From Candidatus Limnocylindrales bacterium (lineage in GTDB: Bacteria > Desulfobacterota > Binatia > UBA1149 > CAITLU01): a DNA stretch of 64,000 nucleotides. The notes beneath the pieces were generated by a model. It did no database searches and had not been told where the DNA came from. It saw only the letters and a list, made by a program, of their open reading frames with translations. Each line of letters starts with the position of its first letter. The first letter of the stretch is position 1. The DNA lies in NCBI GenBank assembly GCA_035571835.1, contig DATNBU010000039.1, positions 124,001-188,000 of the forward strand. Direction: 5' to 3'. Both the position numbers and the translations under genes were made by a program. Positions 1-64,000 of this stretch are shown piece by piece.

Positions 1-689
1 CGCGATGCGGCGTGATCGAGACGCGCGAGCAGCTCGCGCGTCGGCCGGTCATCGATGCGGGCAGTGATCGCAACGGCACCCTGCCCCGCCGCCGGAACGA
101 ACGTGAACGGGTCGAGCGCAACCGCACGCGCAGGTCCACCTGCAGACAGATCGATCCCGAGACGTCCGAGTCCTGCGGCCGCGAGGAAAGTCGCGTCGTA
201 CTCGCCGTCGGCGAGCTTGCGAAGCCGGGTCTCGACGTTGCCGCGCAGCATGCGGATATTGAGATGCGGAGCTTCAGCCAGCGCCTGCGCCTGGCGGCGA
301 AGGCTGGTCGTGCCGATGACCGCACCGGTAGGCAGCGCCGACAGATCAAGTCCCCCGGTGGTAACCAGCAGATCGCGCGCATCCGCGCGCTCGAGCACGG
401 CTGCAATGGTCGTCCCGGCCGCAAGCTCGGTCGGCACGTCCTTGAGCGAGTGCACTGCGCAGTCGATGCGGCCGGAAACCAGGGCCTCGTCGAGCTCTTT
501 CAGGAAAAGCCCTTTGCCGCCGGCTTCGCGCAGCGGCCGGTCGACGATGCGGTCGCCGGTGGTCGTGATCTCGACGAGCTCGTAGCTTGCGCCAGCCGAG
601 CGCCGTACGAGCTCGTCCATCGACTGCCGCGTCTGCGTAAGAGCGAGCGGGCTACGGCGCGTGCCGACGCGCAGCGCTCGCGAAGTCAC
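1..689 (-). CDS. hemC: Porphobilinogen deaminase (hydroxymethylbilane synthase), C-terminus cut by window edge
   Basis: HemC polymerises four porphobilinogen molecules into hydroxymethylbilane in cytoplasmic tetrapyrrole synthesis. About 229 codons are visible. Family motifs appear in order: VGTRRSPLAL near the start, ITTTGDR, GGKGLFLKELDEAL, CAVHSLKDVPTE, the IGTTSLRR substrate-binding stretch, MLRGNVETRL and AAGQGAVAI. The C-terminal domain with the dipyrromethane-cofactor Cys lies beyond position 1. The start is a GTG whose last two bases belong to the hemA TGA stop (GTGA overlap), which indicates translational coupling to hemA. Identity is secure; only the 3' end is unseen. Confidence 0.95.
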   Translation of the reverse strand, partial: MTSRALRVGTRRSPLALTQTRQSMDELVRRSAGASYELVEITTTGDRIVDRPLREAGGKGLFLKELDEALVSGRIDCAVHSLKDVPTELAAGTTIAAVLERADARDLLVTTGGLDLSALPTGAVIGTTSLRRQAQALAEAPHLNIRMLRGNVETRLRKLADGEYDATFLAAAGLGRLGIDLSAGGPARAVALDPFTFVPAAGQGAVAITARIDDRPTRELLARLDHAAS

Positions 690-1978
690 TCGCCGTCTCC
701 GAGGCCGAACAGGCGCCGCACGGCCGACAGCAGTCGCGACTCTTCGACAGTCGATCCTTCGCCGCGAAGAACCTGGGTCGGATGGTGCAGCAGCTTGTTG
801 ACGATCGCGCGCGTCATCTGATGGATGCGCTCGCGGTCGTCTTCGGTCACCGACGGCATGCGCGACAAAGCCTTTTCGACCTCGCCGCGGCGGATGCTGT
901 CGGCGTACTCGCGCAGCTCGACGATCGTCGGCACCACGTCGAGTCGCTCGAACCACTGCCAGAACTGGTCGACTTCGGCCTCGACGATGGCTTCGGCACG
1001 AACGGCTTCGCGCCGGCGCTCGTCGAGATTGTCCTCGACGACCGCCGCGATGTCGTCGATGTCGTACAGGTATGCACCGTCGAGCTGCGGAATCGCAGCG
1101 TCGAAGTTTCGCGGGACGGCAAGATCGATGAAGAACATCGGATTGCCGCGCCGTTCGCGCAGCGCCGTGCGCACGTCGTCGGCCGTCACGAGCAGCCCGC
1201 CGCCGGCCGAGCCGACGACCAGGTCGGCGAGCGGCAGATAGCTGCGGAAACGATCGAGAGGCACGGGCGTCGCAGAAAGCTCGCGCGCAAGATCGACCGC
1301 ACTTTCGAACGTGCGGTTGACGACGATGATCTGACCGACTCCGGCCGCAAGGAAATGGCGCGCGGCAATCTCACCGGTCTCGCCGGCGCCGAGCAGCATC
1401 ACGACGCGGCCCTGCAGCGATTCGAAGATGCTGGAGGCAAGATCGACGGCCGTGGCTGCAACCGACACGGACCTCGACGCAACCGAAGTTTCGGTACGCA
1501 CGCGCTTGGCGACCGAGAAGCTCTTGTGAAAGACCCGGAACAGCACGGGCCCGGCCGCGTCTCCGGCGGCCGATTCATCGAACTGCTGCTTGAGCTGGCC
1601 GAGGATCTGCGGCTCGCCGACGATCATCGAGTCGAGACTCGATGCAACGCGGAACACGTGACGCACGGCTTCGCGTCCACGCAGCACGAACACGAGGTTC
1701 GAACCGCTGTCGAGCCCGGCCGCGCCGGCGACGAAACCGCCGATCGCATCGGCAGTCGCCGGCTGACCGTTGCAGCACGCGACCACTTCGAAACGGTTGC
1801 AGGTACTGACCAGCACCGTTTCCTGCACACCCGGGATCGACGTCATCGAGCGCAGAAAGGCCGGAGCATCCGCGCACGCCGCCGCCGCGCGCTCGCGGAC
1901 TTCGACCGGCGCCGTATGATGACTGATGCCGACGACGACGAGCTCGCGCGAAGCGGTGTCGTTTTTCTGCTCCGCCAT
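686..1978 (-). CDS. hemA: Glutamyl-tRNA reductase
   Basis: Reduces glutamyl-tRNA(Glu) to glutamate-1-semialdehyde with NADPH, the committed step of C5-pathway tetrapyrrole synthesis. The protein is 430 aa, the usual family length. It shows VVGISHHTAPVEVRE at the N-terminus, the catalytic Cys60 in VSTCNRFE, a Rossmann domain with LLGAGETGEIAARH in the middle and a C-terminal helical dimerisation domain. The ATG at 1978 follows AAGG and lies 5 bp after the upstream gene's stop. The open frame extends further upstream, but that part overlaps the CcsA-like gene and has no GluTR similarity. The 3' end overlaps the hemC start by 4 bp. Confidence 0.96.
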   Translation of the reverse strand: MAEQKNDTASRELVVVGISHHTAPVEVRERAAAACADAPAFLRSMTSIPGVQETVLVSTCNRFEVVACCNGQPATADAIGGFVAGAAGLDSGSNLVFVLRGREAVRHVFRVASSLDSMIVGEPQILGQLKQQFDESAAGDAAGPVLFRVFHKSFSVAKRVRTETSVASRSVSVAATAVDLASSIFESLQGRVVMLLGAGETGEIAARHFLAAGVGQIIVVNRTFESAVDLARELSATPVPLDRFRSYLPLADLVVGSAGGGLLVTADDVRTALRERRGNPMFFIDLAVPRNFDAAIPQLDGAYLYDIDDIAAVVEDNLDERRREAVRAEAIVEAEVDQFWQWFERLDVVPTIVELREYADSIRRGEVEKALSRMPSVTEDDRERIHQMTRAIVNKLLHHPTQVLRGEGSTVEESRLLSAVRRLFGLGDGE

Positions 1979-1983
1979 GCCCT

Positions 1984-2880
1984 TCACCGCCCGCCGTCCC
2001 CGGACGATGCTTCCTTTCCGGCCTGGCCGCTCTGCACGCTTTCGGCGGCCTGCTCCCCGAGACTCCCTCCGTGCCGGCTGCCAAGCTGGAGAAGGTTCAC
2101 CAGCAGATACGACGCGAGCAGCAGCGTGAACGCTGCGATCGTCCATTCGGCCGCCTTGCGTCCGTGCAGCCCGCCGAGAAGCCGAAGCTGCAGCAGACCC
2201 GCATAAAGCAGCCACGTCAGCACCGCGAGCGTCTCGCGCGGCTCCCACGACCAGAAGTGGCCGGTTGCCGACATCGACCAGAACCCGCCGGTGACGATCC
2301 CGAGCGTGAGCAGCGGAAAGCCCCACAGCAGGAAGACCAGGCTCATGCGGTCGAGCGTCTGGATAGCCGGAAGCCGGTGGAGGATCGCGCCACCGCGCTT
2401 CGAACGCAGCATGTTCTGCTGCAGCAGGAACGCGGCGCTCACGGCGAACGCGAGTGCGAACACGGCATTGCCGAGAAGCGCGAGCGTGACGTGCACGGTC
2501 AGCCACGGACTGCGCAGCGCTGCGGGCACCGCAACGTCGTCGCCGCGCACCAGCAGGTCGGCAATGGCCGCAAGAAACGCGAGCGGGCTGACCAGAACAC
2601 CGACCACCGCAAGGCTCATGCGCCCCTGTACGGCGAGATATACGCCGACCAGCAGCCACGCGAAGAACGAGAAGCCGCCGGCAAACGTTGCCACGGGAAG
2701 CACGCCCGCGTGGACGATCTCGAGCGCAAGGTCGAGCGTGTGCAGCGCGAACGCGCCGGCAAGCAGGAACATCGGCGCGCGGCTCTCGCCGGGCGCCGTG
2801 CGGCTCGAAAACGTGCGCGCGAACGCAATCGATGCGGCGACGTAGCCGAAGGCTGCGGCAAGAAGCATCAGCGAGTGCAT
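1984..2880 (-). CDS. CcsA/HemX-like cytochrome c assembly membrane protein
   Basis: A 298-aa integral membrane protein with about eight hydrophobic segments. Around residues 210-225 it has HFWSWEPRETLAVLTW, a variant of the tryptophan-rich (WWD) motif of CcsA/CcmC/HemX proteins, which handle haem at the membrane. Its place directly upstream of hemA matches the hemX-hemA linkage seen in many bacteria, where HemX can modulate GluTR level. It may therefore be a System II cytochrome c assembly factor or a HemX-type regulator; sequence alone does not decide. The start overlaps the end of the precorrin-2 dehydrogenase gene by 13 bp. The C-terminal tail is hydrophilic and Gly/Ser/Gln-rich. Confidence 0.85.
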   Translation of the reverse strand: MHSLMLLAAAFGYVAASIAFARTFSSRTAPGESRAPMFLLAGAFALHTLDLALEIVHAGVLPVATFAGGFSFFAWLLVGVYLAVQGRMSLAVVGVLVSPLAFLAAIADLLVRGDDVAVPAALRSPWLTVHVTLALLGNAVFALAFAVSAAFLLQQNMLRSKRGGAILHRLPAIQTLDRMSLVFLLWGFPLLTLGIVTGGFWSMSATGHFWSWEPRETLAVLTWLLYAGLLQLRLLGGLHGRKAAEWTIAAFTLLLASYLLVNLLQLGSRHGGSLGEQAAESVQSGQAGKEASSGDGGR

Positions 2881-3584
2881 GTGTCCTCTTTTGCGTTCGT
2901 ACGGTGGTCCTGAGCGGCGCTCGGCGTCCGTGCGCCGGCGACCGCGGCGTCGCAGAGCGCGGCGGCTTCCACGCGCCGGCCCGCGGCGAGCATCTCGACG
3001 AAACCGCTGTCGAGCACCTGGCGGATCGCACGCCGTCGCGTGCCGCCGTCCTCGACGGTTTCGATCAGGCGCTCGCGAAGCTCGCCGAGAAGCGTCGCGG
3101 CCTCGCCCGCTTCGTCGCCGAGCTGGCTCGCGATGCGGTCCCGCACGTATGCGGCGAGCGCCGGAGCCGTACCGCCCGATGAGACGGCGACGCAGAGATC
3201 GCCTCGACGAACGATCGCGGCGCTGGCGAATTCGGTGGCCGGAGAACCGCCGCCTGGCAAGCGGCCGGTGCCTGCGTCGCAGACGAGCACACCGCGCGCG
3301 GCGGCCGCTTCGACGACCGACGCATTGACCGACGCTTCACCGGTGCATGCGAACGCGAGCAGCACGCCGTCGAGATCGCGGGCCTCGAAGCGCCGGGCCG
3401 CGATGGTCACCAGCGCGCTCGCGCGCTCGAGATCGAGAAGCTTGTCCGAAGGCGCCGGATCGACGACGAGAACCGTCGCCCCGGCATCGATGAGGCCACG
3501 CGCCTTGCCGAGCCCGACCCTTCCGCCGCCGACGACAAGGCAGGTCCGTCCCGCAAGATCGAGGAAGACCGGGTAGCCACGCAC
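2868..3584 (-). CDS. Precorrin-2 dehydrogenase / sirohydrochlorin ferrochelatase-type protein (CysG N-terminal, Met8-like)
   Basis: A 238-aa protein of the SirC/Met8/CysG-N family, which oxidises precorrin-2 to sirohydrochlorin with NAD+ and in some members inserts iron to make sirohaem. The N-terminus YPVFLDLAGRTCLVVGGG with GRVGLGKARGL is the Rossmann NAD-binding signature. FACTGEASVNASVVEAA and a segment resembling NVVDD/FATP-type loops follow. No methyltransferase domain is attached, so it corresponds only to the N-terminal half of CysG. It is first in the ccsA-hemA-hemC run and overlaps the next gene, so probably one tetrapyrrole operon. Whether it has chelatase activity cannot be told. 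Confidence 0.9.
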   Translation of the reverse strand: MRGYPVFLDLAGRTCLVVGGGRVGLGKARGLIDAGATVLVVDPAPSDKLLDLERASALVTIAARRFEARDLDGVLLAFACTGEASVNASVVEAAAARGVLVCDAGTGRLPGGGSPATEFASAAIVRRGDLCVAVSSGGTAPALAAYVRDRIASQLGDEAGEAATLLGELRERLIETVEDGGTRRRAIRQVLDSGFVEMLAAGRRVEAAALCDAAVAGARTPSAAQDHRTNAKEDTCTR

Positions 3585-3646
3585 CCTTCGGCTCTATCAC
3601 GCGATGCCGCGGAAACCGAAGGGCGTCCGAGCGTTTACACGGAAAG

Positions 3647-6229
3647 CTAGAGCGGAACCTTGATGGTCTTTCCGACCTGCACGTTATGCGCGTCACGGAT
3701 GCCGTTGATGCGCTTCAGCGTGTCGACCGAGGTCCGGTACTTCTGGGCGATGCTGGTCAGCGTCTGGCCCTTCTGCACGCGGTGGCTGCGAAAGCTCGAC
3801 CGTGACGAGCTCGACGACGCAACTTTCGCCGCCGACTTCGACGAAGACTTCGAAACGGCCGTCTTAGACGACGATTTCGCAGACGTCTTGGTCGACTTCG
3901 CGGACGCCGTCTTGGCCGAAGCCGCAGAGGCCGACTTTCCGCGCGACGTGGACGCCGACCTCGGCATGTCGTCGTCGTCGTCGTTGCGCGCCGCCGACGC
4001 GACCGCGACCGCACCCGCCGACGGAACCTTGATCGTCCGACCGGCCTTGAGACCTTCCGACGCAATCTTCGGATTGAGCCGCTTCAGCGTCTCGACCGAC
4101 GTGTCGTTGGCGAGCGCGACTTTCGAGAGCGTGTCGCCGGAGCGAACCTTGTATGTGCGGCCGACGGTCGAGCCCGAGACGATCTCGCTGCCGCTCGCGC
4201 GAACCTTCAGCGTCTGGCCGGACTGGATCGAAGTCGGATCGGTGATGCCGTTGCGCTTCATCAGATCGTCGACGGTCGTGTGGTACATCGACGCGATCTG
4301 CACGAGCGTCTGGCCGCGGCCGACCTTGTGCTCGGCGGTGAGCTCGGGCTCGGCCTGCCCATCGTCGTTCTTGTCGTTCGCCGGCGACGCCTTCGCGGTA
4401 GCTGCCGCGGGCGAAGCGCTGGCTGCAGGCGGAGCTTCCTTCGGAACCGATGCGATCACGGCGGGCTCGACGCGCACGACTGCAGGAGAATCCGGCTTCG
4501 TGACATCGTCTTTCTGAATCACTGCCGCCGGCACTGCGGCCACCGCCGTGCGTGCGGCGAGCGCTGCGGCCTGGCCAGCCTGGCTGGCCGCCATGATGCC
4601 GGCGTTGGTCGTCATGTTGCGCGACATCGGCGGATGCTCGACCTGCGCTGCTGCGATCGCGACCGGGGTGGTGACGCGGTCCGCCGGAACCTTCAGGTTC
4701 ATTCCGACTTTCATCGCGGAGGCATTGCGCAGGTTGTTCATGTACAGCAGCGTCGTCTCGGTGGTGCCGAAGCGGCGCGCGATCTGCCCGAGGGTCTCGT
4801 CGCGAGTCACGCGATGGATGATCGGCTTGCTCGGCGGCGGCGATGCCTCTGCCTCGACGGTCTCGGCCGAAGCCGAAGCCGAAGACCCGCCGGAATCGCG
4901 GGCAATGATGTCCGGAGCAGATGGCGAGCTGTGGTCGACGTGGCCGAACGCGACTTCGAATTCGCTCCGCGTGCCGTGCGGAAGATTCACGCGATAGCCG
5001 CGCGGAACTTTCGCGCTGCCGCGCAGGACGCCGTCGCTGAGCGCCGGGTTGAGGTCGGCAAGCTGGTCGACGCTGGTGCGCGCCGCGCGCGCCAGATCGC
5101 GGATCGACGCGCTCGTCGAGATCATCGCTTCGTCGGGCTGGTAGGTCGGGGCGCTGATCTGCCCGCAGAGCTCGGGCACACGGTTCATCGCGTCGACCGC
5201 GGCAAGGAACTCGGCGTAGTAGTTGCGCGACGCGAATCCGAAGCTTTTTCCCTTGTAATGGCTCGAGATCACGCCGAAGTGCGTGGTGCCCATGTCCTTT
5301 ACCGCGCGCGCGATTCCGCCTGGACCATGGTTGTACGACGTGATCGCCAGCGGCCACGACCCGAGGTTCTCGTAAGTCTTGCGCAGCATCTTTGCTGCGG
5401 CTTCGGTCGAGCGGCGAGGATCGCGCCGGTCGTCGTAGGAACCATTGACCTCGAGATACAGACGGCCGGTGGCCGGCATGAACTGCCAGATGCCCGAAGC
5501 GCCGGCCGACGAACGCGCGCCGATCTTGTATCCGGACTCGACGAGCGGAAGTGCGAGCAGCTCCTGCGGCACGTCGTACCTCTGCAGGATCTCGCTCATC
5601 ATCGGACGGTACGCCTGCGCGCGCGCAGCCGCGTCGCAGAACTTGTCGCCGAGACCGCGCTGCGAGCGAACCTGCTCGGACAGCGTCATCGCGTACGACG
5701 GCTCGTAGCCGATCTTCGCGATGGCTTTGAGGATACGGCGTTCTTCTTCGGTGCGCGCGTGTCCCTCGGAGATCGAAACCAGCATCGCCGAGATGCGTTC
5801 GCCTTCCGCTTTGCGGCGCGCCTGGATCGCGGCGTCGACCTGTCCTTCGGGAAGGCGCGCGACGATGTCGTCAATGGACAGGACCGAATAGACAAGCTCT
5901 AAGTGCTCGACGTCGTGGAATGCGATCTGGTGGCTCGTCCATTTCGTGAACGCGTCGCTCCAGAACGCGACGTTGGGCTCGAGCTCTTTGTACCGGGGGA
6001 AATGCGTGTTGCCCGGAGTTGGCGTCGCGGCAGCCGTCGAAGCGGAAGCAAGGACCAGCGCTGCGGCTGTGGTGCATGCGACCGGTGCGGCTGGTGCGGC
6101 AGACAGGATCAGTGCTGCCGCTGCAGTCGAAAGGGCCGTTGCCAGTGTCTGGAGCCCGGTGTTCCGACCCGATCGCGTCGCCGGGCGGACCGACCTCACC
6201 TCTGTTCCCACCTTGTCACGTTCCCGCAT
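3647..6229 (-). CDS. MltD-type membrane-bound lytic transglycosylase with multiple LysM domains
   Basis: An 860-aa exported murein hydrolase. A hydrophobic Ala-rich signal segment spans roughly residues 25-68. The SLT/GEWL transglycosylase domain is at about 205-315, with probable catalytic Glu231 in LPLVESGY, then SAGASGIWQFMPATG and ITSYNHGPGG. One weak LysM-like unit lies near 370-417. Four clear LysM repeats follow at about 471-515, 632-677, 691-736 and 815-860. They are joined by Ala/Pro-rich and Ser/Lys-rich linkers (about 755-812). LysM modules bind peptidoglycan GlcNAc. E. coli MltD is about 450 aa, so this one has extra LysM units and long linkers. The ATG at 6229 follows a GAGGTGAGGG stretch. 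Confidence 0.92.
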   Translation of the reverse strand: MRERDKVGTEVRSVRPATRSGRNTGLQTLATALSTAAAALILSAAPAAPVACTTAAALVLASASTAAATPTPGNTHFPRYKELEPNVAFWSDAFTKWTSHQIAFHDVEHLELVYSVLSIDDIVARLPEGQVDAAIQARRKAEGERISAMLVSISEGHARTEEERRILKAIAKIGYEPSYAMTLSEQVRSQRGLGDKFCDAAARAQAYRPMMSEILQRYDVPQELLALPLVESGYKIGARSSAGASGIWQFMPATGRLYLEVNGSYDDRRDPRRSTEAAAKMLRKTYENLGSWPLAITSYNHGPGGIARAVKDMGTTHFGVISSHYKGKSFGFASRNYYAEFLAAVDAMNRVPELCGQISAPTYQPDEAMISTSASIRDLARAARTSVDQLADLNPALSDGVLRGSAKVPRGYRVNLPHGTRSEFEVAFGHVDHSSPSAPDIIARDSGGSSASASAETVEAEASPPPSKPIIHRVTRDETLGQIARRFGTTETTLLYMNNLRNASAMKVGMNLKVPADRVTTPVAIAAAQVEHPPMSRNMTTNAGIMAASQAGQAAALAARTAVAAVPAAVIQKDDVTKPDSPAVVRVEPAVIASVPKEAPPAASASPAAATAKASPANDKNDDGQAEPELTAEHKVGRGQTLVQIASMYHTTVDDLMKRNGITDPTSIQSGQTLKVRASGSEIVSGSTVGRTYKVRSGDTLSKVALANDTSVETLKRLNPKIASEGLKAGRTIKVPSAGAVAVASAARNDDDDDMPRSASTSRGKSASAASAKTASAKSTKTSAKSSSKTAVSKSSSKSAAKVASSSSSRSSFRSHRVQKGQTLTSIAQKYRTSVDTLKRINGIRDAHNVQVGKTIKVPL

Positions 6230-6305
6230 CCCTCACCTCTCAGGACGGCTTCCCCGCCTGCCTCGCCTGTTCAAAAGGAACGCTAAAGGTAGCAAAGGCG
6301 GCCTC

Positions 6306-7922
6306 TTGCCGCCATCCGGAAAGGCCGTTTTTCGGCCGTTCCGCAGCCGCAGCGCGGCAATTGCCGCGGTGCTTCTGGCTGCGCGGATGACGTCCGGCTG
6401 CGGTCACCACGGCCCGGCAGACGCTGCGGGCGCGCTCCGAATCGCGATCGAAGCTGCTCCGACCAGCCTCGATCCGCGTTTTGCGGCCGATGCCGACAGC
6501 AGCCGCATCGCCGGCCTCATGCACTGCTCGCTCGTCGAACCGGACGACCGCGGCGGCTGGCGGGCCGCGCTCGCGACCGCCTGGAGCCAGCCGGACGCTC
6601 AGACCTGGGTCTTCGAGCTCAGAAATGACGCACGGTTCCATAACGGCGATCCGGTGACTGCGGACGACGTCGTGGCCACCTACCGGTCCGTCCTCGATGC
6701 GAAGACCGCGTCGCCGAAGCGCGCCGCGCTGTCGTCGGTGACCCGCGTCGCGGCCGACAGCGAGCATCGCGTGCGCTTCGAGCTTTCGTCGGCCAACGCG
6801 GCGCTGCTCGACGGCGCGACCGTCGGAATCCTTCCCGCGCGCGTCGCGGCCGGGCCGCAGAGCGACGAGGCCACCGGTGCGAACGGATGCGGGCCGTATG
6901 AAGCCGCAGAGATCGATCCGCATTCGATCCTGCTTCGTGCGGTGAACGGATGGTTCGGCGGGCCGGTGACGCTTGCGGCGATCGAGTTTCGCGTCGTGCC
7001 CGACGCCGTGATGCGCACGCTTCAGCTCGAAAGCGGCGATCTCGATCTGGTGCAGAACGCGCTCGAGCCGGATGCCGTTCGGCATCTGCAGGAGAGAGAA
7101 CGAGGCGGAGTTTCACAGCGCGGCGTCGCGCTGAGCGTGTCGGTCACGCCGTACGATGCCTACCAGTATCTCGGCATCAATCACCGCCATCCCGCGCTCG
7201 CCGACGTTCGTGTCCGGCGCGCGATCGCACATGCCATCGACCGCGATGCGATCGTGACCTGGGTGCTCGCCGGCCAGGCCGAGGTCGCAAGCGGACTCAT
7301 TCCACCGCACCACGCCGGCTACGAGCCGCACGTTCGCCGTTACGCCTATGATCCGGCACGTGCACGGAGGCTTCTCGATGCGGCCGGTTATCCGGATCCC
7401 GACGGCGACGGTCCACTTCCACGCCTTCGCCTGCGCTACACGACGAGCACCGTCGAGCTTCGCCGGCGCATCGCCGAAGTGATTGCTGCCGAGCTCGGCG
7501 AAGTCGGGATCGAGATCTCGATCGAAAGCTACGAGTGGGGAACGTTCTTCCAGGACATCGCGCGCGGGAACTACGACCTTTACTCGCTCGCGTGGATCGG
7601 CATTCGTGATCCGGATCTCCTGCGCGTTGTTTTTCATTCGAAGATGACGCCGCCGGCCGGCAGCAATCGCGGATTTTTCGCGAACGCGCGCATCGATCGG
7701 CTGACCGAGCGCGGCCGCGCGGAAACCGATCCGTCACGGCGCACGGCGATCTATGCGCGTGTGCAGCGCGCGTCGGCGCGTGCGCTGCCGTACATTCCGA
7801 TGTGGTGGCCGAAGAACGTGGTCGTGATGTCGAGCCGGCTCGAAGGGTTCACGCCGCATCCGTCAGGAGATCTGTCCGCGCTGGCGCACGCGCATCTCGG
7901 TGAAATCGGGGACAGACACTGA
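6306..7922 (+). CDS. ABC-type peptide/nickel family substrate-binding lipoprotein (SBP family 5)
   Basis: Periplasmic solute receptor of the DppA/OppA family, about 538 aa. Family features: LRIAIEAAPTSLDPRFAADA, WVFELRNDARFHNGDPVTADDV, the VRRAIAHAIDRDAIV block, ARRLLDAAGYPDPDGDG and a C-terminal PYIPMWWP region. A TTG at 6306 is chosen because it gives a basic n-region, an Ala/Leu core and a lipobox-like TSGC. The ATG at 6387 would lack a signal. Matching permeases lie at 11001-12742, separated by unrelated genes, and no ATPase gene is in the window. The last codons and the stop fall inside a GGGGACAG repeat, so the native C-terminus may have been altered. Confidence 0.85.
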   Translation: MPPSGKAVFRPFRSRSAAIAAVLLAARMTSGCGHHGPADAAGALRIAIEAAPTSLDPRFAADADSSRIAGLMHCSLVEPDDRGGWRAALATAWSQPDAQTWVFELRNDARFHNGDPVTADDVVATYRSVLDAKTASPKRAALSSVTRVAADSEHRVRFELSSANAALLDGATVGILPARVAAGPQSDEATGANGCGPYEAAEIDPHSILLRAVNGWFGGPVTLAAIEFRVVPDAVMRTLQLESGDLDLVQNALEPDAVRHLQERERGGVSQRGVALSVSVTPYDAYQYLGINHRHPALADVRVRRAIAHAIDRDAIVTWVLAGQAEVASGLIPPHHAGYEPHVRRYAYDPARARRLLDAAGYPDPDGDGPLPRLRLRYTTSTVELRRRIAEVIAAELGEVGIEISIESYEWGTFFQDIARGNYDLYSLAWIGIRDPDLLRVVFHSKMTPPAGSNRGFFANARIDRLTERGRAETDPSRRTAIYARVQRASARALPYIPMWWPKNVVVMSSRLEGFTPHPSGDLSALAHAHLGEIGDRH

Positions 7923-7929
7923 TTTACGG
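7908..7929 (+). repeat. GGGGACAG-type short repeat, copy 1
   Basis: GGGGACAGACACTGATTTAC begins within the last codons of the substrate-binding protein gene and contains its TGA stop. The core GGGGACAG recurs in inverted orientation at 9534-9541, and the two copies bracket an accessory block. Such GGGGACAG tails resemble dispersed REP-like sequences found near Y1/RAYT transposases in many bacteria. That link is recalled knowledge; no RAYT gene is in the window. Confidence 0.5.
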
Positions 7930-7941
7930 TCTTAAAGCTCT

Positions 7942-8646
7942 CTACATATGACGGGCGACGTTTCGGGTACGCGCGCTCTTTAGCCAACTCAAAAAACTGC
8001 ACATTGATTCTCGAAGTGGGTTAGCGCGGAGCCGATGCTCCTCCTGATAACTCCCAGAACAAGTTACCCTCGAAAGGTAACTAACGAGCTCGTCTCGATC
8101 CTTTCGCGAAATTACTAAATCGTTCTTATCAATTGGCGCCAGCACGGATCTAAGATCCAGTGTCGCGTTGGCCAGCGCATCCGTTAGACACGGAACCTGA
8201 ACATAGAACTGGTTCCATTCCTCTGCCGAGATACTGCCTTTCGACCCGCGATCGCCGATGTACTTCTGAAACATTGCAGTATTCTGCTGGGCAAGCCCAC
8301 GCAGAATGATGGAGCTGTCCCTGAGAGTCTTCGAGAGTTCTGCAACTTTTTTGTTCTTGCTGCTTTGGTACAAAACAAGTTGCTCCGTGACACAGTCCGT
8401 TAGCGTCTCCGCCTCGTCGAGTGTCATTCGGACATCTTCGATGGGCTGCGTCCGCAGCTGAATGCCAACCACAGAATTTATGGAATTCGCCGCCTGTAGC
8501 CATACCCATACGAACGGCATCGCAGCCGCGGTATCAGCTGGTTGGCTTATCGGGCATTCGAAGGCCGCCACGGCGCCCGGATTCCCGGCATCAATCACAA
8601 TCAGCGCCGCGAGAAATGCACTGCACGTTGTCGAGGCAATCATCAT
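7942..8646 (-). CDS. Hypothetical secreted protein
   Basis: A 234-aa protein of unrecognised family. A plausible signal peptide occupies about residues 1-28 (hydrophobic stretch ending AVAA). The mature part is mostly helical and polar with scattered Cys (ECPI, DCVTEQ, PCLTDA, VTCSGS, SMCSF), compatible with disulfides in the periplasm or outside. Two ATGs are adjacent at 8646 and 8643. Base composition is clearly less GC-rich than the flanking genes, and codons such as AAA, AAT and ATT are common, suggesting recent acquisition. It sits with vapBC inside the block bounded by GGGGACAG repeats. No function is assigned. Confidence 0.65.
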   Translation of the reverse strand: MMIASTTCSAFLAALIVIDAGNPGAVAAFECPISQPADTAAAMPFVWVWLQAANSINSVVGIQLRTQPIEDVRMTLDEAETLTDCVTEQLVLYQSSKNKKVAELSKTLRDSSIILRGLAQQNTAMFQKYIGDRGSKGSISAEEWNQFYVQVPCLTDALANATLDLRSVLAPIDKNDLVISRKDRDELVSYLSRVTCSGSYQEEHRLRANPLRESMCSFLSWLKSARTRNVARHM

Positions 8647-8673
8647 GGTCTTACCGGCGAGACGTTCACAGTT

Positions 8674-9072
8674 CTACCAGCGAGTGACCGTCAGGCCGGG
8701 GATTCGCCGGAAGCTTCGTTCGTCGCGCGTGATGACTCCGCAATCGTGGGCAATCGCAGTGGCGGCGATCAGCAGATCGCGCTCTCCGATGCGATCACCG
8801 CGCACGGCAGCATCGGCCCAGAGTCGGGCGTGGATGCGCGCGCTTCGCAGATCGAACGAAAACACCGGCAGTCGTTCGATCAATCCTTCGACGAAAGCTT
8901 CGGTGGCTGCACGCTTGCGGGACGAGATGCGATGAACGCCGTGCAGCAGCTCGGATGCGGTTACGGCAGAGATGGCGAACGTTTCGTCGCGATGATCGCC
9001 GAGCGCTGCCCCGAGGTCGAGAAGCCCGCGCTCCGCTGCGATAAGGACGCTCGAATCGATCACTTGTCCCAA
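8674..9072 (-). CDS. vapC: VapC-family PIN-domain toxin RNase
   Basis: A 132-aa PIN-domain protein. The acidic residues expected for the Mg2+-dependent RNase site are present: Asp6 (VIDSSVLI), Glu41 (TASELLHG), Asp99 (GERDLLIAATA) and Asp117 (ITRDERSF). VapC toxins cleave tRNA or rRNA and are neutralised by the cognate antitoxin. The start overlaps the antitoxin's 3' end by 13 bp, the usual coupled arrangement with the antitoxin first. All four acidic residues are kept, so the toxin is probably functional. Confidence 0.93.
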   Translation of the reverse strand: MGQVIDSSVLIAAERGLLDLGAALGDHRDETFAISAVTASELLHGVHRISSRKRAATEAFVEGLIERLPVFSFDLRSARIHARLWADAAVRGDRIGERDLLIAATAIAHDCGVITRDERSFRRIPGLTVTRW

Positions 9073-9323
9073 GGTGACCGCTCCACGTCGGGCTGCGCCC
9101 GACTCAGCGCCTCGACGATGTCGAGAAATTCTTCGTCGGGTTTGGGCAGCTTCGAAAAGAGCGCAAGGAGATCGGCGCCGGTGCAGCGGCTGCCCTGCAG
9201 CGGCCCGAGCTGACAGATTGGGCGCCCTCCGCGCTCGATGACGAACGTTTCGCCTTGGTAGCAGGCTCGATTGACGAGATCGGAAAAGCTCCGTGCCGCT
9301 TCGGTTGCGGAGACGACGGACAT
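9060..9323 (-). CDS. Phd/YefM-type (VapB-like) antitoxin
   Basis: An 87-aa antitoxin: MSVVSATEAARSFSDLVNRA, then ETFVIERGGRPICQLGP, the Phd/YefM DNA-binding fold, followed by an acidic and aromatic C-terminal tail for toxin neutralisation. The ATG at 9323 places the canonical motif at the N-terminus. An in-frame ATG at 9452 would add 43 residues, and a TTG at 9494 adds still more; neither has a clear Shine-Dalgarno. It overlaps vapC by 13 bp. Such antitoxins repress their own promoter, and an inverted repeat suited to an operator lies upstream at 9454-9474. Confidence 0.85.
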   Translation of the reverse strand: MSVVSATEAARSFSDLVNRACYQGETFVIERGGRPICQLGPLQGSRCTGADLLALFSKLPKPDEEFLDIVEALSRAQPDVERSPWDK

Positions 9324-9453
9324 CGCCGAGGCCGAGACATACGATGGCTCCGGCGCTGCAACGCGGCCCGAACCTGATGCAGCGATTTCGTATCTGGGCG
9401 GGAGCGGGCTTGAGTTACGAGCCTTGCCGACCGGCTTCTTCGCGCCACTCATG

Positions 9454-9474
9454 AAAATCTGATTATCGGATTTT
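9454..9474 (-). promoter_or_regulatory. Possible operator/promoter of the vapBC module
   Basis: AAAATC and GATTTT form a perfect 6-bp inverted repeat separated by 9 bp. On the minus strand the centre contains GATAAT, a good -10 match, in a locally AT-rich spot just upstream of the antitoxin. Antitoxin autorepression at such palindromes is typical of the family. No convincing -35 is seen at normal spacing, so this is tentative. Confidence 0.35.
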
Positions 9475-9515
9475 TCTAACGGCGTCCAGAACAAAATGGC
9501 CGCCGCGAAAAATAA

Positions 9516-9541
9516 GGGGAAATTTAAATGTACCTGTCCCC
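9516..9541 (-). repeat. GGGGACAG-type short repeat, copy 2 (inverted)
   Basis: Read on minus, GGGGACAGGTACATTTAAAT leads into TTTCCCC, so the element is bounded by GGGG and CCCC. It shares the GGGGACAG core with 7908-7915 in opposite orientation and lies 2 bp beyond the stop of the YihY gene (TAA at 9544-9546). Together the two copies delimit the block carrying the unknown secreted protein and vapBC. Confidence 0.5.
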
Positions 9542-9543
9542 TT

Positions 9544-10842
9544 TTACGCGACGGGATCGACGAGGTCGGCGAGGGTGGCGTTGCCGAGGGCGGCGCGGCG
9601 GGCCTGCTGGAATGTCTCGAGCATGCGCAGGACCGGCGGGCGCGCGGTGCCGGCGTCGAGGAGATTCTCTCCTCTGGCGGCGGCGACGACGCGGTCGGCG
9701 GGAATGCTTCCGGGCGACAGCGACAGGAAGCACTGGCGCTGGTCGCGGCCGCCGATGTGCACGAGGCCTTCTTCGGCGAGCACGCAGAACATTTCCGTCA
9801 CGCTTCGCACCGGCGTCTTCAGGATGACGGCGAGCTCGGCGAGCGTCGGCGCGGCTCTTCGCGCGTGCGCGGCCTGTGCAAGCTCGATCGCGATCGAGAT
9901 CGCCAGGCGTTCGCGCGCCGCCACGCCGACCAGCTTCGGAATGTAATGTCGCCCGCACGCGGCAAGATTCTGGATCGCAGCCGAAAGCTCGGCGCCGCCG
10001 AGCACGATGACCCAGCTCGTCCACATCCACGCGACCAGCATCGGAAGCTGCGCGAGCGTGCCGTACACCGCGTTGTATCCCTGAAGACCGAACTGGAACG
10101 CGATGTAGAATCCCTGAGCGAGCTGCCACGCGACGCCGGCGACGATGCCGCCGATCAAGGCGGCGCGGCGGTCGACAGGCGCCGCCGGGAGGAACATGTA
10201 CAGCGCCGCGAACGCGATGCAGACCAGCGCGTACCAGACGACGGAAAAGCCCATGCGGATGAGGAGCTCGAAGCCTCCGAAGCTTTCGAGCCAGACCATC
10301 ACGGCCGAGCTTCGGAAAGCGGCCTCCGAGCTGGCCGCCACGGCGATCATCAGCGGCGCGAAGATGAGCAGCATCAGCGCGTCGGCCGCACGCCGGACCG
10401 CGCTGCGGCCGTGCGGACTTCCCCACACCGCGTCGATCGCATCCTCCATCTGGATCAGCAGCGAGGCTGCGCTTCCGATCGCGATCAGTGCGCCGATCAG
10501 ACCAAGCCCGGCAATGCTGATATTGTCTACCCAGGAGACGACCGTGGAGACCGCTTCGGGAGACAGAATCGTCGCGCGCTCGAGCAGCAGCGACTCCAGC
10601 CGCTGGCCGGTCCAGCCGAGGCCGCGCACATACGCAAAAGACGCGGCCAGCGCCGGGACCAGCGCGAGCATGCTGGCCAGCGTGAGCGCCGATGCGCGCA
10701 TCGAGCACGCGTCACCCTCGAAGCCTTCGACGGCGAGCCAGAGCACCTGGCCGACGTGGACGAGCCGGCGGCGCCACACGGGCATTTCGGCCTCGGGCTC
10801 CGACCAGAGCGCCGTCCTCAGCTGCTTGAATACTCCCTGCAC
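9544..10842 (-). CDS. YihY/virulence factor BrkB family membrane protein
   Basis: A 432-aa inner-membrane protein of the YihY/BrkB family (formerly mis-annotated as RNase BN). Five to six transmembrane segments occupy about residues 40-290, with the family-type PxxVAWMWTSWVIVLGGAELSAAI segment near the end. The C-terminal 130 residues are soluble and look like a winged-helix-type tail (LAELAVILKTPVRSVTEMFCVLAEEGLV). A GTG start at 10842 is preceded by GGAGG with 7-nt spacing. The open frame runs farther upstream but over sequence with no family similarity. The molecular function of the family is not settled. The stop abuts the second GGGGACAG repeat. Confidence 0.87.
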   Translation of the reverse strand: MQGVFKQLRTALWSEPEAEMPVWRRRLVHVGQVLWLAVEGFEGDACSMRASALTLASMLALVPALAASFAYVRGLGWTGQRLESLLLERATILSPEAVSTVVSWVDNISIAGLGLIGALIAIGSAASLLIQMEDAIDAVWGSPHGRSAVRRAADALMLLIFAPLMIAVAASSEAAFRSSAVMVWLESFGGFELLIRMGFSVVWYALVCIAFAALYMFLPAAPVDRRAALIGGIVAGVAWQLAQGFYIAFQFGLQGYNAVYGTLAQLPMLVAWMWTSWVIVLGGAELSAAIQNLAACGRHYIPKLVGVAARERLAISIAIELAQAAHARRAAPTLAELAVILKTPVRSVTEMFCVLAEEGLVHIGGRDQRQCFLSLSPGSIPADRVVAAARGENLLDAGTARPPVLRMLETFQQARRAALGNATLADLVDPVA

Positions 10843-11000
10843 TTCGATGCCTCCGGCGTTTAAGCCGTCACCGGCGCCTTTTCGCAACCGGACGCGTGCC
10901 GCGAGCACACATCCTGCGGGGCTGCTTTGCGCGTGCTGATCCCGCCGCATGGATCGGTCGCGAGATCCGTCACGAGATCGTATGCAGGGCACTGGCGCCG

Positions 11001-11939
11001 GTGATCCTGCTGCGCATGATCCTGCGCCGTCTCGGCGCACTCGTGCCGACACTGTTCGGCGTGGCCACGCTCGTATTCCTGCTGCTGCACGTCGTACCGG
11101 GTGATCCGGTCGACGTGATGATCGGCGAAAGCGCCGCTCCCGCTGCACGCGCCGAGCTGCGCACCAGGCTCGGCCTGGACGAGCCGCTCGGCGTGCAGTA
11201 CGCCCGGTGGCTCGGGGCGATCGCACACGGCGATCTCGGAAGCTCGATCCGCAGCGGGAAGCCGGTGGCGTCGCTCGTCGCCGCGCGAATTCCGGCAACG
11301 GCGCTGCTGGCAGTGGCGGCGCTGATCGTCGCGGTCACAATTGGAATTCCGCTCGGGACTGCTGCGGCAGCGACCAGAGGATCCGCAATCGACCGCTTCG
11401 CGCTCGCGGCGAGCCTCGCCGCCGTGGCTACGCCCACGTTCTGGACCGGGCCGATGCTGGTGCTGCTGCTGTCGGTCGCGCTCGGATGGCTTCCGGTTGC
11501 CGGAAGCGGAACGCCCGCGCACCTGGTGCTGCCGGCGATCACGCTCGGCGCGGGCATGAGCGGGATCCTGATCCGCATGACGCGCGCGTCGCTGCTGGAA
11601 ACGCTGTCGGACGACTACGTGCGGACGGCACGTGCCAAAGGTGCGTCGCCGATGCGCGTGCTGTTCGTGCACGCGCTGCCGAACGCGCTTACTCCGGTGT
11701 TGTCGGTGCTCGGTCTCCAGCTCGGCGCGGTGCTCGCGGGAGCGGTCGTTACCGAAACGATTTTTGCGTGGCCCGGCCTCGGACGGCTCGTCGTCGAGTC
11801 GATCCAGGCTCGCGACTATCCGGTCGTGCAGGGCGCCGTGCTGGTGGTCGCAACGACGACGGTGCTTGCCAACCTCGCAGCCGAGATCGCGCAGGCGCTC
11901 GTCGATCCGCGCATCGGTGACGCGGGAGACGCACGGTGA
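11001..11939 (+). CDS. ABC peptide transporter permease, DppB/OppB type
   Basis: Inner-membrane permease of the binding-protein-dependent transport superfamily, about 312 aa. The first TM segment is ALVPTLFGVATLVFLLLHVVPGDP, followed by the periplasmic loop LGLDEPLGVQYARWL. The EAA-type loop DDYVRTARAKGASPMRVLFVHALPNAL, which contacts the ATPase, is clear, as is TETIFAWPGLGRL. The GTG at 11001 has a weak AGGG upstream; the ATG at 11016 is an alternative. dppC follows with a 4-bp overlap (GTGA). The partner binding protein is probably the family-5 lipoprotein at 6306-7922; no ATPase is nearby. Confidence 0.92.
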   Translation: MILLRMILRRLGALVPTLFGVATLVFLLLHVVPGDPVDVMIGESAAPAARAELRTRLGLDEPLGVQYARWLGAIAHGDLGSSIRSGKPVASLVAARIPATALLAVAALIVAVTIGIPLGTAAAATRGSAIDRFALAASLAAVATPTFWTGPMLVLLLSVALGWLPVAGSGTPAHLVLPAITLGAGMSGILIRMTRASLLETLSDDYVRTARAKGASPMRVLFVHALPNALTPVLSVLGLQLGAVLAGAVVTETIFAWPGLGRLVVESIQARDYPVVQGAVLVVATTTVLANLAAEIAQALVDPRIGDAGDAR

Positions 11940-12742
11940 GCGGACCTCGCCGGCGCGTCGTCGTCCTTCTGTGCCTGCTCGCCGGCGGCGCGTTCGTCGC
12001 GATGGCCGCAGGCGTGATTGCGCCCGAAGCCGGCTCGCGAATCGAGCTCTCCGAAGGGCTCCGGCCGCCGGCGCTCGCGCATCCGCTCGGGCAGGACAAG
12101 CTCGGCCGCGACGTCTTTGCGAGAACGCTCGCCGGAGCGCGCATCTCGTGCGCCGTCGCGCTCGCGAGCGTGACCGTGTCGGTCGCGATCGGCGTGCTCG
12201 TCGGCGCCGCCGCCGGGTTCCTCGGCGGGATCACCGACACGCTGCTCATGCGCATGGTCGACGTGCTGCTCGCGTTTCCCGGGCTTCTGCTCGCGATCGC
12301 GCTGGCCGGAATGCTCGGCCCCGGCATCGGCAACGTGATCGTGGCGCTCTCGGCATTCGGATGGACCGGCTACGCGCGGCTGGTGCGCGGCGAAGTGCGC
12401 CGCGTGCGCGCTCTCGAGCACGTGCGGGCTGCCGTCGCGCTCGGTGTCGCGCCGCGCCACGTAGTCACGCGCCACGTGCTGCCACTGATTGCCGCTCCGC
12501 TCGTCGTGCAGGCGGCGTTCGGAGCCGCAGCCGCGGTCGTCGCCGAAGCGAGCCTCTCGTTCCTCGGCCTCGGCGTACGGCTGCCGTCGGCATCGTGGGG
12601 ATCGATGCTCGCCGAAGCCCGCAGCTTCGTCGTCGAAGCGCCGCATCTGGTGGTCGGGCCGGGCCTTGCGATCACTGCGTTCGTGCTTGTCCTTCAGCTT
12701 CTTGGAGATGCGCTTCGCGACGCGCTGGACGTGCGCGAATAG
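11936..12742 (+). CDS. ABC peptide transporter permease, DppC/OppC type
   Basis: The second permease of the transporter, 268 aa. HPLGQDKLGRDVFARTLAGAR is the characteristic N-terminal motif of DppC proteins. The EAA loop ALEHVRAAVALGVAPRHVVTRHVLP is followed by EASLSFLGLGVRLPSASWG, also typical. The usual N-terminal OppC_N extension is short. The GTG start overlaps the dppB stop (GTGA), so the two are coupled. Its TAG stop overlaps the GTG of the following membrane-protein gene, making a three-gene run. Confidence 0.92.
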   Translation: MSGPRRRVVVLLCLLAGGAFVAMAAGVIAPEAGSRIELSEGLRPPALAHPLGQDKLGRDVFARTLAGARISCAVALASVTVSVAIGVLVGAAAGFLGGITDTLLMRMVDVLLAFPGLLLAIALAGMLGPGIGNVIVALSAFGWTGYARLVRGEVRRVRALEHVRAAVALGVAPRHVVTRHVLPLIAAPLVVQAAFGAAAAVVAEASLSFLGLGVRLPSASWGSMLAEARSFVVEAPHLVVGPGLAITAFVLVLQLLGDALRDALDVRE

Positions 12743-14583
12743 TGGGCGCTTCTCCACCTTCGCGAGCGGATGAACCCACGGCGTCCGGTGGCGCCGCAGC
12801 CCGCTGGGTCAAACCGCTGCTGGTGTTTCATTTCGCCGCGCTGATCGTTTTCCGCCTGATCGCCGACAACGACGAGTTCAACAACTGGGATCTGATCGCG
12901 CTCCTGAACGCGCAGGCATTCCGCAGCCGCTGGGAGCTGCTGTCGCTGCCGCAGGTTCATTTCCTCCAGCCGTTCCGCTTTCCCACGTACAACACGGGTA
13001 CGGAATCGGTGCTGTCGTTGCTGCTGCACGGCTCGATCGGGCGGCTGTTTCCTTATTGGTCCAATGCGATGGTGCTGGCGGTCTACGACTGCATTCTGCT
13101 CGCGGCGCTGTACGTGATCGTGCAGTCGGTCTTTCGCCGCGAGGATGCGCGGCGGACGGCGTGGGCGTGCATGGCGATGTCGCCCGTGCTCCTTACGTTC
13201 CAGTCGATTTCGGCGTTCGATACGCAGGCTTTTGCCACGATCCTTACCGCCATCGCGGGCGTGGAATTCATCCTGCGCAGCCGGGCCATCCTCGGTGCGG
13301 GCCTCGTCGGCGTCGCATTCGTGCAGATTTCGCAGGCGTACGGGCTCACGTTCTTTCTGCCGCTCTACTGCGGCGCATGGCTCGTCTCGCGCAGCATGAT
13401 GCTCGCGCTGGATGAGCCGGCAGCGTCCGGCGCGCGTCGCCGCAATTTCCTGATTGCAGGCGCGGCCATCGCCGCATGCATGGCCATCGTCGAGGTCGCA
13501 TCTTCCGGCGAGTATCTGCGCAGGGTGATCGGTCTCGTGTCGCGCACTGCGCGCGATAGGCAGGGCGTCGAAGTGACATTTCCGTCGCTGATCAAGGCTC
13601 ACCGCTTTCTGCGTGAGGCCATGGGGTCGAGCCTGCCGTACGGTCGCTCGTCGGGCGGGTTCTTTCCGTTCTTCCTCGTCTTCGAGGGCGGACTGCTGCT
13701 CGGGCTGATCGCGCTGGAAATCCTGCGAAGAGGCACAGCCTCGTTCCCACGGCTGATCGCGCGCGCGGGCGCGTGGGGCCTGCTGCTTGCGCTCGGATAC
13801 TCTGCGGCGATCCATGGCAGCAAAAGCCAGCGGGCATTCCTCGGCGAGGTCTTTCTCGCGCTCACCGTCGCCGCGCTGTTCGAAAGCTGGCAACGCATCC
13901 GCAGGATCGTTCCGCGCTCCTTCTTCCTACAGCTCGCTGCGGTGCTGGCTCTGTCCAACGGCTACTATGTCTATTCCGTGTTGCGCGTGAGCCATCAGCA
14001 CAATCACACGCCGGTGTTTGATTATGATACGGCCGACGGCGTCGTCCGCCACGACGTCAACAAACGGATCCGGGAAATGCGCCGGCAGCGCTTCGACGAA
14101 AACGCGTTCCTGGTCTTGAACTATCCGCGCGGAGCCGACGAGAACCATACCGATCCATCGGTCTTCTACGCGAGGTTCCTGCGTTATTTCGGCCGTTACG
14201 ACAACGACCGCGAGCTCGTCGTGACCTGCCGGTTCTGCGATCTGCCGTACGGATGCCCGTTTCCGCACGTTCGCCGCTCAAAGTGCACGCACAGCTGCTG
14301 CTACGAGGACCCGATGGTCAGGCTGGCATCGCTGCGAGAAGCCCGCACCCGGATCGGATATCTGTGGACGTACGCCGACAGTGACGAAACGTCGGCGCGC
14401 CAACGAGAATTGTTGAAGCGGCTCGAGCACCGCTACGCGCTGTCGGAGATGCCGCGCTTCCGCGAGGGCGGCTGGACATGCTTTCGGCTCGATCCCGCCG
14501 CTTCTTCGCCGCGCCGGAAGAAAAACTCGCGGATGCGGCGGCAGCCAGCCGGCACTGGCGCCAAAGCGCCGGCCCCGGCTTGA
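12742..14583 (+). CDS. Polytopic membrane protein, possibly GT-C-type glycosyltransferase
   Basis: About 613 aa, with roughly ten hydrophobic segments between residues 20 and 430 and a soluble C-terminal part of about 180 residues. The first loop has acidic residues after TM1 (DNDEFNNWD), the place where GT-C glycosyltransferases keep catalytic acids, but no family signature is certain. The C-terminal region carries many Cys (VTCRFCDLPYGC, KCTHSCCYED), possibly a metal-binding or disulfide-bonded periplasmic domain. The GTG start overlaps the dppC stop by one base (TAGTG). The upstream open frame overlaps dppBC in another phase and is not real. Function unknown. Confidence 0.7.
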   Translation: MGASPPSRADEPTASGGAAARWVKPLLVFHFAALIVFRLIADNDEFNNWDLIALLNAQAFRSRWELLSLPQVHFLQPFRFPTYNTGTESVLSLLLHGSIGRLFPYWSNAMVLAVYDCILLAALYVIVQSVFRREDARRTAWACMAMSPVLLTFQSISAFDTQAFATILTAIAGVEFILRSRAILGAGLVGVAFVQISQAYGLTFFLPLYCGAWLVSRSMMLALDEPAASGARRRNFLIAGAAIAACMAIVEVASSGEYLRRVIGLVSRTARDRQGVEVTFPSLIKAHRFLREAMGSSLPYGRSSGGFFPFFLVFEGGLLLGLIALEILRRGTASFPRLIARAGAWGLLLALGYSAAIHGSKSQRAFLGEVFLALTVAALFESWQRIRRIVPRSFFLQLAAVLALSNGYYVYSVLRVSHQHNHTPVFDYDTADGVVRHDVNKRIREMRRQRFDENAFLVLNYPRGADENHTDPSVFYARFLRYFGRYDNDRELVVTCRFCDLPYGCPFPHVRRSKCTHSCCYEDPMVRLASLREARTRIGYLWTYADSDETSARQRELLKRLEHRYALSEMPRFREGGWTCFRLDPAASSPRRKKNSRMRRQPAGTGAKAPAPA

Positions 14584-14610
14584 GTTCCTGCGGACCATCG
14601 TCGACTTTGC

Positions 14611-15897
14611 ATGCGCATGGCAGCGTCGAGGCGAAACCGCGTCGGAGGCATCTCGCTTTCGATCGCCATCCTTGGCGCGCTGGCGGCGCATTTCGGGCCG
14701 CGCCTCGGCCTGGTGCCGCAGTCCACGTGGCTCTCCATCGTCGGCGCCGGCTTCGAAGCGGCTGTGATCGGCGGCCTTGCCGACTGGTTCGCGGTCACGG
14801 CGCTGTTCCGGCATCCGCTCGGCATTCCGATTCCGCACACCGCGATCATTCCTGCGCGCCGCGCGAAGATGACCGAAGCGATCGTGAACATGGTCGAGGA
14901 GGAATGGCTGTCACCGGAAGTGATCGGCCAGCGGCTCGCGCGCCTGTCGCCGAGTGAAGCCGTCGTCGACTGGTTCGGTGATGCGTCGCACGCGCAGCGT
15001 GTGGCCGCCCCGCTGCGCGACCTTCTGCGCGGTCTTGCGCGCACGCTGACCGAGCGCGAGGTCGTCGATTTTTCCGAGCGCACGCTGCGGGGTCAGCTCG
15101 CCGACCTGCGCATCGACGCGACCGCCGGGAAGTGGCTGGCCCGCATCGTTCGAAGCCCGACTGCGGACGCAGCGTTCACGGCGTTTGCGACGTCGCTTGC
15201 CAATATCGCGTCGCGGCCGCGAACGTCCGAGCAGCTCCACTGGTGGCTCGAGCAATCGGCCACCGCGCTGCATGCGCGCGGGCGCCGCTTCGTGCCGTTC
15301 CTGCTGCGGCGACGGACGGTGCGCGAAAAGATCGTCGAGGCCGCGTGCGAGTTTGCGTCCGCCGAGCTTCGCGACGCGGCCGACGATCTCGACCATCCGC
15401 TGCGACATTACGCGCTCGATACGCTCGGAGGTTTCGCCGAGCGCGTCGAGGGCGGCGATCCCGAGGCGCTTGCGCGAATCGAAGGCGTGCGTGCGGCTCT
15501 GGTCGAGAGCCTCGAAGCCGGCCCGCTCGTGCGCGATGTCCTCTCGCGATTGCGCGCACAGATCGAAAGGGATCTCGGCGATCCCAAAGGCACGCTGTCG
15601 CAGCTCATCGAACGGAAGCTCCAGGCCAGCGTGCTGCAGCTGCTCGACCATCCCGACCGTCGTGCGACGTTCGACCAGTGGGTGCGTACGACCGCGCAGG
15701 AGCTGCTCAGCCGCCATCACCACCAGATCGGCCTTACCGTGCGCGAGAGTCTCGAAGCGCTCGAGACCGACCGGCTCGTCCAGCAGATCGAAGACCGCGT
15801 CGGCGCCGATCTTCAGTACATTCGTCTGAACGGTGCGGTGGTCGGCGGCCTCGTCGGCATGATGCTCGCGGTCGCGCGGCTTTTTGCGCAGGTGTGA
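14611..15897 (+). CDS. DUF445 family membrane protein (YjiN-like)
   Basis: A 428-aa member of the DUF445/YjiN family. The N-terminal hydrophobic pair is followed by the hallmark AAVIGGLADWFAVTALFRHPLGIPIPHTAIIP at about residues 45-80. A long charged helical region (about 85-395) and a C-terminal TM segment (VVGGLVGMMLAVARLF) come next. The topology suggests a cytoplasmic or periplasmic coiled domain anchored at both ends. The family has no established biochemical role. Start ATG at 14611; a second in-frame ATG lies two codons later. Confidence 0.88.
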   Translation: MRMAASRRNRVGGISLSIAILGALAAHFGPRLGLVPQSTWLSIVGAGFEAAVIGGLADWFAVTALFRHPLGIPIPHTAIIPARRAKMTEAIVNMVEEEWLSPEVIGQRLARLSPSEAVVDWFGDASHAQRVAAPLRDLLRGLARTLTEREVVDFSERTLRGQLADLRIDATAGKWLARIVRSPTADAAFTAFATSLANIASRPRTSEQLHWWLEQSATALHARGRRFVPFLLRRRTVREKIVEAACEFASAELRDAADDLDHPLRHYALDTLGGFAERVEGGDPEALARIEGVRAALVESLEAGPLVRDVLSRLRAQIERDLGDPKGTLSQLIERKLQASVLQLLDHPDRRATFDQWVRTTAQELLSRHHHQIGLTVRESLEALETDRLVQQIEDRVGADLQYIRLNGAVVGGLVGMMLAVARLFAQV

Positions 15898-15982
15898 CCG
15901 CGGCGCGCCGCTGCAGCTTTACCTCAGTTCATAATCGCGCCGGCGTGCCGGTTTGCGCTCGCTGGCGGGCCAGCTCGCTTGC

Positions 15983-17542
15983 TTACGTTCCGCTTCGCGT
16001 CGCCTGCGTTGCGCTTCGTATTTGCGCCGGCTCGACGTCGGTCGCAAGGTCGCGACAGCCGGTGTCGGTGCAGTCCGCGACCTGCCAGCCGCCGCCGAGC
16101 GCCTTGTACAGCGCCACGAGGTTGGTGGTGACCGAAGCTTCGCTTTCCGCGAGGCTCTCCTCGAAGACCAGACGCGAGCGCTCGGCCTCGAGCACCGTTT
16201 GAAAATCACTGAGTCCGTTCTGGTACTGGAGCCGCGCGAGGTCCTGGGCTTTGCTCGCGGCGAGCTCGGCTTCGCGCAGCCGGTCGCGACGCTGCTGCTC
16301 TTTGGCAAACGCGACCAGCGCGTTCTCGGCTTCCTCGCCGGCGCTGAGAACAGCCGCCTGCCAGTCGGCCAGCGCAGCGTCGGCTTCCGCCGAGCGCTGC
16401 TTGACGATGCCGCGAAGACGGCCCGCATCGAACAGGTTCCACCGCAGCGCGGGCCCGACCGCAAAGCCGCGCGCAGCAGCCGAATCCAGCGATGCGAAGT
16501 CGGAAGCGGCAACCGAGAACGTTCCCGTCAGCGTAAGCTTCGGATAGAGGTCGGCGGTTGCCACGCCGATCGCGGCGGTCGCGGCAGCAAGGCGCCGTTC
16601 GGCCGCAGCGACATCGGGCCGGCGCCTGAGCAGATCAACGGGTAGCCCGACCGCAACCGTCGCGGTCGGCACGGGAACCGGCTTGCGCACGGCGAGCTCT
16701 GCGTCGAGCGAGCCCGCGCTCGCGCCGAGCAGCACGGCGATGCGATTCCTCGCCGCCGCAAGGTCGATCTCGAGGGCCGGAATTCGCGAGCGCGTCTGCG
16801 CGAGATTGTACGTCGCCTGCTCGACGTCGAGCGCGCCGGCGAGTCCCGCCCGGTAGCGCCACTCGGCAATCTCGAGCGTATGTTTCTGGCTCTCCGCATT
16901 GTCGACGGCGATCGCGACGCGTGCCTGCAGCGAACGCATGTCGACGTAGTTGCGCGCGACTTCGGCAACGACACTGACGAGGACATTGCTGAGGTCGGCG
17001 CCCGCCGCTTCGAACTCGGCCGTGGCCTGCTCGCTGGAGCGCCGGATGCCGCCGAACAGGTCGATCTCCCACGACGAGTCGAAGCCTGCGGAGAAAGCAT
17101 CGCTCGACGAGCGGGTGCCGGTTGTCTGCCGGCGCTGGTAGCCGGCCTCGGTGTCGACCGTCGGAAAGAACGAAGCCCTCGCGACCTGCCTCGCTGCGCG
17201 CGCCTCCCGGATGCGTGCGATCGCGCGATGCACGTCGAGGTTGTTCTCGACTGCGCGCGCGACGAGACCATCGAGCTGCGGATCGCCGAGCGTCTGCCAC
17301 CACGCGCGATCGACGGCGAGCGATTCCTCACTCCCGATCTCGAGCCCGTTTTCCATCCGGGCACTCCAGCCTGCCGGCAGCGTCGTCCGGGCCGCCTTGT
17401 AATCGGGGCCGACGAGGCACGAAGCGCAAAGAAGCGAAGCGAGCAGCGCGGGCGCAAGGCGCACGGCGAGAGCAGCGCCGCGGCTGCGTACGGTGAACGC
17501 CGCGCGGCTAAGCACGGGGAGAGATGAGCGGCGCCTATTCAT
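15983..17542 (-). CDS. Outer-membrane efflux lipoprotein (NodT/TolC family)
   Basis: A 519-aa RND/ABC outer-membrane factor. The signal peptide ends with lipobox LCASC around residue 42, then LVGPDYKAA, typical of NodT-type lipoproteins. Two OEP repeats follow: long alpha-helical hairpins with LVARAVENNLDVHRAIARIREARA and the second-repeat LRRRPDVAAAERRLAAATAAIGVA. The product would form the outer-membrane duct for the adjacent MacA/ATPase/MacB-like exporter. Its start overlaps the end of the permease gene by 8 bp, so all four parts of a tripartite pump are in one operon. Confidence 0.93.
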   Translation of the reverse strand: MNRRRSSLPVLSRAAFTVRSRGAALAVRLAPALLASLLCASCLVGPDYKAARTTLPAGWSARMENGLEIGSEESLAVDRAWWQTLGDPQLDGLVARAVENNLDVHRAIARIREARAARQVARASFFPTVDTEAGYQRRQTTGTRSSSDAFSAGFDSSWEIDLFGGIRRSSEQATAEFEAAGADLSNVLVSVVAEVARNYVDMRSLQARVAIAVDNAESQKHTLEIAEWRYRAGLAGALDVEQATYNLAQTRSRIPALEIDLAAARNRIAVLLGASAGSLDAELAVRKPVPVPTATVAVGLPVDLLRRRPDVAAAERRLAAATAAIGVATADLYPKLTLTGTFSVAASDFASLDSAAARGFAVGPALRWNLFDAGRLRGIVKQRSAEADAALADWQAAVLSAGEEAENALVAFAKEQQRRDRLREAELAASKAQDLARLQYQNGLSDFQTVLEAERSRLVFEESLAESEASVTTNLVALYKALGGGWQVADCTDTGCRDLATDVEPAQIRSATQATRSGT

Positions 17543-18743
17543 GGCGAAGCGCTTCGATGGGATCGAGCCTGGCCGCCCGTCTCGCCGGAAAGAACCCGAA
17601 CACGACGCCGATCGTACTCGAGAACAGGAAGGCTACCGCGATGATTCCCGGATTGAGGATGAACGGCACGTCCATCGCGCGGCAGATCGCGACCGTCGCG
17701 ACCATCGCGACACCGACGCCAACGAGCCCACCGAGCGACGCGAGCACGACTGCCTCGACGAGGAACTGCGTCAGCACCTCGCCTTCGAGAGCGCCGATCG
17801 CAAGCCTGGTGCCGATCTCGCGCGTCCTCTCGGTTACCGACACCAGCATGATGTTCATGATGCCGATTCCGCCGACCAGCATGCTGACGGCGGCAACCGC
17901 TCCGAGCAGCATCGTCATGATCTGCGTCGTGCCCGTCAGCGCAGCCGAGATCTCCTTCATGTCGAGGACGGTGAAATCGTCTTCCTCGCCGGCGGAGATG
18001 TGCCGGCGCTCGCGCATGAGCAGAGTGATGTCGCGCTTGGCTTTTTCGGTCGACGCTTCCGACGAGACCGAAACCATGATCGCGTTGATGTCCTGCTTTC
18101 CTGTCAGCCGCCGCTGCACCGTGCGCAGCGGCATCAGCAGCGTATCGTCCTGGTCGGAGCCCATGCTCGACTGGCCCTTCGGCGCGAGCAGTCCGATGAC
18201 GCGGCACGAAATCTTGCCGACGCGGATGGTTTCGCCTACCGGCTCCTGTCCGCCGAAAAGCTCGCGGCGCACGGTCGCTCCGAGCAGGCAGACGGCTTTG
18301 CCGCCGCGCAGCTCGGCGTCGTTGAATGCCCGGCCGCTCGCAAGCGGCCACTGGCGCGCATCGAGAAACGCATCGGTCGTTCCGGTGACCCCGGTCGAAC
18401 GACTCGCGTTGCCGTAGACGATCGTCGCATCCTGCGACGCGGTCGGCACCACTACCCGCAGCGAGCTCACCTGATCGGTCACCGCGTCGACGTCGGCGAT
18501 CTCGAACGGCTTCGATGCTCCCGAGCCGCGGCCGGGACGCCGATGCTGGCCGGGAATCACGTAAAGGATGTTGCTGCCGAGGCTCGCGATGTCCGCGCGG
18601 ATCTTGGCCGTCGCACCGCCGCCGACGGTCACCATCGTGATCACCGCTGCGACGCCGATCACGATTCCGAGAACCGTCAGGAACGAGCGCAGCGCATTGC
18701 GACGGACCTCGCGAAGCGCAAGCACGAGCACGTCGCGCCACAT
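17535..18743 (-). CDS. MacB-type ABC transporter permease
   Basis: A 402-aa permease with the MacB architecture: TM1 at about 18-40 (LRSFLTVLGIVIGVAAVI), a large periplasmic MacB_PCD domain (about 45-260), then an FtsX domain with three TM segments including the GGIGIMNIMLVSVTERTREIG motif and the C-terminal FFPARRAARLDPIEALRHE. The ATPase is a separate gene immediately upstream, unlike E. coli MacB, which fuses both. The start overlaps the ATPase stop by one base (TGATG). Likely substrates are lipoproteins, peptides or macrolide-like molecules; the sequence does not say which. Confidence 0.93.
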   Translation of the reverse strand: MWRDVLVLALREVRRNALRSFLTVLGIVIGVAAVITMVTVGGGATAKIRADIASLGSNILYVIPGQHRRPGRGSGASKPFEIADVDAVTDQVSSLRVVVPTASQDATIVYGNASRSTGVTGTTDAFLDARQWPLASGRAFNDAELRGGKAVCLLGATVRRELFGGQEPVGETIRVGKISCRVIGLLAPKGQSSMGSDQDDTLLMPLRTVQRRLTGKQDINAIMVSVSSEASTEKAKRDITLLMRERRHISAGEEDDFTVLDMKEISAALTGTTQIMTMLLGAVAAVSMLVGGIGIMNIMLVSVTERTREIGTRLAIGALEGEVLTQFLVEAVVLASLGGLVGVGVAMVATVAICRAMDVPFILNPGIIAVAFLFSSTIGVVFGFFPARRAARLDPIEALRHE

Positions 18744-19480
18744 CAGCCGGTCACCTCATCGGACGCGACGTGGCCGTCGACGAAGTGAACCACGCGGCGC
18801 GCGTAGCGGGCCATCTCGCTTTCATGCGTGACCATCACGATCGTGATGCCGTGCTCGCGGTTGAAGCGGCAGAGCAGCTCCATGACCTCGACGCTGCGCG
18901 CGCTGTCCAGATTTCCCGTGGGTTCGTCGGCCAGAAGCAGCGCGGGCCCCGACACCACCGCGCGCGCGATCGCGACGCGCTGCTGCTGTCCGCCGGAGAG
19001 CTCGGTCGGCGTATGGCTTTCCCATCCGGTAAGACCGACGTCGGCCAGCGCGCGGCGCGCAATCGCGGCGCGCTCGGCCGGCGGAGTTCCGCGATACATC
19101 AGCGGCAGCTCCACGTTTTCGAGCGCCGACGTGCGCGGCAGCAGGTTGTAGCCCTGGAAGATGAACCCGAGCCATGAGCGCCGCAGCAAGGACCGCTGCC
19201 GGCGCGTAAGCGTCGTGATCTCGACGTCGCGAAAGCAGTAACTGCCCGCCGTCGGCGTGTCGAGGCATCCGAGGATGTTCATGCACGTCGATTTGCCCGA
19301 GCCGCTCGGTCCCATGACGGCGACGAACTCGCCTTCTGCGATATCGAGGTCGATGCCGCGCAGCGCATGCATCGCGGCCGCCCCGCTTCCGTAGACCTTG
19401 GTCACCCCGCGCAGCCGCACCAGCGAAGCGGGCTGTTGAAACACTGTGCTGCCGGGCGCCGGTCGCTGCGCGGTCGTCAT
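18743..19480 (-). CDS. ABC transporter ATPase (LolD/MacB-NBD type)
   Basis: A 245-aa nucleotide-binding subunit with Walker [10 protein letters not shown], the Q-loop [10 protein letters not shown], signature LSGGQQQR, Walker [13 protein letters not shown] and the H-loop MVTHE, all intact. It is closest in style to the LolD/MacB class. The ATG at 19480 overlaps the adaptor gene's stop by 4 bp; the open frame upstream of it overlaps the adaptor gene and is spurious. It energises the MacB-like permease encoded next. Confidence 0.95.
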
Positions 19481-20754
19481 TTCGCGCCCGAGACCGTCGC
19501 ATCGATGACCAGCGGCGTTCCGTCGTGCACTTCGCCTTCGACCACCTGCGTGCGGCGTCCGTCGGTAAGCCCGATCTGGATCGGCGTGGCCACCGGCTTT
19601 CCGTCTTCGAGGCGGTAGACGGTCCGCCGGTTGTCGTGCCGCGCCTGACTGGCCGGCGGCTCGGACCAGCGGCGGCCGAACGGCATCAGTTTCTGCAGCA
19701 GCCCGCGGTCGTCGCGTGCCTCGACCGGCGGAACGAAGCGCAGCGCTTCGTTCGGGACGACAAGCGCCGCGTCGATGGTCGCGATCACGATGTCGGCCGT
19801 CGCGGTCATCCCGGGACGCAGCGCGAGGTCGGCATTGGCGACTTCGAGGACGGCCTTGTACGTGACGACGCCGTTGACGGTTTCCGACGCATAGCGAAGC
19901 TGCGTGATGTGCGCCGGGAACGTCCGGTCCGGATACGCGTCGACCGTAAACGTCGCGGCCTGTCCTTCGCGGACCTGTCCGACGTCGGCTTCGTCGACGT
20001 CGACCTCGAGCTCCATCTGCGCAAGATCCTCGGCGAGCTGGAAGAGCTTCGGCGCCTGCAGCGACGCGGCGATGGTCTGGCCCGGCTCCACGTCGCGCGT
20101 CAGCACGACGCCGTCGATCGGCGAGCGGATTTCGGCCTTGGCGAGATTCGTCATGTCGAAATCGAGCTTGGCGCGCGCCTGGTCGATGGCGGCTTCGGCG
20201 CTGGCAACCTGTGCCCTCGCGCGCGCGAGCGTGGCCTTGGCCGTATCGAAATCCTGCTGCGACGGAACCCGTCCGCCGCTGGCCGTGCGCACGGCGCTCA
20301 TGCGGTTCATCTCGGCCTCGGATTCGACGACCGACGCGCGCCGCTCGTTGAGGGTTGCCTCCGCCGCCGCGAGCTCGGCTTTGGATTGCAGCGATTCGGC
20401 CGTGAGCTTGAGCGTATCCAGGCGCGCGAGCACCTGGCCTTTGGTGACGTGGTCGTTGTAGTCGACCTCGACGGTGTCGACGATGCCGGACAGCTCGCTT
20501 CCGACGTCGACTTCGTTGGTCGGCTGGAGCGTCCCGGTCGCGTTGACGGTTACGATCAGCCGGTCGGTTGTCGCGTTTTCCGTGCGATATTTGACGGTGC
20601 CGTCGCTGCCGCCGGCAAACGGGCGCCACAGGACGACCATGAGAATGACCAGCGCTCCGGCAGCAATCGCCAGCTGGCGCCTGCGCCGCGCGACCGCGAC
20701 CCGTTCGCTTTCCATGAGGGCCGCCACCTCACCCGGCAGGTTCGATTCGGCCAT
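19477..20754 (-). CDS. MacA-type periplasmic adaptor (HlyD/RND membrane fusion family)
   Basis: A 425-aa membrane-fusion protein. One N-terminal TM anchor (LAIAAGALVILMVVLW) is followed by the lipoyl half-motif GTLQPTNEVDVGSELSGIV, a long alpha-hairpin (about 110-215, rich in Ala/Glu/Gln) and the second half-motif KAEIRSPIDGVVLTRDVEPGQTI. Beta-barrel and membrane-proximal domains follow, with LRPGMTATADI. It bridges the MacB-like permease and the TolC-like duct in the same operon. It is the first gene of the four; about 97 bp separate it from the next cluster on the same strand. Confidence 0.94.
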   Translation of the reverse strand: MAESNLPGEVAALMESERVAVARRRRQLAIAAGALVILMVVLWRPFAGGSDGTVKYRTENATTDRLIVTVNATGTLQPTNEVDVGSELSGIVDTVEVDYNDHVTKGQVLARLDTLKLTAESLQSKAELAAAEATLNERRASVVESEAEMNRMSAVRTASGGRVPSQQDFDTAKATLARARAQVASAEAAIDQARAKLDFDMTNLAKAEIRSPIDGVVLTRDVEPGQTIAASLQAPKLFQLAEDLAQMELEVDVDEADVGQVREGQAATFTVDAYPDRTFPAHITQLRYASETVNGVVTYKAVLEVANADLALRPGMTATADIVIATIDAALVVPNEALRFVPPVEARDDRGLLQKLMPFGRRWSEPPASQARHDNRRTVYRLEDGKPVATPIQIGLTDGRRTQVVEGEVHDGTPLVIDATVSGAK

Positions 20755-20851
20755 GCGGCTGATTCAAGCGCAGGCAGCGCGCAACCGAAACTCGGAGTGC
20801 GATCGCACGGCATCGTTCCCGCAACGCCGGCTGCTGCCGTATGGCGCAGGA

Positions 20852-22603
20852 CTATGGCTGGCGGGCCGCATTCTTTTTGGCGCGGCGTTCGACCTTTCTG
20901 TTTGCCCTGCCGTAGTCCGGTGCGTTCGACTCTTTCCTGCTCGCCCGCTCTTCGTAGGCGGCCCTGGCGGACGGCGAAAGCTCCTTCAGCGCACGCTTCA
21001 TGCGCTCCTCATCGATGAGACGGCGCCGCTCGGCGATCTCCGCGAGCGGCCGGTCTTCATGCAGCTCCCAGATACTCACGCCGCGCAGTACGATGCGCTC
21101 TTCGGCGGTAAACGTCGTAAGCAGAAAGAAATCCTTCATGCTTTTGGCTTCCTCGTCCGCAAGGATCAGCCAGGCGCGACCCGGGACCACGGCCAGCCAG
21201 TCTCTCGCGCGCCTGTCCCAGTCGGGACACGCGCGCTCGCAGTACATCGCACGCGGCAGGCGGCCGTGACGGTAAAACTGAAACGCGTACGCCGTGCGCA
21301 GCGAAAGAATCACCCTGTCGTCCGGCGCGACGAGCGGCTCGAGCGCCGCAATCGCCTGGTCGACGTCCTGAAGAACGTCGCGGCGGAAAAATTCCATCCG
21401 GTTGGTGTGATACGGGACGATGCGCGTGCGCACCGAATCGTAACCCGAGTACAGCGCAAACGCGGCCACGACGGCCAGGGCTGCAGGCCGAAATCGCGGA
21501 CCAAGCGGCCGCGCCAACGTCCACAGCCCCTGCCCCGCCCATAGCAGCAGCGGTGGAAGTGCGAACAGCAGATGCCGGCCGTGCGCGATCAGGTAGTGAT
21601 TGGTGAGCGCAGCGACGATGCAGAGTGCAGCGGCAGCGAAGTACATCCACAGAAGGAACGAGCGCTGCGCGCGCGGCCACGTGAGCGCGCCGAGCGCGGC
21701 GATCGGAACGAGCACTTTCCACTGGCTCGAAAAGAAATACATCGTCGACGCGCGGAAGTATTCGGTAACTCCCTTGACGATCCGGCTCCCGAGCGACGGT
21801 CCACCGCCGAGCAGGTAAGGCGTCCAGTACGAAAGCAGGCGCGGGCTGGCGACCTGCGACGAGATCGTCAGGAAATACGCTGCCGCAAACGATGCCGTGA
21901 ACGCCGCGCTGCACAGAAACAGGTCGCGGCGAAGCTCCGGCGTCGCGCGCAGCGCCCATGCAAGCCAGCCCCACGCCAGCAGCGCCGCGATCGGAAAGAT
22001 GCATGCATAGCTGACCCACGGTGCAACGATGACGAGCACCATCAGCGCGATCCTTGCCCCGCGTTTCGGTGCGCTGCCGTCGAAGCCTGCCACCGCGAGC
22101 ATCGGGCAAGCGAGCGCCACGAAAAGATCGATGTCGTAGGACTTGAGCTCGCGGGAGTAATAGATGAGCGGCAAAAGGCCGGCCGCGAACCACGCGGCCA
22201 GCACACCGACCCACGGACGCGCCCCGAATGTCTTTGCCGCGCGTGACAGCAGCGGCACGAATGCAATGCCGACCAGCAGCGGAATGATCCGATAGCTGAC
22301 TTCGGGCGGCGCCGGCACGAGCGCCCGCGTCATGCGGACGAGCCACAGGAAGCCGAACGGCACCGCGCGGCCGTCGGCGATTGCACGGGACGGCTCGTCG
22401 ACAAGCATCGCTACCCACGCTTCGTCGCGCCAGAACGGTTTGGCGTCGAGGAACAGCACGCGTACGACGATCGCGAGCACGATTGCGACGGCCAGCGCAA
22501 TGCGGCGGCCGGTCAGCGACTGTGCGTCGGCTGTTTCGTCAGACGACGTCACTCGGCGGCGTCCCGGCACGACATCATTCTCGCAATTCCCATGCGCGCT
22601 CAC
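20852..22603 (-). CDS. GT-C/ArnT-like membrane glycosyltransferase (GT39 family style)
   Basis: A 583-aa polytopic membrane protein. After TM1 it has FLDAKPFWRDEAWVAML with adjacent acidic residues D60/E61, the hallmark first-loop acidic motif of polyprenyl-phosphate-sugar-dependent GT-C enzymes such as ArnT/PMT. About 10-12 TM segments follow, then a soluble C-terminal tail. It probably transfers a lipid-linked sugar on the periplasmic face; acceptor and sugar are unknown. Its ATG overlaps the stop of the Gfo/Idh gene (ATGA), linking it to the upstream sugar-modification genes. Confidence 0.75.
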   Translation of the reverse strand: MSAHGNCENDVVPGRRRVTSSDETADAQSLTGRRIALAVAIVLAIVVRVLFLDAKPFWRDEAWVAMLVDEPSRAIADGRAVPFGFLWLVRMTRALVPAPPEVSYRIIPLLVGIAFVPLLSRAAKTFGARPWVGVLAAWFAAGLLPLIYYSRELKSYDIDLFVALACPMLAVAGFDGSAPKRGARIALMVLVIVAPWVSYACIFPIAALLAWGWLAWALRATPELRRDLFLCSAAFTASFAAAYFLTISSQVASPRLLSYWTPYLLGGGPSLGSRIVKGVTEYFRASTMYFFSSQWKVLVPIAALGALTWPRAQRSFLLWMYFAAAALCIVAALTNHYLIAHGRHLLFALPPLLLWAGQGLWTLARPLGPRFRPAALAVVAAFALYSGYDSVRTRIVPYHTNRMEFFRRDVLQDVDQAIAALEPLVAPDDRVILSLRTAYAFQFYRHGRLPRAMYCERACPDWDRRARDWLAVVPGRAWLILADEEAKSMKDFFLLTTFTAEERIVLRGVSIWELHEDRPLAEIAERRRLIDEERMKRALKELSPSARAAYEERASRKESNAPDYGRANRKVERRAKKNAARQP

Positions 22604-23613
22604 GGATCCAGGCCGGCCATCGCGCGCAAGTTCGAGAGTACCCTCGTCACGCGCGCCGCATCGTCCGCCGAGCTCTTCGGCGGAGGACCGCCGGCCAGAT
22701 GCCCGAGGAACGCGCGCAGCTCACGCATCAGCGGAGCTTCGGTCCCGATCGCGAGTCTCGTTTCTACGCTGTCACCGCCGGAATTTCGATCCTCACCATC
22801 CGCGATCAGAAGATGATCGGACATCGCGCCGGGAAGCGTCGCGACCAGACCTTCGCACGTAAGCCGTATTTCGCGGCGAGTGACCGGTGACGCGCCGTGG
22901 ACCTCGATCACGGCGAGCGGCCTCGCGCCGAGCGTCGCCGTGAGGCCGACCGCCCTGCCCTCGCGGACCTCGGCGCTGGCAGCGACCGGCTCCGGAATCT
23001 CGCCGAGGATCTCGAGCGCGATCGCAAGATCGTGCGGCGCAAGCGTCCATACTGGATCGACATCGACCTGGTCGGGACTTTGGCCGATGCGGGTCGTCTC
23101 GAGAGATACGATCTCGCCGGCCGCCGAAGTACGGCCGAGGGCGCGCAGCGCTTCGATGCCCTGGTGGTAACGCCACTTGTCCATCACGAAGAGCCGGCCG
23201 CGGCCCTTTTCTGCGAGCATGTCGGCCTCGGCCACGGACAGTACGAACGGCTTCTCGCAGAAGACCGCAGCGCCGCGTTCGAGAGCTTCGCTCGCGAGCC
23301 TGGCGTGCGTGGCAGCCGGGGTCGAGATGATCACTCCGTCGGCCGCGCGGACTTCGTCGAAATGCCGGACGGCCTTGCGAGCGCCGTTCGCGCACGCATT
23401 CTCGCGAGCGGCCTCGTCGACGTCGACAACCGTGACGTCGCAGCCGAGCGCAACCAGATCGCGCAGGATGTGGCGACCCCACCTCCCGCAACCGACGAGT
23501 GCAATCGAAGGTGACGTTACTGGTGATGCCAGGGCCGGATCCTCGGCAGCAGGGCCTCGAGCGTTCCGAGCGCCGCATCGCGCTGCGACAGCTCGGGCGA
23601 CTCGACCGGCCAC
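22600..23613 (-). CDS. Gfo/Idh/MocA-family oxidoreductase
   Basis: An NAD(P)-dependent sugar-type oxidoreductase. SIALVGCGRWGRHILRDL is the Rossmann motif, and ISTPAATHARLASEALERGAAVFCEKPF carries the family EKP signature. A WTLAPHDLAIALEI segment supplies the usual catalytic His region. The start is uncertain. The longest frame opens with GTG at 23613 and overlaps the epimerase gene by 97 bp, and its first 30 or so residues look non-native. The Rossmann motif begins almost at the epimerase stop, with no ATG/GTG/TTG between, so a non-canonical (CTG or ATT) start is possible. It probably makes or oxidises an unusual nucleotide sugar. Confidence 0.85.
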   Translation of the reverse strand: MAGRVARAVAARCGARNARGPAAEDPALASPVTSPSIALVGCGRWGRHILRDLVALGCDVTVVDVDEAARENACANGARKAVRHFDEVRAADGVIISTPAATHARLASEALERGAAVFCEKPFVLSVAEADMLAEKGRGRLFVMDKWRYHQGIEALRALGRTSAAGEIVSLETTRIGQSPDQVDVDPVWTLAPHDLAIALEILGEIPEPVAASAEVREGRAVGLTATLGARPLAVIEVHGASPVTRREIRLTCEGLVATLPGAMSDHLLIADGEDRNSGGDSVETRLAIGTEAPLMRELRAFLGHLAGGPPPKSSADDAARVTRVLSNLRAMAGLDP

Positions 23614-24092
23614 GCGAGGTCGAGGCCCGGATCAGTCCAGTGAAAGCCGAGCTCGTCATCGATGTCGTAGTAATGCGACGTACCGAGCACGTATGTCGTC
23701 GGCTCGCACGCGTAGAACCCGTGCGCGACTCCGTGAGGAATCACCAGCGACGAAAGATTCTCACCGCTGAGCTCGAAGGCAGAGGGCATGCGCTCGGTCG
23801 GCGACCCGGAACGCAGGTCGCACAGCGCGACGAACAGGCGACCCTGGACCACGCAGAGGTAATCGTCGTGGCGAATGTGCACGTGCATGCCGCGCAGGAT
23901 TCCGGCGCGCGAGATGCAGGTGCTCCACTGAACCGGTGCGATGCCGGTCGGCCACGTCGCGCGAAAGATCTCGGCGACCATGCCGCGCTCGTCGGCATGG
24001 GCAGCGAGCCGCGTCAGCGTCGTATCCGCGGGTAGGCGTGGCGCTGCGCCGCCAGGTCGGTCGTCGGATAAGTTTACGGCCTCCTTCAGCAT
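23517..24092 (-). CDS. dTDP-4-dehydrorhamnose 3,5-epimerase-like cupin protein
   Basis: A 191-aa RmlC-like cupin. Characteristic segments: HADERGMVAEIFRATW, QWSTCISRAGILRGMHVH (equivalent of the RGLHxQ motif), DDYLCVVQGRLFVALCDLR, LVIPHGVAHGFYA (PxGxAHGF) and the C-terminal DPGLDLAWPV. The catalytic His of the RGMHVH motif is retained. The ATG at 24092 is preceded by GGAGG with 6-nt spacing and overlaps the GT2 gene by 7 bp. It acts on a nucleotide sugar, most likely a dTDP-4-keto-6-deoxyhexose or a relative; no rmlA/B/D are in the window. Confidence 0.88.
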   Translation of the reverse strand: MLKEAVNLSDDRPGGAAPRLPADTTLTRLAAHADERGMVAEIFRATWPTGIAPVQWSTCISRAGILRGMHVHIRHDDYLCVVQGRLFVALCDLRSGSPTERMPSAFELSGENLSSLVIPHGVAHGFYACEPTTYVLGTSHYYDIDDELGFHWTDPGLDLAWPVESPELSQRDAALGTLEALLPRIRPWHHQ

Positions 24093-24949
24093 GGCTTCCT
24101 CCAGCGCTCGATCTGGAACCTTACAAACTTCGGGCCCGATACGCGTGTGAACCGCAGCATGTCGAGCCACTGCCGCCGCCGCGCGGCAAGCGAGCGCCGG
24201 CCCGGCGCCGCTTGGCTGCGTACGAAGCTGCACCATGCCGGGTCGCCCAGCAATTCAAAAAATCGTGCCTGCGGCGGTTCGGCGAGGCCTTTGTAGAGGT
24301 GATCCCAGTCCTGGGCGTAAAAGCGCAGAATCGTGGGATGGTTGCGGTACTCGCCGGCAAGACGCGCCGTGCGACAGCGCTCATAAAGCTCGCGATCGCC
24401 GAAACGCATCAGGGCCTCGTTCCAGTAGCCGATCGTGTCGAGCACCGCGCGGCGAAGGACGACATTGGTCGCACCGACAAACCAGTTGTGCAGGAAGCCG
24501 CTCACCAGCGGCAGTCGCCAGTCGAACGCGAAGAAATGCGGGTCGAGCTCGCCGCTGCTTCGCACGTGCACGGAGCGCGTGACGATGTAGTCGAGCCTGC
24601 CGCCGTCGAGCGCCGTCATCGCGTGCTCGAGATGGTCCGGAAACCACAGGTCGTCGTCGCTCGCGTGGGTTACGTAATCGCTGCGGAGCGACCGCAGCAC
24701 GAGGTTGCGGTTTGCGTAACCGTAGCCGGGCGCTTTGGGGAACGGGTGGAAGATGACGCGCGGGTCGTCGAACGAGCGGACGACTTCTGCCGTCGCTTCG
24801 TCGCAGCCGTCGCCGACGACGTGGAGCTCGAGGTGCGGCCAGGTCTGGCGGAGCACGGAGCGGATGGAATAGGCGATGGTATGCGGGCGGGCGTGGGTCG
24901 GGAGGATGACCGCTACGGTTGGGTTGTGTGTCGTCGGGACGTCGCTCAA
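24086..24949 (-). CDS. Family 2 glycosyltransferase
   Basis: A 287-aa GT-A-fold glycosyltransferase. TVAVILPTHARPHTIAYSIRSVLRQTW is the GT2 opening motif, and THASDDDLWFPDHLE around residues 95-108 supplies the metal-binding DXD. There are no TM segments, so it is cytosolic or membrane-associated. It is the first gene of a four-gene minus-strand cluster (GT2, epimerase, oxidoreductase, GT-C) that together suggests synthesis and attachment of a modified deoxysugar. Donor and acceptor are unknown. Confidence 0.9.
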   Translation of the reverse strand: MSDVPTTHNPTVAVILPTHARPHTIAYSIRSVLRQTWPHLELHVVGDGCDEATAEVVRSFDDPRVIFHPFPKAPGYGYANRNLVLRSLRSDYVTHASDDDLWFPDHLEHAMTALDGGRLDYIVTRSVHVRSSGELDPHFFAFDWRLPLVSGFLHNWFVGATNVVLRRAVLDTIGYWNEALMRFGDRELYERCRTARLAGEYRNHPTILRFYAQDWDHLYKGLAEPPQARFFELLGDPAWCSFVRSQAAPGRRSLAARRRQWLDMLRFTRVSGPKFVRFQIERWRKPC

Positions 24950-25395
24950 TCCAGAATTCCTCTTCCAAAGCGCGACGTCTTCGACTCAGCGGACGCGCTT
25001 TCAGCGTTCGGTCTCTGTCGCATATTTTGGGTCATGGCAACGGGCAAGGGGCGCAGCAGCGACTGACCCTATGCAACGTTCCAACTGCAAGGCCGGACTC
25101 GCGTGCTCAGAGAGAAATCTGCGAGTCCCCATTCTAAGCGCCCATTTGGCCGCACGCCGCTGCGCGCGGTTTTGCCCCACGCCTTTCCCCGTCTCATCCA
25201 CACCGGCTATCGCGTCCGCCCAGTGAACGGGACTCACGACGTCGTCGACCGCCGGAAATCAATCCCCGTCGAAGATAAGACCTCTTCGGCTCGAACGGAA
25301 CGACTCCGTCTACGCCTGTGACGGCACTCACCCGAGCCCTTTTTGTCAGCCTGCGTAACTCTCTAGGCTGTCTTGCAGCAGTTATGCGGGCCGGT
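24950..25395. other. Non-coding interval before the IS remnant
   Basis: About 445 bp with no gene I can support. Short open frames exist on minus (for example 25001-25237), but they have no recognisable motif, no good ribosome-binding site and Arg-rich shadow-like composition. It probably contains the promoter of the GT2 cluster and may include decayed coding sequence. Confidence 0.5.
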
Positions 25396-25465
25396 TGACG
25401 TTCCCCCATCAGAAGCGACCGCTTGAAGAGCCAGTCCTCCGGGCTAAGCAGAGTCAGGAGAGGAC

Positions 25466-25732
25466 ATGCGAAAGAGCAGGTTCAGCGACGAACAGATCCT
25501 CCAGGCGATCAAGCGGGTCGATGCCGGCATGAGCGCGGCAGACGTCGGGCGGGAGCTCGGCGTCAATCAGTACACGATCTACCGCTGGAAGAAGAAGTAC
25601 GGCGGTCTCGATGTAAGCGACGCGCAGACGCTCAGGCAGCTCCAGGACGAGAACGGGCGGCTCAAGCGGATGGTCGCCGACCAGGCGCTCGACATCGACG
25701 CCCTCAAGGTTGCCCTCGGAAAAAATGTGTAA
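25466..25732 (+). CDS. IS3-family transposase OrfA (helix-turn-helix)
   Basis: An 88-aa OrfA. MRKSRFSDEQILQAIKRVDAG and a helix-turn-helix (SAADVGRELGVNQYTIYRWKKKYGG) are followed by a leucine-zipper-like coil (LRQLQDENGRLKRMVADQAL). It binds the terminal repeats and is normally fused to OrfB by frameshifting. The start is clear: AGGAGAGGAC immediately precedes ATG. The orfA reading frame is intact, but the element's partner is broken. Confidence 0.93.
   Translation: MRKSRFSDEQILQAIKRVDAGMSAADVGRELGVNQYTIYRWKKKYGGLDVSDAQTLRQLQDENGRLKRMVADQALDIDALKVALGKNV
25718..25726 (+). other. Programmed -1 frameshift site between orfA and orfB
   Basis: A run of six A (25720-25725) lies near the end of orfA, read GGA AAA AAT GTG TAA. 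Slipping back one base gives AAA AAA TGT GTA AGG, which enters the orfB frame (KKCVRPAARREAAAKI). This is the standard IS3-family way to make the OrfAB fusion. Confidence 0.75.
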
Positions 25733-26446
25733 GGCCGGCAGCGCGCCGAGAGGCGGCCGCGAAGATCGTCGCGGCCGGTTTCTCACAGAGGCGAGCTTGC
25801 CGGCTGGTCGGGCTGTGGCGCTCGACGTACCGACACGAAGCGAAGGGACTGGGCGACGAGGGGTTGCGTGCGCGCATGCGTGAGCTGGCGGCACAGAAGA
25901 CCCGGTACGGATTTCCGCGGCTGCTCGACCGGCTGCAACCACAAGCGTGTTTACCGCGTGTATCGCGAGGAAAACCTGCAGGTACGCAAGAGGAAGCGGA
26001 AGCGGCTGGCCCGCGCGCGGTGCAACCCGAGGCGGATCGCAACTAGGCCGAACGAGAGGTGGAGCATGGATTTCCTGAGTGACGTCGCCGGCGGGCGGCG
26101 GTTTCGGACTCTAAACGTGCTCGACGAGTGCACGAGAGAGGCGCTGGCCATGGAGGTCGACACGTCGCTGCCGGGTCAGCGTGTCGTGCGCGTACTCGAG
26201 CGGATCGTCGCCGAGCGTGGCAAGCCGGCCGAGATCGTCATGGACAACGGCCCGGAGTTTACGAGTCTGGCCATGGACCGCTGGGCGCACGAGAACGGCG
26301 TCGAGCTCCACTTCATTCAGCCCGGCAAGCCGACGCAGAATTGCTACATCGAGAGTTTCAACGGCAAATTTCGAGACGAGTGCCTGAACGAGAATTGGTT
26401 TGTAAACGTCGCCGACGCGCGACGTCGAATCGAGAACTACCGAAGG
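25720..26446 (+). pseudogene. IS3-family transposase OrfB (DDE integrase), frameshifted and truncated
   Basis: The first part, in the -1 frame relative to orfA, encodes GFSQRRACRLVGLWRSTYRHEAKG through TRYGFPRLLDRL. The continuation NHKRVYRVYREENLQVRKRKRKR is in another frame, so a frameshift, probably with loss of a few codons, lies around 25935-25945. The second part keeps the rve catalytic residues: Asp in WSMDFLSD, Asp in VMDNGPEF and Glu in YIESFNGKFRDECLN. After the ENYRR segment the sequence becomes unrelated, so the C-terminus is lost. An intact transposase is not expected. Confidence 0.85.
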
Positions 26447-26531
26447 GGTGTACCAGGAGTTACTGTTCCTTCGCGCTCCACGATGCGCAGCACCGTTCGC
26501 ATGGCCTCTCGTTCGGTTTTCGGTCCAACCC

Positions 26532-27032
26532 TCAATTGACGTCGCCTCTAGGAGCGTCCGAAGCTTTCCGCGAAACGGTCCCACAAAAGTAATTGGTCTT
26601 TCCGTTTGTTATCACTCTAAAGGGCGCAGCCGCATACACGAAAGATTTATCATGAACTCGAACTCGAAAGCTGTCACGGGTTGCGCCGGGCGTAATCTCG
26701 TATTTCTCGTCGGTGCTACTCCATGTGATGATAAGCTTTCCCGTTTCCTCCATGGGTGTCACATCGGACGTCCACCCCTCCGGCTGCGTTACTGCACTCG
26801 TTGAACGTTCGTCGTACGTCCAGCCCACGGGTTCGTTATCTAGCTCCGCGAGCTTCGATTCGCAGCGGTATCCCAGTTCGATTTTGACGATCGTTTCTAA
26901 ACTGGTGTTGCGGACGGTGTACTCGTACGTGGTGTTCCCGGAGTCGACTGTCTCGGAGACCTCGATATTCACAGTTGACGGAGCAGCGAATGCCTCGTTC
27001 GCAAACAGCATAATAAGAAACGCTAGAATCAT
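26532..27032 (-). CDS. Secreted protein with the domain shared by the upstream M15-like protein
   Basis: A 166-aa protein with a signal peptide (ILAFLIMLFANEAFA, cleavage after about residue 17) and a single beta-rich domain. Residues VSETVDSGNTTYEYTVRNTS, a GWTYDERS segment and PEGWTSDV align with the middle domain of the neighbouring 684-aa protein (GNTTYQYEVRN, NWTYANG, STGWTS), so the two are paralogous at domain level. The ATG at 27032 follows the upstream stop by 4 bp; an earlier in-frame start at 27077 would overlap it. Composition is less GC-rich than the core genes. No known function. Confidence 0.72.
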   Translation of the reverse strand: MILAFLIMLFANEAFAAPSTVNIEVSETVDSGNTTYEYTVRNTSLETIVKIELGYRCESKLAELDNEPVGWTYDERSTSAVTQPEGWTSDVTPMEETGKLIITWSSTDEKYEITPGATRDSFRVRVHDKSFVYAAAPFRVITNGKTNYFCGTVSRKASDAPRGDVN

Positions 27033-27036
27033 TTCG

Positions 27037-29091
27037 TCAATTCTGAGCTGGGATTGGGTTGAAGTGATGCGGGTCACGTACTGGTAGCGGACGATGCATC
27101 CCGCATTGTTGTGCTATTGTTGCAATCTGCGCGTCGGTTAGACCACTGATAGACAGATCGAATGCATTTCCACTCATATGATTGGACGTGGGTACCGGCC
27201 GATCAGATCGGCCCGGGAAATGATGCGAGAATTCGTTTTGTAGTTCGGTTCTTAGATCTTGACACTCCGGCGTGCGTAAATTCTCTAGCCGTTTCCACTT
27301 GTCCCAAACCTCCACAAGGTGGTTTTGATATTCGGCAGGTCGATATCCTGAAGTGACATGTGACGATCCGCCAGCGGCAGTAATGGCCGACTGCATGCAA
27401 GTTAAGTGGGCGGCGATATCTGGCGAGAGGCCGCTTAGATCTACCGGATCCTGACCGGCCATAGCCTGCGTCTCGAGGCTACTTGCGACACTGTCCGATA
27501 GCGGCGTAAGCGGAGACACCGGGCATGTGTCAAAGCGTAAATTGTAGATCTCGCCGACAGATTGATCGCCCCAGCCATCCTGCTCCACCGCGAAGAATAG
27601 GATTACGGTCTGATTTCTCCACGAGGGTTTCGTAAGTTTTTTCGACACTTCCACACGCCCGCTATCCCAATAATGCCCGTAGTCCTCACCCGGTACCGAT
27701 AGGTGGTCCACAACCGTTACTGTCGCTTCACCTGGTGGGCTCATGTAAACATCGAAATAGTCCCAAACGCCAGTATCGTAAGATTCCGATCGGTACTGGA
27801 AGTTAAGAATCCCACCGTCATTCACAGCGATCGTGACGGCGACCATGCTTAGGCCATCTGGTTCAACGCCAGGAAGCTCGGGCTTGTAGAACGGATCGTC
27901 GTAGGGATACTCCGTGTCCCACCGACCAATGTGCCATTCTTTGTCGCCCGAACCCGTTACATAACCTATTCCGACATCCGACCACTTGCTTACCGCAGGA
28001 GGAACCGGGTCATCAGCTGTTAACGCGACAGACATCCCGGTTTCCAGAGGTGGACATTCGGTTGCCACCTGCCCCGCGATCTCTCCCGCTACCTGAAAAC
28101 CGTCGCCGAGAATCGCATTAAAGTGACCGCTTGAATAGCTCGGGTCACCCGTCCCAGGGACGACGACTGTAAAACCGCTTTGCACACCTCCCGAAGGCAG
28201 ATCGCTTGCCGACGAGCTGCTATTCCAGGAAACGGCCATTGTCGGCGATTCTTCCTGTGAGACGGCGGTCGATGTCCATCCAGTAGAACCGAACATGCTA
28301 GTGGCTGGCGCACCATTGGCGTAGGTCCAATTGAAGGGAGGGACGTCGAGCTCAGTGATGCCATGGTAGTAGTCATAGCCGATTTCCAACCCCACGAGCG
28401 CTTCGCCTGAGCAATTTCGGACCTCATACTGATACGTGGTGTTGCCGTTAACGAAGGTCTCTGTGACTCCGACGGTGACCTCTGGCGGTGGCAGGCTGCC
28501 TTCAGTCGGCAGGAGTGCTGGCATGAGCTCGGTCAGAACGCGATCGATACAGTACCGTTCAAGATCTGGCAGAATGTCGGGCGACGTACAGCCGCCTGCG
28601 GTATCGAGAAGTCCCGCAACAGTTCCGTCGTGGAACTTAGCCTTGCACAGCTGTAGCGCGCCATTCGTCGTGATTGCCGAGGCGGCGCATCTCATCAAAT
28701 TTCTAGCTTGTTTTGCCACAATACGCATGGATCGGCCTGCGCAATCGTTGTCGCCGGAAATGTCATTGATCATCGTTGCAACACAATTGTCGAGATCGTC
28801 AAACAGTAAGCTATCTGCTGGGCAAATCGACGCAGTCTCTATTATCGTCGCGAGAAGATGTGCGATTGCTGCATCCAAACATTGCTGATCTACCTCAACG
28901 CCCTTACTGTACGCTTTTGAATGGCAGTACAGATACGACTTAAAAAATTGCGCTGTCGCTTTTCGGTTTTTTGTTGCGCATGACTCGATCCGAGTCACCG
29001 TCTGACTAAAGACGACAGTATGTGTCATTAAGACGGTACATGTCGTGAGCAGCATAGCGCAGACGATCTTTCGGTTTGATTTGACTTGCAT
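27037..29091 (-). CDS. Secreted multidomain protein with C-terminal M15-like peptidase domain
   Basis: A 684-aa protein: signal peptide (about 1-29); a Cys-rich helical region (about 38-190) made of two similar halves, each with a CxxK...C...C pattern; a beta-rich domain (about 203-345) homologous to the protein encoded just downstream; a second beta-rich, jelly-roll-like region (about 350-523); and a C-terminal domain (about 545-684). The last has TSGYRPAEYQNHL, SNHMSGNAFDLSI (His638, Asp645) and RDPHHF (His675 or His676), the zinc-ligand pattern of M15/VanY D-Ala-D-Ala peptidases. The usual catalytic Glu before the last His is not obvious. It could cut peptidoglycan peptides outside the cell. 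AT-richer than the core. Confidence 0.78.
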   Translation of the reverse strand: MQVKSNRKIVCAMLLTTCTVLMTHTVVFSQTVTRIESCATKNRKATAQFFKSYLYCHSKAYSKGVEVDQQCLDAAIAHLLATIIETASICPADSLLFDDLDNCVATMINDISGDNDCAGRSMRIVAKQARNLMRCAASAITTNGALQLCKAKFHDGTVAGLLDTAGGCTSPDILPDLERYCIDRVLTELMPALLPTEGSLPPPEVTVGVTETFVNGNTTYQYEVRNCSGEALVGLEIGYDYYHGITELDVPPFNWTYANGAPATSMFGSTGWTSTAVSQEESPTMAVSWNSSSSASDLPSGGVQSGFTVVVPGTGDPSYSSGHFNAILGDGFQVAGEIAGQVATECPPLETGMSVALTADDPVPPAVSKWSDVGIGYVTGSGDKEWHIGRWDTEYPYDDPFYKPELPGVEPDGLSMVAVTIAVNDGGILNFQYRSESYDTGVWDYFDVYMSPPGEATVTVVDHLSVPGEDYGHYWDSGRVEVSKKLTKPSWRNQTVILFFAVEQDGWGDQSVGEIYNLRFDTCPVSPLTPLSDSVASSLETQAMAGQDPVDLSGLSPDIAAHLTCMQSAITAAGGSSHVTSGYRPAEYQNHLVEVWDKWKRLENLRTPECQDLRTELQNEFSHHFPGRSDRPVPTSNHMSGNAFDLSISGLTDAQIATIAQQCGMHRPLPVRDPHHFNPIPAQN

Positions 29092-29140
29092 GGAAACCTC
29101 GCGGCTCGAGAAATCTTTCTACCGCCCGTTCCGGACTTTC

Positions 29141-30739
29141 TCAGCTACACGCAGAACAGGGCGAAAGGGCTAGGTTCTGTCGGATGGTCGGCGCAGGGTG
29201 GAACTGAGTAGCGACGCCCGACGTATCGGGGTTCGGCGGTGGGAGCGTGCACGTACCGGAGTTGCAGCCGCCCAGAACACATTGGGAGTTGACTGTGCAG
29301 GCTACGGTCGTGTTGTTGCTGCAATATCCGACTCTTTTAACGGCCGCTTGGAGGCTGATAGCGCCGCTGGAAGCCGATCCTGTAGTATCAAGCACTGCGC
29401 TCGCAGCGATTCGCAAAGAAGGCTGTGAGGTCGGCACCGTAGATTGCGATGCCTCGAGCGACATGGCGCCCCCGCGCGCTCCGAGGGCAGTTACTGTCGC
29501 ATGTGTGCTCGCAGTTCCCCGAACATCCAAAGTGCAGCCGGCGAGCAGAGCCAGCCCGCCATCGCCGTGGTCGTCTGCGGAAGAACCATCATGGCCATTG
29601 ACGTTGACGTTCGCCGACTCAATGAGCGTCAGCAATCGTCCAGAAACCAACCCGACAGTTCCCCCGTAACCTCCGGCTCGCCGAGAGCTCGCATCGATCG
29701 TTGAGGAGACAGTTATCGGCCCAGCAGCCTCCGCATCCAAATCACCACCATCGAACGACCCGCCGGTGACGTCTATTAGATCTTCGAGAACAATACCGCC
29801 GCACCCTGCGTTTAAGGTAATCTGACCACCGGGCGCATCCCCGCCCGTGTTTCCTATTCCGCCCGCGGCTGAGATCGGACCGCTAATGAGGATTTCGTCG
29901 CCGGCGTAGAGCTCCACAGTTCCGCCCCAACCCGAAATCCCGTGCCCTTCAACCGTGAGTTTTCCTTTCGGTCCCCCCGATACCGCATCGAAATTGACGG
30001 AAATCATTCCGGGCGTAGCAATCATGATATCGCCACCGGAGAACATGCGTCCGAACGCCCGGACCTCTGCGTTTATCGACACATTTTGGGCGGCTTGTAG
30101 CGCCAAGGACCCGCCGGAGTTTATGTTGGAATCTGTCCCACCATCCTGACCATTCAGATATAAATCGCTTCCTACCGTGACGGTGCCGCCACTGGAGAGA
30201 TAGATGTCCCCGCCGTTGGCGGCCTGCTGAACGCCTTGTGTATCGATCGCTGGCGAAGTACCGCTAACCGAGATCGCCCCCTGAGCATCCACTGCCACGA
30301 AGCTCCCGCCACCTGCATTTTGCGCTCGTAAGGTTCCAGAAAGGGTCAGAGACCCTGTCAGTTCGATGTCAATCCCCGTCAGCAACGTCTGACTGCTAGC
30401 GGCTTGAATTTTGTAGTTCTGGCCGATGGTCAGATTGCGTGCGAGTAAAGTCACGACTCCGTCGGCAACATTGACCTGACCAGAAACGCTAACATCTATA
30501 TCCGAACAGTTTAAGACCGAGCCTGCTATCACGTCGACCGAGCCAGCAGTGCAGCTGTGAGTGAGTGCAGCCGACGAAGGACAAAGGCCCGGCTCAGTAG
30601 CCGTGGAAACGCAGCGCGAAATTAACGGTACCGCTTCTGCTGATGCTGGAATCAACGCGATGAGCAGCAAAATGATACTGCTGAAATCTGAGAATTCCCG
30701 CTTCAGAAAAGCCCTCGATTTTAGCGGAGAGAGCCCCAT
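29141..30739 (-). CDS. Beta-helix-type surface protein with Cys-rich C-terminus
   Basis: About 532 aa. A signal-like segment (SSIILLLIALIPASAEA) ends near residue 37. Most of the protein is imperfect repeats of short Gly/Asn/Val-rich strands (GSLTLSGTLRAQNAGGG, GGDIYLSSGGTVTVGS, GGTVELYAGDEILISG), as in filamentous-haemagglutinin/beta-helix surface proteins. Near the C-terminus VGYCSNNTTVACTVNSQC begins a Cys-rich CTVxxxC-type module, then a Pro-rich tail. No autotransporter barrel is seen. The ATG at 30739 is chosen; the frame is open to 30796, and neither start has a clear ribosome-binding site. Same strand and composition as the two secreted proteins downstream. Confidence 0.72.
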   Translation of the reverse strand: MGLSPLKSRAFLKREFSDFSSIILLLIALIPASAEAVPLISRCVSTATEPGLCPSSAALTHSCTAGSVDVIAGSVLNCSDIDVSVSGQVNVADGVVTLLARNLTIGQNYKIQAASSQTLLTGIDIELTGSLTLSGTLRAQNAGGGSFVAVDAQGAISVSGTSPAIDTQGVQQAANGGDIYLSSGGTVTVGSDLYLNGQDGGTDSNINSGGSLALQAAQNVSINAEVRAFGRMFSGGDIMIATPGMISVNFDAVSGGPKGKLTVEGHGISGWGGTVELYAGDEILISGPISAAGGIGNTGGDAPGGQITLNAGCGGIVLEDLIDVTGGSFDGGDLDAEAAGPITVSSTIDASSRRAGGYGGTVGLVSGRLLTLIESANVNVNGHDGSSADDHGDGGLALLAGCTLDVRGTASTHATVTALGARGGAMSLEASQSTVPTSQPSLRIAASAVLDTTGSASSGAISLQAAVKRVGYCSNNTTVACTVNSQCVLGGCNSGTCTLPPPNPDTSGVATQFHPAPTIRQNLALSPCSACS

Positions 30740-30906
30740 TGCGACGTTGACAACACTCCGGCGTAAAGATGTAAGAAACGCAGCCGCGGCGACCATGGCC
30801 GGCGGAGCCGCTGGCGCTGCGACCTACGGGACCATCGGCGGCGTCGGAGTAACGGACACTGTGGGCCGGCAAGGCCTCGTGGTTTGGCCTGCATGGGCAT
30901 GCCTGG

Positions 30907-31551
30907 ATGAGTCCTCTTGCCGCGGTAAACGGCCAAACCGCCCTGCGGGAGAAGTTTGCGACCGAGCCCGCATTCAAGGCGACTACCGATATCCGCGATC
31001 CTGCCGGACCGCGTGCGAGCGCCGTCTTCTCCATTGCAGGGAGAGTCTTGCGGAGAGAGCGCAAGGTCTTCCACTACAAGGAAGCTGCGACGCTCGCGAC
31101 GAAAGCCCTTGAGAGTGGCAGTTCCAGTGAGGAAGGGTCCCGCTCCATCCGCGGTCACGCTTATATGCGGCTTGCTCGACTCGGCTACGTCTCGAAAATG
31201 TGGGAAGCGAAGGACGATTTCACACGGTCACTTGCGCTTCGCATCGAAAGGCACGGGGACGACTCACGAAGCGCCGGCGAAGGCATGGTCGACCTTGGCT
31301 TCTGTCTGATCGTGACAGAGAGTATCTCGCGAGGATACGCCCTCATGCAGGAGGGGCTCGAGCGGCTGCGCAAAGGCACAACGGCCGACCACCTCTCCTT
31401 TCTGATGCGCGGCCTGCGCCAGTTCGAGCTTGCGTCCAGGCTGACCGGGCACCGCTCGCGCGCTTCGGATGCCCGCCAGGAGTTGCGCGTTCTCGAAGAG
31501 AAGACGGAAGCCCTCGATCAATCGCAACAGTGGCGCCGCTCGTGGGAATGA
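30907..31551 (+). CDS. Hypothetical repeat-helical (TPR-like) protein
   Basis: A 214-aa protein with no recognised domain. Residues about 58-190 look like paired amphipathic helices of TPR type (AYMRLARLGYVSKMWEAKDDFTRSLALRIERHGDD, then GMVDLGFCLIVTESISRGYALMQEGLERL). There is no signal peptide or TM segment, so it is probably cytoplasmic. It is divergent from the beta-helix gene and may share its regulatory region (30740-30906). Start ATG at 30907 without a strong ribosome-binding site. GC-richer than the three secreted-protein genes, so it may belong to the native background. Confidence 0.55.
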   Translation: MSPLAAVNGQTALREKFATEPAFKATTDIRDPAGPRASAVFSIAGRVLRRERKVFHYKEAATLATKALESGSSSEEGSRSIRGHAYMRLARLGYVSKMWEAKDDFTRSLALRIERHGDDSRSAGEGMVDLGFCLIVTESISRGYALMQEGLERLRKGTTADHLSFLMRGLRQFELASRLTGHRSRASDARQELRVLEEKTEALDQSQQWRRSWE

Positions 31552-31793
31552 CAGAGGAGAGGTCTCATGGCCGGGTGACGTGAATCAGAGGCAATAGCGT
31601 CATCGAGCAGCATACCGACGTCCACTCGCCTGTCTGCGATTCCGGCGAGGGGGCGGTGTGCAATCGCAGCGGCATGTGGCGCACGGCGACACGTCAGACA
31701 CTCGCCGCGGGATGCGAGTTACTTAGCGAGGCCATTATTACGCTCACGAACCAACGATTGTGCGGTTAATACCCGATTCGAATCGCCGATTGA

Positions 31794-32609
31794 CTACCGC
31801 TGGCAGGCGGGACAATAAAAACTCGACCTCTGCCCCACGACCACCGCCTTGATCGGCGCGCCGCAGACGAAACAAGGCTTCCCCTCCCGATCGTACACGC
31901 AATGACTCCCCTGATACCCGCCCCGCCGTCCAATCCCGTCGAGAAAATCCGAAATCGTCGACCCCCGATGCTCGATCGCATCGCGAATCACGATCCGCGT
32001 CGCGTCGACGATTCTCGCGCATTCGTCGATCGTAATCTTTGACATCCGGCGCCTCGGCCGAACGCGCGCACGAAACAGAATCTCGTTGACGTAGATGTTG
32101 CCGAGGCCGGCGACGACGCGCTGGTCCATCAGCACGTCCTTGATCGTGCGGACGGTGCGGCGGCGCTGCTCGCTCAGGTATGCGGCGTGAAAAGCAGCCT
32201 CGTCGAGCGGCTCCGGTCCCATCAGCGACAGCAGCTTCGAAGCGCCCGGATCCTCGACCACGCACAGACCGAAGCGCCGCGGATCGTGAAAGACCAACGT
32301 GCCGCCTTCACGAAAGTGCGCGAGCACGTGGTCGTGCAGGCCGCCGGCCCTCGTTTCGTCCGAGAAATGGAGCCGCCCGCTCATCCCCATGTGAAAGAAC
32401 CAGGCGAGCCCGTCGTCGAGCTCGAAAAGCAGATACTTGCCGCGGCGTGAAGTCGCCGTGATGCGGCGGCCGACGAGCGCTGCGGCAAGCGACTCATCGA
32501 GCGCGTGACGAAGACGCGCAGTGCGAAGCTCGACGCGCGCCACGGTCCGGCCGACGACGACGGGATCGAGTGACACACGAATCGTCTCGACCTCAGGAAG
32601 CTCCGGCAC
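31794..32609 (-). CDS. mutM: Formamidopyrimidine-DNA glycosylase
   Basis: A 271-aa Fpg/MutM that excises 8-oxoguanine and Fapy lesions and nicks at the abasic site. The N-terminal PELPEVETIR gives the catalytic Pro (after Met removal) and Glu. Lys in the RGKYLLFEL loop, the H2TH region (DQRVVAGLGNIYVNEILF) and a C-terminal zinc finger with four Cys (CFVCG ... YCPAC) are intact. A GTG at 32609 is the start because Pro must follow directly; the long upstream open frame belongs to rsmA in another phase. It overlaps rsmA by 17 bp. Confidence 0.95.
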   Translation of the reverse strand: MPELPEVETIRVSLDPVVVGRTVARVELRTARLRHALDESLAAALVGRRITATSRRGKYLLFELDDGLAWFFHMGMSGRLHFSDETRAGGLHDHVLAHFREGGTLVFHDPRRFGLCVVEDPGASKLLSLMGPEPLDEAAFHAAYLSEQRRRTVRTIKDVLMDQRVVAGLGNIYVNEILFRARVRPRRRMSKITIDECARIVDATRIVIRDAIEHRGSTISDFLDGIGRRGGYQGSHCVYDREGKPCFVCGAPIKAVVVGQRSSFYCPACQR

Positions 32610-33492
32610 TCCCCTTCCTCTCCGGTGCGCTGTCGACACCGGCGTCATCCTCGTGGACGAGCTCTTTCTCCGCGCGCTCCAGGCGGGGACTTTGCGCATC
32701 ACGCCCGCGAACGACCGCCAGCGACAGCGCCGCAAACTCCGCCAGCCCAAGATCCTCCGGCCGCACATCACCGGGCACGTTCGCCGCCGCCAGCACGCGC
32801 TCCGCCGCGCCTTCACCAAACCGCGATTCAACGTAGCGCCCCAGATTGTTGCGAAGCATCTTCCGGCGCTGCCCGAACGCCGCATGCACGAGATCGACGA
32901 ACTCGGCCTCATCCCCGATCTCGAAGCGCGCCTCGGCGCGCGGCCGCAGCCGCACCATCTGCGATTCCACACGCGGCCGCGGCCGGAACGAGCGCGGCGC
33001 GATGACCATGCCGCGCTCGACGTCGGCAAGCATCTGCACGATGACCGACAGCCCGCCGTAGACCTTGCTGCCGGGCGCGGCCGCGAGGCGCGCAACGACT
33101 TCCTTCTGCAGCATCACATCGATCTCGCGCACGACATCGCGGCGCTTCAGGATCGACGAAACGATCGCCGTGCCGCTTTCGTACGGAAGATTGGCAACGA
33201 CGGTAAAGCCTGCCTCGACGCGCGAGATCCAGTCGACGCGCAGCGCGTCGCCTTCGATCACCGTTACGCGAGGATCGCCGGCGTACGTGCGCGTAAGCTC
33301 AGCCGCGAGCTCGGGATCGATCTCGACGAGTGTCAGCGAAGCGGCGCGCTCGCGCAGCAGCCCGGTCAGCGCGCCGCGGCCCGGTCCGATCTCAACGACC
33401 GCGCGGCCTTCGATGGCGGCCCAGTCGATGATTCGCCGGGCCGCGTCGCGATCGATGAGAAAACACTGGCCCCAGCGGACGCGCGAGCCCAT
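32593..33492 (-). CDS. rsmA: 16S rRNA (A1518/A1519) dimethyltransferase KsgA
   Basis: A 299-aa SAM-dependent RNA methyltransferase that dimethylates two adenines in helix 45 of 16S rRNA during 30S maturation. Motifs: WGQCFLID at the N-terminus, SAM-binding VVEIGPGRGALT, LVEIDPELA, and catalytic VVANLPYESGTAI (NxPY). The C-terminal HAAFGQRRKMLRNNL is typical. It ends with an acidic Ser/Lys tail. The ATG at 33492 lies 2 bp after the tsaD stop. Together with tsaD and fpg it forms a nucleic-acid maintenance segment at the end of the degQ run. Confidence 0.95.
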   Translation of the reverse strand: MGSRVRWGQCFLIDRDAARRIIDWAAIEGRAVVEIGPGRGALTGLLRERAASLTLVEIDPELAAELTRTYAGDPRVTVIEGDALRVDWISRVEAGFTVVANLPYESGTAIVSSILKRRDVVREIDVMLQKEVVARLAAAPGSKVYGGLSVIVQMLADVERGMVIAPRSFRPRPRVESQMVRLRPRAEARFEIGDEAEFVDLVHAAFGQRRKMLRNNLGRYVESRFGEGAAERVLAAANVPGDVRPEDLGLAEFAALSLAVVRGRDAQSPRLERAEKELVHEDDAGVDSAPERKGSAGAS

Positions 33493-33494
33493 CG

Positions 33495-34517
33495 TCAGCC
33501 GGCCGCGCGCAGCACGGGCGACGGGTCGGTCAGACTCACGCGGCGGCCGAGCGGAAGCCGCGAGCGCACTTCGAGGTCGCTGGAGACGAGGCCGCGTTCG
33601 AGACGCCTCGCCGCGGCGTGGCCGATCATCGCGGCGTTGTCCGTGCACAGGCTCATCGGCGGGAAGACCGCACCCGGCGCGGCTTCCTGCATGCGCTGGC
33701 GAAGCCGGCTGTTGGCCGAGACGCCGCCGGCAACGGCGACGCGATCGATGCCGGTCTTTTCGATCGCAACCTGGACGCGCATGACGAGCACGTCGACGAT
33801 CGCTTCCTGAAACGACGCGCAGACGTCCTCGGTGCTGGCGCACTCCACCGTCGTGCTCAGGTAGTCCGACAGTGCGGTCTTCATCCCGGAGAACGACAAC
33901 GCGAGCGGATCGCCTTTCACTCGTCCGCGAGGGAACGCGACGGCACGCGGGTTACCCTTCTTCGCGAGGTCGTCGATGACCTTGCCGCCCGGATAGCCGA
34001 GCCCGAGCATCTTGGCGCCCTTGTCGAACGCCTCGCCCGCCGAATCGTCGCGCGTCGCGGCGACTTCCTCGTACTCGCCGATCTCGCGCACGATGTAGAG
34101 CGAGCTGTGGCCGCCGGAGACGACCATCGACAGGAACGGAAACGCGATCTCGGCGTTGACGAGCGGCGACAGCGCGTGGCCTTCGAGATGATTGATGCCG
34201 ACGAGCGGCAGGCCGGTGCGAAGCGCGAGGCCGCGCGCCGCAGAGACTCCGACCAGCAGCGAGCCGACGAGCCCCGGGCCGCGCGTGACAGCGAGCAACT
34301 CGATGTCGGCGAGCGCGGTGCCCGACCTTGCGAGCGCCAGCTGCATGACCTCTTCGATCGTCTCGAGGTGGCGGCGCGCCGCGAGCTCCGGCACGACGCC
34401 GCCGTACGGCGCGTGCACCGCGTCCTGCGAGGCGGTCACGTTCGATAGCACGGTGCGGCCGTCGAGGACCGCAACCGATGTGTCGTCGCACGAAGTTTCG
34501 ATAGCGAGAATCTTCAT
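33495..34517 (-). CDS. tsaD: tRNA N6-threonylcarbamoyladenosine synthase subunit TsaD
   Basis: A 340-aa ASKHA-fold protein that transfers the threonylcarbamoyl group to A37 of ANN-decoding tRNAs, with TsaB/TsaE. ILAIETSCDDTSVAV is the opening signature. Metal ligands are His110 and His114 in GINHLEGH, and SGGHSSLY and AGGVSANSRLR follow. The ATG at 34517 places the canonical start at residue 1. The upstream extension of the frame lacks homology and overlaps the lipoprotein gene. No tsaB/C/E occur in the window. About 40 bp separate it from the upstream lipoprotein gene. Confidence 0.96.
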   Translation of the reverse strand: MKILAIETSCDDTSVAVLDGRTVLSNVTASQDAVHAPYGGVVPELAARRHLETIEEVMQLALARSGTALADIELLAVTRGPGLVGSLLVGVSAARGLALRTGLPLVGINHLEGHALSPLVNAEIAFPFLSMVVSGGHSSLYIVREIGEYEEVAATRDDSAGEAFDKGAKMLGLGYPGGKVIDDLAKKGNPRAVAFPRGRVKGDPLALSFSGMKTALSDYLSTTVECASTEDVCASFQEAIVDVLVMRVQVAIEKTGIDRVAVAGGVSANSRLRQRMQEAAPGAVFPPMSLCTDNAAMIGHAAARRLERGLVSSDLEVRSRLPLGRRVSLTDPSPVLRAAG

Positions 34518-34557
34518 CGGGAAATGCCTGCGCAGGCTTGCGTGCGCGCAGCCGCCG

Positions 34558-35139
34558 TCATCGTGCGCCGATGGCGTGCTCGAGCTCCTCGAGCTCGGCG
34601 CGCACTTTCCTTGCCGAAGGAAGATCGCGGCGCGCATCGGCGAGCAACGTCGCAGCGCGATTCTCCCAGTGCGGACGGCGCTGCAGATGTTCGACGTACG
34701 CAAGCCACAGGTACGCGTAGCCGTTGCGACCGTAAAGCGAAACCGCGCGCTCGAGAGCTTCGCGGGCGCCGTCGGGCGAGCCCGAGTCGAGAAGATCGCG
34801 CGCGCTCGCGACCAGCCGCAGGCTTGCAAGCTCGGCTGCACGGTTGCCGATGGGTCCGCTCGCAAGATCGCTCGCGCGGCGATCGATTTCGTCGTCGAGA
34901 GCGGCGCCGGTCTGCCGGAAGTCGAGCGCCGCGGGGCGCGCCTGTCTCGCGTGGGACGGCTCTACTCGGGACGACTCACGGCGGGACGGCTCTGCGATTC
35001 GATGCGAGTCTTCGTATGGAGGCGCGCGGTCCGGACGCGCCTCCGGTCCGACCGCGCATCCCGCAGACATCGCCGAGATCACCGCGACGGCGAACGATGC
35101 CGACAGCAGGACGGCAGCGCTGCTAATGCCAGGTGCCAC
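34558..35139 (-). CDS. Small TPR-like lipoprotein
   Basis: A 193-aa exported protein. With the GTG at 35139 the signal peptide is [20 protein letters not shown], ending in the lipobox MSAGC. A low-complexity Arg/Ser/Pro linker follows (about 32-70), then helices resembling a single TPR unit (DGAREALERAVSLYGRNGYAYLWLAYVEHLQ). The start overlaps the end of the PBP gene by 17 bp. Its position directly downstream of a transpeptidase suggests an envelope role, perhaps as an accessory lipoprotein of that enzyme; this is inference only. Confidence 0.75.
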   Translation of the reverse strand: MAPGISSAAVLLSASFAVAVISAMSAGCAVGPEARPDRAPPYEDSHRIAEPSRRESSRVEPSHARQARPAALDFRQTGAALDDEIDRRASDLASGPIGNRAAELASLRLVASARDLLDSGSPDGAREALERAVSLYGRNGYAYLWLAYVEHLQRRPHWENRAATLLADARRDLPSARKVRAELEELEHAIGAR

Positions 35140-36766
35140 CGTGCTCGTTGCAGATCGAATGCGGCTCCTCACCTTCGATGAACGCCTCGCGGATCTGCTT
35201 CGGGCATTCCGGCCTGGCGATCAGCCCGTCTTTCTTGTCGACGTCGACGATCGCGATGCCGGGCGGAATCGGAAAGCTGTCGTGCGGCGAATCGGCGAGC
35301 GCCTGCCGCATGAAATCGGTCCAGATCGGAAGCGCCGCCTCGGAGCCGGGAAGACCCATGCTCGAGTTGTTGTCGAAGCCGACCCAGACCGCAGCTTCGA
35401 GCACCGGCGTGAAGCCGACGAACCACGCGTCCTTGTAATCATTCGACGTGCCGGTCTTGCCGCCGGCCGGATGCTTGAAACCCTTGCGGCGCGCGGTGGC
35501 TCCGGTGCCGCGCTCCATGACGCCTTCGAGGATGTGCGTCACCAGATAGGCGTCGGTCGCGGGGACGATGCGCCTGATCTCGAGACCGCTCCCTTCCTCT
35601 ACACGGCCGCTGGACTCGACGATGCTCGTGATCGAATGCGGCGTGACGCGCATGCCGCCGTTGGCGAACACGCTGAAGACCTTGGCCATGTCGAGAACCT
35701 GCACCGGCTGGCCGCCGAGGACGATGCTCGGATACACGCCGAGGTCCGGCGTCATGCCGAGACGCACCGCGAGATCGCGGATCGGTTTTACGCCGACGTC
35801 CTTGGCGATGCGCGCAACTGCAGAGTTGAGCGAATGCTCGACGGCTTCGCGCACGGTGACGAGGCCGTAGAACTCGCCTTCGTAGTTGCGCGGCGACCAT
35901 ACCTGGCCCTGCCACTCCCACTGCATGCGCTCGTCCATGACGGTCGACGTGGTGCGGAAGTGCTGTGCGCCGACCCGCTCGCTGCCGAGAGCGGCAAGCG
36001 CAACGATCGGCTTGAACGTCGATCCCGGCTGGCGGCGCATGTCGATCGCGCGGTTGAACTGCCCGTTCTCGTCGCGGCCTCCGACCATCGCGCGGATCTC
36101 GCCGGTGCGCGGATCCATCACGATCAGGGCGGCCTGCAGCGGCTCGCCGGCTTTGGCGAGCGCTTCGCCGATGTCGTGCTCCATCTCGACGACGTTGTCG
36201 GCGACGACGGCTTCGGCGGTTTCCTGCATTTCCGGATCGAGCGTCGTGAAGATGCGGTCGATGCCGCCTTGGGCGACGCGCGCCGGGAACCGGCGCGAAA
36301 GCTCGCGCGAGACGAAGTCGACGAAGTGCGGCGCGGTCATGCCGCGCCCGCCGATCATCGCCGGTTCGAGATCGAACGCCGCCATCTCGCGGCCGTCGGA
36401 GCGGATCGACATGACCCGCCCTTCGGCATCGAGCGACATTTCGATGAGGCGGCCGGCTTCGCGGCGATCGGGATAGTCGAACGCGTTCAGATAGATCGCG
36501 AGCGAATGGTTGCTGCGCGAAAAGCTGTACGAGCCCCGGCGCGACGGCGTGCCGCCGGCGCTCGCATAACCGAGGCGTTCGAGCCGCCGCCGAAACGCGT
36601 CGGTATCGACGCGAAGGCTCGGAAACACCGAGTACGAAGCGCCGTAGACCTGCGCCGTGATCGGAGCACGCGGTGCGACGTCGACGGGCGCGGCCGAAGA
36701 TGCGAGCGGGCGGACGGTCAGAACGGCGAGTGCAACTGCAAAACGAACGACGACGGCTCTCTTCAC
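35123..36766 (-). CDS. PBP1B-like transpeptidase lacking the glycosyltransferase (GT51) domain
   Basis: A 547-aa periplasmic penicillin-binding protein. Residues 1-25 look like a cleavable signal rather than a membrane anchor. Residues about 34-135 resemble the UB2H domain of PBP1B ([15 protein letters not shown] ... [20 protein letters not shown]). Directly after LEPAMIGG comes the linker [12 protein letters not shown] and the transpeptidase domain: catalytic Ser249 in PGSTFKP, SLN at 312-314 and KTGTS at 437. The GT51 domain (about 200 residues) that normally lies between UB2H and this linker is absent, with the frame intact. It should cross-link or remodel peptidoglycan but not polymerise glycan. 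The ATG overlaps the degQ stop. Confidence 0.85.
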
Positions 36767-38466
36767 CTCTCATCCCCCGGAAAGTGCGGAACCCGGCCCG
36801 GCCCTTCCTCTTCTTCTTCCTGTTCGTCGGGCTTGCTGTCTTTCGCCGACGGCTTGAGCACGCGGAACAGCGTCTGGTCGCCGCGCTTGACGAGCACGAG
36901 CACTCCGCGATCCGGCGAGACCTTCTCGAGCGTCTTGCGGAACGCTTCGGCGCTTGTCACCGGCTCGTTGCCGACCGACACGATCATGTCGCCCGACTCG
37001 AGACCGGCCGCCGCCGCCGGCGAACCCTTGCTCACCGACATCACGACGACACCGGTCGTGCCCTTTTCGAGCCCGAGCTCCTGCGCCATCTCGGGAGTCA
37101 CGTCCTGCACGGAAAGCCCGAGCGCGTTGGCCTTGACCGGTTTCGCCGTCTCCGCATCGTCGGCGAGCTTGGCGACTTCGACTTCGATCGTCAGCTTGTC
37201 GCCGCCGCGCAGCACGACGAGCTTGGCCGACTTGCCGACCGGTGTGCTCGCGACCAGCGCCGGAAGATCCTGCGACTTGACGACGTCGTTGCCGTCGAAG
37301 TTGACGATCACGTCGCCGAGCTGCACGCCGGCCTTGGAAGCCGGGCTGTCGGGGAACACTTCGGCAACGAGCGCGCCTTTGGCTTCGGCAAGGCCGAGCG
37401 ATTTCGCGATGTCGGCGTCGACCGGCTGGATCTTGACGCCGAGCCAGCCGCGCGTCACATGGCCTTCCTGCTTGAGCTGCGGAACGATCTCGCGCGCCAT
37501 GTTGATCGGGATCGCAAAGCCGATGCCGATGTTGCCTCCGCCGCTCGAGAAGATCGCCGAGTTGATGCCGATCACCTGGCCGGCCAGGTTGACCAGCGGA
37601 CCACCGGAGTTGCCCGGATTGATGGCCGCATCGGTCTGGATGAAGTCGTCGTACGGGTTCCTGCGGCTGATGCGGCGGCCCTTGGCCGAGACGATGCCGG
37701 CCGTCAGCGTGTGGTCGAGCCCGAACGGGTTGCCGATCGCCAGCACCCACTCGCCGACGCGCAGCGAGTCCGAATCTCCGAGCGAAACCGGAACCAGGCT
37801 CTCGGCGCCTTCGATCTTGATGACGGCGATGTCGGTCTTGAGATCGCTGCCGATGACCTTGGCTTCGATCTCGCGCTCGTCATGCAGCCGCACGACGATC
37901 TTGGTCGCGTCCTCGATCACGTGGGCGTTGGTGATGATGTAGCCTTCCTGGTCAAAGACGAATCCGGAACCGAGACTGCGACGCGGCCCCATGAACCCGT
38001 CGAACGGATCCTGCGAGCGGCCGCCCTTGCTCTCGGGCTCCTTGCTCTCCGATTCGGTCGAAATGTTGACGACCGACGGCGCGAGCGCCTGCGCGATCGA
38101 CGAAAAATCCGGAAGCCCGGTGATGGCGCCCTTGGATCCTTCGGGAAGCGATACGGGAAGCGACGGCGGCCGCGATGCGGTCTGCGACGGCGGAATCAGC
38201 GGCGGCGGCTGGCCGTCTTCCGGTGAAGGCTTGGCCGGCTCTTCGCGAGTTTCAGCGGGCTTCTCCAGCTTGTCGGACTTGTCCGTCTTCTCGGGCCTGC
38301 CGGGCCTTTCCGTTTTTTCGGTGGGTGCCCCGAGCTGCGCGCGTTCGTCCGTTCTTTCGGTTTCGACCACGCGCACGTTCTCGCGCCGCGCCGTCATCGT
38401 GACTCCGACACCAACCAGCGTTCCCACGACGAGGCCGGTAAGCAACAACGATCTCGTCGGTTTCAT
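36763..38466 (-). CDS. DegQ/DegP (HtrA)-type periplasmic serine protease
   Basis: A 567-aa Do-family protease/chaperone. An N-terminal anchor or signal ([16 protein letters not shown]) is followed by a long Pro/Glu/Lys linker (about 40-115). The trypsin-like domain has the triad His182 (TNAHVI), Asp212 (TDIAVI) and Ser287 (NPGNSGGP). Two PDZ domains follow (about 335-425 and 445-540), ending in a Glu-rich tail. It acts on misfolded envelope proteins. It sits between DUF1844 and the PBP with ATGA overlaps on both sides, so the three are translationally linked. Confidence 0.94.
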
Positions 38467-38792
38467 GATTTGCTGTCCTCTTGTGTCTTTCCGCTCTGCG
38501 CGGCCGTGCTGCGGGTTTCGTTGACGTAGCGCATGCGGAGCTCGAAGAGCACTTCCTCGACGAGCTTGCTTTCGTCTTCGCTCAGGTTGCCGCTTGTTTT
38601 GGCGGCCAGCATCTCGATGACACCGATGATGACCTGGGCTTCGGCCGGGTTCTTTTCGATGTTCGAGCCGGCCGGACTCGGCGCGGCGCCGAGAAACATG
38701 AGCGCCTGGGTCGCCAGCCCGATCACGAAGCTCGAGAACGTGATCGGCGGCGCACCGCCTTCCGGGCTATTCGGACTGTTTTGCGGTGACAC
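38463..38792 (-). CDS. DUF1844 family protein
   Basis: A 109-aa protein matching the DUF1844 pattern: [62 protein letters not shown]. It is mainly helical, with one amphipathic or hydrophobic helix and no signal peptide. The function is unknown; the family is common in GC-rich diderm lineages, often beside genes for tRNA modification or stress proteins. The GTG at 38792 is preceded by GAGGAGG with 10-nt spacing. Its stop overlaps the degQ start (ATGA). It is the first gene of the run that continues through degQ, the PBP, the lipoprotein, tsaD, rsmA and fpg. Confidence 0.88.
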
Positions 38793-38914
38793 GGCCTGCG
38801 AACCTCCTCGGCATCATCGCCGGAAGCTAGCAGAAGAAGTTCGGGGCTTCATCCGCGGTGCTGCAGAGGCCGTCGACCGGGCGGAAAGCCCCGGACGAGG
38901 TCGATGTGAGAGTT

Positions 38915-38943
38915 TTGACAGCCTGGGACGCCATTCCTATCAT
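38915..38943 (+). promoter_or_regulatory. Sigma70-type promoter for cysK
   Basis: A perfect -35 TTGACA (38915-38920), a 17-bp spacer and -10 TATCAT (38938-38943, 5 of 6 consensus bases). Transcription would begin near 38950, about 27 nt before the cysK ATG at 38977. It lies in the divergent gap between DUF1844 and cysK. Confidence 0.7.
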
Positions 38944-38976
38944 CCAGCGCCGCACCTCGGACCGAGCGGCCTTTTC

Positions 38977-39915
38977 ATGCCTCTCCCCAGTCAGGTTGCC
39001 GCCGGAACACTCGAGCTCATCGGAAACAGTCCGGTCGTCGAGCTCGCATGCATCTCGGATCCTTCGTCCGCGCAGATCTTCGGAAAGCTCGAATCGTTCA
39101 ATCCGGGCGGAAGCGTCAAGGACCGCATCTGCCTTGCGATGATCGAATCCGCCGAGCAGGACGGCCGGCTCCTTCCCGGAGGAACGATCGTCGAGCCGAC
39201 CAGCGGCAACACCGGGATCGGGCTGGCGATGGTCGCAGCGGCGCGCGGCTATCGGCTGATCCTTACGATGCCCGACACGATGAGCGAGGAGCGGCGCAGC
39301 CTGCTCGGTGCGTACGGCGCCGAGCTCGTGCTGATGCCCGACGAAAACGGCATGACGGCGGCGATCGACGAAGCCCACCGCATCGCCGAACGAAACCCGG
39401 GGTTTTTCATGCCGGCGCAGTTCTCGAATCCCGCCAATCCCGAAGCGCACCGGCGCACCACGGCGCGCGAAATCCTCGAGCAATGTCCGCGCATCGACGC
39501 GTTCGTTGCCGGAGTCGGAACGGGCGGAACGATCACCGGCGTCGGCAGCGTGCTCAAGGCGCAGCGACCGCACGCGCGAATCGTCGCTGTCGAGCCGTCG
39601 GCGTCGGCCGTGCTCTCGGGCGGAACGCCCGGCCTTCATCGCATCCAGGGCATCGGTGCCGGCTTCGTCCCGGCGAACCTCGACCGCCGGCTGATCGACG
39701 AGATCATTGCCGTCGACGACGACGACGCCGAAGCGATGACGCGGCGCCTCGCATCCGAGGAAGGAATCCTGGTCGGCATTTCGTCGGGTGCGGCGGCGAT
39801 TGCCGCCGTGCGTGTCGCCGCCACGCTGCCCGCCGACGCGATCGTGCTCTGCATGCTGTGCGACAGCGGTGAACGTTACCTGACGACGAAGCTGTTCGAG
39901 CGCGGCGGCCTATGA
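38977..39915 (+). CDS. cysK: Cysteine synthase (O-acetylserine sulfhydrylase)
   Basis: A 312-aa PLP enzyme of fold type II that makes cysteine from O-acetylserine and sulfide. Motifs: LIGNSPVVELACI, PLP-binding Lys48 in NPGGSVKDR, EPTSGNTGIGLA, the phosphate-binding GVGTGGTITGVG, EGILVGISSGAAAIAA and the C-terminal LCDSGERYLTTKLF. The ATG at 38977 is preceded by a strong promoter; the frame upstream is an overlap shadow. larE begins 28 bp downstream on the same strand. A cystathionine beta-synthase-like role cannot be excluded from sequence, but length and motifs favour CysK. Confidence 0.93.
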   Translation: MPLPSQVAAGTLELIGNSPVVELACISDPSSAQIFGKLESFNPGGSVKDRICLAMIESAEQDGRLLPGGTIVEPTSGNTGIGLAMVAAARGYRLILTMPDTMSEERRSLLGAYGAELVLMPDENGMTAAIDEAHRIAERNPGFFMPAQFSNPANPEAHRRTTAREILEQCPRIDAFVAGVGTGGTITGVGSVLKAQRPHARIVAVEPSASAVLSGGTPGLHRIQGIGAGFVPANLDRRLIDEIIAVDDDDAEAMTRRLASEEGILVGISSGAAAIAAVRVAATLPADAIVLCMLCDSGERYLTTKLFERGGL

Positions 39916-39943
39916 GCACAATGCACCGAGGCGAAGACGAACG

Positions 39944-40813
39944 ATGATCGCGGGCGAAGTTGCGGCGTCACGAATGCGCCTGCACGAGATCCTCGCCGAG
40001 ATGGGCTCGGCGGTGATCGCGTATTCGGGAGGCGTCGATTCGACGCTGCTCGTGCGCGCCGCCGCCGACGTGCACGGCTTTCAGTTCGTCGCGCTGACGA
40101 CGAGCTCGTCGACCAACACCGACGAAGAAGTCGCCGATGCGACGCGGCTGGCGGCGGACATCGGCGTACGCCACATCGTCGTCGACGTCGACGAGCTCGC
40201 GACGCCGGGCTACGCGGAAAATCCGCCGAACCGATGCTACCTGTGCAAGCAGACCCTTTATCCGGTGTGCGCGCGCATCGCGGCGGACGAAGGGTTTTTG
40301 TGGATTGCCGACGGCGTCAATACCGACGACCTCAAGGATTATCGGCCGGGGCTCGCCGCCGCCGTCGAGCACGGCGTGCGCCATCCGCTCGTCGAAGCGG
40401 GCCTGTCGAAAGCTCTGGTGCGCGAGCTTTCACGGCACTACGGTCTTCCGACCGCGGACCAGCCTGCATCGCCGTGCCTGTCGTCGCGTTTTCCGTACGG
40501 CACGGCCATCACCCGGGAAGGACTCGCGCAGGTTGCGGCGGCCGAAGCCGCGCTGCGTGCGCTCGGATTCCTCGAGCTGCGCGTTCGCTACCTCGGCAGC
40601 ACGGCGCGCGTGGAAGTCTCCGCGCCGGAAGTCGCGCGACTCGGCGATCCGTCGACGCGTGATCGCGTGCGTGCGGCGGTGCTGGCGGCAGGATTCGCGG
40701 ACGTCGTGCTGTCGGATCGTCCGCTTCGTTCCGGCAGCCTGAACGACGCGCTCACGAAGACGACGATCGATTCAGCAGTTCCGCCGCGAGAATCAGGTCC
40801 GCGGCCGTCGTGA
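39944..40813 (+). CDS. larE: LarE-type PP-loop sulfur transferase
   Basis: A 289-aa member of the LarE family, which converts carboxylated pyridinium precursors to the thiocarboxylated nickel-pincer cofactor (NPN) used by lactate racemase-like enzymes. The ATP PP-loop is AYSGGVDSTLLV. The family-typical SPCLSSRFPYG contains Cys178, the position of the sacrificial Cys in lactobacillar LarE. Two further cysteines, Cys98 and Cys101 (RCYLCKQ), give the three-Cys pattern of LarE proteins proposed to use a 4Fe-4S cluster instead of sacrificing a protein sulfur. No larB, larC or larA is in the window. The 3' end overlaps ispD on the opposite strand by 62 bp. Confidence 0.9.
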   Translation: MIAGEVAASRMRLHEILAEMGSAVIAYSGGVDSTLLVRAAADVHGFQFVALTTSSSTNTDEEVADATRLAADIGVRHIVVDVDELATPGYAENPPNRCYLCKQTLYPVCARIAADEGFLWIADGVNTDDLKDYRPGLAAAVEHGVRHPLVEAGLSKALVRELSRHYGLPTADQPASPCLSSRFPYGTAITREGLAQVAAAEAALRALGFLELRVRYLGSTARVEVSAPEVARLGDPSTRDRVRAAVLAAGFADVVLSDRPLRSGSLNDALTKTTIDSAVPPRESGPRPS

Positions 40814-41444
40814 TCTTCAGGTTGCGTCCGATCGATTCGACGATGTGAATCGGCTGTCCGCCGGCTTCGACGAGCGAAGCGTCGTCGGTGTACGATTCGT
40901 TCTGCCCGGCCGCTGCTTCGTGCGCCTTCTGAAGCAGCCCGCGGCGGAACGCCTGCGGAGTCTCGACGAGCCACAACCGCGACCGGTCGCGCGCAACCGA
41001 CGATCCGCCGGGCAGGTCTTCGCGCACGCTGTCGGACGGGCGACACGCCGCCGTTGCGGCCCCGGACCGGAACGCCGCGTCGAGCACATCGACGACGGTG
41101 CGGCGCGAAACCAGCGGACGGGCGGCGTCGTGAATGCAGACGATCTCGGCGCCGGCCGCCAGCGCCCTGCAGCCGGCAGCCACCGACAGCTGTCGTGAAG
41201 CGCCGCCGGGCAGCACGCGGACCGACCCGAGCGAAGGCGGCAGATCGGCGATCGCACGCTCGAGAGCTTCGAGAGCCGGAGCGGGAGCGAGCACAATGGT
41301 TTCGACGAACGTGGCCGAGCTCGCAAGCCGCTCGAGCGTGAGCCGCACGAGCGGCACGCCGCCGACTTCGACGAGCGCCTTCGGAGCGCCGCGACCGAGT
41401 CGCTCGCCGCTTCCGGCCGCAGGAACGATGAGCGCGACTTTCAC
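40752..41444 (-). CDS. ispD: 2-C-methyl-D-erythritol 4-phosphate cytidylyltransferase
   Basis: A 230-aa IspD of the non-mevalonate isoprenoid pathway, forming CDP-methylerythritol from MEP and CTP. Motifs: LIVPAAGSGERLGRGAPKAL (CTP-binding loop), VCIHDAARPLVS, LVETPQAFRR, ESYTDDASLVEAGG and the C-terminal GRNLKITTAADL. All standard catalytic positions are kept. It stands alone on minus; ispF, often adjacent or fused, is not seen. The 3' end overlaps larE by 62 bp tail to tail. Confidence 0.95.
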   Translation of the reverse strand: MKVALIVPAAGSGERLGRGAPKALVEVGGVPLVRLTLERLASSATFVETIVLAPAPALEALERAIADLPPSLGSVRVLPGGASRQLSVAAGCRALAAGAEIVCIHDAARPLVSRRTVVDVLDAAFRSGAATAACRPSDSVREDLPGGSSVARDRSRLWLVETPQAFRRGLLQKAHEAAAGQNESYTDDASLVEAGGQPIHIVESIGRNLKITTAADLILAAELLNRSSSS

Positions 41445-41500
41445 GCCGCGGGACTATAGCAGGCGACGAGCTTCCGTAAGCGCGCAGGCCTCGCTCACCC

Positions 41501-42019
41501 TCAGTGCCCGAGCGCTTTCATCGAGTCGCCGGCGGCCTTGGCGCTGTCGGCCGCAGCTTTGGCCTGGTCGGCCTTGGCCTGCGCCGCTGCGGCTTTCTCT
41601 GCGGCTCCCGGCGCTGCACCGGCGGCTGCGCCCGCAGCTTTTGCGGCTGCCGCATCCTTTGCGCCCTGCACCTGTGCGTTTGCTGCGCCGGTCGCCGACT
41701 CTTTCACCGAGCCGACCGTCGGCGGCACCGCGCCGAGCGTGGCCGCGCCTGTTGCCGTGCCGACCGCAGGCGGAACACCGGCGGGCGTGCCCGGTGCCGC
41801 TGCACCGAGCGTGGCCGTGCTCGCCTTCGCTGCCGCCGCATCTTTCGCACTCTGGACCTGGGCGTTTGCAGCACCGGTTGCGGAATCCCTGGCCGAGGCT
41901 GCTGCCGCGTTCGCGGCCTGGCCGGGAGTCGGCGTGACGACGCCGGGCATCTCGGCAAACGACCACGAAGCAGCAACGGAGACGATGGCGGCGGCGAATG
42001 CGAATCGGGATGCGTTCAT
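41501..42019 (-). CDS. Exported Ala/Gly-rich repeat protein
   Basis: A 172-aa low-complexity protein. The signal peptide is MNASRFAFAAAIVSVAASWSFA. Two near-identical 21-residue units (SATGAANAQVQSAKDAAAAK and the same with G for S) occur about 65 residues apart, followed by an AKADQAKAAADSAKAAGDS helical tail of Lpp-like or coiled character. The ATG at 42019 follows GGAGG with 5-nt spacing; an earlier in-frame start at 42064 has no such site. It may be a periplasmic or surface fibrous protein; no family recognised. Confidence 0.7.
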   Translation of the reverse strand: MNASRFAFAAAIVSVAASWSFAEMPGVVTPTPGQAANAAAASARDSATGAANAQVQSAKDAAAAKASTATLGAAAPGTPAGVPPAVGTATGAATLGAVPPTVGSVKESATGAANAQVQGAKDAAAAKAAGAAAGAAPGAAEKAAAAQAKADQAKAAADSAKAAGDSMKALGH

Positions 42020-42160
42020 GGGTCCCTCCGAGGTTGGCCTGAAGCTCGTTCGTGATCGGCTCATGCCGCTTCTTTGTCAACAGTCGTCCGCTCGCTGCGG
42101 ACCTTTGTGTCCGGCATGAGTGGGTGCCGTCGTTTCTCGACTCCGCACGACGGCAACGGC

Positions 42161-42197
42161 CAATAAAAAGCCGGGAGTCCTGACGGGCTCCCGGCTT
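42161..42197 (-). terminator. Rho-independent terminator of carD
   Basis: On the minus strand AAGCCGGGAG pairs with CTCCCGGCTT (42168-42197, 10-bp stem, about 10-nt loop), followed by TTTTTATTG. It lies about 25 bp beyond the carD stop. Confidence 0.85.
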
Positions 42198-42222
42198 GAA
42201 ACGTGATCGAGCGGTTCGAGCT

Positions 42223-42708
42223 TCAGTGACCGAAGATGGTCTTGAGCTCTTCCATGATGTTCTCCTCGGTGTTGGACTTCGCGATGGCGAGTTCCTTGAC
42301 GAGGAGATTGCGGGCGGTGTCGAGCATTTTGCGCTCGCCGAACGACAGCTCCTTGTCGCCCTTGAGCATGAACAGGTCACGAAGGACCTCGGCGATCTCG
42401 AGGACGGAGCCGGTCTTGATCTTCTCGGTGTACTCGCGGTAGCGCCGGTTCCATGTGGCCTGGTCGACGGTTACACGCTTTTCCCGAAGGACTTTGTAGA
42501 CCTTGGTGACCATGTCCTTGCCGATCACCCGGCGAAGACCCACCGACTTGCACTTGCTGGTCGGGATCATGATCTTCATGTCGGAGTCGATGATGCGCAG
42601 GGAATAGAACATCGCGTTGTTCCCCGAGATGGTGCGCGTCTCGACTTCCTCAATGATTCCGACCCCATGAGCGGGATAGACGACCTTGTCTCCGACCTTG
42701 TATTCCAA
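42223..42708 (-). CDS. carD: CarD-family RNA polymerase-binding transcription regulator
   Basis: A 161-aa CarD/CdnL protein. The N-terminal RNAP-interacting Tudor-like domain (YKVGDKVVYPAHGVGIIEEVE ... FYSLRI) is followed by the helical DNA-binding domain (RRYREYTEKIKTGSVLEIAEVLRDLF, then ELSFGERKMLDTARNLLVKELA). Such proteins stabilise open complexes at rRNA and housekeeping promoters. The TTG at 42708 is the start: AGGAGG lies 7 nt upstream (42716-42721), and the canonical N-terminus begins there. A longer frame would begin inside the promoter. It has its own promoter and terminator, hence a monocistronic unit. Confidence 0.94.
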   Translation of the reverse strand: MEYKVGDKVVYPAHGVGIIEEVETRTISGNNAMFYSLRIIDSDMKIMIPTSKCKSVGLRRVIGKDMVTKVYKVLREKRVTVDQATWNRRYREYTEKIKTGSVLEIAEVLRDLFMLKGDKELSFGERKMLDTARNLLVKELAIAKSNTEENIMEELKTIFGH

Positions 42709-42748
42709 CTGTACGCCTCCTCGCTCGAGCACAGAAAAAAGCTCGCGA

Positions 42749-42777
42749 AGTTTAGCGGCGCTCCTTTGCTGGGTCAA
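42749..42777 (-). promoter_or_regulatory. Sigma70-type promoter for carD
   Basis: On minus, -35 TTGACC (42777-42772), a 17-bp spacer and -10 TAAACT (42754-42749). A start near 42742 would leave a leader of about 34 nt containing the AGGAGG site before the TTG start codon. Confidence 0.6.
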
Positions 42778-42893
42778 ACTCTCTTATGTATGACCGGGGC
42801 GAGCGTAAGCTCTGCCGAAGCTCGGCGCGGCGCCCGACCAGCAGCGAAACAAGCGGAACACCAGCCCGCCGAATCACCAGCAAAGCGAGCGAA

Positions 42894-43808
42894 TCAGGCC
42901 TGAAGCGAGCCGATGATGGCAGCGACCGACGGCTCGCCGAGCCCGGCAACGACGTCGGCAAGCTCGCGCGCGATGCGGGCACCGGCATTCGGCTCGTAGA
43001 GCGACACGGTCCCGATCTCGACGGCGCGCGCGCCGGCCATCAGGAATTCTGCCGCATCACGGCCGCAGACGATGCCGCCGGCGCCGATCACGGGGATCCC
43101 GATCGCGCGCGCAGTCTGCCAGACCATGTACAGCGCGACCGGCTTGATGGCGGGCCCCGAGAGTCCGCCGCTCCCGTTGGCCAGCGACGGCCGGCGGCTG
43201 TCGACGTCGATCGCGAGGCCGCGCAGCGTGTTGATGAGCGTGACCGCATCGGCGCCCTCGCCTTCGACGACTTTTGCGATCTCGACGATGTCGGTCACGT
43301 TCGGCGAAAGCTTGACCCACAGTCTTCGGCGCGTGCGCTTTCGCACCGCCGCGATCACCGTGCGCGTCGTTGCAGGATCGGCCGCCAGCACCCCGCCCCA
43401 CTCGTGCTTGTGCGGACACGACAGATTGAGCTCGAGCGCATCGATGCCGTCGGCCGAGCCGAGCGCGTCGACGACGCGCTCGAAGTCGGCCGTGGTGTTG
43501 CCCCAGCAGTTGACGATGACGCGCGGACCGAACGTGCGAAGGCGCGGCAGCTTGTCACGAAGGAACGCCTCGGCTCCGATGTTCTGAAGGCCGATCGCAT
43601 TGAGCATGCCGCCGGGAGTTTCCACCATGCGCGGAGCGGCATGGCCTTTGGATGGATCCGCCGACAGGCCCTTGACGGAGATGCCGCCGAACAGCGGCCA
43701 GTCGACGAGCCCATCGTACTCGACGCCGTAACCGAACGTTCCCGATGCCGCGATCACGGGCGTCGCAAGCTCGAGATCGCCGACGGTCGTTCGCAAATCT
43801 ACGGCCAC
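42894..43808 (-). CDS. pyrD: Dihydroorotate dehydrogenase, class 1 (PyrD type 1B)
   Basis: A 304-aa FMN enzyme of pyrimidine synthesis oxidising dihydroorotate to orotate. LATPVIAASGTFGYG is the class 1B opening. LELNLSCPHKHEWGG carries the active-site Cys. WVKLSPNVTDIVEIAK, TLINTLRGLAID, GGLSGPAIKPVALYMV and IPVIGAGGIVCGRDAAEFL bind FMN and substrate. Class 1B enzymes normally pair with PyrK, which is not in the window. The GTG at 43808 begins just before the family motif and overlaps nothing; the longer frame runs into fabH in a different phase. The fabH stop is 5 bp upstream. Confidence 0.94.
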   Translation of the reverse strand: MAVDLRTTVGDLELATPVIAASGTFGYGVEYDGLVDWPLFGGISVKGLSADPSKGHAAPRMVETPGGMLNAIGLQNIGAEAFLRDKLPRLRTFGPRVIVNCWGNTTADFERVVDALGSADGIDALELNLSCPHKHEWGGVLAADPATTRTVIAAVRKRTRRRLWVKLSPNVTDIVEIAKVVEGEGADAVTLINTLRGLAIDVDSRRPSLANGSGGLSGPAIKPVALYMVWQTARAIGIPVIGAGGIVCGRDAAEFLMAGARAVEIGTVSLYEPNAGARIARELADVVAGLGEPSVAAIIGSLQA

Positions 43809-43813
43809 CGCCG

Positions 43814-44845
43814 CTACCAGGAATAAAGCGCGGCGCCCCAGGTGAAGCCCGCGCCGAACGCTGCAAGGCACACCAGGTCGCCCTCGTGCAGACGGCCCGC
43901 GTCCCACGTCTCGGTAAGAAGAATCGGAATCGTCGCCGCGGTCGTGTTTCCGTAACGGTCGATGTTGTTGGCCATGCGGTCGTCGTCGAAGCCGAGACCC
44001 ATCGCGACGAGCTGGTTGATGCGCAGGTTGGCCTGATGCGGAAGAATCATCGCGATGTCTTCTTTCGTCCTGCCGGCAGCGGCGAGCGCTTCCTCGATGC
44101 ATTCGGTCATGCGCGTGACCGCGTGGCGGAACACGAAACGGCCGTCCATCTGCGGCCAGCCGTAGATGTCGGCGGGCGTCCAGTCTGCCGCCAGGCGCGG
44201 CTTGTGCAGCGAGCCCGGTCCGAGCAGGCAGAGCTTTTCGGCGTACGCCCCCTCGCTGTGCAGATTGATCGTGAGCAGCCCGCGATCGGGCGACGGCGAC
44301 GGGCCGACGACGACGGCGCCTGCACCGTCACCGAACAGCACGGTGACGTGACGGCTGCGGTCGGCAAACTCGAGACCGCTCGAATGCACTTCGCTGCCGA
44401 CGACGAGCACGTAGCGTGCGCCGCCGGTGCGGATGTACTGGTCGGCAATCGCGAGCATGTACAGAAAGCCCGAACACTGGTTGCGCACGTCGAACGCGGG
44501 ACGTCCGGCGAGGCCGAGCCGCTCCTGAAGGAAGGCGGAGTTGCCGGGGAAATCGACGTCCGGGCTGAGCGTGCCGCAAAGGATCAGGTCGATGTCAGCC
44601 GCCTCGATGCCGGCCTTCGCGATGGCCGTGCGTGCGGCTTTTTCGGCCAGCGGAGCGCTGCCTTCGGCGTCGTCCACGTAGTGGCGCTCGCGGATGCCGC
44701 TGCGCTGCTGAATCCACGCGTCGTCGGTGTCGAGGATTTTCGACAGATCGTCGTTGGTGACCACCGTGCGCGGAACTTCGAATCCGGCGCCGAGGATATG
44801 CGAACGGGCCGGCAGGGAATCGTTGCTTGCGCTGGACGTCGTCAT
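43814..44845 (-). CDS. fabH: 3-oxoacyl-ACP synthase III (KASIII)
   Basis: A 343-aa FabH that condenses acetyl-CoA with malonyl-ACP to start fatty acid synthesis. The catalytic triad is intact: Cys124 (VRNQCSGF), His270 (LPHQANLR) and Asn300 (YGNTTAAT). The N-terminal SHILGAGFEVPRTVVTNDDLSKILDTDD and WIQQRSGIRERH are standard. The ATG at 44845 lies 1 bp beyond the stop of a second KASIII-like gene, so the two are co-expressed and followed by pyrD. As other fab genes are absent here, it may serve primary metabolism or a specialised lipid made with its neighbour. Confidence 0.94.
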   Translation of the reverse strand: MTTSSASNDSLPARSHILGAGFEVPRTVVTNDDLSKILDTDDAWIQQRSGIRERHYVDDAEGSAPLAEKAARTAIAKAGIEAADIDLILCGTLSPDVDFPGNSAFLQERLGLAGRPAFDVRNQCSGFLYMLAIADQYIRTGGARYVLVVGSEVHSSGLEFADRSRHVTVLFGDGAGAVVVGPSPSPDRGLLTINLHSEGAYAEKLCLLGPGSLHKPRLAADWTPADIYGWPQMDGRFVFRHAVTRMTECIEEALAAAGRTKEDIAMILPHQANLRINQLVAMGLGFDDDRMANNIDRYGNTTAATIPILLTETWDAGRLHEGDLVCLAAFGAGFTWGAALYSW

Positions 44846-44846
44846 G

Positions 44847-45854
44847 TCACGGTACCCTCACGACGCCGCAGCCCCAGCTCACGCCGGCGCCCGACGTCAC
44901 CATTGCAACCGTCTGGCCGCTTTCGAGATCTCCTGCCGCCTTCGCGCGTGCGAGCATCAGCGGCAGAGTCGATCCTCCTGCGTAAAGAGATTCGGAGACG
45001 AGGATGCGCCCCGCGGGTTTGCCGAGCCGCGCGGGAAGCTCGGCTTCGACGCGCCGGTCGAGATGCGCGACGAGCGTCGCGTCGACGGATGCCGCCCCCG
45101 CTCTGGCGAGCGTAGCCGAAAACACCTCCGGGATTCGCTCGAGCGCGACCTCGCGAAGGCGGTCGAGGTCGGCCACCGGATAGTGAAGGCCTGCTTCGAC
45201 CTTGGAAAGCGGAAGGCGATTGCGCTCCGGCAGCGTGGTTCCTTCGCGGAAGCGACTGGCCGGATACTCGCACCAGTAGTCCTTGTGGCGCGAGCCGTCG
45301 GTTCGCACCGCGATCGACAGGATCTCGCCGGCGCCGGATCCGGCTTCGAGAAGAGCAACCGCCGCCGCGTCGCTCATTGCGCACGTCAGATGCGGGGTGC
45401 GGCCGTCGCGCGCGTTGAAATGCGACGGAGTATCGGCGGCGGCAACCAGCACGCGCCCGTACATGCCGGTCGCGACGAAGCGCCACGCTGCATCGAGCGC
45501 TGCAAGGAACCCGGTGCACTGCGAGCGCAGATCGAGCCCGCCGACCGGCCGGCAGCCGAGCGCCGACTGCAGGAGGCATCCCGATCCGGGGAAGAACATG
45601 TCCGGCGTATTGGTCGCAAACACGATGAAGTCGACGTCGGCCGGATCGAGCGATCTTGCGGCGAGAAGACGCGCGGCCGCGCGTGCGGCCAGCGCCGAAG
45701 GGCCTTCGCCGTCGGGACTTTCGCGGCGCTCGCGTCCGCCGGACCAGCGCGAAACCACGGCGGGCTCGATGCCGGTTTCGGCCGCCAGCTTCGCATCGTC
45801 GACGACGTCGCGCGGCAACTCGGTTTCGATGCTGGTGATTGCGACGCTGCGCAC
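44847..45854 (-). CDS. Divergent KASIII-like protein with altered active site
   Basis: A 335-aa thiolase-fold protein clearly related to FabH: ITSIETELPRDVVDD, FIVFATNTPDMFFPGSGCLLQ, Cys113 in LRSQCTGFLAAL and a C-terminal SGAGVSWGCGVVR. The nucleophilic Cys remains. The His motif reads VAHLDRRVEAE instead of LPHQANxR (His264 kept, context lost), and the Asn motif YGNT is replaced by YAGGST, so the Asn is missing. It may be a transferase, or a partner subunit that binds acyl chains without decarboxylative condensation. It precedes fabH in an operon-like pair. Confidence 0.88.
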   Translation of the reverse strand: MRSVAITSIETELPRDVVDDAKLAAETGIEPAVVSRWSGGRERRESPDGEGPSALAARAAARLLAARSLDPADVDFIVFATNTPDMFFPGSGCLLQSALGCRPVGGLDLRSQCTGFLAALDAAWRFVATGMYGRVLVAAADTPSHFNARDGRTPHLTCAMSDAAAVALLEAGSGAGEILSIAVRTDGSRHKDYWCEYPASRFREGTTLPERNRLPLSKVEAGLHYPVADLDRLREVALERIPEVFSATLARAGAASVDATLVAHLDRRVEAELPARLGKPAGRILVSESLYAGGSTLPLMLARAKAAGDLESGQTVAMVTSGAGVSWGCGVVRVP

Positions 45855-45916
45855 GAATTCACTTCGACAGGTCGCCGCGCGCTTCTGTTTCGGACGCGCG
45901 CAGCGTTCGGCGGCGC

Positions 45917-48421
45917 TTAACCGCGGGTCTCCCGAAAATCCAATGGGATCGGCCCGCCGTTGGGCGGAGCGACCGGTGGCCGCGTCGACGCGGGCAGCGG
46001 CGGAGGACCGGTCAAGCCGCTCGGCGCTTCGAGAATCAGCGTGTGCGACGACGGATCTTTCGTCTCGATGAGCTCGACGTCTTCGAGGACGCTGTCGACG
46101 CGGCGGCGGAAGTCCGCAGTGACCGATCGCGCTTCGTCGCGATCACGAACGACGAACGGCGTGATCAGCACGATCAGCTCGACGCGCCGGCGCGTATTCG
46201 TATCGCTGCGGAAGAGCCGGCCGAGGACCGGAACGTCCATCAGGTACGGCACGCCTTCTTTGTCGGAATTGTTCGAGTCGGCGATGATTCCGCCGATGAT
46301 CAGCGTCTCGCCGCTGTTGACGACGACGGTGGTCTCGGCCTTGCGCGTCGTGAACGTCGGCGACTGGATGCCGCCGGCGCTCTGCCCCGGAGCGACTTCG
46401 CTGATCTCGAGCGACAGCTCGAGGTTGACGAGGCCTTCGGAGTTCACCTGCGGCAGCGCGCGGATCACGAGGCCGGTGTCGCGGTACTGGACACTCTGCA
46501 GGAGCTGCGTGGTCGAGTTGTTCTGGACCGTGCTGTTCGATTGCGTCGTCAGGATCGGAACTTCCTGTCCGACGAGCAGGCGGGCTTCCTGGTTGTCGCT
46601 GGTCATCAGGTTCGGGCGCGACAGGATCTTGGCTTTGCCGCGGTTGGCAGCGGCATTGATCACGCCCTTGTAGATCTCGATGCCGCTTCGATACGCCGTG
46701 ACTGCACCGAGCAGGCCGCCCGAGCCGATCGCTCCGATCAGGCGAAGCTCTTCGCCGAACGCGTCGAAATACGTGCCGCCCTGGTCGCCGGTCTTTCCGG
46801 TGGTGTCGGCGTTCGATCCCTGCAGCGACTGCATGATGCTCAGCGCATCGCCTTCGGTCAGCGAGATTTCTGCAATCAGCGCCTCGAACAGCACCTGGCG
46901 AGGAACGACGTCGAGGCTGCGCAGGACGGTGCGCAGCGTTTCATAATCGCGCGGCGTCGAGAGGATGACGAGGGAGTTGGTGGTCTCGTCTTCGACGACG
47001 CGGACTTCCTGCTCGAAGATTTCATTCTGGCCTTCGCCGCCGAGCACGACACCGCCGCCGCCGCCGCCGCCTCCGCCGCCGCTCGAACGGCCTGTACCGG
47101 AACGTCCGCCGCGGTTTCCTCCACGCGTCGTGCCGCGACCCGAGCTGCTGAGGCCGCCGCCGGAGCTACCGCCGCCGGACGAGCTCAAGCCTCCGGTCGA
47201 GCTCATCGACGACGACGACGAATCGTTGTCGTCGAGCCCGCCGCTGCTTCGCGAGCTCGAGCTCCTTCGGTTGCTGCTGCCGGAGTTGCGCGAGTTTGCC
47301 AGACCGCCGCCGAGACCGAGACCGGCTTCGGCCGCTTCACCGGAACGCGCGCGCCGCCCGCCGCCGCCGCCGCTCGTCGATGCGCCGTAGACCTCGCTCA
47401 GCACGCCGGCGAGATCGACGGCCTTCGAGTTCTCGACGCGGTATACGTAGACCTGACGCCGTCCGCCGGCCTCGGCTTCGACGTCGAGCACCGAAACCCA
47501 GTAGTCGACCGCCATCACTACGGCGCGATCATGTGCGATCACGGCGATCGCGCCGAGGCGCGTGAGCGGAATCAGCACGGCCGCGCTTCCGGTCTCGGCC
47601 GCATGGTACGCTTCGAGGATCGACTGCAGCTCGGCGGTGAGGTCTTCGAGCACCGCGTGCTCGACCTTGAAGATCTTCGCGTTCATCTCCGCGAACGTGT
47701 TGGTGTCGAACGTGCGGATCAGCTCTTCGAGCCGGTCGGCGTTGCGCGCAATGTCGGTGACGATCACGAGGTTCGAGCGCGGGAACGAGATCACGTCGCC
47801 GCCCGGCGATACGAACGGCGTCACGGTCTGCGCCATCTGGTCGGCGCCCACGTGGCGTACCTTGATCACGTTCATGACGAAGTGACCTTCGGCCGCGAGC
47901 GGGCTGCCAGGCAGGATGACTTTGGTCTTGGCATCCTCGGCGGGAACGATCGAATAGAGATCGCCGGTCTTGACCGCCGCAAAACCGTTGTTGCGCAGCA
48001 ACTGGTGAAAGATCGGAAAAAGATCGGCGCGCTCGAGCTTGCCCGACGTGCGCACGGTGACCTGTCCCTGCACGCGCGGATCGATCCAGTAGTTGATGTT
48101 CATCGCGACGGCCAGGCTGTAGATGACCTCGCGGATGTCGGCGTTCTCGAAGTTGAGCACGATGCTGTCGTCGCCGCTGTTCTCGTGAGTGACAGTCTCG
48201 GTCGTCTCCTGGATGACGGCAGGCGCGCGCACGGCGGGACCGGGAACGACGACGGGCGTGGTTACGACCGGGGCAGGTGCTGCAGGCGCCGTCGCCGGAC
48301 TGTCCTTGCCGTGGCTGCGCCCGCGCAGGCCGAAGTCGGCTGCCCCGGCGTGACTCGCAGTGAGCGAAACGAGCGCTGCCGCAAGTACGACCGCGGACGA
48401 CATGAAATGGCCTGGCTTCAT
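45917..48421 (-). CDS. gspD: Type II secretion system outer-membrane secretin
   Basis: An 834-aa GspD. A signal peptide (about 1-27) and a Pro/Val/Thr-rich stretch precede N0 (SIVLNFENADIREVIYSLAV, about 86-155). N1/N2 follow (FVMNVIKVRHVGADQMAQTVTPFVSPGGDV ... FKVEHAVLEDLTAELQSIL), then N3, which is interrupted at about 349-460 by a low-complexity Ser/Gly/Arg insert. The secretin barrel domain begins near 500 (VPRQVLFEALIAEIS) and includes SRPNLMTSDNQEARLLVGQEVPI and the ETTVVVNSGETLIIGG motif. It forms the outer-membrane gate for folded exoproteins. It is the last gene of the gsp run. Confidence 0.95.
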   Translation of the reverse strand: MKPGHFMSSAVVLAAALVSLTASHAGAADFGLRGRSHGKDSPATAPAAPAPVVTTPVVVPGPAVRAPAVIQETTETVTHENSGDDSIVLNFENADIREVIYSLAVAMNINYWIDPRVQGQVTVRTSGKLERADLFPIFHQLLRNNGFAAVKTGDLYSIVPAEDAKTKVILPGSPLAAEGHFVMNVIKVRHVGADQMAQTVTPFVSPGGDVISFPRSNLVIVTDIARNADRLEELIRTFDTNTFAEMNAKIFKVEHAVLEDLTAELQSILEAYHAAETGSAAVLIPLTRLGAIAVIAHDRAVVMAVDYWVSVLDVEAEAGGRRQVYVYRVENSKAVDLAGVLSEVYGASTSGGGGGRRARSGEAAEAGLGLGGGLANSRNSGSSNRRSSSSRSSGGLDDNDSSSSSMSSTGGLSSSGGGSSGGGLSSSGRGTTRGGNRGGRSGTGRSSGGGGGGGGGGVVLGGEGQNEIFEQEVRVVEDETTNSLVILSTPRDYETLRTVLRSLDVVPRQVLFEALIAEISLTEGDALSIMQSLQGSNADTTGKTGDQGGTYFDAFGEELRLIGAIGSGGLLGAVTAYRSGIEIYKGVINAAANRGKAKILSRPNLMTSDNQEARLLVGQEVPILTTQSNSTVQNNSTTQLLQSVQYRDTGLVIRALPQVNSEGLVNLELSLEISEVAPGQSAGGIQSPTFTTRKAETTVVVNSGETLIIGGIIADSNNSDKEGVPYLMDVPVLGRLFRSDTNTRRRVELIVLITPFVVRDRDEARSVTADFRRRVDSVLEDVELIETKDPSSHTLILEAPSGLTGPPPLPASTRPPVAPPNGGPIPLDFRETRG

Positions 48422-48435
48422 CGGGTCCCCTGATA

Positions 48436-49254
48436 CTAGCGGCTCTTGGCCGCCTCGCGAAGCTGACGGAGTGCTTCGAGGCGCGCCTGGACGGGATCGG
48501 GCTTGCCGCCTTCCTTGTCAGGATTGCCGGCCGCTCCGCCTCCGCCCTTGTTCTTGCGCAGCTCTGCATTGCGCTGGGCAATCGCCTGCGCGCGCTCCCT
48601 GGCGCTCATGGCCTTCTGTTCTCCGGCGTCGGGCGGCTGGTCCGGACGCTGGGGCGGTACCGGCCGCGCGGTGACCGGCTTCGCGCCTGGTACCGGACGG
48701 GTTGCTGCGCCGCCGGGCGGCGGCGGCGGCACGTGCGGCCCCGCCCCTGGAACTCCACCGGATGCGGCGCCGACCTTGAGTGGAATCTGGAACTGCTGTC
48801 CGCCGGTGCCGAGCAGCGTAAGACCCGACGACGCGATATCGCCGACCTGATACTCGCCGAACATGTCGCCTTTGCGAACCGACTTCTGCTCGGGGTTCAC
48901 GCTGGTGTCGAGAAGGATCGCAACCGGCTCCTGTCCGACCGCCATCACGCCCATCAGCTGGACGTTGGACGGAGGCGGCACCGGTGCGGCCTCGATTTCG
49001 ACTCCGCCGGCGACTTCCTCGGTCTTTCCCTGTCCGCGCTGGTCGTCGAAAAGATCGTGCTCGACGACCGCCTCGGTGGTCGCATCGGAAATCTTCGCTA
49101 CGGGTTTCGGCGGCGGCAGCGGCGCAGGCGCCGGCAGCTCGGGAATCTCTCCGAACTCCGGAAGCGGAGTCGACCAGACCTGAACCATGCGCGCGCCGAT
49201 GCCGATCACGAGCAGCAGCTGGAGCAGCGCGAGCCCCTGGAGCACGCGCTTCAT
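48436..49254 (-). CDS. gspC: Type II secretion system protein C (inner-membrane linker to the secretin)
   Basis: A 272-aa bitopic protein: TM at about 5-24 (LQGLALLQLLLVIGIGARMV), a Pro-rich periplasmic linker, and a homology region at about 78-160 (DLFDDQRG, NVQLMGVMAVGQEPVAILLD, KSVRKGDMFGEYQVGDI, GLTLLGTGGQQFQIPL) resembling the GspC HR/PilP fold that touches secretin N0. The C-terminal third is Pro/Gln-rich and charged, without a PDZ or coiled-coil signature. It is placed between gspM and gspD, whereas many systems put gspC first. The ATG overlaps the gspM stop by 4 bp. Confidence 0.88.
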   Translation of the reverse strand: MKRVLQGLALLQLLLVIGIGARMVQVWSTPLPEFGEIPELPAPAPLPPPKPVAKISDATTEAVVEHDLFDDQRGQGKTEEVAGGVEIEAAPVPPPSNVQLMGVMAVGQEPVAILLDTSVNPEQKSVRKGDMFGEYQVGDIASSGLTLLGTGGQQFQIPLKVGAASGGVPGAGPHVPPPPPGGAATRPVPGAKPVTARPVPPQRPDQPPDAGEQKAMSARERAQAIAQRNAELRKNKGGGGAAGNPDKEGGKPDPVQARLEALRQLREAAKSR

Positions 49255-49868
49255 GCGCCCTGCCTCATGAACGTGCGGATCTCGACGCTGACGGTCAGCG
49301 GCGGCTGCACGGCCTCGGTCGTCTTGGCGGTGACCGTGTTCGGGCGCCTCGTCGAGCCGAGCTTGCGGTTGATCTCGAGGTGCGAGACGACGAGGTCCTT
49401 CTGTCCGCCTTCGACGGACGCGAGCAGCTTGGCAACGCCGGCGAGCTCACCGCTCAGCGTAAGGCGCACGCCGACGCGCTTGGAGCCTTCGGCCTCCTCT
49501 TCCTTGAGGATCTGCGAGCTGAGCACGTTGAGGCCCGCGTCGGACGCCATCTGGCTGACGGTGCCCTGGAGCTCGGCTGCAACCTGCGTGGCCGTGGCGC
49601 CACCGCTCAGGCGTTCCTGCTGGGCGTGAAGCCGCGCCTCGATCTCGCTGGTCTGCCGCTCGATGGCCGCGGAGCGCGCGAGCACGCGGCGGTAGTTTTC
49701 GATCTTCGCGACCTGCACCCACGGTGCTTCGACCGAGCCGCTCTCGACTTCTTCGTCGCCGCCGAGACTTCCGTAGCGGAGCACGACGATCAGCGCGACG
49801 GCAAGCGCGCCGCCGACCAGCGCGCGTTCGCGGCCCGAAAGCGCGTTCCAGCGTTCGAGCGGCGTCAC
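49251..49868 (-). CDS. gspM: Type II secretion system protein M (PilO-like)
   Basis: A 205-aa inner-membrane protein: MTPLERWNALSGRERALVGGALAVALIVVL with one TM, then a coiled coil (IENYRRVLARSAAIERQTSEIEARLHAQQERL) and a ferredoxin-like domain (LNVLSSQI ... VGVRLTLSGELAGVAKLLASVE). This is the GspM/PilO layout. It pairs with GspL in the inner-membrane platform. The ATG overlaps the gspL stop (ATGA). Confidence 0.9.
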   Translation of the reverse strand: MTPLERWNALSGRERALVGGALAVALIVVLRYGSLGGDEEVESGSVEAPWVQVAKIENYRRVLARSAAIERQTSEIEARLHAQQERLSGGATATQVAAELQGTVSQMASDAGLNVLSSQILKEEEAEGSKRVGVRLTLSGELAGVAKLLASVEGGQKDLVVSHLEINRKLGSTRRPNTVTAKTTEAVQPPLTVSVEIRTFMRQGA

Positions 49869-51223
49869 TGCTCGAGCCTCATGCGAAGCGAGAAGCGCTC
49901 CTGGTTGGTCAGGTATTTGGTCGTCGGCGCGGTGAACTCGACACCGGTGAAATACGGCGACGATTCGAGGATGGCGATCAGGTCGCTCGCCTTCTCGGCG
50001 ATGCCGTCGACTTCGATCTTGTCTTCACGGAAGCGGAACGTGGTCAGATAGGCGGTCGGCGGAATCAGCTCGGTGACGGCCTTGAGGTAGGACAGCACGC
50101 GGCTCCTGCTCTTGGACTCGAGCCGCTCGACCATCGCGAGCATCTCGCGGTTCTTGTCTTCGCGCTTGAGCGCCTGTTCCACGCGCGGCTCGAGCTCGTC
50201 GACTTCATTGGCCAGCGCGCCGCTGATCGAGAGGTTCTTGGCGGTGATGCTCGCGAGCAGAAGCAGCCCCATCACGGCAACTGCTCCGGACAGCGCGAGC
50301 TCGCGAATGCCGAATCCGGCAGCGGTCTGCACCATCGACGGCGGCAGAAGGTTGACGCTCTGGCGCGACTCGCCGACGACGCCGAGCGCCGCTCCGGTCG
50401 CGAGCACTTCGGGCTCGCCGATCATCGCATCGACGGGGAAAAGATCGGCGGGCGCGATGGCGGCCAGCGAGTGCTCGCCTTCCTCGAGTGCGCGCGCCCG
50501 GATCAGCAGCGGCGTCTCGCCGGTGCGTTCGGGCAGCGAGCTTTCCATCTCGCGCAGCGCCGATTCGAGCAACGTGCGCCGGCGATCGAGATGATGGCTG
50601 GAGACGACGAGGCCGTTCGCACACAGCGTCAGGAACTCGCGCGAACCGCTGCTGGTCGCGACCGCTGCCAGGGGCACGCCGACGAAACAGAGATAGTCGG
50701 CGATCGCGGCGGGCTCGACGGTGACGGCCGAGATCGGAAGGCCGGCCTCGCGCACGATCTCGACGGCTTCGTCGACCGCCGGCTTGGGCGACGCGAAGAC
50801 GGTGACGGCGATGCGCTCGGACACGGTTCCAAGGGGACGCGTCGTCAGCGTCCAGTAAATCGAATCGGACGGCACCGGGATCAGCCGGTCGAGATCGTAG
50901 CGCACGGCGTCGGCGGCATTTCCGGCCGCCGTGGCAGGAATCGCGACCGCGGCCATCAGCGTGGCCGAACGGTCGATCGTGATCGCGACCCGCGCCGGCT
51001 CGAGCTCCGAGCGCACGGTAAATGCCCGAAGGAAGGCCGCGGCCTCGGAGATTCGCGATTCGGGCGGGCCTTCGAGCCGGTGGTGGCCGATTTCGACCAC
51101 GCGCACGACGTTGACCCTTTTCCGCACGTGGGCGACCGCGAGCACGTCGCCGCGGATCGCGACGCCGAGGACGTCGGCGAAGTCCGCCTTGGCGATGCGC
51201 CGTATGAGGCCCCTCGTCTCCAC
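49865..51223 (-). CDS. gspL: Type II secretion system protein L (actin-like plus PilN-like)
   Basis: A 452-aa protein combining a cytoplasmic PilM/actin-like part (about 15-290: DVLGVAIRGDVLAVAHVRK, VRYDLDRLIPVPSDSIYW, VTVEPAAIADYLCF), one TM (about 300-325: LALSGAVAVMGLLLLASIT), a coiled coil and a periplasmic ferredoxin-like PilN domain (LKAVTELIPPTAYLTTFRFREDKIEVDGIAE). It recruits the assembly ATPase GspE, which is not encoded in the window. The start at 51223 lies 10 bp after the gspK stop. Confidence 0.92.
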   Translation of the reverse strand: METRGLIRRIAKADFADVLGVAIRGDVLAVAHVRKRVNVVRVVEIGHHRLEGPPESRISEAAAFLRAFTVRSELEPARVAITIDRSATLMAAVAIPATAAGNAADAVRYDLDRLIPVPSDSIYWTLTTRPLGTVSERIAVTVFASPKPAVDEAVEIVREAGLPISAVTVEPAAIADYLCFVGVPLAAVATSSGSREFLTLCANGLVVSSHHLDRRRTLLESALREMESSLPERTGETPLLIRARALEEGEHSLAAIAPADLFPVDAMIGEPEVLATGAALGVVGESRQSVNLLPPSMVQTAAGFGIRELALSGAVAVMGLLLLASITAKNLSISGALANEVDELEPRVEQALKREDKNREMLAMVERLESKSRSRVLSYLKAVTELIPPTAYLTTFRFREDKIEVDGIAEKASDLIAILESSPYFTGVEFTAPTTKYLTNQERFSLRMRLEQ

Positions 51224-51233
51224 TACCTGTTAC

Positions 51234-52337
51234 TCAACCTTGTGAATTTTCGGTGCCCGCGGCGGCCGTTGCGGCACCTGAACGATCGGATTCATCGAAG
51301 ATGGAATCATACCACCTGTTGAGCTTCAACCCGTCGCCGTCGCCGGACAGGTGCAGCTCGGCCCCGATGTGACTGAGCACCACTTGACCGGTTGCATCAA
51401 AAACCCGCGCTTCGATCGTCATCTCGACGGGTTTCGGCTCACCGGTCGCGCGCGACGTGACGCCGGCTGCGGCGAGCGTGTCCTTGAGCTGCTGGAGAGC
51501 AGCGTCGCCGCCCGAGCCGCGCCGGTTGACGGCGAATTCATTGGCCTCGTCGCTCTCGAGTCCCGTCAGCGCCCGGATGACTGCCGGCGGCATCGTCCGC
51601 GGATCGACCGCCTTCCTGTTGAATACCGAGAAGATCTCGCGAAGACCCGGAATGCCGTCGTGTCCGTAGAAGATCTCGCGCGTCACTCCGCGAACCAGCA
51701 GCAGCTCCTCGACCGTATCGAAGCTGGCGTTCTTGGCGGCATATGGCCGTTCGAGGCCTTCGTAGTACTCGCTCTCGGCGCCGTTCGGCTGATGCAGGTC
51801 GTCTTCGTCGCGCCAGTCGACGATCGAATCGGCGATGATCTCGGCCTCGCTCTCATCGATCTCCAGATGGTCGAAGATGAGGCGCAGCAGGGTCGCATCG
51901 GTCTTCGAGCTGTTCAGCGGAATGCGGCCGGCCTCGTCGAGGACGCGCACCTCGTACGCATTTCCGCGAAAGGTCGCCTTGACCCACTGCCCGTCGCCCT
52001 GCGAAAGCGACCGCACCTGGTCCGGATTGTCGATGTCGTTCTGGCTCTCGATCTGGTCTTCGGGCGCCTCGCGCCTCGCCTTGAGCGCGAGGATCACCTC
52101 GTTGATGCCGGCCAGCGCGACGAGGCGCCCGTGCGTGGACTCCTTGAAGTTGCGCGTCGAGGCCGCCTCGTCGTGCATCGCGCGAGCGAACTCCGCCGCA
52201 AGCACCGCGAGAGCGGCCAGCGTCCACAGGACCAGGATGAGCGCAACGCCGCGCTGGCGGCGTCCGGCCGCGCGGGTGCTATTTGACGTCGTCTTCGTCG
52301 TCCTCTTCCTCGTCCTCGTCGTCCTCGTCGTCGTCAT
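51234..52337 (-). CDS. gspK: Type II secretion system minor pseudopilin K
   Basis: A GspK-like protein, about 367 aa with the start chosen here. RQRGVALILVLWTLAALAVLAAEFARAMHDEA is the prepilin-type leader and N-terminal helix. The GspK core follows, including EVRVLDEAGRIPLNSSKTDATLL, DSIVDWRDEDDLHQPNGAESEYYEGL, PYAAKNASFDTVEELLLVRGVT and a FSVFNRKAVDPRTMPPAVIRAL segment. The start is uncertain: the frame is open into the GAC-repeat tract, where it reads as Thr/Arg-rich residues. The ATG at 52337 gives a 31-residue basic leader; an ATG at 52490 is also open. It overlaps the acidic ORF in another frame. Confidence 0.85.
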   Translation of the reverse strand: MTTTRTTRTRKRTTKTTSNSTRAAGRRQRGVALILVLWTLAALAVLAAEFARAMHDEAASTRNFKESTHGRLVALAGINEVILALKARREAPEDQIESQNDIDNPDQVRSLSQGDGQWVKATFRGNAYEVRVLDEAGRIPLNSSKTDATLLRLIFDHLEIDESEAEIIADSIVDWRDEDDLHQPNGAESEYYEGLERPYAAKNASFDTVEELLLVRGVTREIFYGHDGIPGLREIFSVFNRKAVDPRTMPPAVIRALTGLESDEANEFAVNRRGSGGDAALQQLKDTLAAAGVTSRATGEPKPVEMTIEARVFDATGQVVLSHIGAELHLSGDGDGLKLNRWYDSIFDESDRSGAATAAAGTENSQG

Positions 52338-52593
52338 CCTCGTCGTCGTCGTCTTCGTCCAGATCGTCTTCGTCGAGGTCGTCGAGGTCGTCGTCGTCTT
52401 CGTCGAGATCGTCGTCGTCCTCGTCGTCGTCATCATCCTCGTCGTCGTCGTCGTCTTCGTCGAGATCGTCTTCCTCGACGTCGTCTTCATCGCCTCCCGG
52501 CGACGCGAAGAACTGCTGCGACTGCCCCACCGTAATCGCCGGCATCGCCATGCCAGGCACTACCTCTTCCGAAAACTCGCTCGATCCCGTCAT
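52279..52593 (-). CDS. Very acidic small protein between gspJ and gspK
   Basis: A 104-aa ORF. Residues 1-34 are ordinary (MTGSSEFSEEVVPGMAMPAI, TVGQSQQFFASPGG). Residues 35-103 are almost all Asp and Glu with a few Leu and Val, in irregular DLDEDDDD-type repeats. The ATG at 52593 has AGAGGA with 5-nt spacing, which supports translation. No signal peptide or TM segment is visible. It lies inside the gsp operon, and its 3' part overlaps the likely start of gspK in a different frame, which suggests coupled translation. It could bind Ca2+ or basic partners; no family is recognised. Confidence 0.6.
   Translation of the reverse strand: MTGSSEFSEEVVPGMAMPAITVGQSQQFFASPGGDEDDVEEDDLDEDDDDDEDDDDDEDDDDLDEDDDDLDDLDEDDLDEDDDDEDDDDEDDEDEEEDDEDDVK
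52290..52490. repeat. GTC/GAC-type low-complexity trinucleotide tract
   Basis: About 200 bp of near-continuous GTC/CTC/TTC triplets on plus (GAC/GAG/GAA on minus). It encodes the Asp/Glu run of the acidic ORF in one frame and a Thr/Arg-rich string in the gspK frame. Such tracts vary in length by slippage, and a change not divisible by three would shift one frame against the other. Confidence 0.85.
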
Positions 52594-52682
52594 GATTTCC
52601 TCTCTTCGTCTTTATGCGGAAGCGCCGCATGCAGGCGTTCCGTTTCCACTACATCCTGATTGCCGGAGGACGCCGCCGCCTT

Positions 52683-53525
52683 CTATCCTCCGCCTCCCGA
52701 GCAACGAAACTCGCCATCTGCATCCGCGATCTGGTTGAACGTGCCGACCATCACCGCCACTTCGTGGTAGAAGTCAGGACCTCCGACGGCCGACGGCTTG
52801 ACGTCGATGCGCACGGTCGCCGGCAGCTGGTCATCGTCGCTCGCGTCCCAGGTATCCAGCCACTCCTCGCTGTCACTCTCGCGCTGGTATGCGAACGTGA
52901 GCGACTCGACGTCGTAGAGAAGGATCGTCGAGATCGTGTCGTCCGGCAGGTCCTTGTCGAGTTTCTTGGTGCTCTGGTAGGCCGAAAACACCGGCCGTTC
53001 GCTCATGCGAAGCGTGCCGTCCTCGAGCCAGTAGCTGACGATCGCCATGCCGCTCGCGTCGGGCCGCTGCGGTGCGGTGGTGATGAACTCGAGGCGTTCG
53101 ACGTCGCCGTAGAAGAACGGCTCCGTCGAGCGCGCGCCGTCCTCGTCGTCCTCGCCGTCATCGTCGCCGCCTGAGTCGTCGTCCTCGTCGGTCGTCGTCG
53201 GCGTGTTGTTGTGACCGCCGGGATTGTCCTCGAAGCCGAGCTCGTCGTCATCTTTCTGCTTCGGCAGGCACAGCGGCGCCGCGGAGGCGATCTGCCGCGA
53301 GAGCACTTCGTTCGCCATGCGGTAGCGCCGGGCCTGCTCGGTGATGCGCTCGCCGGAGCCTGCCGAACGCGCGCCGAGCACGAGCACCCCGTAGATGCCG
53401 AGACTGACGAGCGCGAACACCGCCATCGCGATGATCAGCTCGAGCAGCGTAAAGCCGCGCTGACCGCGGCCTGCGCCGATACCCGGCGGCCGCGCGCTCG
53501 CGCAGGCCTGCTCAGAAGTCGGCAT
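52683..53525 (-). CDS. gspJ: Type II secretion system minor pseudopilin J
   Basis: A 280-aa pseudopilin. The leader ends GRGQRG, followed by FTLLELIIAMAVFALVSLGIYGVLVLG, the prepilin peptidase site and hydrophobic helix. The body includes RYRMANEVLSRQIASAAPL and GDVERLEFITT. A loop at about 105-135 carries an acidic insert (DEDDDSGGDDDGEDDEDGA), echoing the acidic ORF encoded next. The ATG at 53525 is used; it overlaps the gspI end by 14 bp. It is longer than typical GspJ (about 200 aa) because of the insert. Confidence 0.88.
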   Translation of the reverse strand: MPTSEQACASARPPGIGAGRGQRGFTLLELIIAMAVFALVSLGIYGVLVLGARSAGSGERITEQARRYRMANEVLSRQIASAAPLCLPKQKDDDELGFEDNPGGHNNTPTTTDEDDDSGGDDDGEDDEDGARSTEPFFYGDVERLEFITTAPQRPDASGMAIVSYWLEDGTLRMSERPVFSAYQSTKKLDKDLPDDTISTILLYDVESLTFAYQRESDSEEWLDTWDASDDDQLPATVRIDVKPSAVGGPDFYHEVAVMVGTFNQIADADGEFRCSGGGG

Positions 53526-53937
53526 CGCTCGATACCTCTCCGATGCGCGCCGTTTCGAGCAGGATCGTCTTCTCACCGAGCGGCGCCTGCCAGCGCACTT
53601 CGGCCTGGATCAGCCACAGGCCGAGCTCGCCGGTCGCCTTGTGCAGGTCGCTCTGGTCCTCCTTCTCGCCGACGAGCTCGCGCTCGATCGGTTGCGTGAC
53701 CACTTTCCAGTTGAACTGGCCTTCGCTGCCGGTGCGCTCGTTGGCCTCGAGCACGTCGCGCCACAGCTCCTCGTCGATCAGCGCGTTGGCGAGCACGGTG
53801 GCCTTGCTTTGGTGATCGGCCTCGCCGGCCAGGTTCATGCTGCCGCCGAAAAGCTCGAGCGCTGCGACGATGCCGATGGCCATGATCGATGCGGCGATCA
53901 TGACTTCGAGCAGCGTGAAGCCTTTCTGCAGTCTCAC
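53512..53937 (-). CDS. gspI: Type II secretion system minor pseudopilin I
   Basis: A 141-aa pseudopilin with leader VRLQKG and FTLLEVMIAASIMAIGIVAALELFGGSM after the cleavage site. The small body includes ADHQSKATVLANALIDEELW and LGLWLIQAEVRWQAPLGEKTILLETARI, matching GspI. The GTG at 53937 overlaps the gspH stop (GTGA), giving the usual short leader. With GspJ and GspK it should form the tip complex of the pseudopilus. Confidence 0.9.
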   Translation of the reverse strand: MRLQKGFTLLEVMIAASIMAIGIVAALELFGGSMNLAGEADHQSKATVLANALIDEELWRDVLEANERTGSEGQFNWKVVTQPIERELVGEKEDQSDLHKATGELGLWLIQAEVRWQAPLGEKTILLETARIGEVSSDADF

Positions 53938-54503
53938 GAATTGTCCTCGATGCGAACGCGTCCGATGAGCGGATCCAGAACGAGAGTGTAGGACTGCCGG
54001 CGATCGGCGGGCGTGAACTCGATCTCGACGCTTCCGCCTACCGACGAACCGGTGGGATAAAAATTGAAGCGGATCTCGTCGTCGCCTTCTCCTTCGCTGC
54101 CGCCCTTGATCTCGCCGAACTCGGCGAAGTCGGGCAGCTCGACGCGTGTCTCGATGCCTTCGACGCCGAACGCGCCGTCGTCGGGCCACACGATCAGCGC
54201 GGTCGGTTTTCGCGTGCTGACCGCACGCGCGGAAGCCTGCCGCGCCGCCGAAATGAACGCACGCACGGACCTTCGCACCGCGGCCTGACGCGAGCCGGCC
54301 TGCATGGCCGGCATCGCCATCATCGCAATGATGCCGATGATGACGACGACGATGATGATCTCGAGCAGCGTGAATCCGCGCGAGCCGGACCCGCGCCGTC
54401 GCGCCGGCGAAGCTGCCGCCAGCGGTCGAAAAGCGCCGCCGGCGGCTGCATGCTTCGCGGAATCAGTCGAGGTTGCTGATGTCAGCGCCGTCACCGTCAC
54501 CAC
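53934..54503 (-). CDS. gspH: Type II secretion system minor pseudopilin H
   Basis: A 189-aa protein in the frame used. The prepilin motif is GSRGFTLLEIIIVVVIIGIIAMMAMPAM at about residues 41-68. A GspH-like body follows (ARQASARAVSTRKPTALIVWPDDGAFGV ... LVLDPLIGRVRIEDNS). The N-terminal leader is unusually long (about 43 residues) if the GTG at 54503 is used, and that part overlaps gspG by 41 bp. No ATG/GTG/TTG occurs between the gspG stop and the cleavage motif, so the true start is uncertain. Confidence 0.85.
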   Translation of the reverse strand: MVTVTALTSATSTDSAKHAAAGGAFRPLAAASPARRRGSGSRGFTLLEIIIVVVIIGIIAMMAMPAMQAGSRQAAVRRSVRAFISAARQASARAVSTRKPTALIVWPDDGAFGVEGIETRVELPDFAEFGEIKGGSEGEGDDEIRFNFYPTGSSVGGSVEIEFTPADRRQSYTLVLDPLIGRVRIEDNS

Positions 54504-54927
54504 CCGGCCTGCCGTCGGCGCCCATGCTGAGAATTTCGTAGTCGTGACCGCCCTGCGGGCCGCGATACTGGTATTCGTGGTTCCAGGGGTCCTTCGGCAT
54601 CTTCTTCAGGTACGGCCCGTCCCACATTTCCATTCCGGATGGCGCGGTCAGCAGCGCGTTGAGCCCTTCCTGCTCGGACGGATAGCGACCGGTATCGAGC
54701 GCCATCGCATCGAGCGCCGTGGCGATGTTCGCGATCTGCAGCTTGGCGGTCTTGACGCGGGCCTTGGCGCCCTGCCGGAAGAAGTTCGGCGCAACGAGGG
54801 CCGCGAGCAGCCCGAGGATCACCATCACGACGAGCAGCTCGATCATCGTGAAGCCCGACTGCCGGCGCCGCCTGTCGTGGTCGTGTCTGTCGTCGTGTTG
54901 CTGGTGGTCGGTGTTTCGATTGGTCAT
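54463..54927 (-). CDS. gspG: Type II secretion system major pseudopilin G
   Basis: A 154-aa major pseudopilin. Leader ending RRRQSG, then FTMIELLVVMVILGLLAALVAPNFFRQGAKARVKTAKLQIANIATALDAMALDTGRYPSEQEGLNALL, a very well conserved GspG pattern. The C-terminal YEILSMGADGRPGGDGDGADISNLD holds the Ca2+-binding loop region. The leader is rich in His/Asp/Arg (NTDHQQHDDRHDHDRRRR), which is odd but lies before the cleavage site. The ATG at 54927 follows AGGAG with 6-nt spacing. Confidence 0.95.
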   Translation of the reverse strand: MTNRNTDHQQHDDRHDHDRRRRQSGFTMIELLVVMVILGLLAALVAPNFFRQGAKARVKTAKLQIANIATALDAMALDTGRYPSEQEGLNALLTAPSGMEMWDGPYLKKMPKDPWNHEYQYRGPQGGHDYEILSMGADGRPGGDGDGADISNLD

Positions 54928-55001
54928 GTGTTCTCCTGTGCCGGCCGGCGGCTGTCCCTTTCCGGCGTTTCCGAATGCCGGCGTGCGTGCGCGGACGGCG
55001 T

Positions 55002-56234
55002 TCACTTGATGGCCTCGTTGACGCTGAATACCGCCGAGACCATCGCCCAGACGATGAACCCTGTGACGGCGCCCATGACGACCAGCACGAGCGGGCTGAT
55101 CAGCGCCATCGTGCGCGCGATCGCATGGCTGACTTCGCTGTCGTAGTGGTCGCTGACGACGATCAGCATGTCGTCGAGGCGCCCGGTTTCTTCGCCGACG
55201 CCGACCATCTGCAGCGCGAGCGGCGGGAATATTTTTGCTTTCTCGAGCGGGCCGGAAAGGCCTTTGCCTTCGCTGACCTCGCGCTGGACGACCGCGAGCG
55301 CGCGCGTGATGATGACGTTGGCGACGACGGCGCGCACGATCTCGAGGGCCTGGATCAGCGGAACGCCGCTTTTGAGCATCGTGCCGAGTGTGCGCGCGAA
55401 GCGCGCAACCTGAAGCTTGCGCACCAGATCGCCGACGACCGGCGCCGCGAGCTTGAAACGATCGAACCGCTCGCGTCCCGCCGGAGTCGCAAGCCAGCGG
55501 CGCACTCCGTACCAGATGCCCCCGATGACGAGCGCAATCACCCACCAGTAGCCGATCACGAAGTCGCTGATCCCCATCACGAAGCGCGTCGGCGCCGGCA
55601 TCGCCGTGCCGAGATCCGCGAAGATGTCGGCAAACTTCGGGAGCACGAATGTCAGCATGATGATGATCGCGCCGCTCGCCGTGGTGGCGAGGATGATCGG
55701 ATAGACCATCGCCGACTTGATCTCTTCGCGCGTCTTCTCGCTGCTCTCGAGGTACTCGGCGAGCCGCTCGAGGACGGTCTCGACGACGCCGCCGACTTCG
55801 CCGGCCCGAACCATGTTGACGTAAAGCGGAGGAAAGACGTCGGGGAACTCGCCGAGCGCCTGCGAGAGCGAACGGCCTTCCTGCACGCGCCCGAGAATCT
55901 CGCTGACCATGCGCTTGAGCGTCGCGTTCTCGGTCAGCGACGAAAGGCTACCGAGGCTGCGGTCGAGCGGCAGGCCGGCGTGCAGCAGTGTCGACAGCTC
56001 GCGTGTGAACAGCATCAGGTCGCGGCCGCGCACTTTCTGCGCGCGGCGCCACGGCAGCTCGAAATTGAGCGACAGTGCGCGGCGGGCCTTGGAGGCCGAG
56101 CCCTCGGATACCGACAGTGGCAGGTGGCCCTGGGCGCGCAGCATCGAGACCACGGCGGCCTCGCCGCTCGCTTCCATGCTGCCTTCGACCACCCGGCCGT
56201 CTCGGGTCGAAGCCCGGTATGCGTATGCCGTCAT
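55002..56234 (-). CDS. gspF: Type II secretion system inner-membrane platform protein F
   Basis: A 410-aa GspF/PilC. AYRASTRDGRVVEGSMEASGEAAVVSMLRAQGHLPLSV opens the protein. Two T2SSF domains (about 75-200 and 275-395) include LMLFTRELSTLLHAGLPLDRSL and ARFARTLGTMLKSGVPLIQALEI, with three TM segments. The ATG at 56234 has GGAG nearby; the frame upstream is a shadow. It is the first gsp gene on this strand. The usual partner gspE is not upstream, where 201 bp without a gene precede a glycosyltransferase gene. Confidence 0.95.
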   Translation of the reverse strand: MTAYAYRASTRDGRVVEGSMEASGEAAVVSMLRAQGHLPLSVSEGSASKARRALSLNFELPWRRAQKVRGRDLMLFTRELSTLLHAGLPLDRSLGSLSSLTENATLKRMVSEILGRVQEGRSLSQALGEFPDVFPPLYVNMVRAGEVGGVVETVLERLAEYLESSEKTREEIKSAMVYPIILATTASGAIIIMLTFVLPKFADIFADLGTAMPAPTRFVMGISDFVIGYWWVIALVIGGIWYGVRRWLATPAGRERFDRFKLAAPVVGDLVRKLQVARFARTLGTMLKSGVPLIQALEIVRAVVANVIITRALAVVQREVSEGKGLSGPLEKAKIFPPLALQMVGVGEETGRLDDMLIVVSDHYDSEVSHAIARTMALISPLVLVVMGAVTGFIVWAMVSAVFSVNEAIK

Positions 56235-56435
56235 GCCTCTCCAGCGAACCCTTTCGACGCGCCCCGCGGCGCGCACCCGACATCCCCATCCATCTTCATC
56301 GTGCGCTTCATCGTGCTCCTGCACAGGAAGCGGGAATGGAACGCGGCATCATATACATCGACGGAATCGCTGGCCACGCGGCCCGCTCGCACGAACGCGT
56401 GCCGTCAGTGTCTGCCACAATCGGGTCACGGCGGG

Positions 56436-57695
56436 TCATGGACGATCGGCGATTCCGATTGCTTCAACCACTTGCCGCCAGCCGGCCCGAAAAGCGCCTT
56501 CCGCCCGATCCAGCGCGTGAAGACGGGACGCTTTGCGAGACGATACCGCAGGAGCAGCGCCGGCGAGCCGGCGTTCGAGCGCATGTGCCAGTCCAGCGGC
56601 GTCGCCGCGCGGCACGACTTCGTTGCCCTCGCCCTCCGGGCCGATCTGTTCGGGCAGGCCTCCGGCATCGCTGACGATGCACGGCACCCCCAGCGACCGG
56701 GCGATCGGTACGAGTCCGCTCTGTGACGCCGCGACATGGGCCAGCACGAGGACCTCGGCTCTGCTAAGGAATGACACGAGCTCCTGGTCTTCAAGATACC
56801 GGTCTACAATGCGAATCGTCGCATCCACATCGGCGATCTTCCGCACTTCGCGGCGTTCGCGGCCGGCGAGGTACGATTCGCCGGCGACGACGAGAACCGC
56901 ATCGGCCGGGCGCCAGGCGGCTTTCCAGGCCTGCAGAAGAACAGCCGTTCCCTTGTACGACCGCGTGTGACCGGCGGCCGCGACGATGCGCCTCGACGGG
57001 GGAAGGTCGTCGAGCTCCGGCAGCCCGGCCTCATCCTCTGTTGTCTGTTTCATGTCCCCTGTCGTGCGCATCCGATCCGGCGCGGACCTCGCCGCCCGAG
57101 CTGCGACCGCGTCGAGAAGGCCTTCCGGGAGCAGACACGGCAGCGGGACCACTTCGAGGAGCTGACGGCGGTCCGAAGCGCTCGGGCCGGTCTTCCGGCC
57201 GAGGAGCGCCCGTGCGGCCTGCCGTTCCGACTCGCTGTGGAAAACGATCCGGCCGCATCGGCCAAGCACGGCGCGGGCAGCAACCGCCGAACCAGCGACC
57301 GGCTCATGCGGCAGCGCGTTGTGACAGATCGCAACCAGCCGTTGCCGATCGATGCCGGCCGTTGCCACGAAGAGCGCCGGCGCCACGACCGGATGCCACC
57401 ACTGCAGCACGACGAGCGCGCGCGACGCCGCGAGCAGCCGCCTCAACTCGAACCAGCTGGCGGGGCGCAGCACGTCGAGCATCTCTTCGCACCACGGCGG
57501 CACGTGCGTGCCGGATCGCTGGCTGCGCCCGGGAAACAACAACGCGGGATAGAGCCGCCGGTATGAAACCGCCGCTGCCGAAAGCCCCTCGGCGTGGAGC
57601 GCTTCGACGAGGCGCGCCGTGTGCTGCGAAATTCCTCCCCGCAGCGGCGGCGCGGGCCCGACGATCACGACATCGGCAAGCGCGAGCGCGCTCAC
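56436..57695 (-). CDS. Family 4 (GT-B fold) glycosyltransferase
   Basis: A 419-aa GT-B-type glycosyltransferase. An N-terminal glycine-rich loop (VIVGPAPPLRGGISQHTARLVEAL) is followed by IVAAAGHTRSYKGTAVLLQAWKAAW and the C-terminal nucleotide-sugar part (FLSRAEVLVLAHVAASQSGLVPIARSLGVPCIVSDAGGLPEQI), the GT4 EX7E-like region with some substitution. It is probably cytosolic, building a surface glycan or lipid-linked oligosaccharide. The ATG overlaps the stop of the large membrane-protein gene (ATGA), so it is the last of a four-gene unit. Confidence 0.85.
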   Translation of the reverse strand: MSALALADVVIVGPAPPLRGGISQHTARLVEALHAEGLSAAAVSYRRLYPALLFPGRSQRSGTHVPPWCEEMLDVLRPASWFELRRLLAASRALVVLQWWHPVVAPALFVATAGIDRQRLVAICHNALPHEPVAGSAVAARAVLGRCGRIVFHSESERQAARALLGRKTGPSASDRRQLLEVVPLPCLLPEGLLDAVAARAARSAPDRMRTTGDMKQTTEDEAGLPELDDLPPSRRIVAAAGHTRSYKGTAVLLQAWKAAWRPADAVLVVAGESYLAGRERREVRKIADVDATIRIVDRYLEDQELVSFLSRAEVLVLAHVAASQSGLVPIARSLGVPCIVSDAGGLPEQIGPEGEGNEVVPRGDAAGLAHALERRLAGAAPAVSSRKASRLHALDRAEGAFRAGWRQVVEAIGIADRP

Positions 57696-60600
57696 CTGTC
57701 GGGCCGTCCGTCACTGTGCTGCTGCTCGGAACTCTGCCTCTGCTCGCCGCTTTGCCGCTGCTCGACGGTGGCCGGCTGCCGGACGGCGGGCAACTGCTCG
57801 CGATCGACGGCGGCGAGCTCCGAGATCTTGTCGCGCGCCGCCTGGTCGAACGGATGATCGCGAATCCACACGCGAAGCGCGGTGCGTGCGGCTTCGATCG
57901 CATCGTGGGCGCCGCTCGAGCCGCGGCGGGCGATCGCGATCGCGATGTCAGCCCGCGCCAGCACCGGCCAGTTGCGATCGGCATCGTCCTTCTGCGCAAG
58001 TGCGAGTGATTTCTCCGCGAGCGACGGGAGATGAAGATCGCTCAACGCATACGCGATGATCGTCCACGAGTCGCCGTACAACGGATCGATGCTGGCGGCG
58101 CCGAGTGCTTTCCAGATCGCCGCGAGCGGATGTCCTGCGCGCCGGTCCGACCACGCCGCCGCGCCCACGGCCCACGCACTGTGCGAATCGGCGCGCACCG
58201 CGGCGCGAAACGCTGCGCGCGCCGCCTTGCGCGTGGCTTTCGCACCATCGGCGTCGCCGCTTGCGGCCAGGGCCTCGGCGCGACGGTCCTTGGCAAAGCC
58301 GAGATCGAGCCATGCTTCGGCGAGCGCCGGCTCGCGCACGGTCGCTTCCTCGAACAGCGGAATATCGGCGTCGCCGCCGCGGTCGCGAAGTGCGGTCGAT
58401 GCCAGCGCGACCAGCGGCCGGCCGCTCGCCGGCAACGCAGCCGCAAGCGCGAGCAGATCGGTAGTGGGAACTTCCAGCTGCGGCGTTCGTGCGGTGCGCA
58501 CCGACGGCCAGCCCGCTGCGCACGTCGAACGGTCTCCGAGCACGCGCACATCCGCCAGCGAAACCGGACTGCCGATCAGCGATCGCACGCGAACGGCGAT
58601 GCTCGAGCGCTCGGTCGACGCGTCGACGCCGACTACGACCGGCACGCCGTGATGGGCGGCCGCTCGCACCACGCGATCGTCGACGGCGATCTCGAGGACG
58701 TCGCGGCGCTCGTGCGGAAGATGGGGAATGACGGCCACCGCCGAAAAGCGGCACGCAACCCCGGCGTCGAGTGTGATCATGACGTCGGCGGGAACGTCTT
58801 CCCACGGCGAAGGTCCTTCGAGCCAGATCGGAAGAGGCGCCGGCTGCACGAACCGCGGCGGCACGTCGTACGAAACGATCGCGCCGGGAGCGTCGGCGGC
58901 GCTTGCGAGAATGCCGGCGGGCTCGGGCATGACTTCGGGCGCCGTCAGTGCGAACGGGCGAAGCCACGGCAGCGACGACGCATCGCCTTCCGGCGGAGGC
59001 TGCGCGCGCGGCAGCGCGTTCTCGCGTCCGGGCTCGAGCTCCGCGACGAAATAGTCGCGCGTTTCGAGAACGATCGACCACGCACCGGTCAGGCCCGCAC
59101 GCGCGCTCGCGGGCGTACGGCTCCACCACGTGCCGCTGCAACCCGGCGTGCCCGCAGCGCAGCGAACCTCGGAGTCCCGATCCGCGGCGCGCGCGGCGGA
59201 GAACGCTTCGGGACCGAAGCGCGCCATCCATGCGCGCTCGTTGCTGCTCGAAACGAGCGTGCGCGGCAGCACTGCCCAGCGCACGCCGTAGTGGTGTGCG
59301 ATGCGATCGCGCTCGATCAGGCTGGTGGTCCTCGCAAAGAACGTCGCACGATCGCGAAGACGCTCGTACGCGCCGCGTTCGCCGGTCGAAAAAACCAGCG
59401 TGCCGCGTTCGGAGAACGCGACGACCGGCTTGCCCGAAATCGCAGGCACCAGCTCGGAAAAATTCGGCGGCGCGAGCACGGCGCTGCGGCCCGGCTGCGA
59501 GGCGAGAAACTCGTAAACGCGAAGCGCGGACGCGGTCGGCGCTCCCGGCGGCGGCGCGGGATGCTCGTGCATGTCGCGCCTGAGCCGGTCGCCGGCGGTG
59601 GCCGCGGCCACGATCACAACCGATGCGACGAACAGGCCCGCAGCGAGCGGCCGCTCGCGCCGGCGCGCGTCGACGACCAGGAAGACCGCCGCATAACCGA
59701 GTGCCGGCGCGACCGGCACCAGCCATCCGAGCCGGTAGAGCATCCACGGCACCCAGAGCTTTCCAGCCAGTGCGGCGAGGCCCGGTACGAACAGCAGAAG
59801 CGCCGGAACGACCGTCGTTGCCAGCAGCATGCGCGCCGAATCGTCGTAGCGACGCCGGCGCCACGCGATCACGAGCGCGACGACGACAAACAGCGAGACC
59901 GGCCCGAACGCCGCGCCGGGATGCACGATCCATCCCGGCCCGACGTCGCCGAGCAGACGGTTGAGCGAAAGGTGCGCGCGCACGACCGGGTTGTCGCGCG
60001 TCGCGAGCGAAATTCCCTGTTCCCCGAACGTCGAAGAGAGAATCAGCGCCTGGGCGAGCGGATAAAGCGCCGCCACCGCGAGTGCGACGGCAACGCCCGC
60101 ATTGCGCCGCAGCCACGCCGGTGTCTCGACGCCGAGACGCGCGAGCACGGCAACGGCGCACACGAACATTGCCATCGTGTAGACGAGGCTGTGCACGGAG
60201 ACCGTGGCGAGCGCGATGCATGCGACCGCAAGCGCGGCCGGCCGCCGGTCGGTCGGCTCTACGTCGTAGTCGTCTTCGCGCAGGCTCGAATCGAGAACGA
60301 CGGCAATCAGCACCGGCGCCAGCACGAACGCGGCGACCAGCTTGTCCTGGTAGCCGCGCACGAACAGCGGCAGCGCATCCGTGCCCCAGATCCATGCGGC
60401 GGTCATCACGACGGTGGCCGTCGCGAGCTGGCGCGCACGCGCGCGGTGGCCGAACAGCGCACGCGCAAGCGCCGCCTGCGCCGACACCACCATCACACAC
60501 GTGAATCCGGCGAGCGGACCGGCCTGGATCTTCCATGCGGGCTCGCCGGAAAGCGACGCGACGAGTGCCTGCAGCATCAGCCAGACGCTCCACAGGAAAC

Positions 60601-61087
60601 GAGGATGCACCGCCGAAGCGTTGGTCTGCGGATCCGGCGACAGCGCCAACTGCGCGAAGTCGAAATGCCCGCCCGAAATCCAGCCGCTGACGAACGACAG
60701 ATCCCACCAGTCGTCCACGTTCGCGCCGCTGTAGCGGAGCGTGGCCGGCAGCAGCACGGCGATCGCAAGCGCGAAGCATACGATCTCCGGCGTCGATGCG
60801 TCTTCGTCCCGGAGCAGGCTTTCGGGATCGCGCGCCGTGCGCCGGATGGCCGCGACGAGCAGCACGGCGAGTCCCGCGCCCGCGGCAATCGTCGCCGCAG
60901 CGACCGGCGCTCCGCTGACGTAAACCGGAAGCAGCACGAGCGACAGCAACGCGAGCGACAGGGCCGCTTCGACCGCGAGCACCCCGGTTCCCCACGGCCC
61001 GCGCGCGACCTGGAAGACGCGATGAAGAATCGCCCCGGGCAGCCACGCGAGCACCACGAGCAGCACAATGGCGATCGCCTGCATCAA
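57692..61087 (-). CDS. Large polytopic membrane protein with repeat-helical C-terminal domain
   Basis: A 1131-aa protein. Residues about 1-510 hold 12-14 TM segments. After TM3-4 a loop reads GANVDDWWDLSFVSGW with paired Asp, resembling the catalytic first loop of GT-C enzymes. Residues about 520-900 form a large extracytoplasmic region of beta-type sequence with several Cys. Residues about 930-1090 are TPR-like helices (ALAEAWLDLGFAKDRRAEALAASGDADGAKATRKAARAAFRAAVRADS). A Gln/Ser-rich tail ends the protein. It may be an oligosaccharyl- or glycosyltransferase with a substrate-recognition domain; no family is certain. The very long antisense frames here are GC-driven shadows. Confidence 0.75.
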   Translation of the reverse strand: MMQAIAIVLLVVLAWLPGAILHRVFQVARGPWGTGVLAVEAALSLALLSLVLLPVYVSGAPVAAATIAAGAGLAVLLVAAIRRTARDPESLLRDEDASTPEIVCFALAIAVLLPATLRYSGANVDDWWDLSFVSGWISGGHFDFAQLALSPDPQTNASAVHPRFLWSVWLMLQALVASLSGEPAWKIQAGPLAGFTCVMVVSAQAALARALFGHRARARQLATATVVMTAAWIWGTDALPLFVRGYQDKLVAAFVLAPVLIAVVLDSSLREDDYDVEPTDRRPAALAVACIALATVSVHSLVYTMAMFVCAVAVLARLGVETPAWLRRNAGVAVALAVAALYPLAQALILSSTFGEQGISLATRDNPVVRAHLSLNRLLGDVGPGWIVHPGAAFGPVSLFVVVALVIAWRRRRYDDSARMLLATTVVPALLLFVPGLAALAGKLWVPWMLYRLGWLVPVAPALGYAAVFLVVDARRRERPLAAGLFVASVVIVAAATAGDRLRRDMHEHPAPPPGAPTASALRVYEFLASQPGRSAVLAPPNFSELVPAISGKPVVAFSERGTLVFSTGERGAYERLRDRATFFARTTSLIERDRIAHHYGVRWAVLPRTLVSSSNERAWMARFGPEAFSAARAADRDSEVRCAAGTPGCSGTWWSRTPASARAGLTGAWSIVLETRDYFVAELEPGRENALPRAQPPPEGDASSLPWLRPFALTAPEVMPEPAGILASAADAPGAIVSYDVPPRFVQPAPLPIWLEGPSPWEDVPADVMITLDAGVACRFSAVAVIPHLPHERRDVLEIAVDDRVVRAAAHHGVPVVVGVDASTERSSIAVRVRSLIGSPVSLADVRVLGDRSTCAAGWPSVRTARTPQLEVPTTDLLALAAALPASGRPLVALASTALRDRGGDADIPLFEEATVREPALAEAWLDLGFAKDRRAEALAASGDADGAKATRKAARAAFRAAVRADSHSAWAVGAAAWSDRRAGHPLAAIWKALGAASIDPLYGDSWTIIAYALSDLHLPSLAEKSLALAQKDDADRNWPVLARADIAIAIARRGSSGAHDAIEAARTALRVWIRDHPFDQAARDKISELAAVDREQLPAVRQPATVEQRQSGEQRQSSEQQHSDGRPDR

Positions 61088-61096
61088 GGCCGCTTC

Positions 61097-62794
61097 TCAG
61101 TTCAGATAGCCGAGGTCGCGCAGTCGCTGCATGACCTCGGCCTCTTCTTCGGCGGAGTATTCCTGGAGAGGACCGCGGCCGGCATCGCTTCCGCCGGCGC
61201 CGCGACGGATCGGGCGCGTGCGGACGAGCTCCGGGTCGAGGATGGACGTCAGCACCTGGCCGTCCATGTCGTCCGGAATCTCCTGGTCCAGCAGATAAAG
61301 AATCGTAGGCGCCAGATCGATGATCGAAGCGCCGGGGAACGGCGCCGGCACGGACGCGGCGTCCGGCCTTCGCACGTTCGGCCCCGCGGCAACCAGCAGT
61401 CCGTTGTCACGATGCATGCCGGAGTAGCGATAGGTTTCGTCCCAGATCCGCGATGAGCCGAAATCGGAAAGACCGTAGAAGATGTCGCCGTCGTCCTCGG
61501 GCAGCAGGATCAGATCGGGAGCTTCCTCGATGCGCGGGCCGTGCCAGATCTCTTCACGCCGGATGGCACGTGAGATCAGCGGCCGCCCGAGCTCGGGATC
61601 GCGCCATGCGAGAAGCTTCTCCGCGATCTCGTCGCGCGTGCGCTCGTAGTCGGCCGGCGCAACGCTGCCGTGCGGCTCCCTTCCCTGCATGTTGAGAAAC
61701 AGCGATCCGTAGTGGCGGCCGAACGAGTACGCGCGGCTCCGGCTCCAGTCGACGTTGTGGAACGACAGGAACATGCGCTTGAGCACCGAATCGAACGAGT
61801 AGACGTTCTTGTACTCGGCATGCTTGGCGACGCCGAGGCGGTCGACGATGCGATGGACGTTGCGAAGGCTGAGGCCGTGGCGGAGCGCGAACGCCTTCAT
61901 GCGCGTGGCCGGATCCTGGTCGAGCTGAAGATAGCCGAGCTCGAGCAGCAGGTTGTTCAGCACCACGAAGCGCGACGCACGTCCCATGCCGTGGTCGCTC
62001 ATCATCAGCACGGTCACGTCGTCGCCGGCTTTTGCGATCACGCGCGCGATGTCGGCGTCGAGGCGCTCGAACCACCGCAGCACCTGCGCTTCGAGCGCGG
62101 CGCGGCCCGCAACGTCCCTGCCCTTGTGCCACGGGTGCTGGGGGTCCAATGCATGCCAGAGCTGGTGCAGGATGCGGTCCACGTCGAAGTAGACCGTCAT
62201 GAAGAAATCCCAGTCGTCGCGCTCCATCAGGTAGAGGTTCGTGCGCGTCAGCAGCTCGAGCAGCTCGTCGCACGCGTCGAAGAACGCCTTGCGACCGCGC
62301 TCCGAGTACGTCTCCGACGGATAGATCCGGTAGTCGCCGACTTTGCTTTCGATCTCGGCGGCGAGCGTCGGCGGCCACGTGTAGTCCTTCGCGAAGTACG
62401 GCGTCATCCAGCCGCTGATGAACGTGCCTTCGACGGGCTCGACGGGATACGAGATCGGCACGTTGACGACACCGACCTTGAGGCCGGCATCCGAGAGCAG
62501 CCTCCACAGCGTGCGCCCGCTGCGCATGCTCGCGTTGACCGGCGGGAATACGTAGCTGCCGGCGCGGCGGTAGAGAAAGTCGTAGACGCCGGTGCGGCCG
62601 GGATTCATGCCGGTCGAGAACGACGTCCACGCCGGTCCGGACGTCGGCGGCATGGTCGAGTGCATGATGCCGCCTACGCCGCGCCGGAGCAGTCCGGCGA
62701 GCGTCGGCAGCCGCCCTTCCGATGCCCATTTCGAGAGCAGCGGAAACGGAGCGCCGTCGAGCCCGATGACGAGAACGCGATTTCGCTTTGCCAT
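61097..62794 (-). CDS. Alkaline phosphatase superfamily enzyme (phosphodiesterase/nucleotide pyrophosphatase type)
   Basis: A 565-aa enzyme of the type I phosphodiesterase/AP superfamily. VLVIGLDGAPFPLLSKWASEGRLP gives the first metal Asp, and PPTSGPAWTSFSTGMNPGRTGVYDFL the nucleophilic Thr region. The YFDVDRILHQLWHALD and TVLMMSDHGMG segments supply further metal ligands. IIDLAPTILYLLDQEIPDDMDG is shared with sulfatase and phosphoglycerate-mutase-like relatives. There is no signal peptide, so cytoplasmic or membrane-peripheral. The C-terminus ends YSAEEEAEVMQRLRDLGYLN, a tail often found in this group. The ATG at 62794 is used. Substrate unknown; context suggests glycan or phosphonate chemistry. 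Confidence 0.87.
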   Translation of the reverse strand: MAKRNRVLVIGLDGAPFPLLSKWASEGRLPTLAGLLRRGVGGIMHSTMPPTSGPAWTSFSTGMNPGRTGVYDFLYRRAGSYVFPPVNASMRSGRTLWRLLSDAGLKVGVVNVPISYPVEPVEGTFISGWMTPYFAKDYTWPPTLAAEIESKVGDYRIYPSETYSERGRKAFFDACDELLELLTRTNLYLMERDDWDFFMTVYFDVDRILHQLWHALDPQHPWHKGRDVAGRAALEAQVLRWFERLDADIARVIAKAGDDVTVLMMSDHGMGRASRFVVLNNLLLELGYLQLDQDPATRMKAFALRHGLSLRNVHRIVDRLGVAKHAEYKNVYSFDSVLKRMFLSFHNVDWSRSRAYSFGRHYGSLFLNMQGREPHGSVAPADYERTRDEIAEKLLAWRDPELGRPLISRAIRREEIWHGPRIEEAPDLILLPEDDGDIFYGLSDFGSSRIWDETYRYSGMHRDNGLLVAAGPNVRRPDAASVPAPFPGASIIDLAPTILYLLDQEIPDDMDGQVLTSILDPELVRTRPIRRGAGGSDAGRGPLQEYSAEEEAEVMQRLRDLGYLN

Positions 62795-62829
62795 GTCGTG
62801 GAGAACCCGCGCGATGCGCGGAGCGGACC

Positions 62830-64000
62830 TTACCAGCGCCAGCCGTTGGCGCGAAATCGTGCACGCAGCTTTTCGATTTCCGGTTTCATCTGTTCGACCA
62901 CGTCCATTCGGGATGTGGCGATGTTCTCGTTTTCGGACGGATCGGCCGTGAGGTCGTAGAGCTCGACGCGTTCGGGCTCGCTCGAACGCTCGCCTTTCGG
63001 CGTGCGCGGATCGGTCGGTGCGCCGGCCGGCGTCACGATGGCCTTGAGCTTCGACGTGCGCAGCGCGATCGGATGATTCGGGCGCGGACCGACAGCGTAG
63101 CATCCGGCGCCGCGCAGCTCGCCGGCGTGGGAAGACGCCGGGTGCGCCGCAAAGCCGAGCTCGGACGCAAGCGAGCGGCCGTCGAGATCCTCGCCGGCCG
63201 CAGCGCCCGCAAGGTCGAGCAGCGTCGGCACGATGTCGACGCTGCACGCTTCGTCCGCGACGCGTTTCGGCGCCGCGCCACCGGGCCGCGCCGCTCCGCC
63301 CGGCCATGCGATGACGAGCGGAACGCGCACCGTGGGGTCGTACGCGAACCATCCGTGCTGGAGCAGCTCGTCGTGCTCGACGAGGCTCTCGCCGTGATCG
63401 GCGGTCACGACCACGATCGTCTCGCCGGACGCATCGCTCGCCGCGAGCGCCGCGAGGATCCAGCCGAGCTGCGTATCGGTGTAACGGATCTCGCCGTCGT
63501 AGCGGCGCACGTAGTCCGACAGCGTCTTCGCGCCTTCGAGCTTCTGGTACGCCGGAATCACGCCGAGCCCGAAGTTGCTGTCGGAGACCGCAAACTCACC
63601 GTCGCGCGCGGGCGGCGCATCCTTGTAGTCGAAATCCCTGCTCCACCACGGCGACGCCGAATTGTACGGGCCATGCGGATCCATCATGTGCACCCACGCG
63701 AACCACGGCGACGCCGGCGGCGTGCGCAGGAAGCCTGCGACGGTTGCAGCCAGACGATCGTCGCTGCTCGGATACGCGAGCGCTGCGCCCGGGATCGCTC
63801 CCGGAATCATCTCGACCGAATCGAAGCCCTGGCCGAAACCATGATCCGGATCGACGATCCAGTTGGCGACGAACGCGCGCGTCGCGTAGCCGGCTTCCTT
63901 GAGCCGTTCGGCAAGCGTGATGCTTTCGTCGCCGAGATGCGCACGGTTGAACACGACGTTGTGGCGGTCCTGGTAGACGCCGGTCAGCAACGTCGCGACG
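62830..64000 (-). CDS. Sulfatase-family hydrolase, N-terminus cut by window edge
   Basis: About 390 residues are visible. ATLLTGVYQDRHNVVFNRAHLGDESITLAERLKEAGYATRAFVAN is the region following the catalytic nucleophile in arylsulfatases. MMDPHGPYN, a VVVTADHGESLVEHDELLQHGWFAYDPTVRVPLVIAWPGG block and the SVDIVPTLLDLAGA segment are typical metal-binding and structural motifs. The formylglycine Cys/Ser site lies beyond position 64000, so sulfatase versus phosphodiesterase specificity cannot be settled. It is first, within view, of a minus-strand unit with the AP-superfamily gene, the large membrane protein and GT4. Confidence 0.9.
   Translation of the reverse strand, partial: VATLLTGVYQDRHNVVFNRAHLGDESITLAERLKEAGYATRAFVANWIVDPDHGFGQGFDSVEMIPGAIPGAALAYPSSDDRLAATVAGFLRTPPASPWFAWVHMMDPHGPYNSASPWWSRDFDYKDAPPARDGEFAVSDSNFGLGVIPAYQKLEGAKTLSDYVRRYDGEIRYTDTQLGWILAALAASDASGETIVVVTADHGESLVEHDELLQHGWFAYDPTVRVPLVIAWPGGAARPGGAAPKRVADEACSVDIVPTLLDLAGAAAGEDLDGRSLASELGFAAHPASSHAGELRGAGCYAVGPRPNHPIALRTSKLKAIVTPAGAPTDPRTPKGERSSEPERVELYDLTADPSENENIATSRMDVVEQMKPEIEKLRARFRANGWRW

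Follow-up and report, generated by a model that had tools for sequence, protein, structure and literature searches.

Gene arrangement of the locus

The window analysed here, a stretch of 64,000 nucleotides, carries a cassette of three genes on the minus strand, which are transcribed in the order 551-aa ORF, 684-aa ORF and 166-aa ORF, with gaps of 49 and 4 bp. In the following, the 684-aa and 166-aa products are called the large and the small protein. The features of the locus are listed below, with the basis of each assignment in brackets; the upstream ORF, the Cys-rich module, the region 347-525 and the extra DNA behind mutM are additions to what an earlier note on this DNA had described.

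29141-30796, minus strand: 551-aa upstream ORF in the same direction (ORF; no family in the Pfam scan)
27037-29091, minus strand: 684-aa multi-domain ORF with a putative signal peptide and a C-terminal M15/VanY-type domain (ORF; PF02557 at residues 555-651)
28522-29001, minus strand: N-terminal Cys-rich module, residues ~31-190 of the large protein (matches in other genomes; alignment)
28054-28494, minus strand: copy of the shared domain within the 684-aa ORF, residues ~200-346 (BLASTP E 6e-21)
27517-28053, minus strand: acidic, Trp/Tyr-rich region, residues ~347-525 of the large protein (composition; no Pfam match)
27040-27450, minus strand: M15/VanY-type domain, residues ~548-684 of the large protein (PF02557; H638, D645, D673-P-H-H676)
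26532-27032, minus strand: 166-aa ORF with a putative signal peptide and the single shared domain (ORF, BLASTP, AlphaFold2)
25466-26446, plus strand: IS3-type insertion sequence remnant (PF01527, PF00665, PF13683)
12677-31796: ~19.1 kb between mutM and the conserved neighbourhood of the relatives, containing the cassette (comparison with four relatives)

The small ORF encodes 166 aa when read from an ATG 4 bp past the stop codon of the large gene, which confirms the spacing given in an earlier note on this DNA. With an alternative GTG 15 codons upstream of this ATG as the start, the product would have 181 aa and the two genes would overlap. Judged by eye, the ribosome-binding context of the small gene is weak. 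We regard it as supported that the large and the small gene are arranged as if co-expressed, and a promoter and terminator scan of the region, which scored no better than shuffles, is silent on an operon. The 551-aa ORF has a signal-peptide-like stretch and the look of a repetitive beta-helix (both by eye), and its true start is probably located further in. Two partial paralogues of this ORF are found elsewhere in the same genome, with 41% and 30% identity over ~110 aa.

The small protein repeats a domain of the large protein

Comparison of the small with the large protein by BLASTP resulted in a match of 76 bits (E 6e-21) with 33% identity over 123 aa. When the putative signal peptide is left off, the small protein aligns to residues ~200-346 of the large one, and the landmarks GNTTYxYxVRN, WTY (positions 71 and 255) and GWTS (positions 86 and 271) are present in both copies. 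This bears out the earlier claim that the same domain forms the middle of the 684-aa protein. ORF and BLASTP also agree with the description of the 166-aa protein as one signal peptide, recognised by eye, followed by one domain. In this putative signal peptide, a strong hydrophobic core and an AFA/A site are combined with an n-region that lacks positive charge (by eye). Each domain copy contains two cysteines, at non-corresponding positions (57 and 150 in the small, 227 and 346 in the large protein), and these pairs could form alternative disulphides.

At E values up to 10 and with HMMER filters on, Pfam gave no match to either domain copy, and the small protein gave only weak matches in PHROGs (best E 0.12). 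NCBIfam returned no match to the large or the small protein, and sequence searches of the PDB no meaningful match. Of the profile search proposed in the earlier note, the part concerning the peptidase end of the large protein was successful (PF02557, see below), and the part concerning the shared domain ended without a Pfam match.

Modular build of the large protein

Residues 1-29 of the large protein have the look of a Sec signal peptide (by eye). With the whole protein as a query, 11 of 98 related genomes, its own among them, gave a match, and in the ten others it was the N-terminal Cys-rich module (residues ~31-190) that matched. This module is located near the N-terminus of dissimilar secreted-looking proteins of the class. 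One of the bearers, encoded in the same genome as the cassette, is a YHYH protein according to Pfam; the others include, by eye, proteins with NHL-like repeats, a hydrolase, a propeller-like protein and proteins with Cys-rich repeats. Pfam contains no family for the copy in the large protein, and a scan of ten members of the module yielded one weak match (E 0.022). As a side observation, the module heads many different secreted-looking proteins of the class (loci L003, L004 and L007-L017).

The C-terminal end was assigned by profile. PF02557 (VanY) matched the whole large protein with 25.1 bits at a curated cut-off of 25, in an alignment that spans only profile positions 4-79 of 132 (about half) and ends before the last histidine. 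Residues 346-684 alone scored 27 bits, and a separate profile search of the genome gave 27.9 bits. In M15 peptidases, zinc is bound by His-x6-Asp and by a further, C-terminal His, and three positions before the latter lies an acidic residue. H638, D645 and D673-P-H-H676 are present in the large protein, along with SGYR, SxHxxGxAxD and DxxH stretches; by comparison with the M15 motifs, the former residues are the putative zinc ligands and the putative catalytic acid, the third ligand being placed by eye. Assignment of the large protein to the M15 (VanY) family, which the earlier note had proposed for this end, is right but borderline on the profile score. A single-sequence structure model of residues 346-684 (pLDDT 36, pTM 0.26) was set aside as unusable.

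VanY matches were obtained in 5 of 29 genomes, including the own one. By eye, the M15/VanY proteins of the four other genomes are of a different build, one of them seemingly fused to a cupin, and none of the accessory domains of the large protein was seen in them. Literature searches on M15 enzymes with binding modules did not find a pair consisting of such an enzyme and a free domain.

Predicted fold of the shared domain

A structure prediction of the shared domain, likewise suggested in the earlier note, was carried out with AlphaFold2 for the small protein. Starting from a two-row alignment, the model reached a pLDDT of 67 and a pTM of 0.66 and consists mostly of strands; residues 59-75, which contain the WTY motif, are below a pLDDT of 50. 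Foldseek matched the model to a Nocardia Ig-like structure (3esm, E 2.2e-4), a GH20 enzyme (6ezr, 4.4e-4) and a variant of a C. fimi cellulose-binding domain (6e-4). The top VIA match was YcnI (Z 11.0, 2.4 A over 105 residues), followed by 3esm (10.1) and Clostridium cohesin-like modules (9.6); the GH20 enzyme scored 9.2 with its N-terminal part, and the C. fimi domain 9.0. Taken together, the model points with modest confidence to an Ig-like beta-sandwich. Because the matches spread over unrelated families and the model is based on a two-row alignment, the prediction indicates the fold class only and names no ligand.

CBM2, CBM3 and cohesin domains may resemble the model in their beta-sandwich class (Z ~7 to 9.6, among many unrelated beta-sandwich families, for a model of pLDDT 67), whereas neither domain copy gave a Pfam match at E values up to 10. 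The copper-binding domain YcnI/DUF1775 is the best VIA match to the model of the small protein, and YcnI is described as binding copper via its N-terminal histidine (PMC8424229). In contrast, the small protein is expected to begin with Ala/Pro after cleavage (site by eye), and the copy in the large protein is internal, so that neither has such a histidine.

Age of the duplication

The identity between the two domain copies at codon positions 1, 2 and 3 was 0.46, 0.60 and 0.39 over 110 aligned core codons, in comparison to 0.28, 0.26 and 0.27 in a control of 500 shuffled pairings. Outside Trp and Met, the third base was kept in 15 of 36 identical residues. We read this as an old duplication, in which residues are conserved and third bases are close to random, and reject a recent one on the same codon comparison. 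Since residues are kept, synonymous sites are nearly scrambled and the frame is open, the small ORF is probably maintained at the protein level.

Search for relatives

The following genome sets overlap. The small protein had no convincing relative in 97 related genomes beyond its own. With a profile of the shared domain, 394 sampled genomes of the phylum beyond the own one yielded no convincing relative and four weak matches (E 0.014-0.043), and 147 genomes of the class beyond the own one yielded no match at E values up to 0.01. Residues 346-684 of the large protein gave no match in 296 genomes of the phylum, and residues 189-684 gave only two weak matches (E 0.004 and 0.008) in 147 genomes of the class, in both cases beyond the own genome. 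The weak phylum matches L020, L022 and L023 map to or extend across ORFs resembling a kinase, an ATPase and sugar-transfer enzymes (by eye) and were rejected as chance. Both class matches were dismissed as well: one is located in a recombinase-like ORF (by eye), and the other has no M15-like translation.

At L021 (1378-1899, minus strand), in another genome of the phylum, a 174-aa ORF shares 34% identity over 38 aa with the small protein, at an E of 4e-5 that stems from a single comparison of a pair preselected by the search. The ORF has no signal-peptide look, and Pfam gave only a weak C97 match (E 0.072). On the sequence comparison we do not count it as a convincing relative of the small protein, yet it may be a weak lead.

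A short-peptide scan of named genome contigs returned 63 stretches for the shared domain and 11 for the large protein, of which none was confirmed in either case. In viral contigs, none of the 125 stretches for the shared domain was confirmed, and the M15 part and the whole large protein returned no stretch. Scans of this kind rely on short peptides matched almost exactly, so that remote relatives escape them. Searching both proteins by tblastn against plasmids and phages gave no match. In the sets searched, convincing copies of the domain were thus confined to one genome.

Genomic setting

The earlier note had described the block as richer in AT than the core, which is correct: GC is 0.55 over 26448-30800 vs mostly 0.64-0.71 elsewhere in the window (2-kb steps), where a second dip, to 0.60, occurs at 7-10 kb. 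The three cassette ORFs have GC3 values of 0.60, 0.55 and 0.59, compared with a mean of 0.77 (sd 0.08) and lowest values of 0.47, 0.53 and 0.59 for 47 other ORFs of the window, a set chosen mechanically that includes wrong-frame ORFs. Four ORFs of the own genome, which carry the N-terminal module or are the partial paralogues of the 551-aa ORF, have GC3 values of 0.74-0.85 (stop-to-stop frames; one of the four matched only at E 0.029). In view of these counterparts, the low GC3 of the cassette is not a trait of these kinds of proteins. Elsewhere in the window, a 234-aa ORF at 7945-8646 (minus strand) with a signal-peptide-like start (by eye) has a GC3 of 0.585 and no Pfam match.

The broken insertion sequence reported beside the block is indeed there. 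It is what remains of an IS3-type element: HTH_Tnp_1 and rve match, the second ORF is in pieces and the right end is not recognisable. Its PF13683 (rve_3) match covers 51 of 67 positions and stops near 26446, ~85 bp beyond the stop codon of the small gene; truncation of the small gene by the insertion sequence was rejected on this basis.

The distance from mutM to the orthologue of the gene at ~12.7 kb is 82, 109, 514 and 6134 bp in four relatives, and 19.1 kb in the window. The mutM genes of these relatives are 68-76% identical; six relatives have mutM, of which four were compared and G003 and G004 were left out. Nine ORFs from 17.5-30.8 kb, including the three of the cassette, had no match in 18-19 kb from each of the four relatives, and may lie elsewhere in these genomes. 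A distant match to a glycosyltransferase was observed in two of five relatives. Most simply, this lineage would have gained DNA here, at a spot where one relative also acquired some, and a loss in several relatives would be a less simple account. The spot behind mutM is therefore probably a site of DNA gain. The part of the extra DNA at 12677-24949 has a GC of 0.67, and the extra DNA also carries a DUF445 gene and sugar genes. Within it, an outer-membrane efflux protein, a MacB-type permease, an ABC ATPase and an HlyD-type adaptor are encoded in one run (15989-20754).

A proposed secreted wall hydrolase with a separate copy of one module

The reading that we favour, and to which we give an even chance, is that of a secreted wall hydrolase with binding modules and a co-secreted, old copy of one of these modules directed at the same ligand. 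The pair would belong, with the upstream ORF, to a run of three genes for secreted proteins that lies in lineage-specific DNA behind mutM. The large protein would be exported, probably by Sec, and held at a surface or polymer by the Cys-rich module, the Ig-like domain and the region 347-525, while the C-terminal zinc-peptidase domain would cleave short peptides, with peptidoglycan as the most likely substrate. The small protein would represent an old, diverged and separately exported copy of the Ig-like module, which most likely binds the same ligand as the module of the enzyme and acts beside it. What the data show directly are the shared domain, the gene order, the M15 profile match, the divergence of the two copies with frame and residues conserved, and the additional DNA in comparison with four relatives, whereas we infer export, peptidoglycan as the substrate, ligand binding and joint action. 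A binding role of the small protein is plausible, and the idea of a docking or binding subunit, raised in the earlier note, is compatible with our findings. Overall, the large protein seems to be a modular secreted enzyme of an ordinary type, and what is unusual is its stand-alone partner, whose domain has no match in the libraries searched.

It is less probable, and in our view unlikely, that the small protein assembles with the large one via the shared domain into a two-component enzyme with raised avidity. The same domain in both proteins and the distance of 4 bp between the ORFs would fit such an assembly, and phage endolysins with extra chains of the cell-wall-binding domain provide a precedent. 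LysIME-EF1 is described as a tetramer of one full-length chain and three extra binding domains (PMC7098653), LysP7951 as a 1:5 complex (PMC9430671), and CTP1L as another endolysin with an extra cell-wall-binding-domain chain (PMC4777826). As presented in these sources, they resemble the pair in combining a peptidoglycan-type hydrolase with a free copy of its non-catalytic domain. In contrast, both endolysin chains originate from one gene by means of an internal start, and the extra chain is identical to the domain of the enzyme, whereas here the small protein is encoded by a separate downstream ORF and the domains have diverged to 33% identity. An identical interface is unlikely for this reason. 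Quite improbable is a chromosomal two-component secreted hydrolase whose binding domain was duplicated into its own gene and diverged, resulting in an obligate or avidity-tuned pair and founding a new beta-sandwich binding family.

We assign a similarly small probability to the small gene being a functionless by-product of a domain duplication beside a decaying insertion sequence. Its position next to the IS remnant, the weak ribosome-binding context, the uncharged n-region of the signal peptide and the occurrence of a convincing domain copy in one genome only among the sets searched are in agreement with a leftover. However, 166 codons have stayed open during divergence to 33% identity, with the second codon positions best kept (0.60 vs 0.26 shuffled), and a dead copy of such age is expected to contain stops.

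The earlier suggestion of an immunity protein or decoy, which would protect its producer either by masking the ligand or by inhibiting the enzyme, found no support and is the most doubtful of the readings. It would be consistent with it that the gene immediately after that of the enzyme encodes a small product with a putative signal peptide, that the shared domain could compete for the ligand of the enzyme and that the peptidase end has a weak endolysin match in PHROGs (E 0.022). However, what the small protein copies is an accessory domain and not a counterpart that would fit the active site. The occurrence of the N-terminal module on unlike secreted-looking proteins of the class lets the large protein look like an ordinary secreted enzyme, and the Pfam and PHROGs scans list no toxin-delivery domain.

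Bacterial wall hydrolases usually have their binding modules on the same chain. If our reading of a hydrolase with a co-secreted copy of its own module is true, bacteria would have, in the separately encoded, diverged module, a simple parallel to the multi-chain endolysins of phages, and the shared domain would be a new candidate binding domain.
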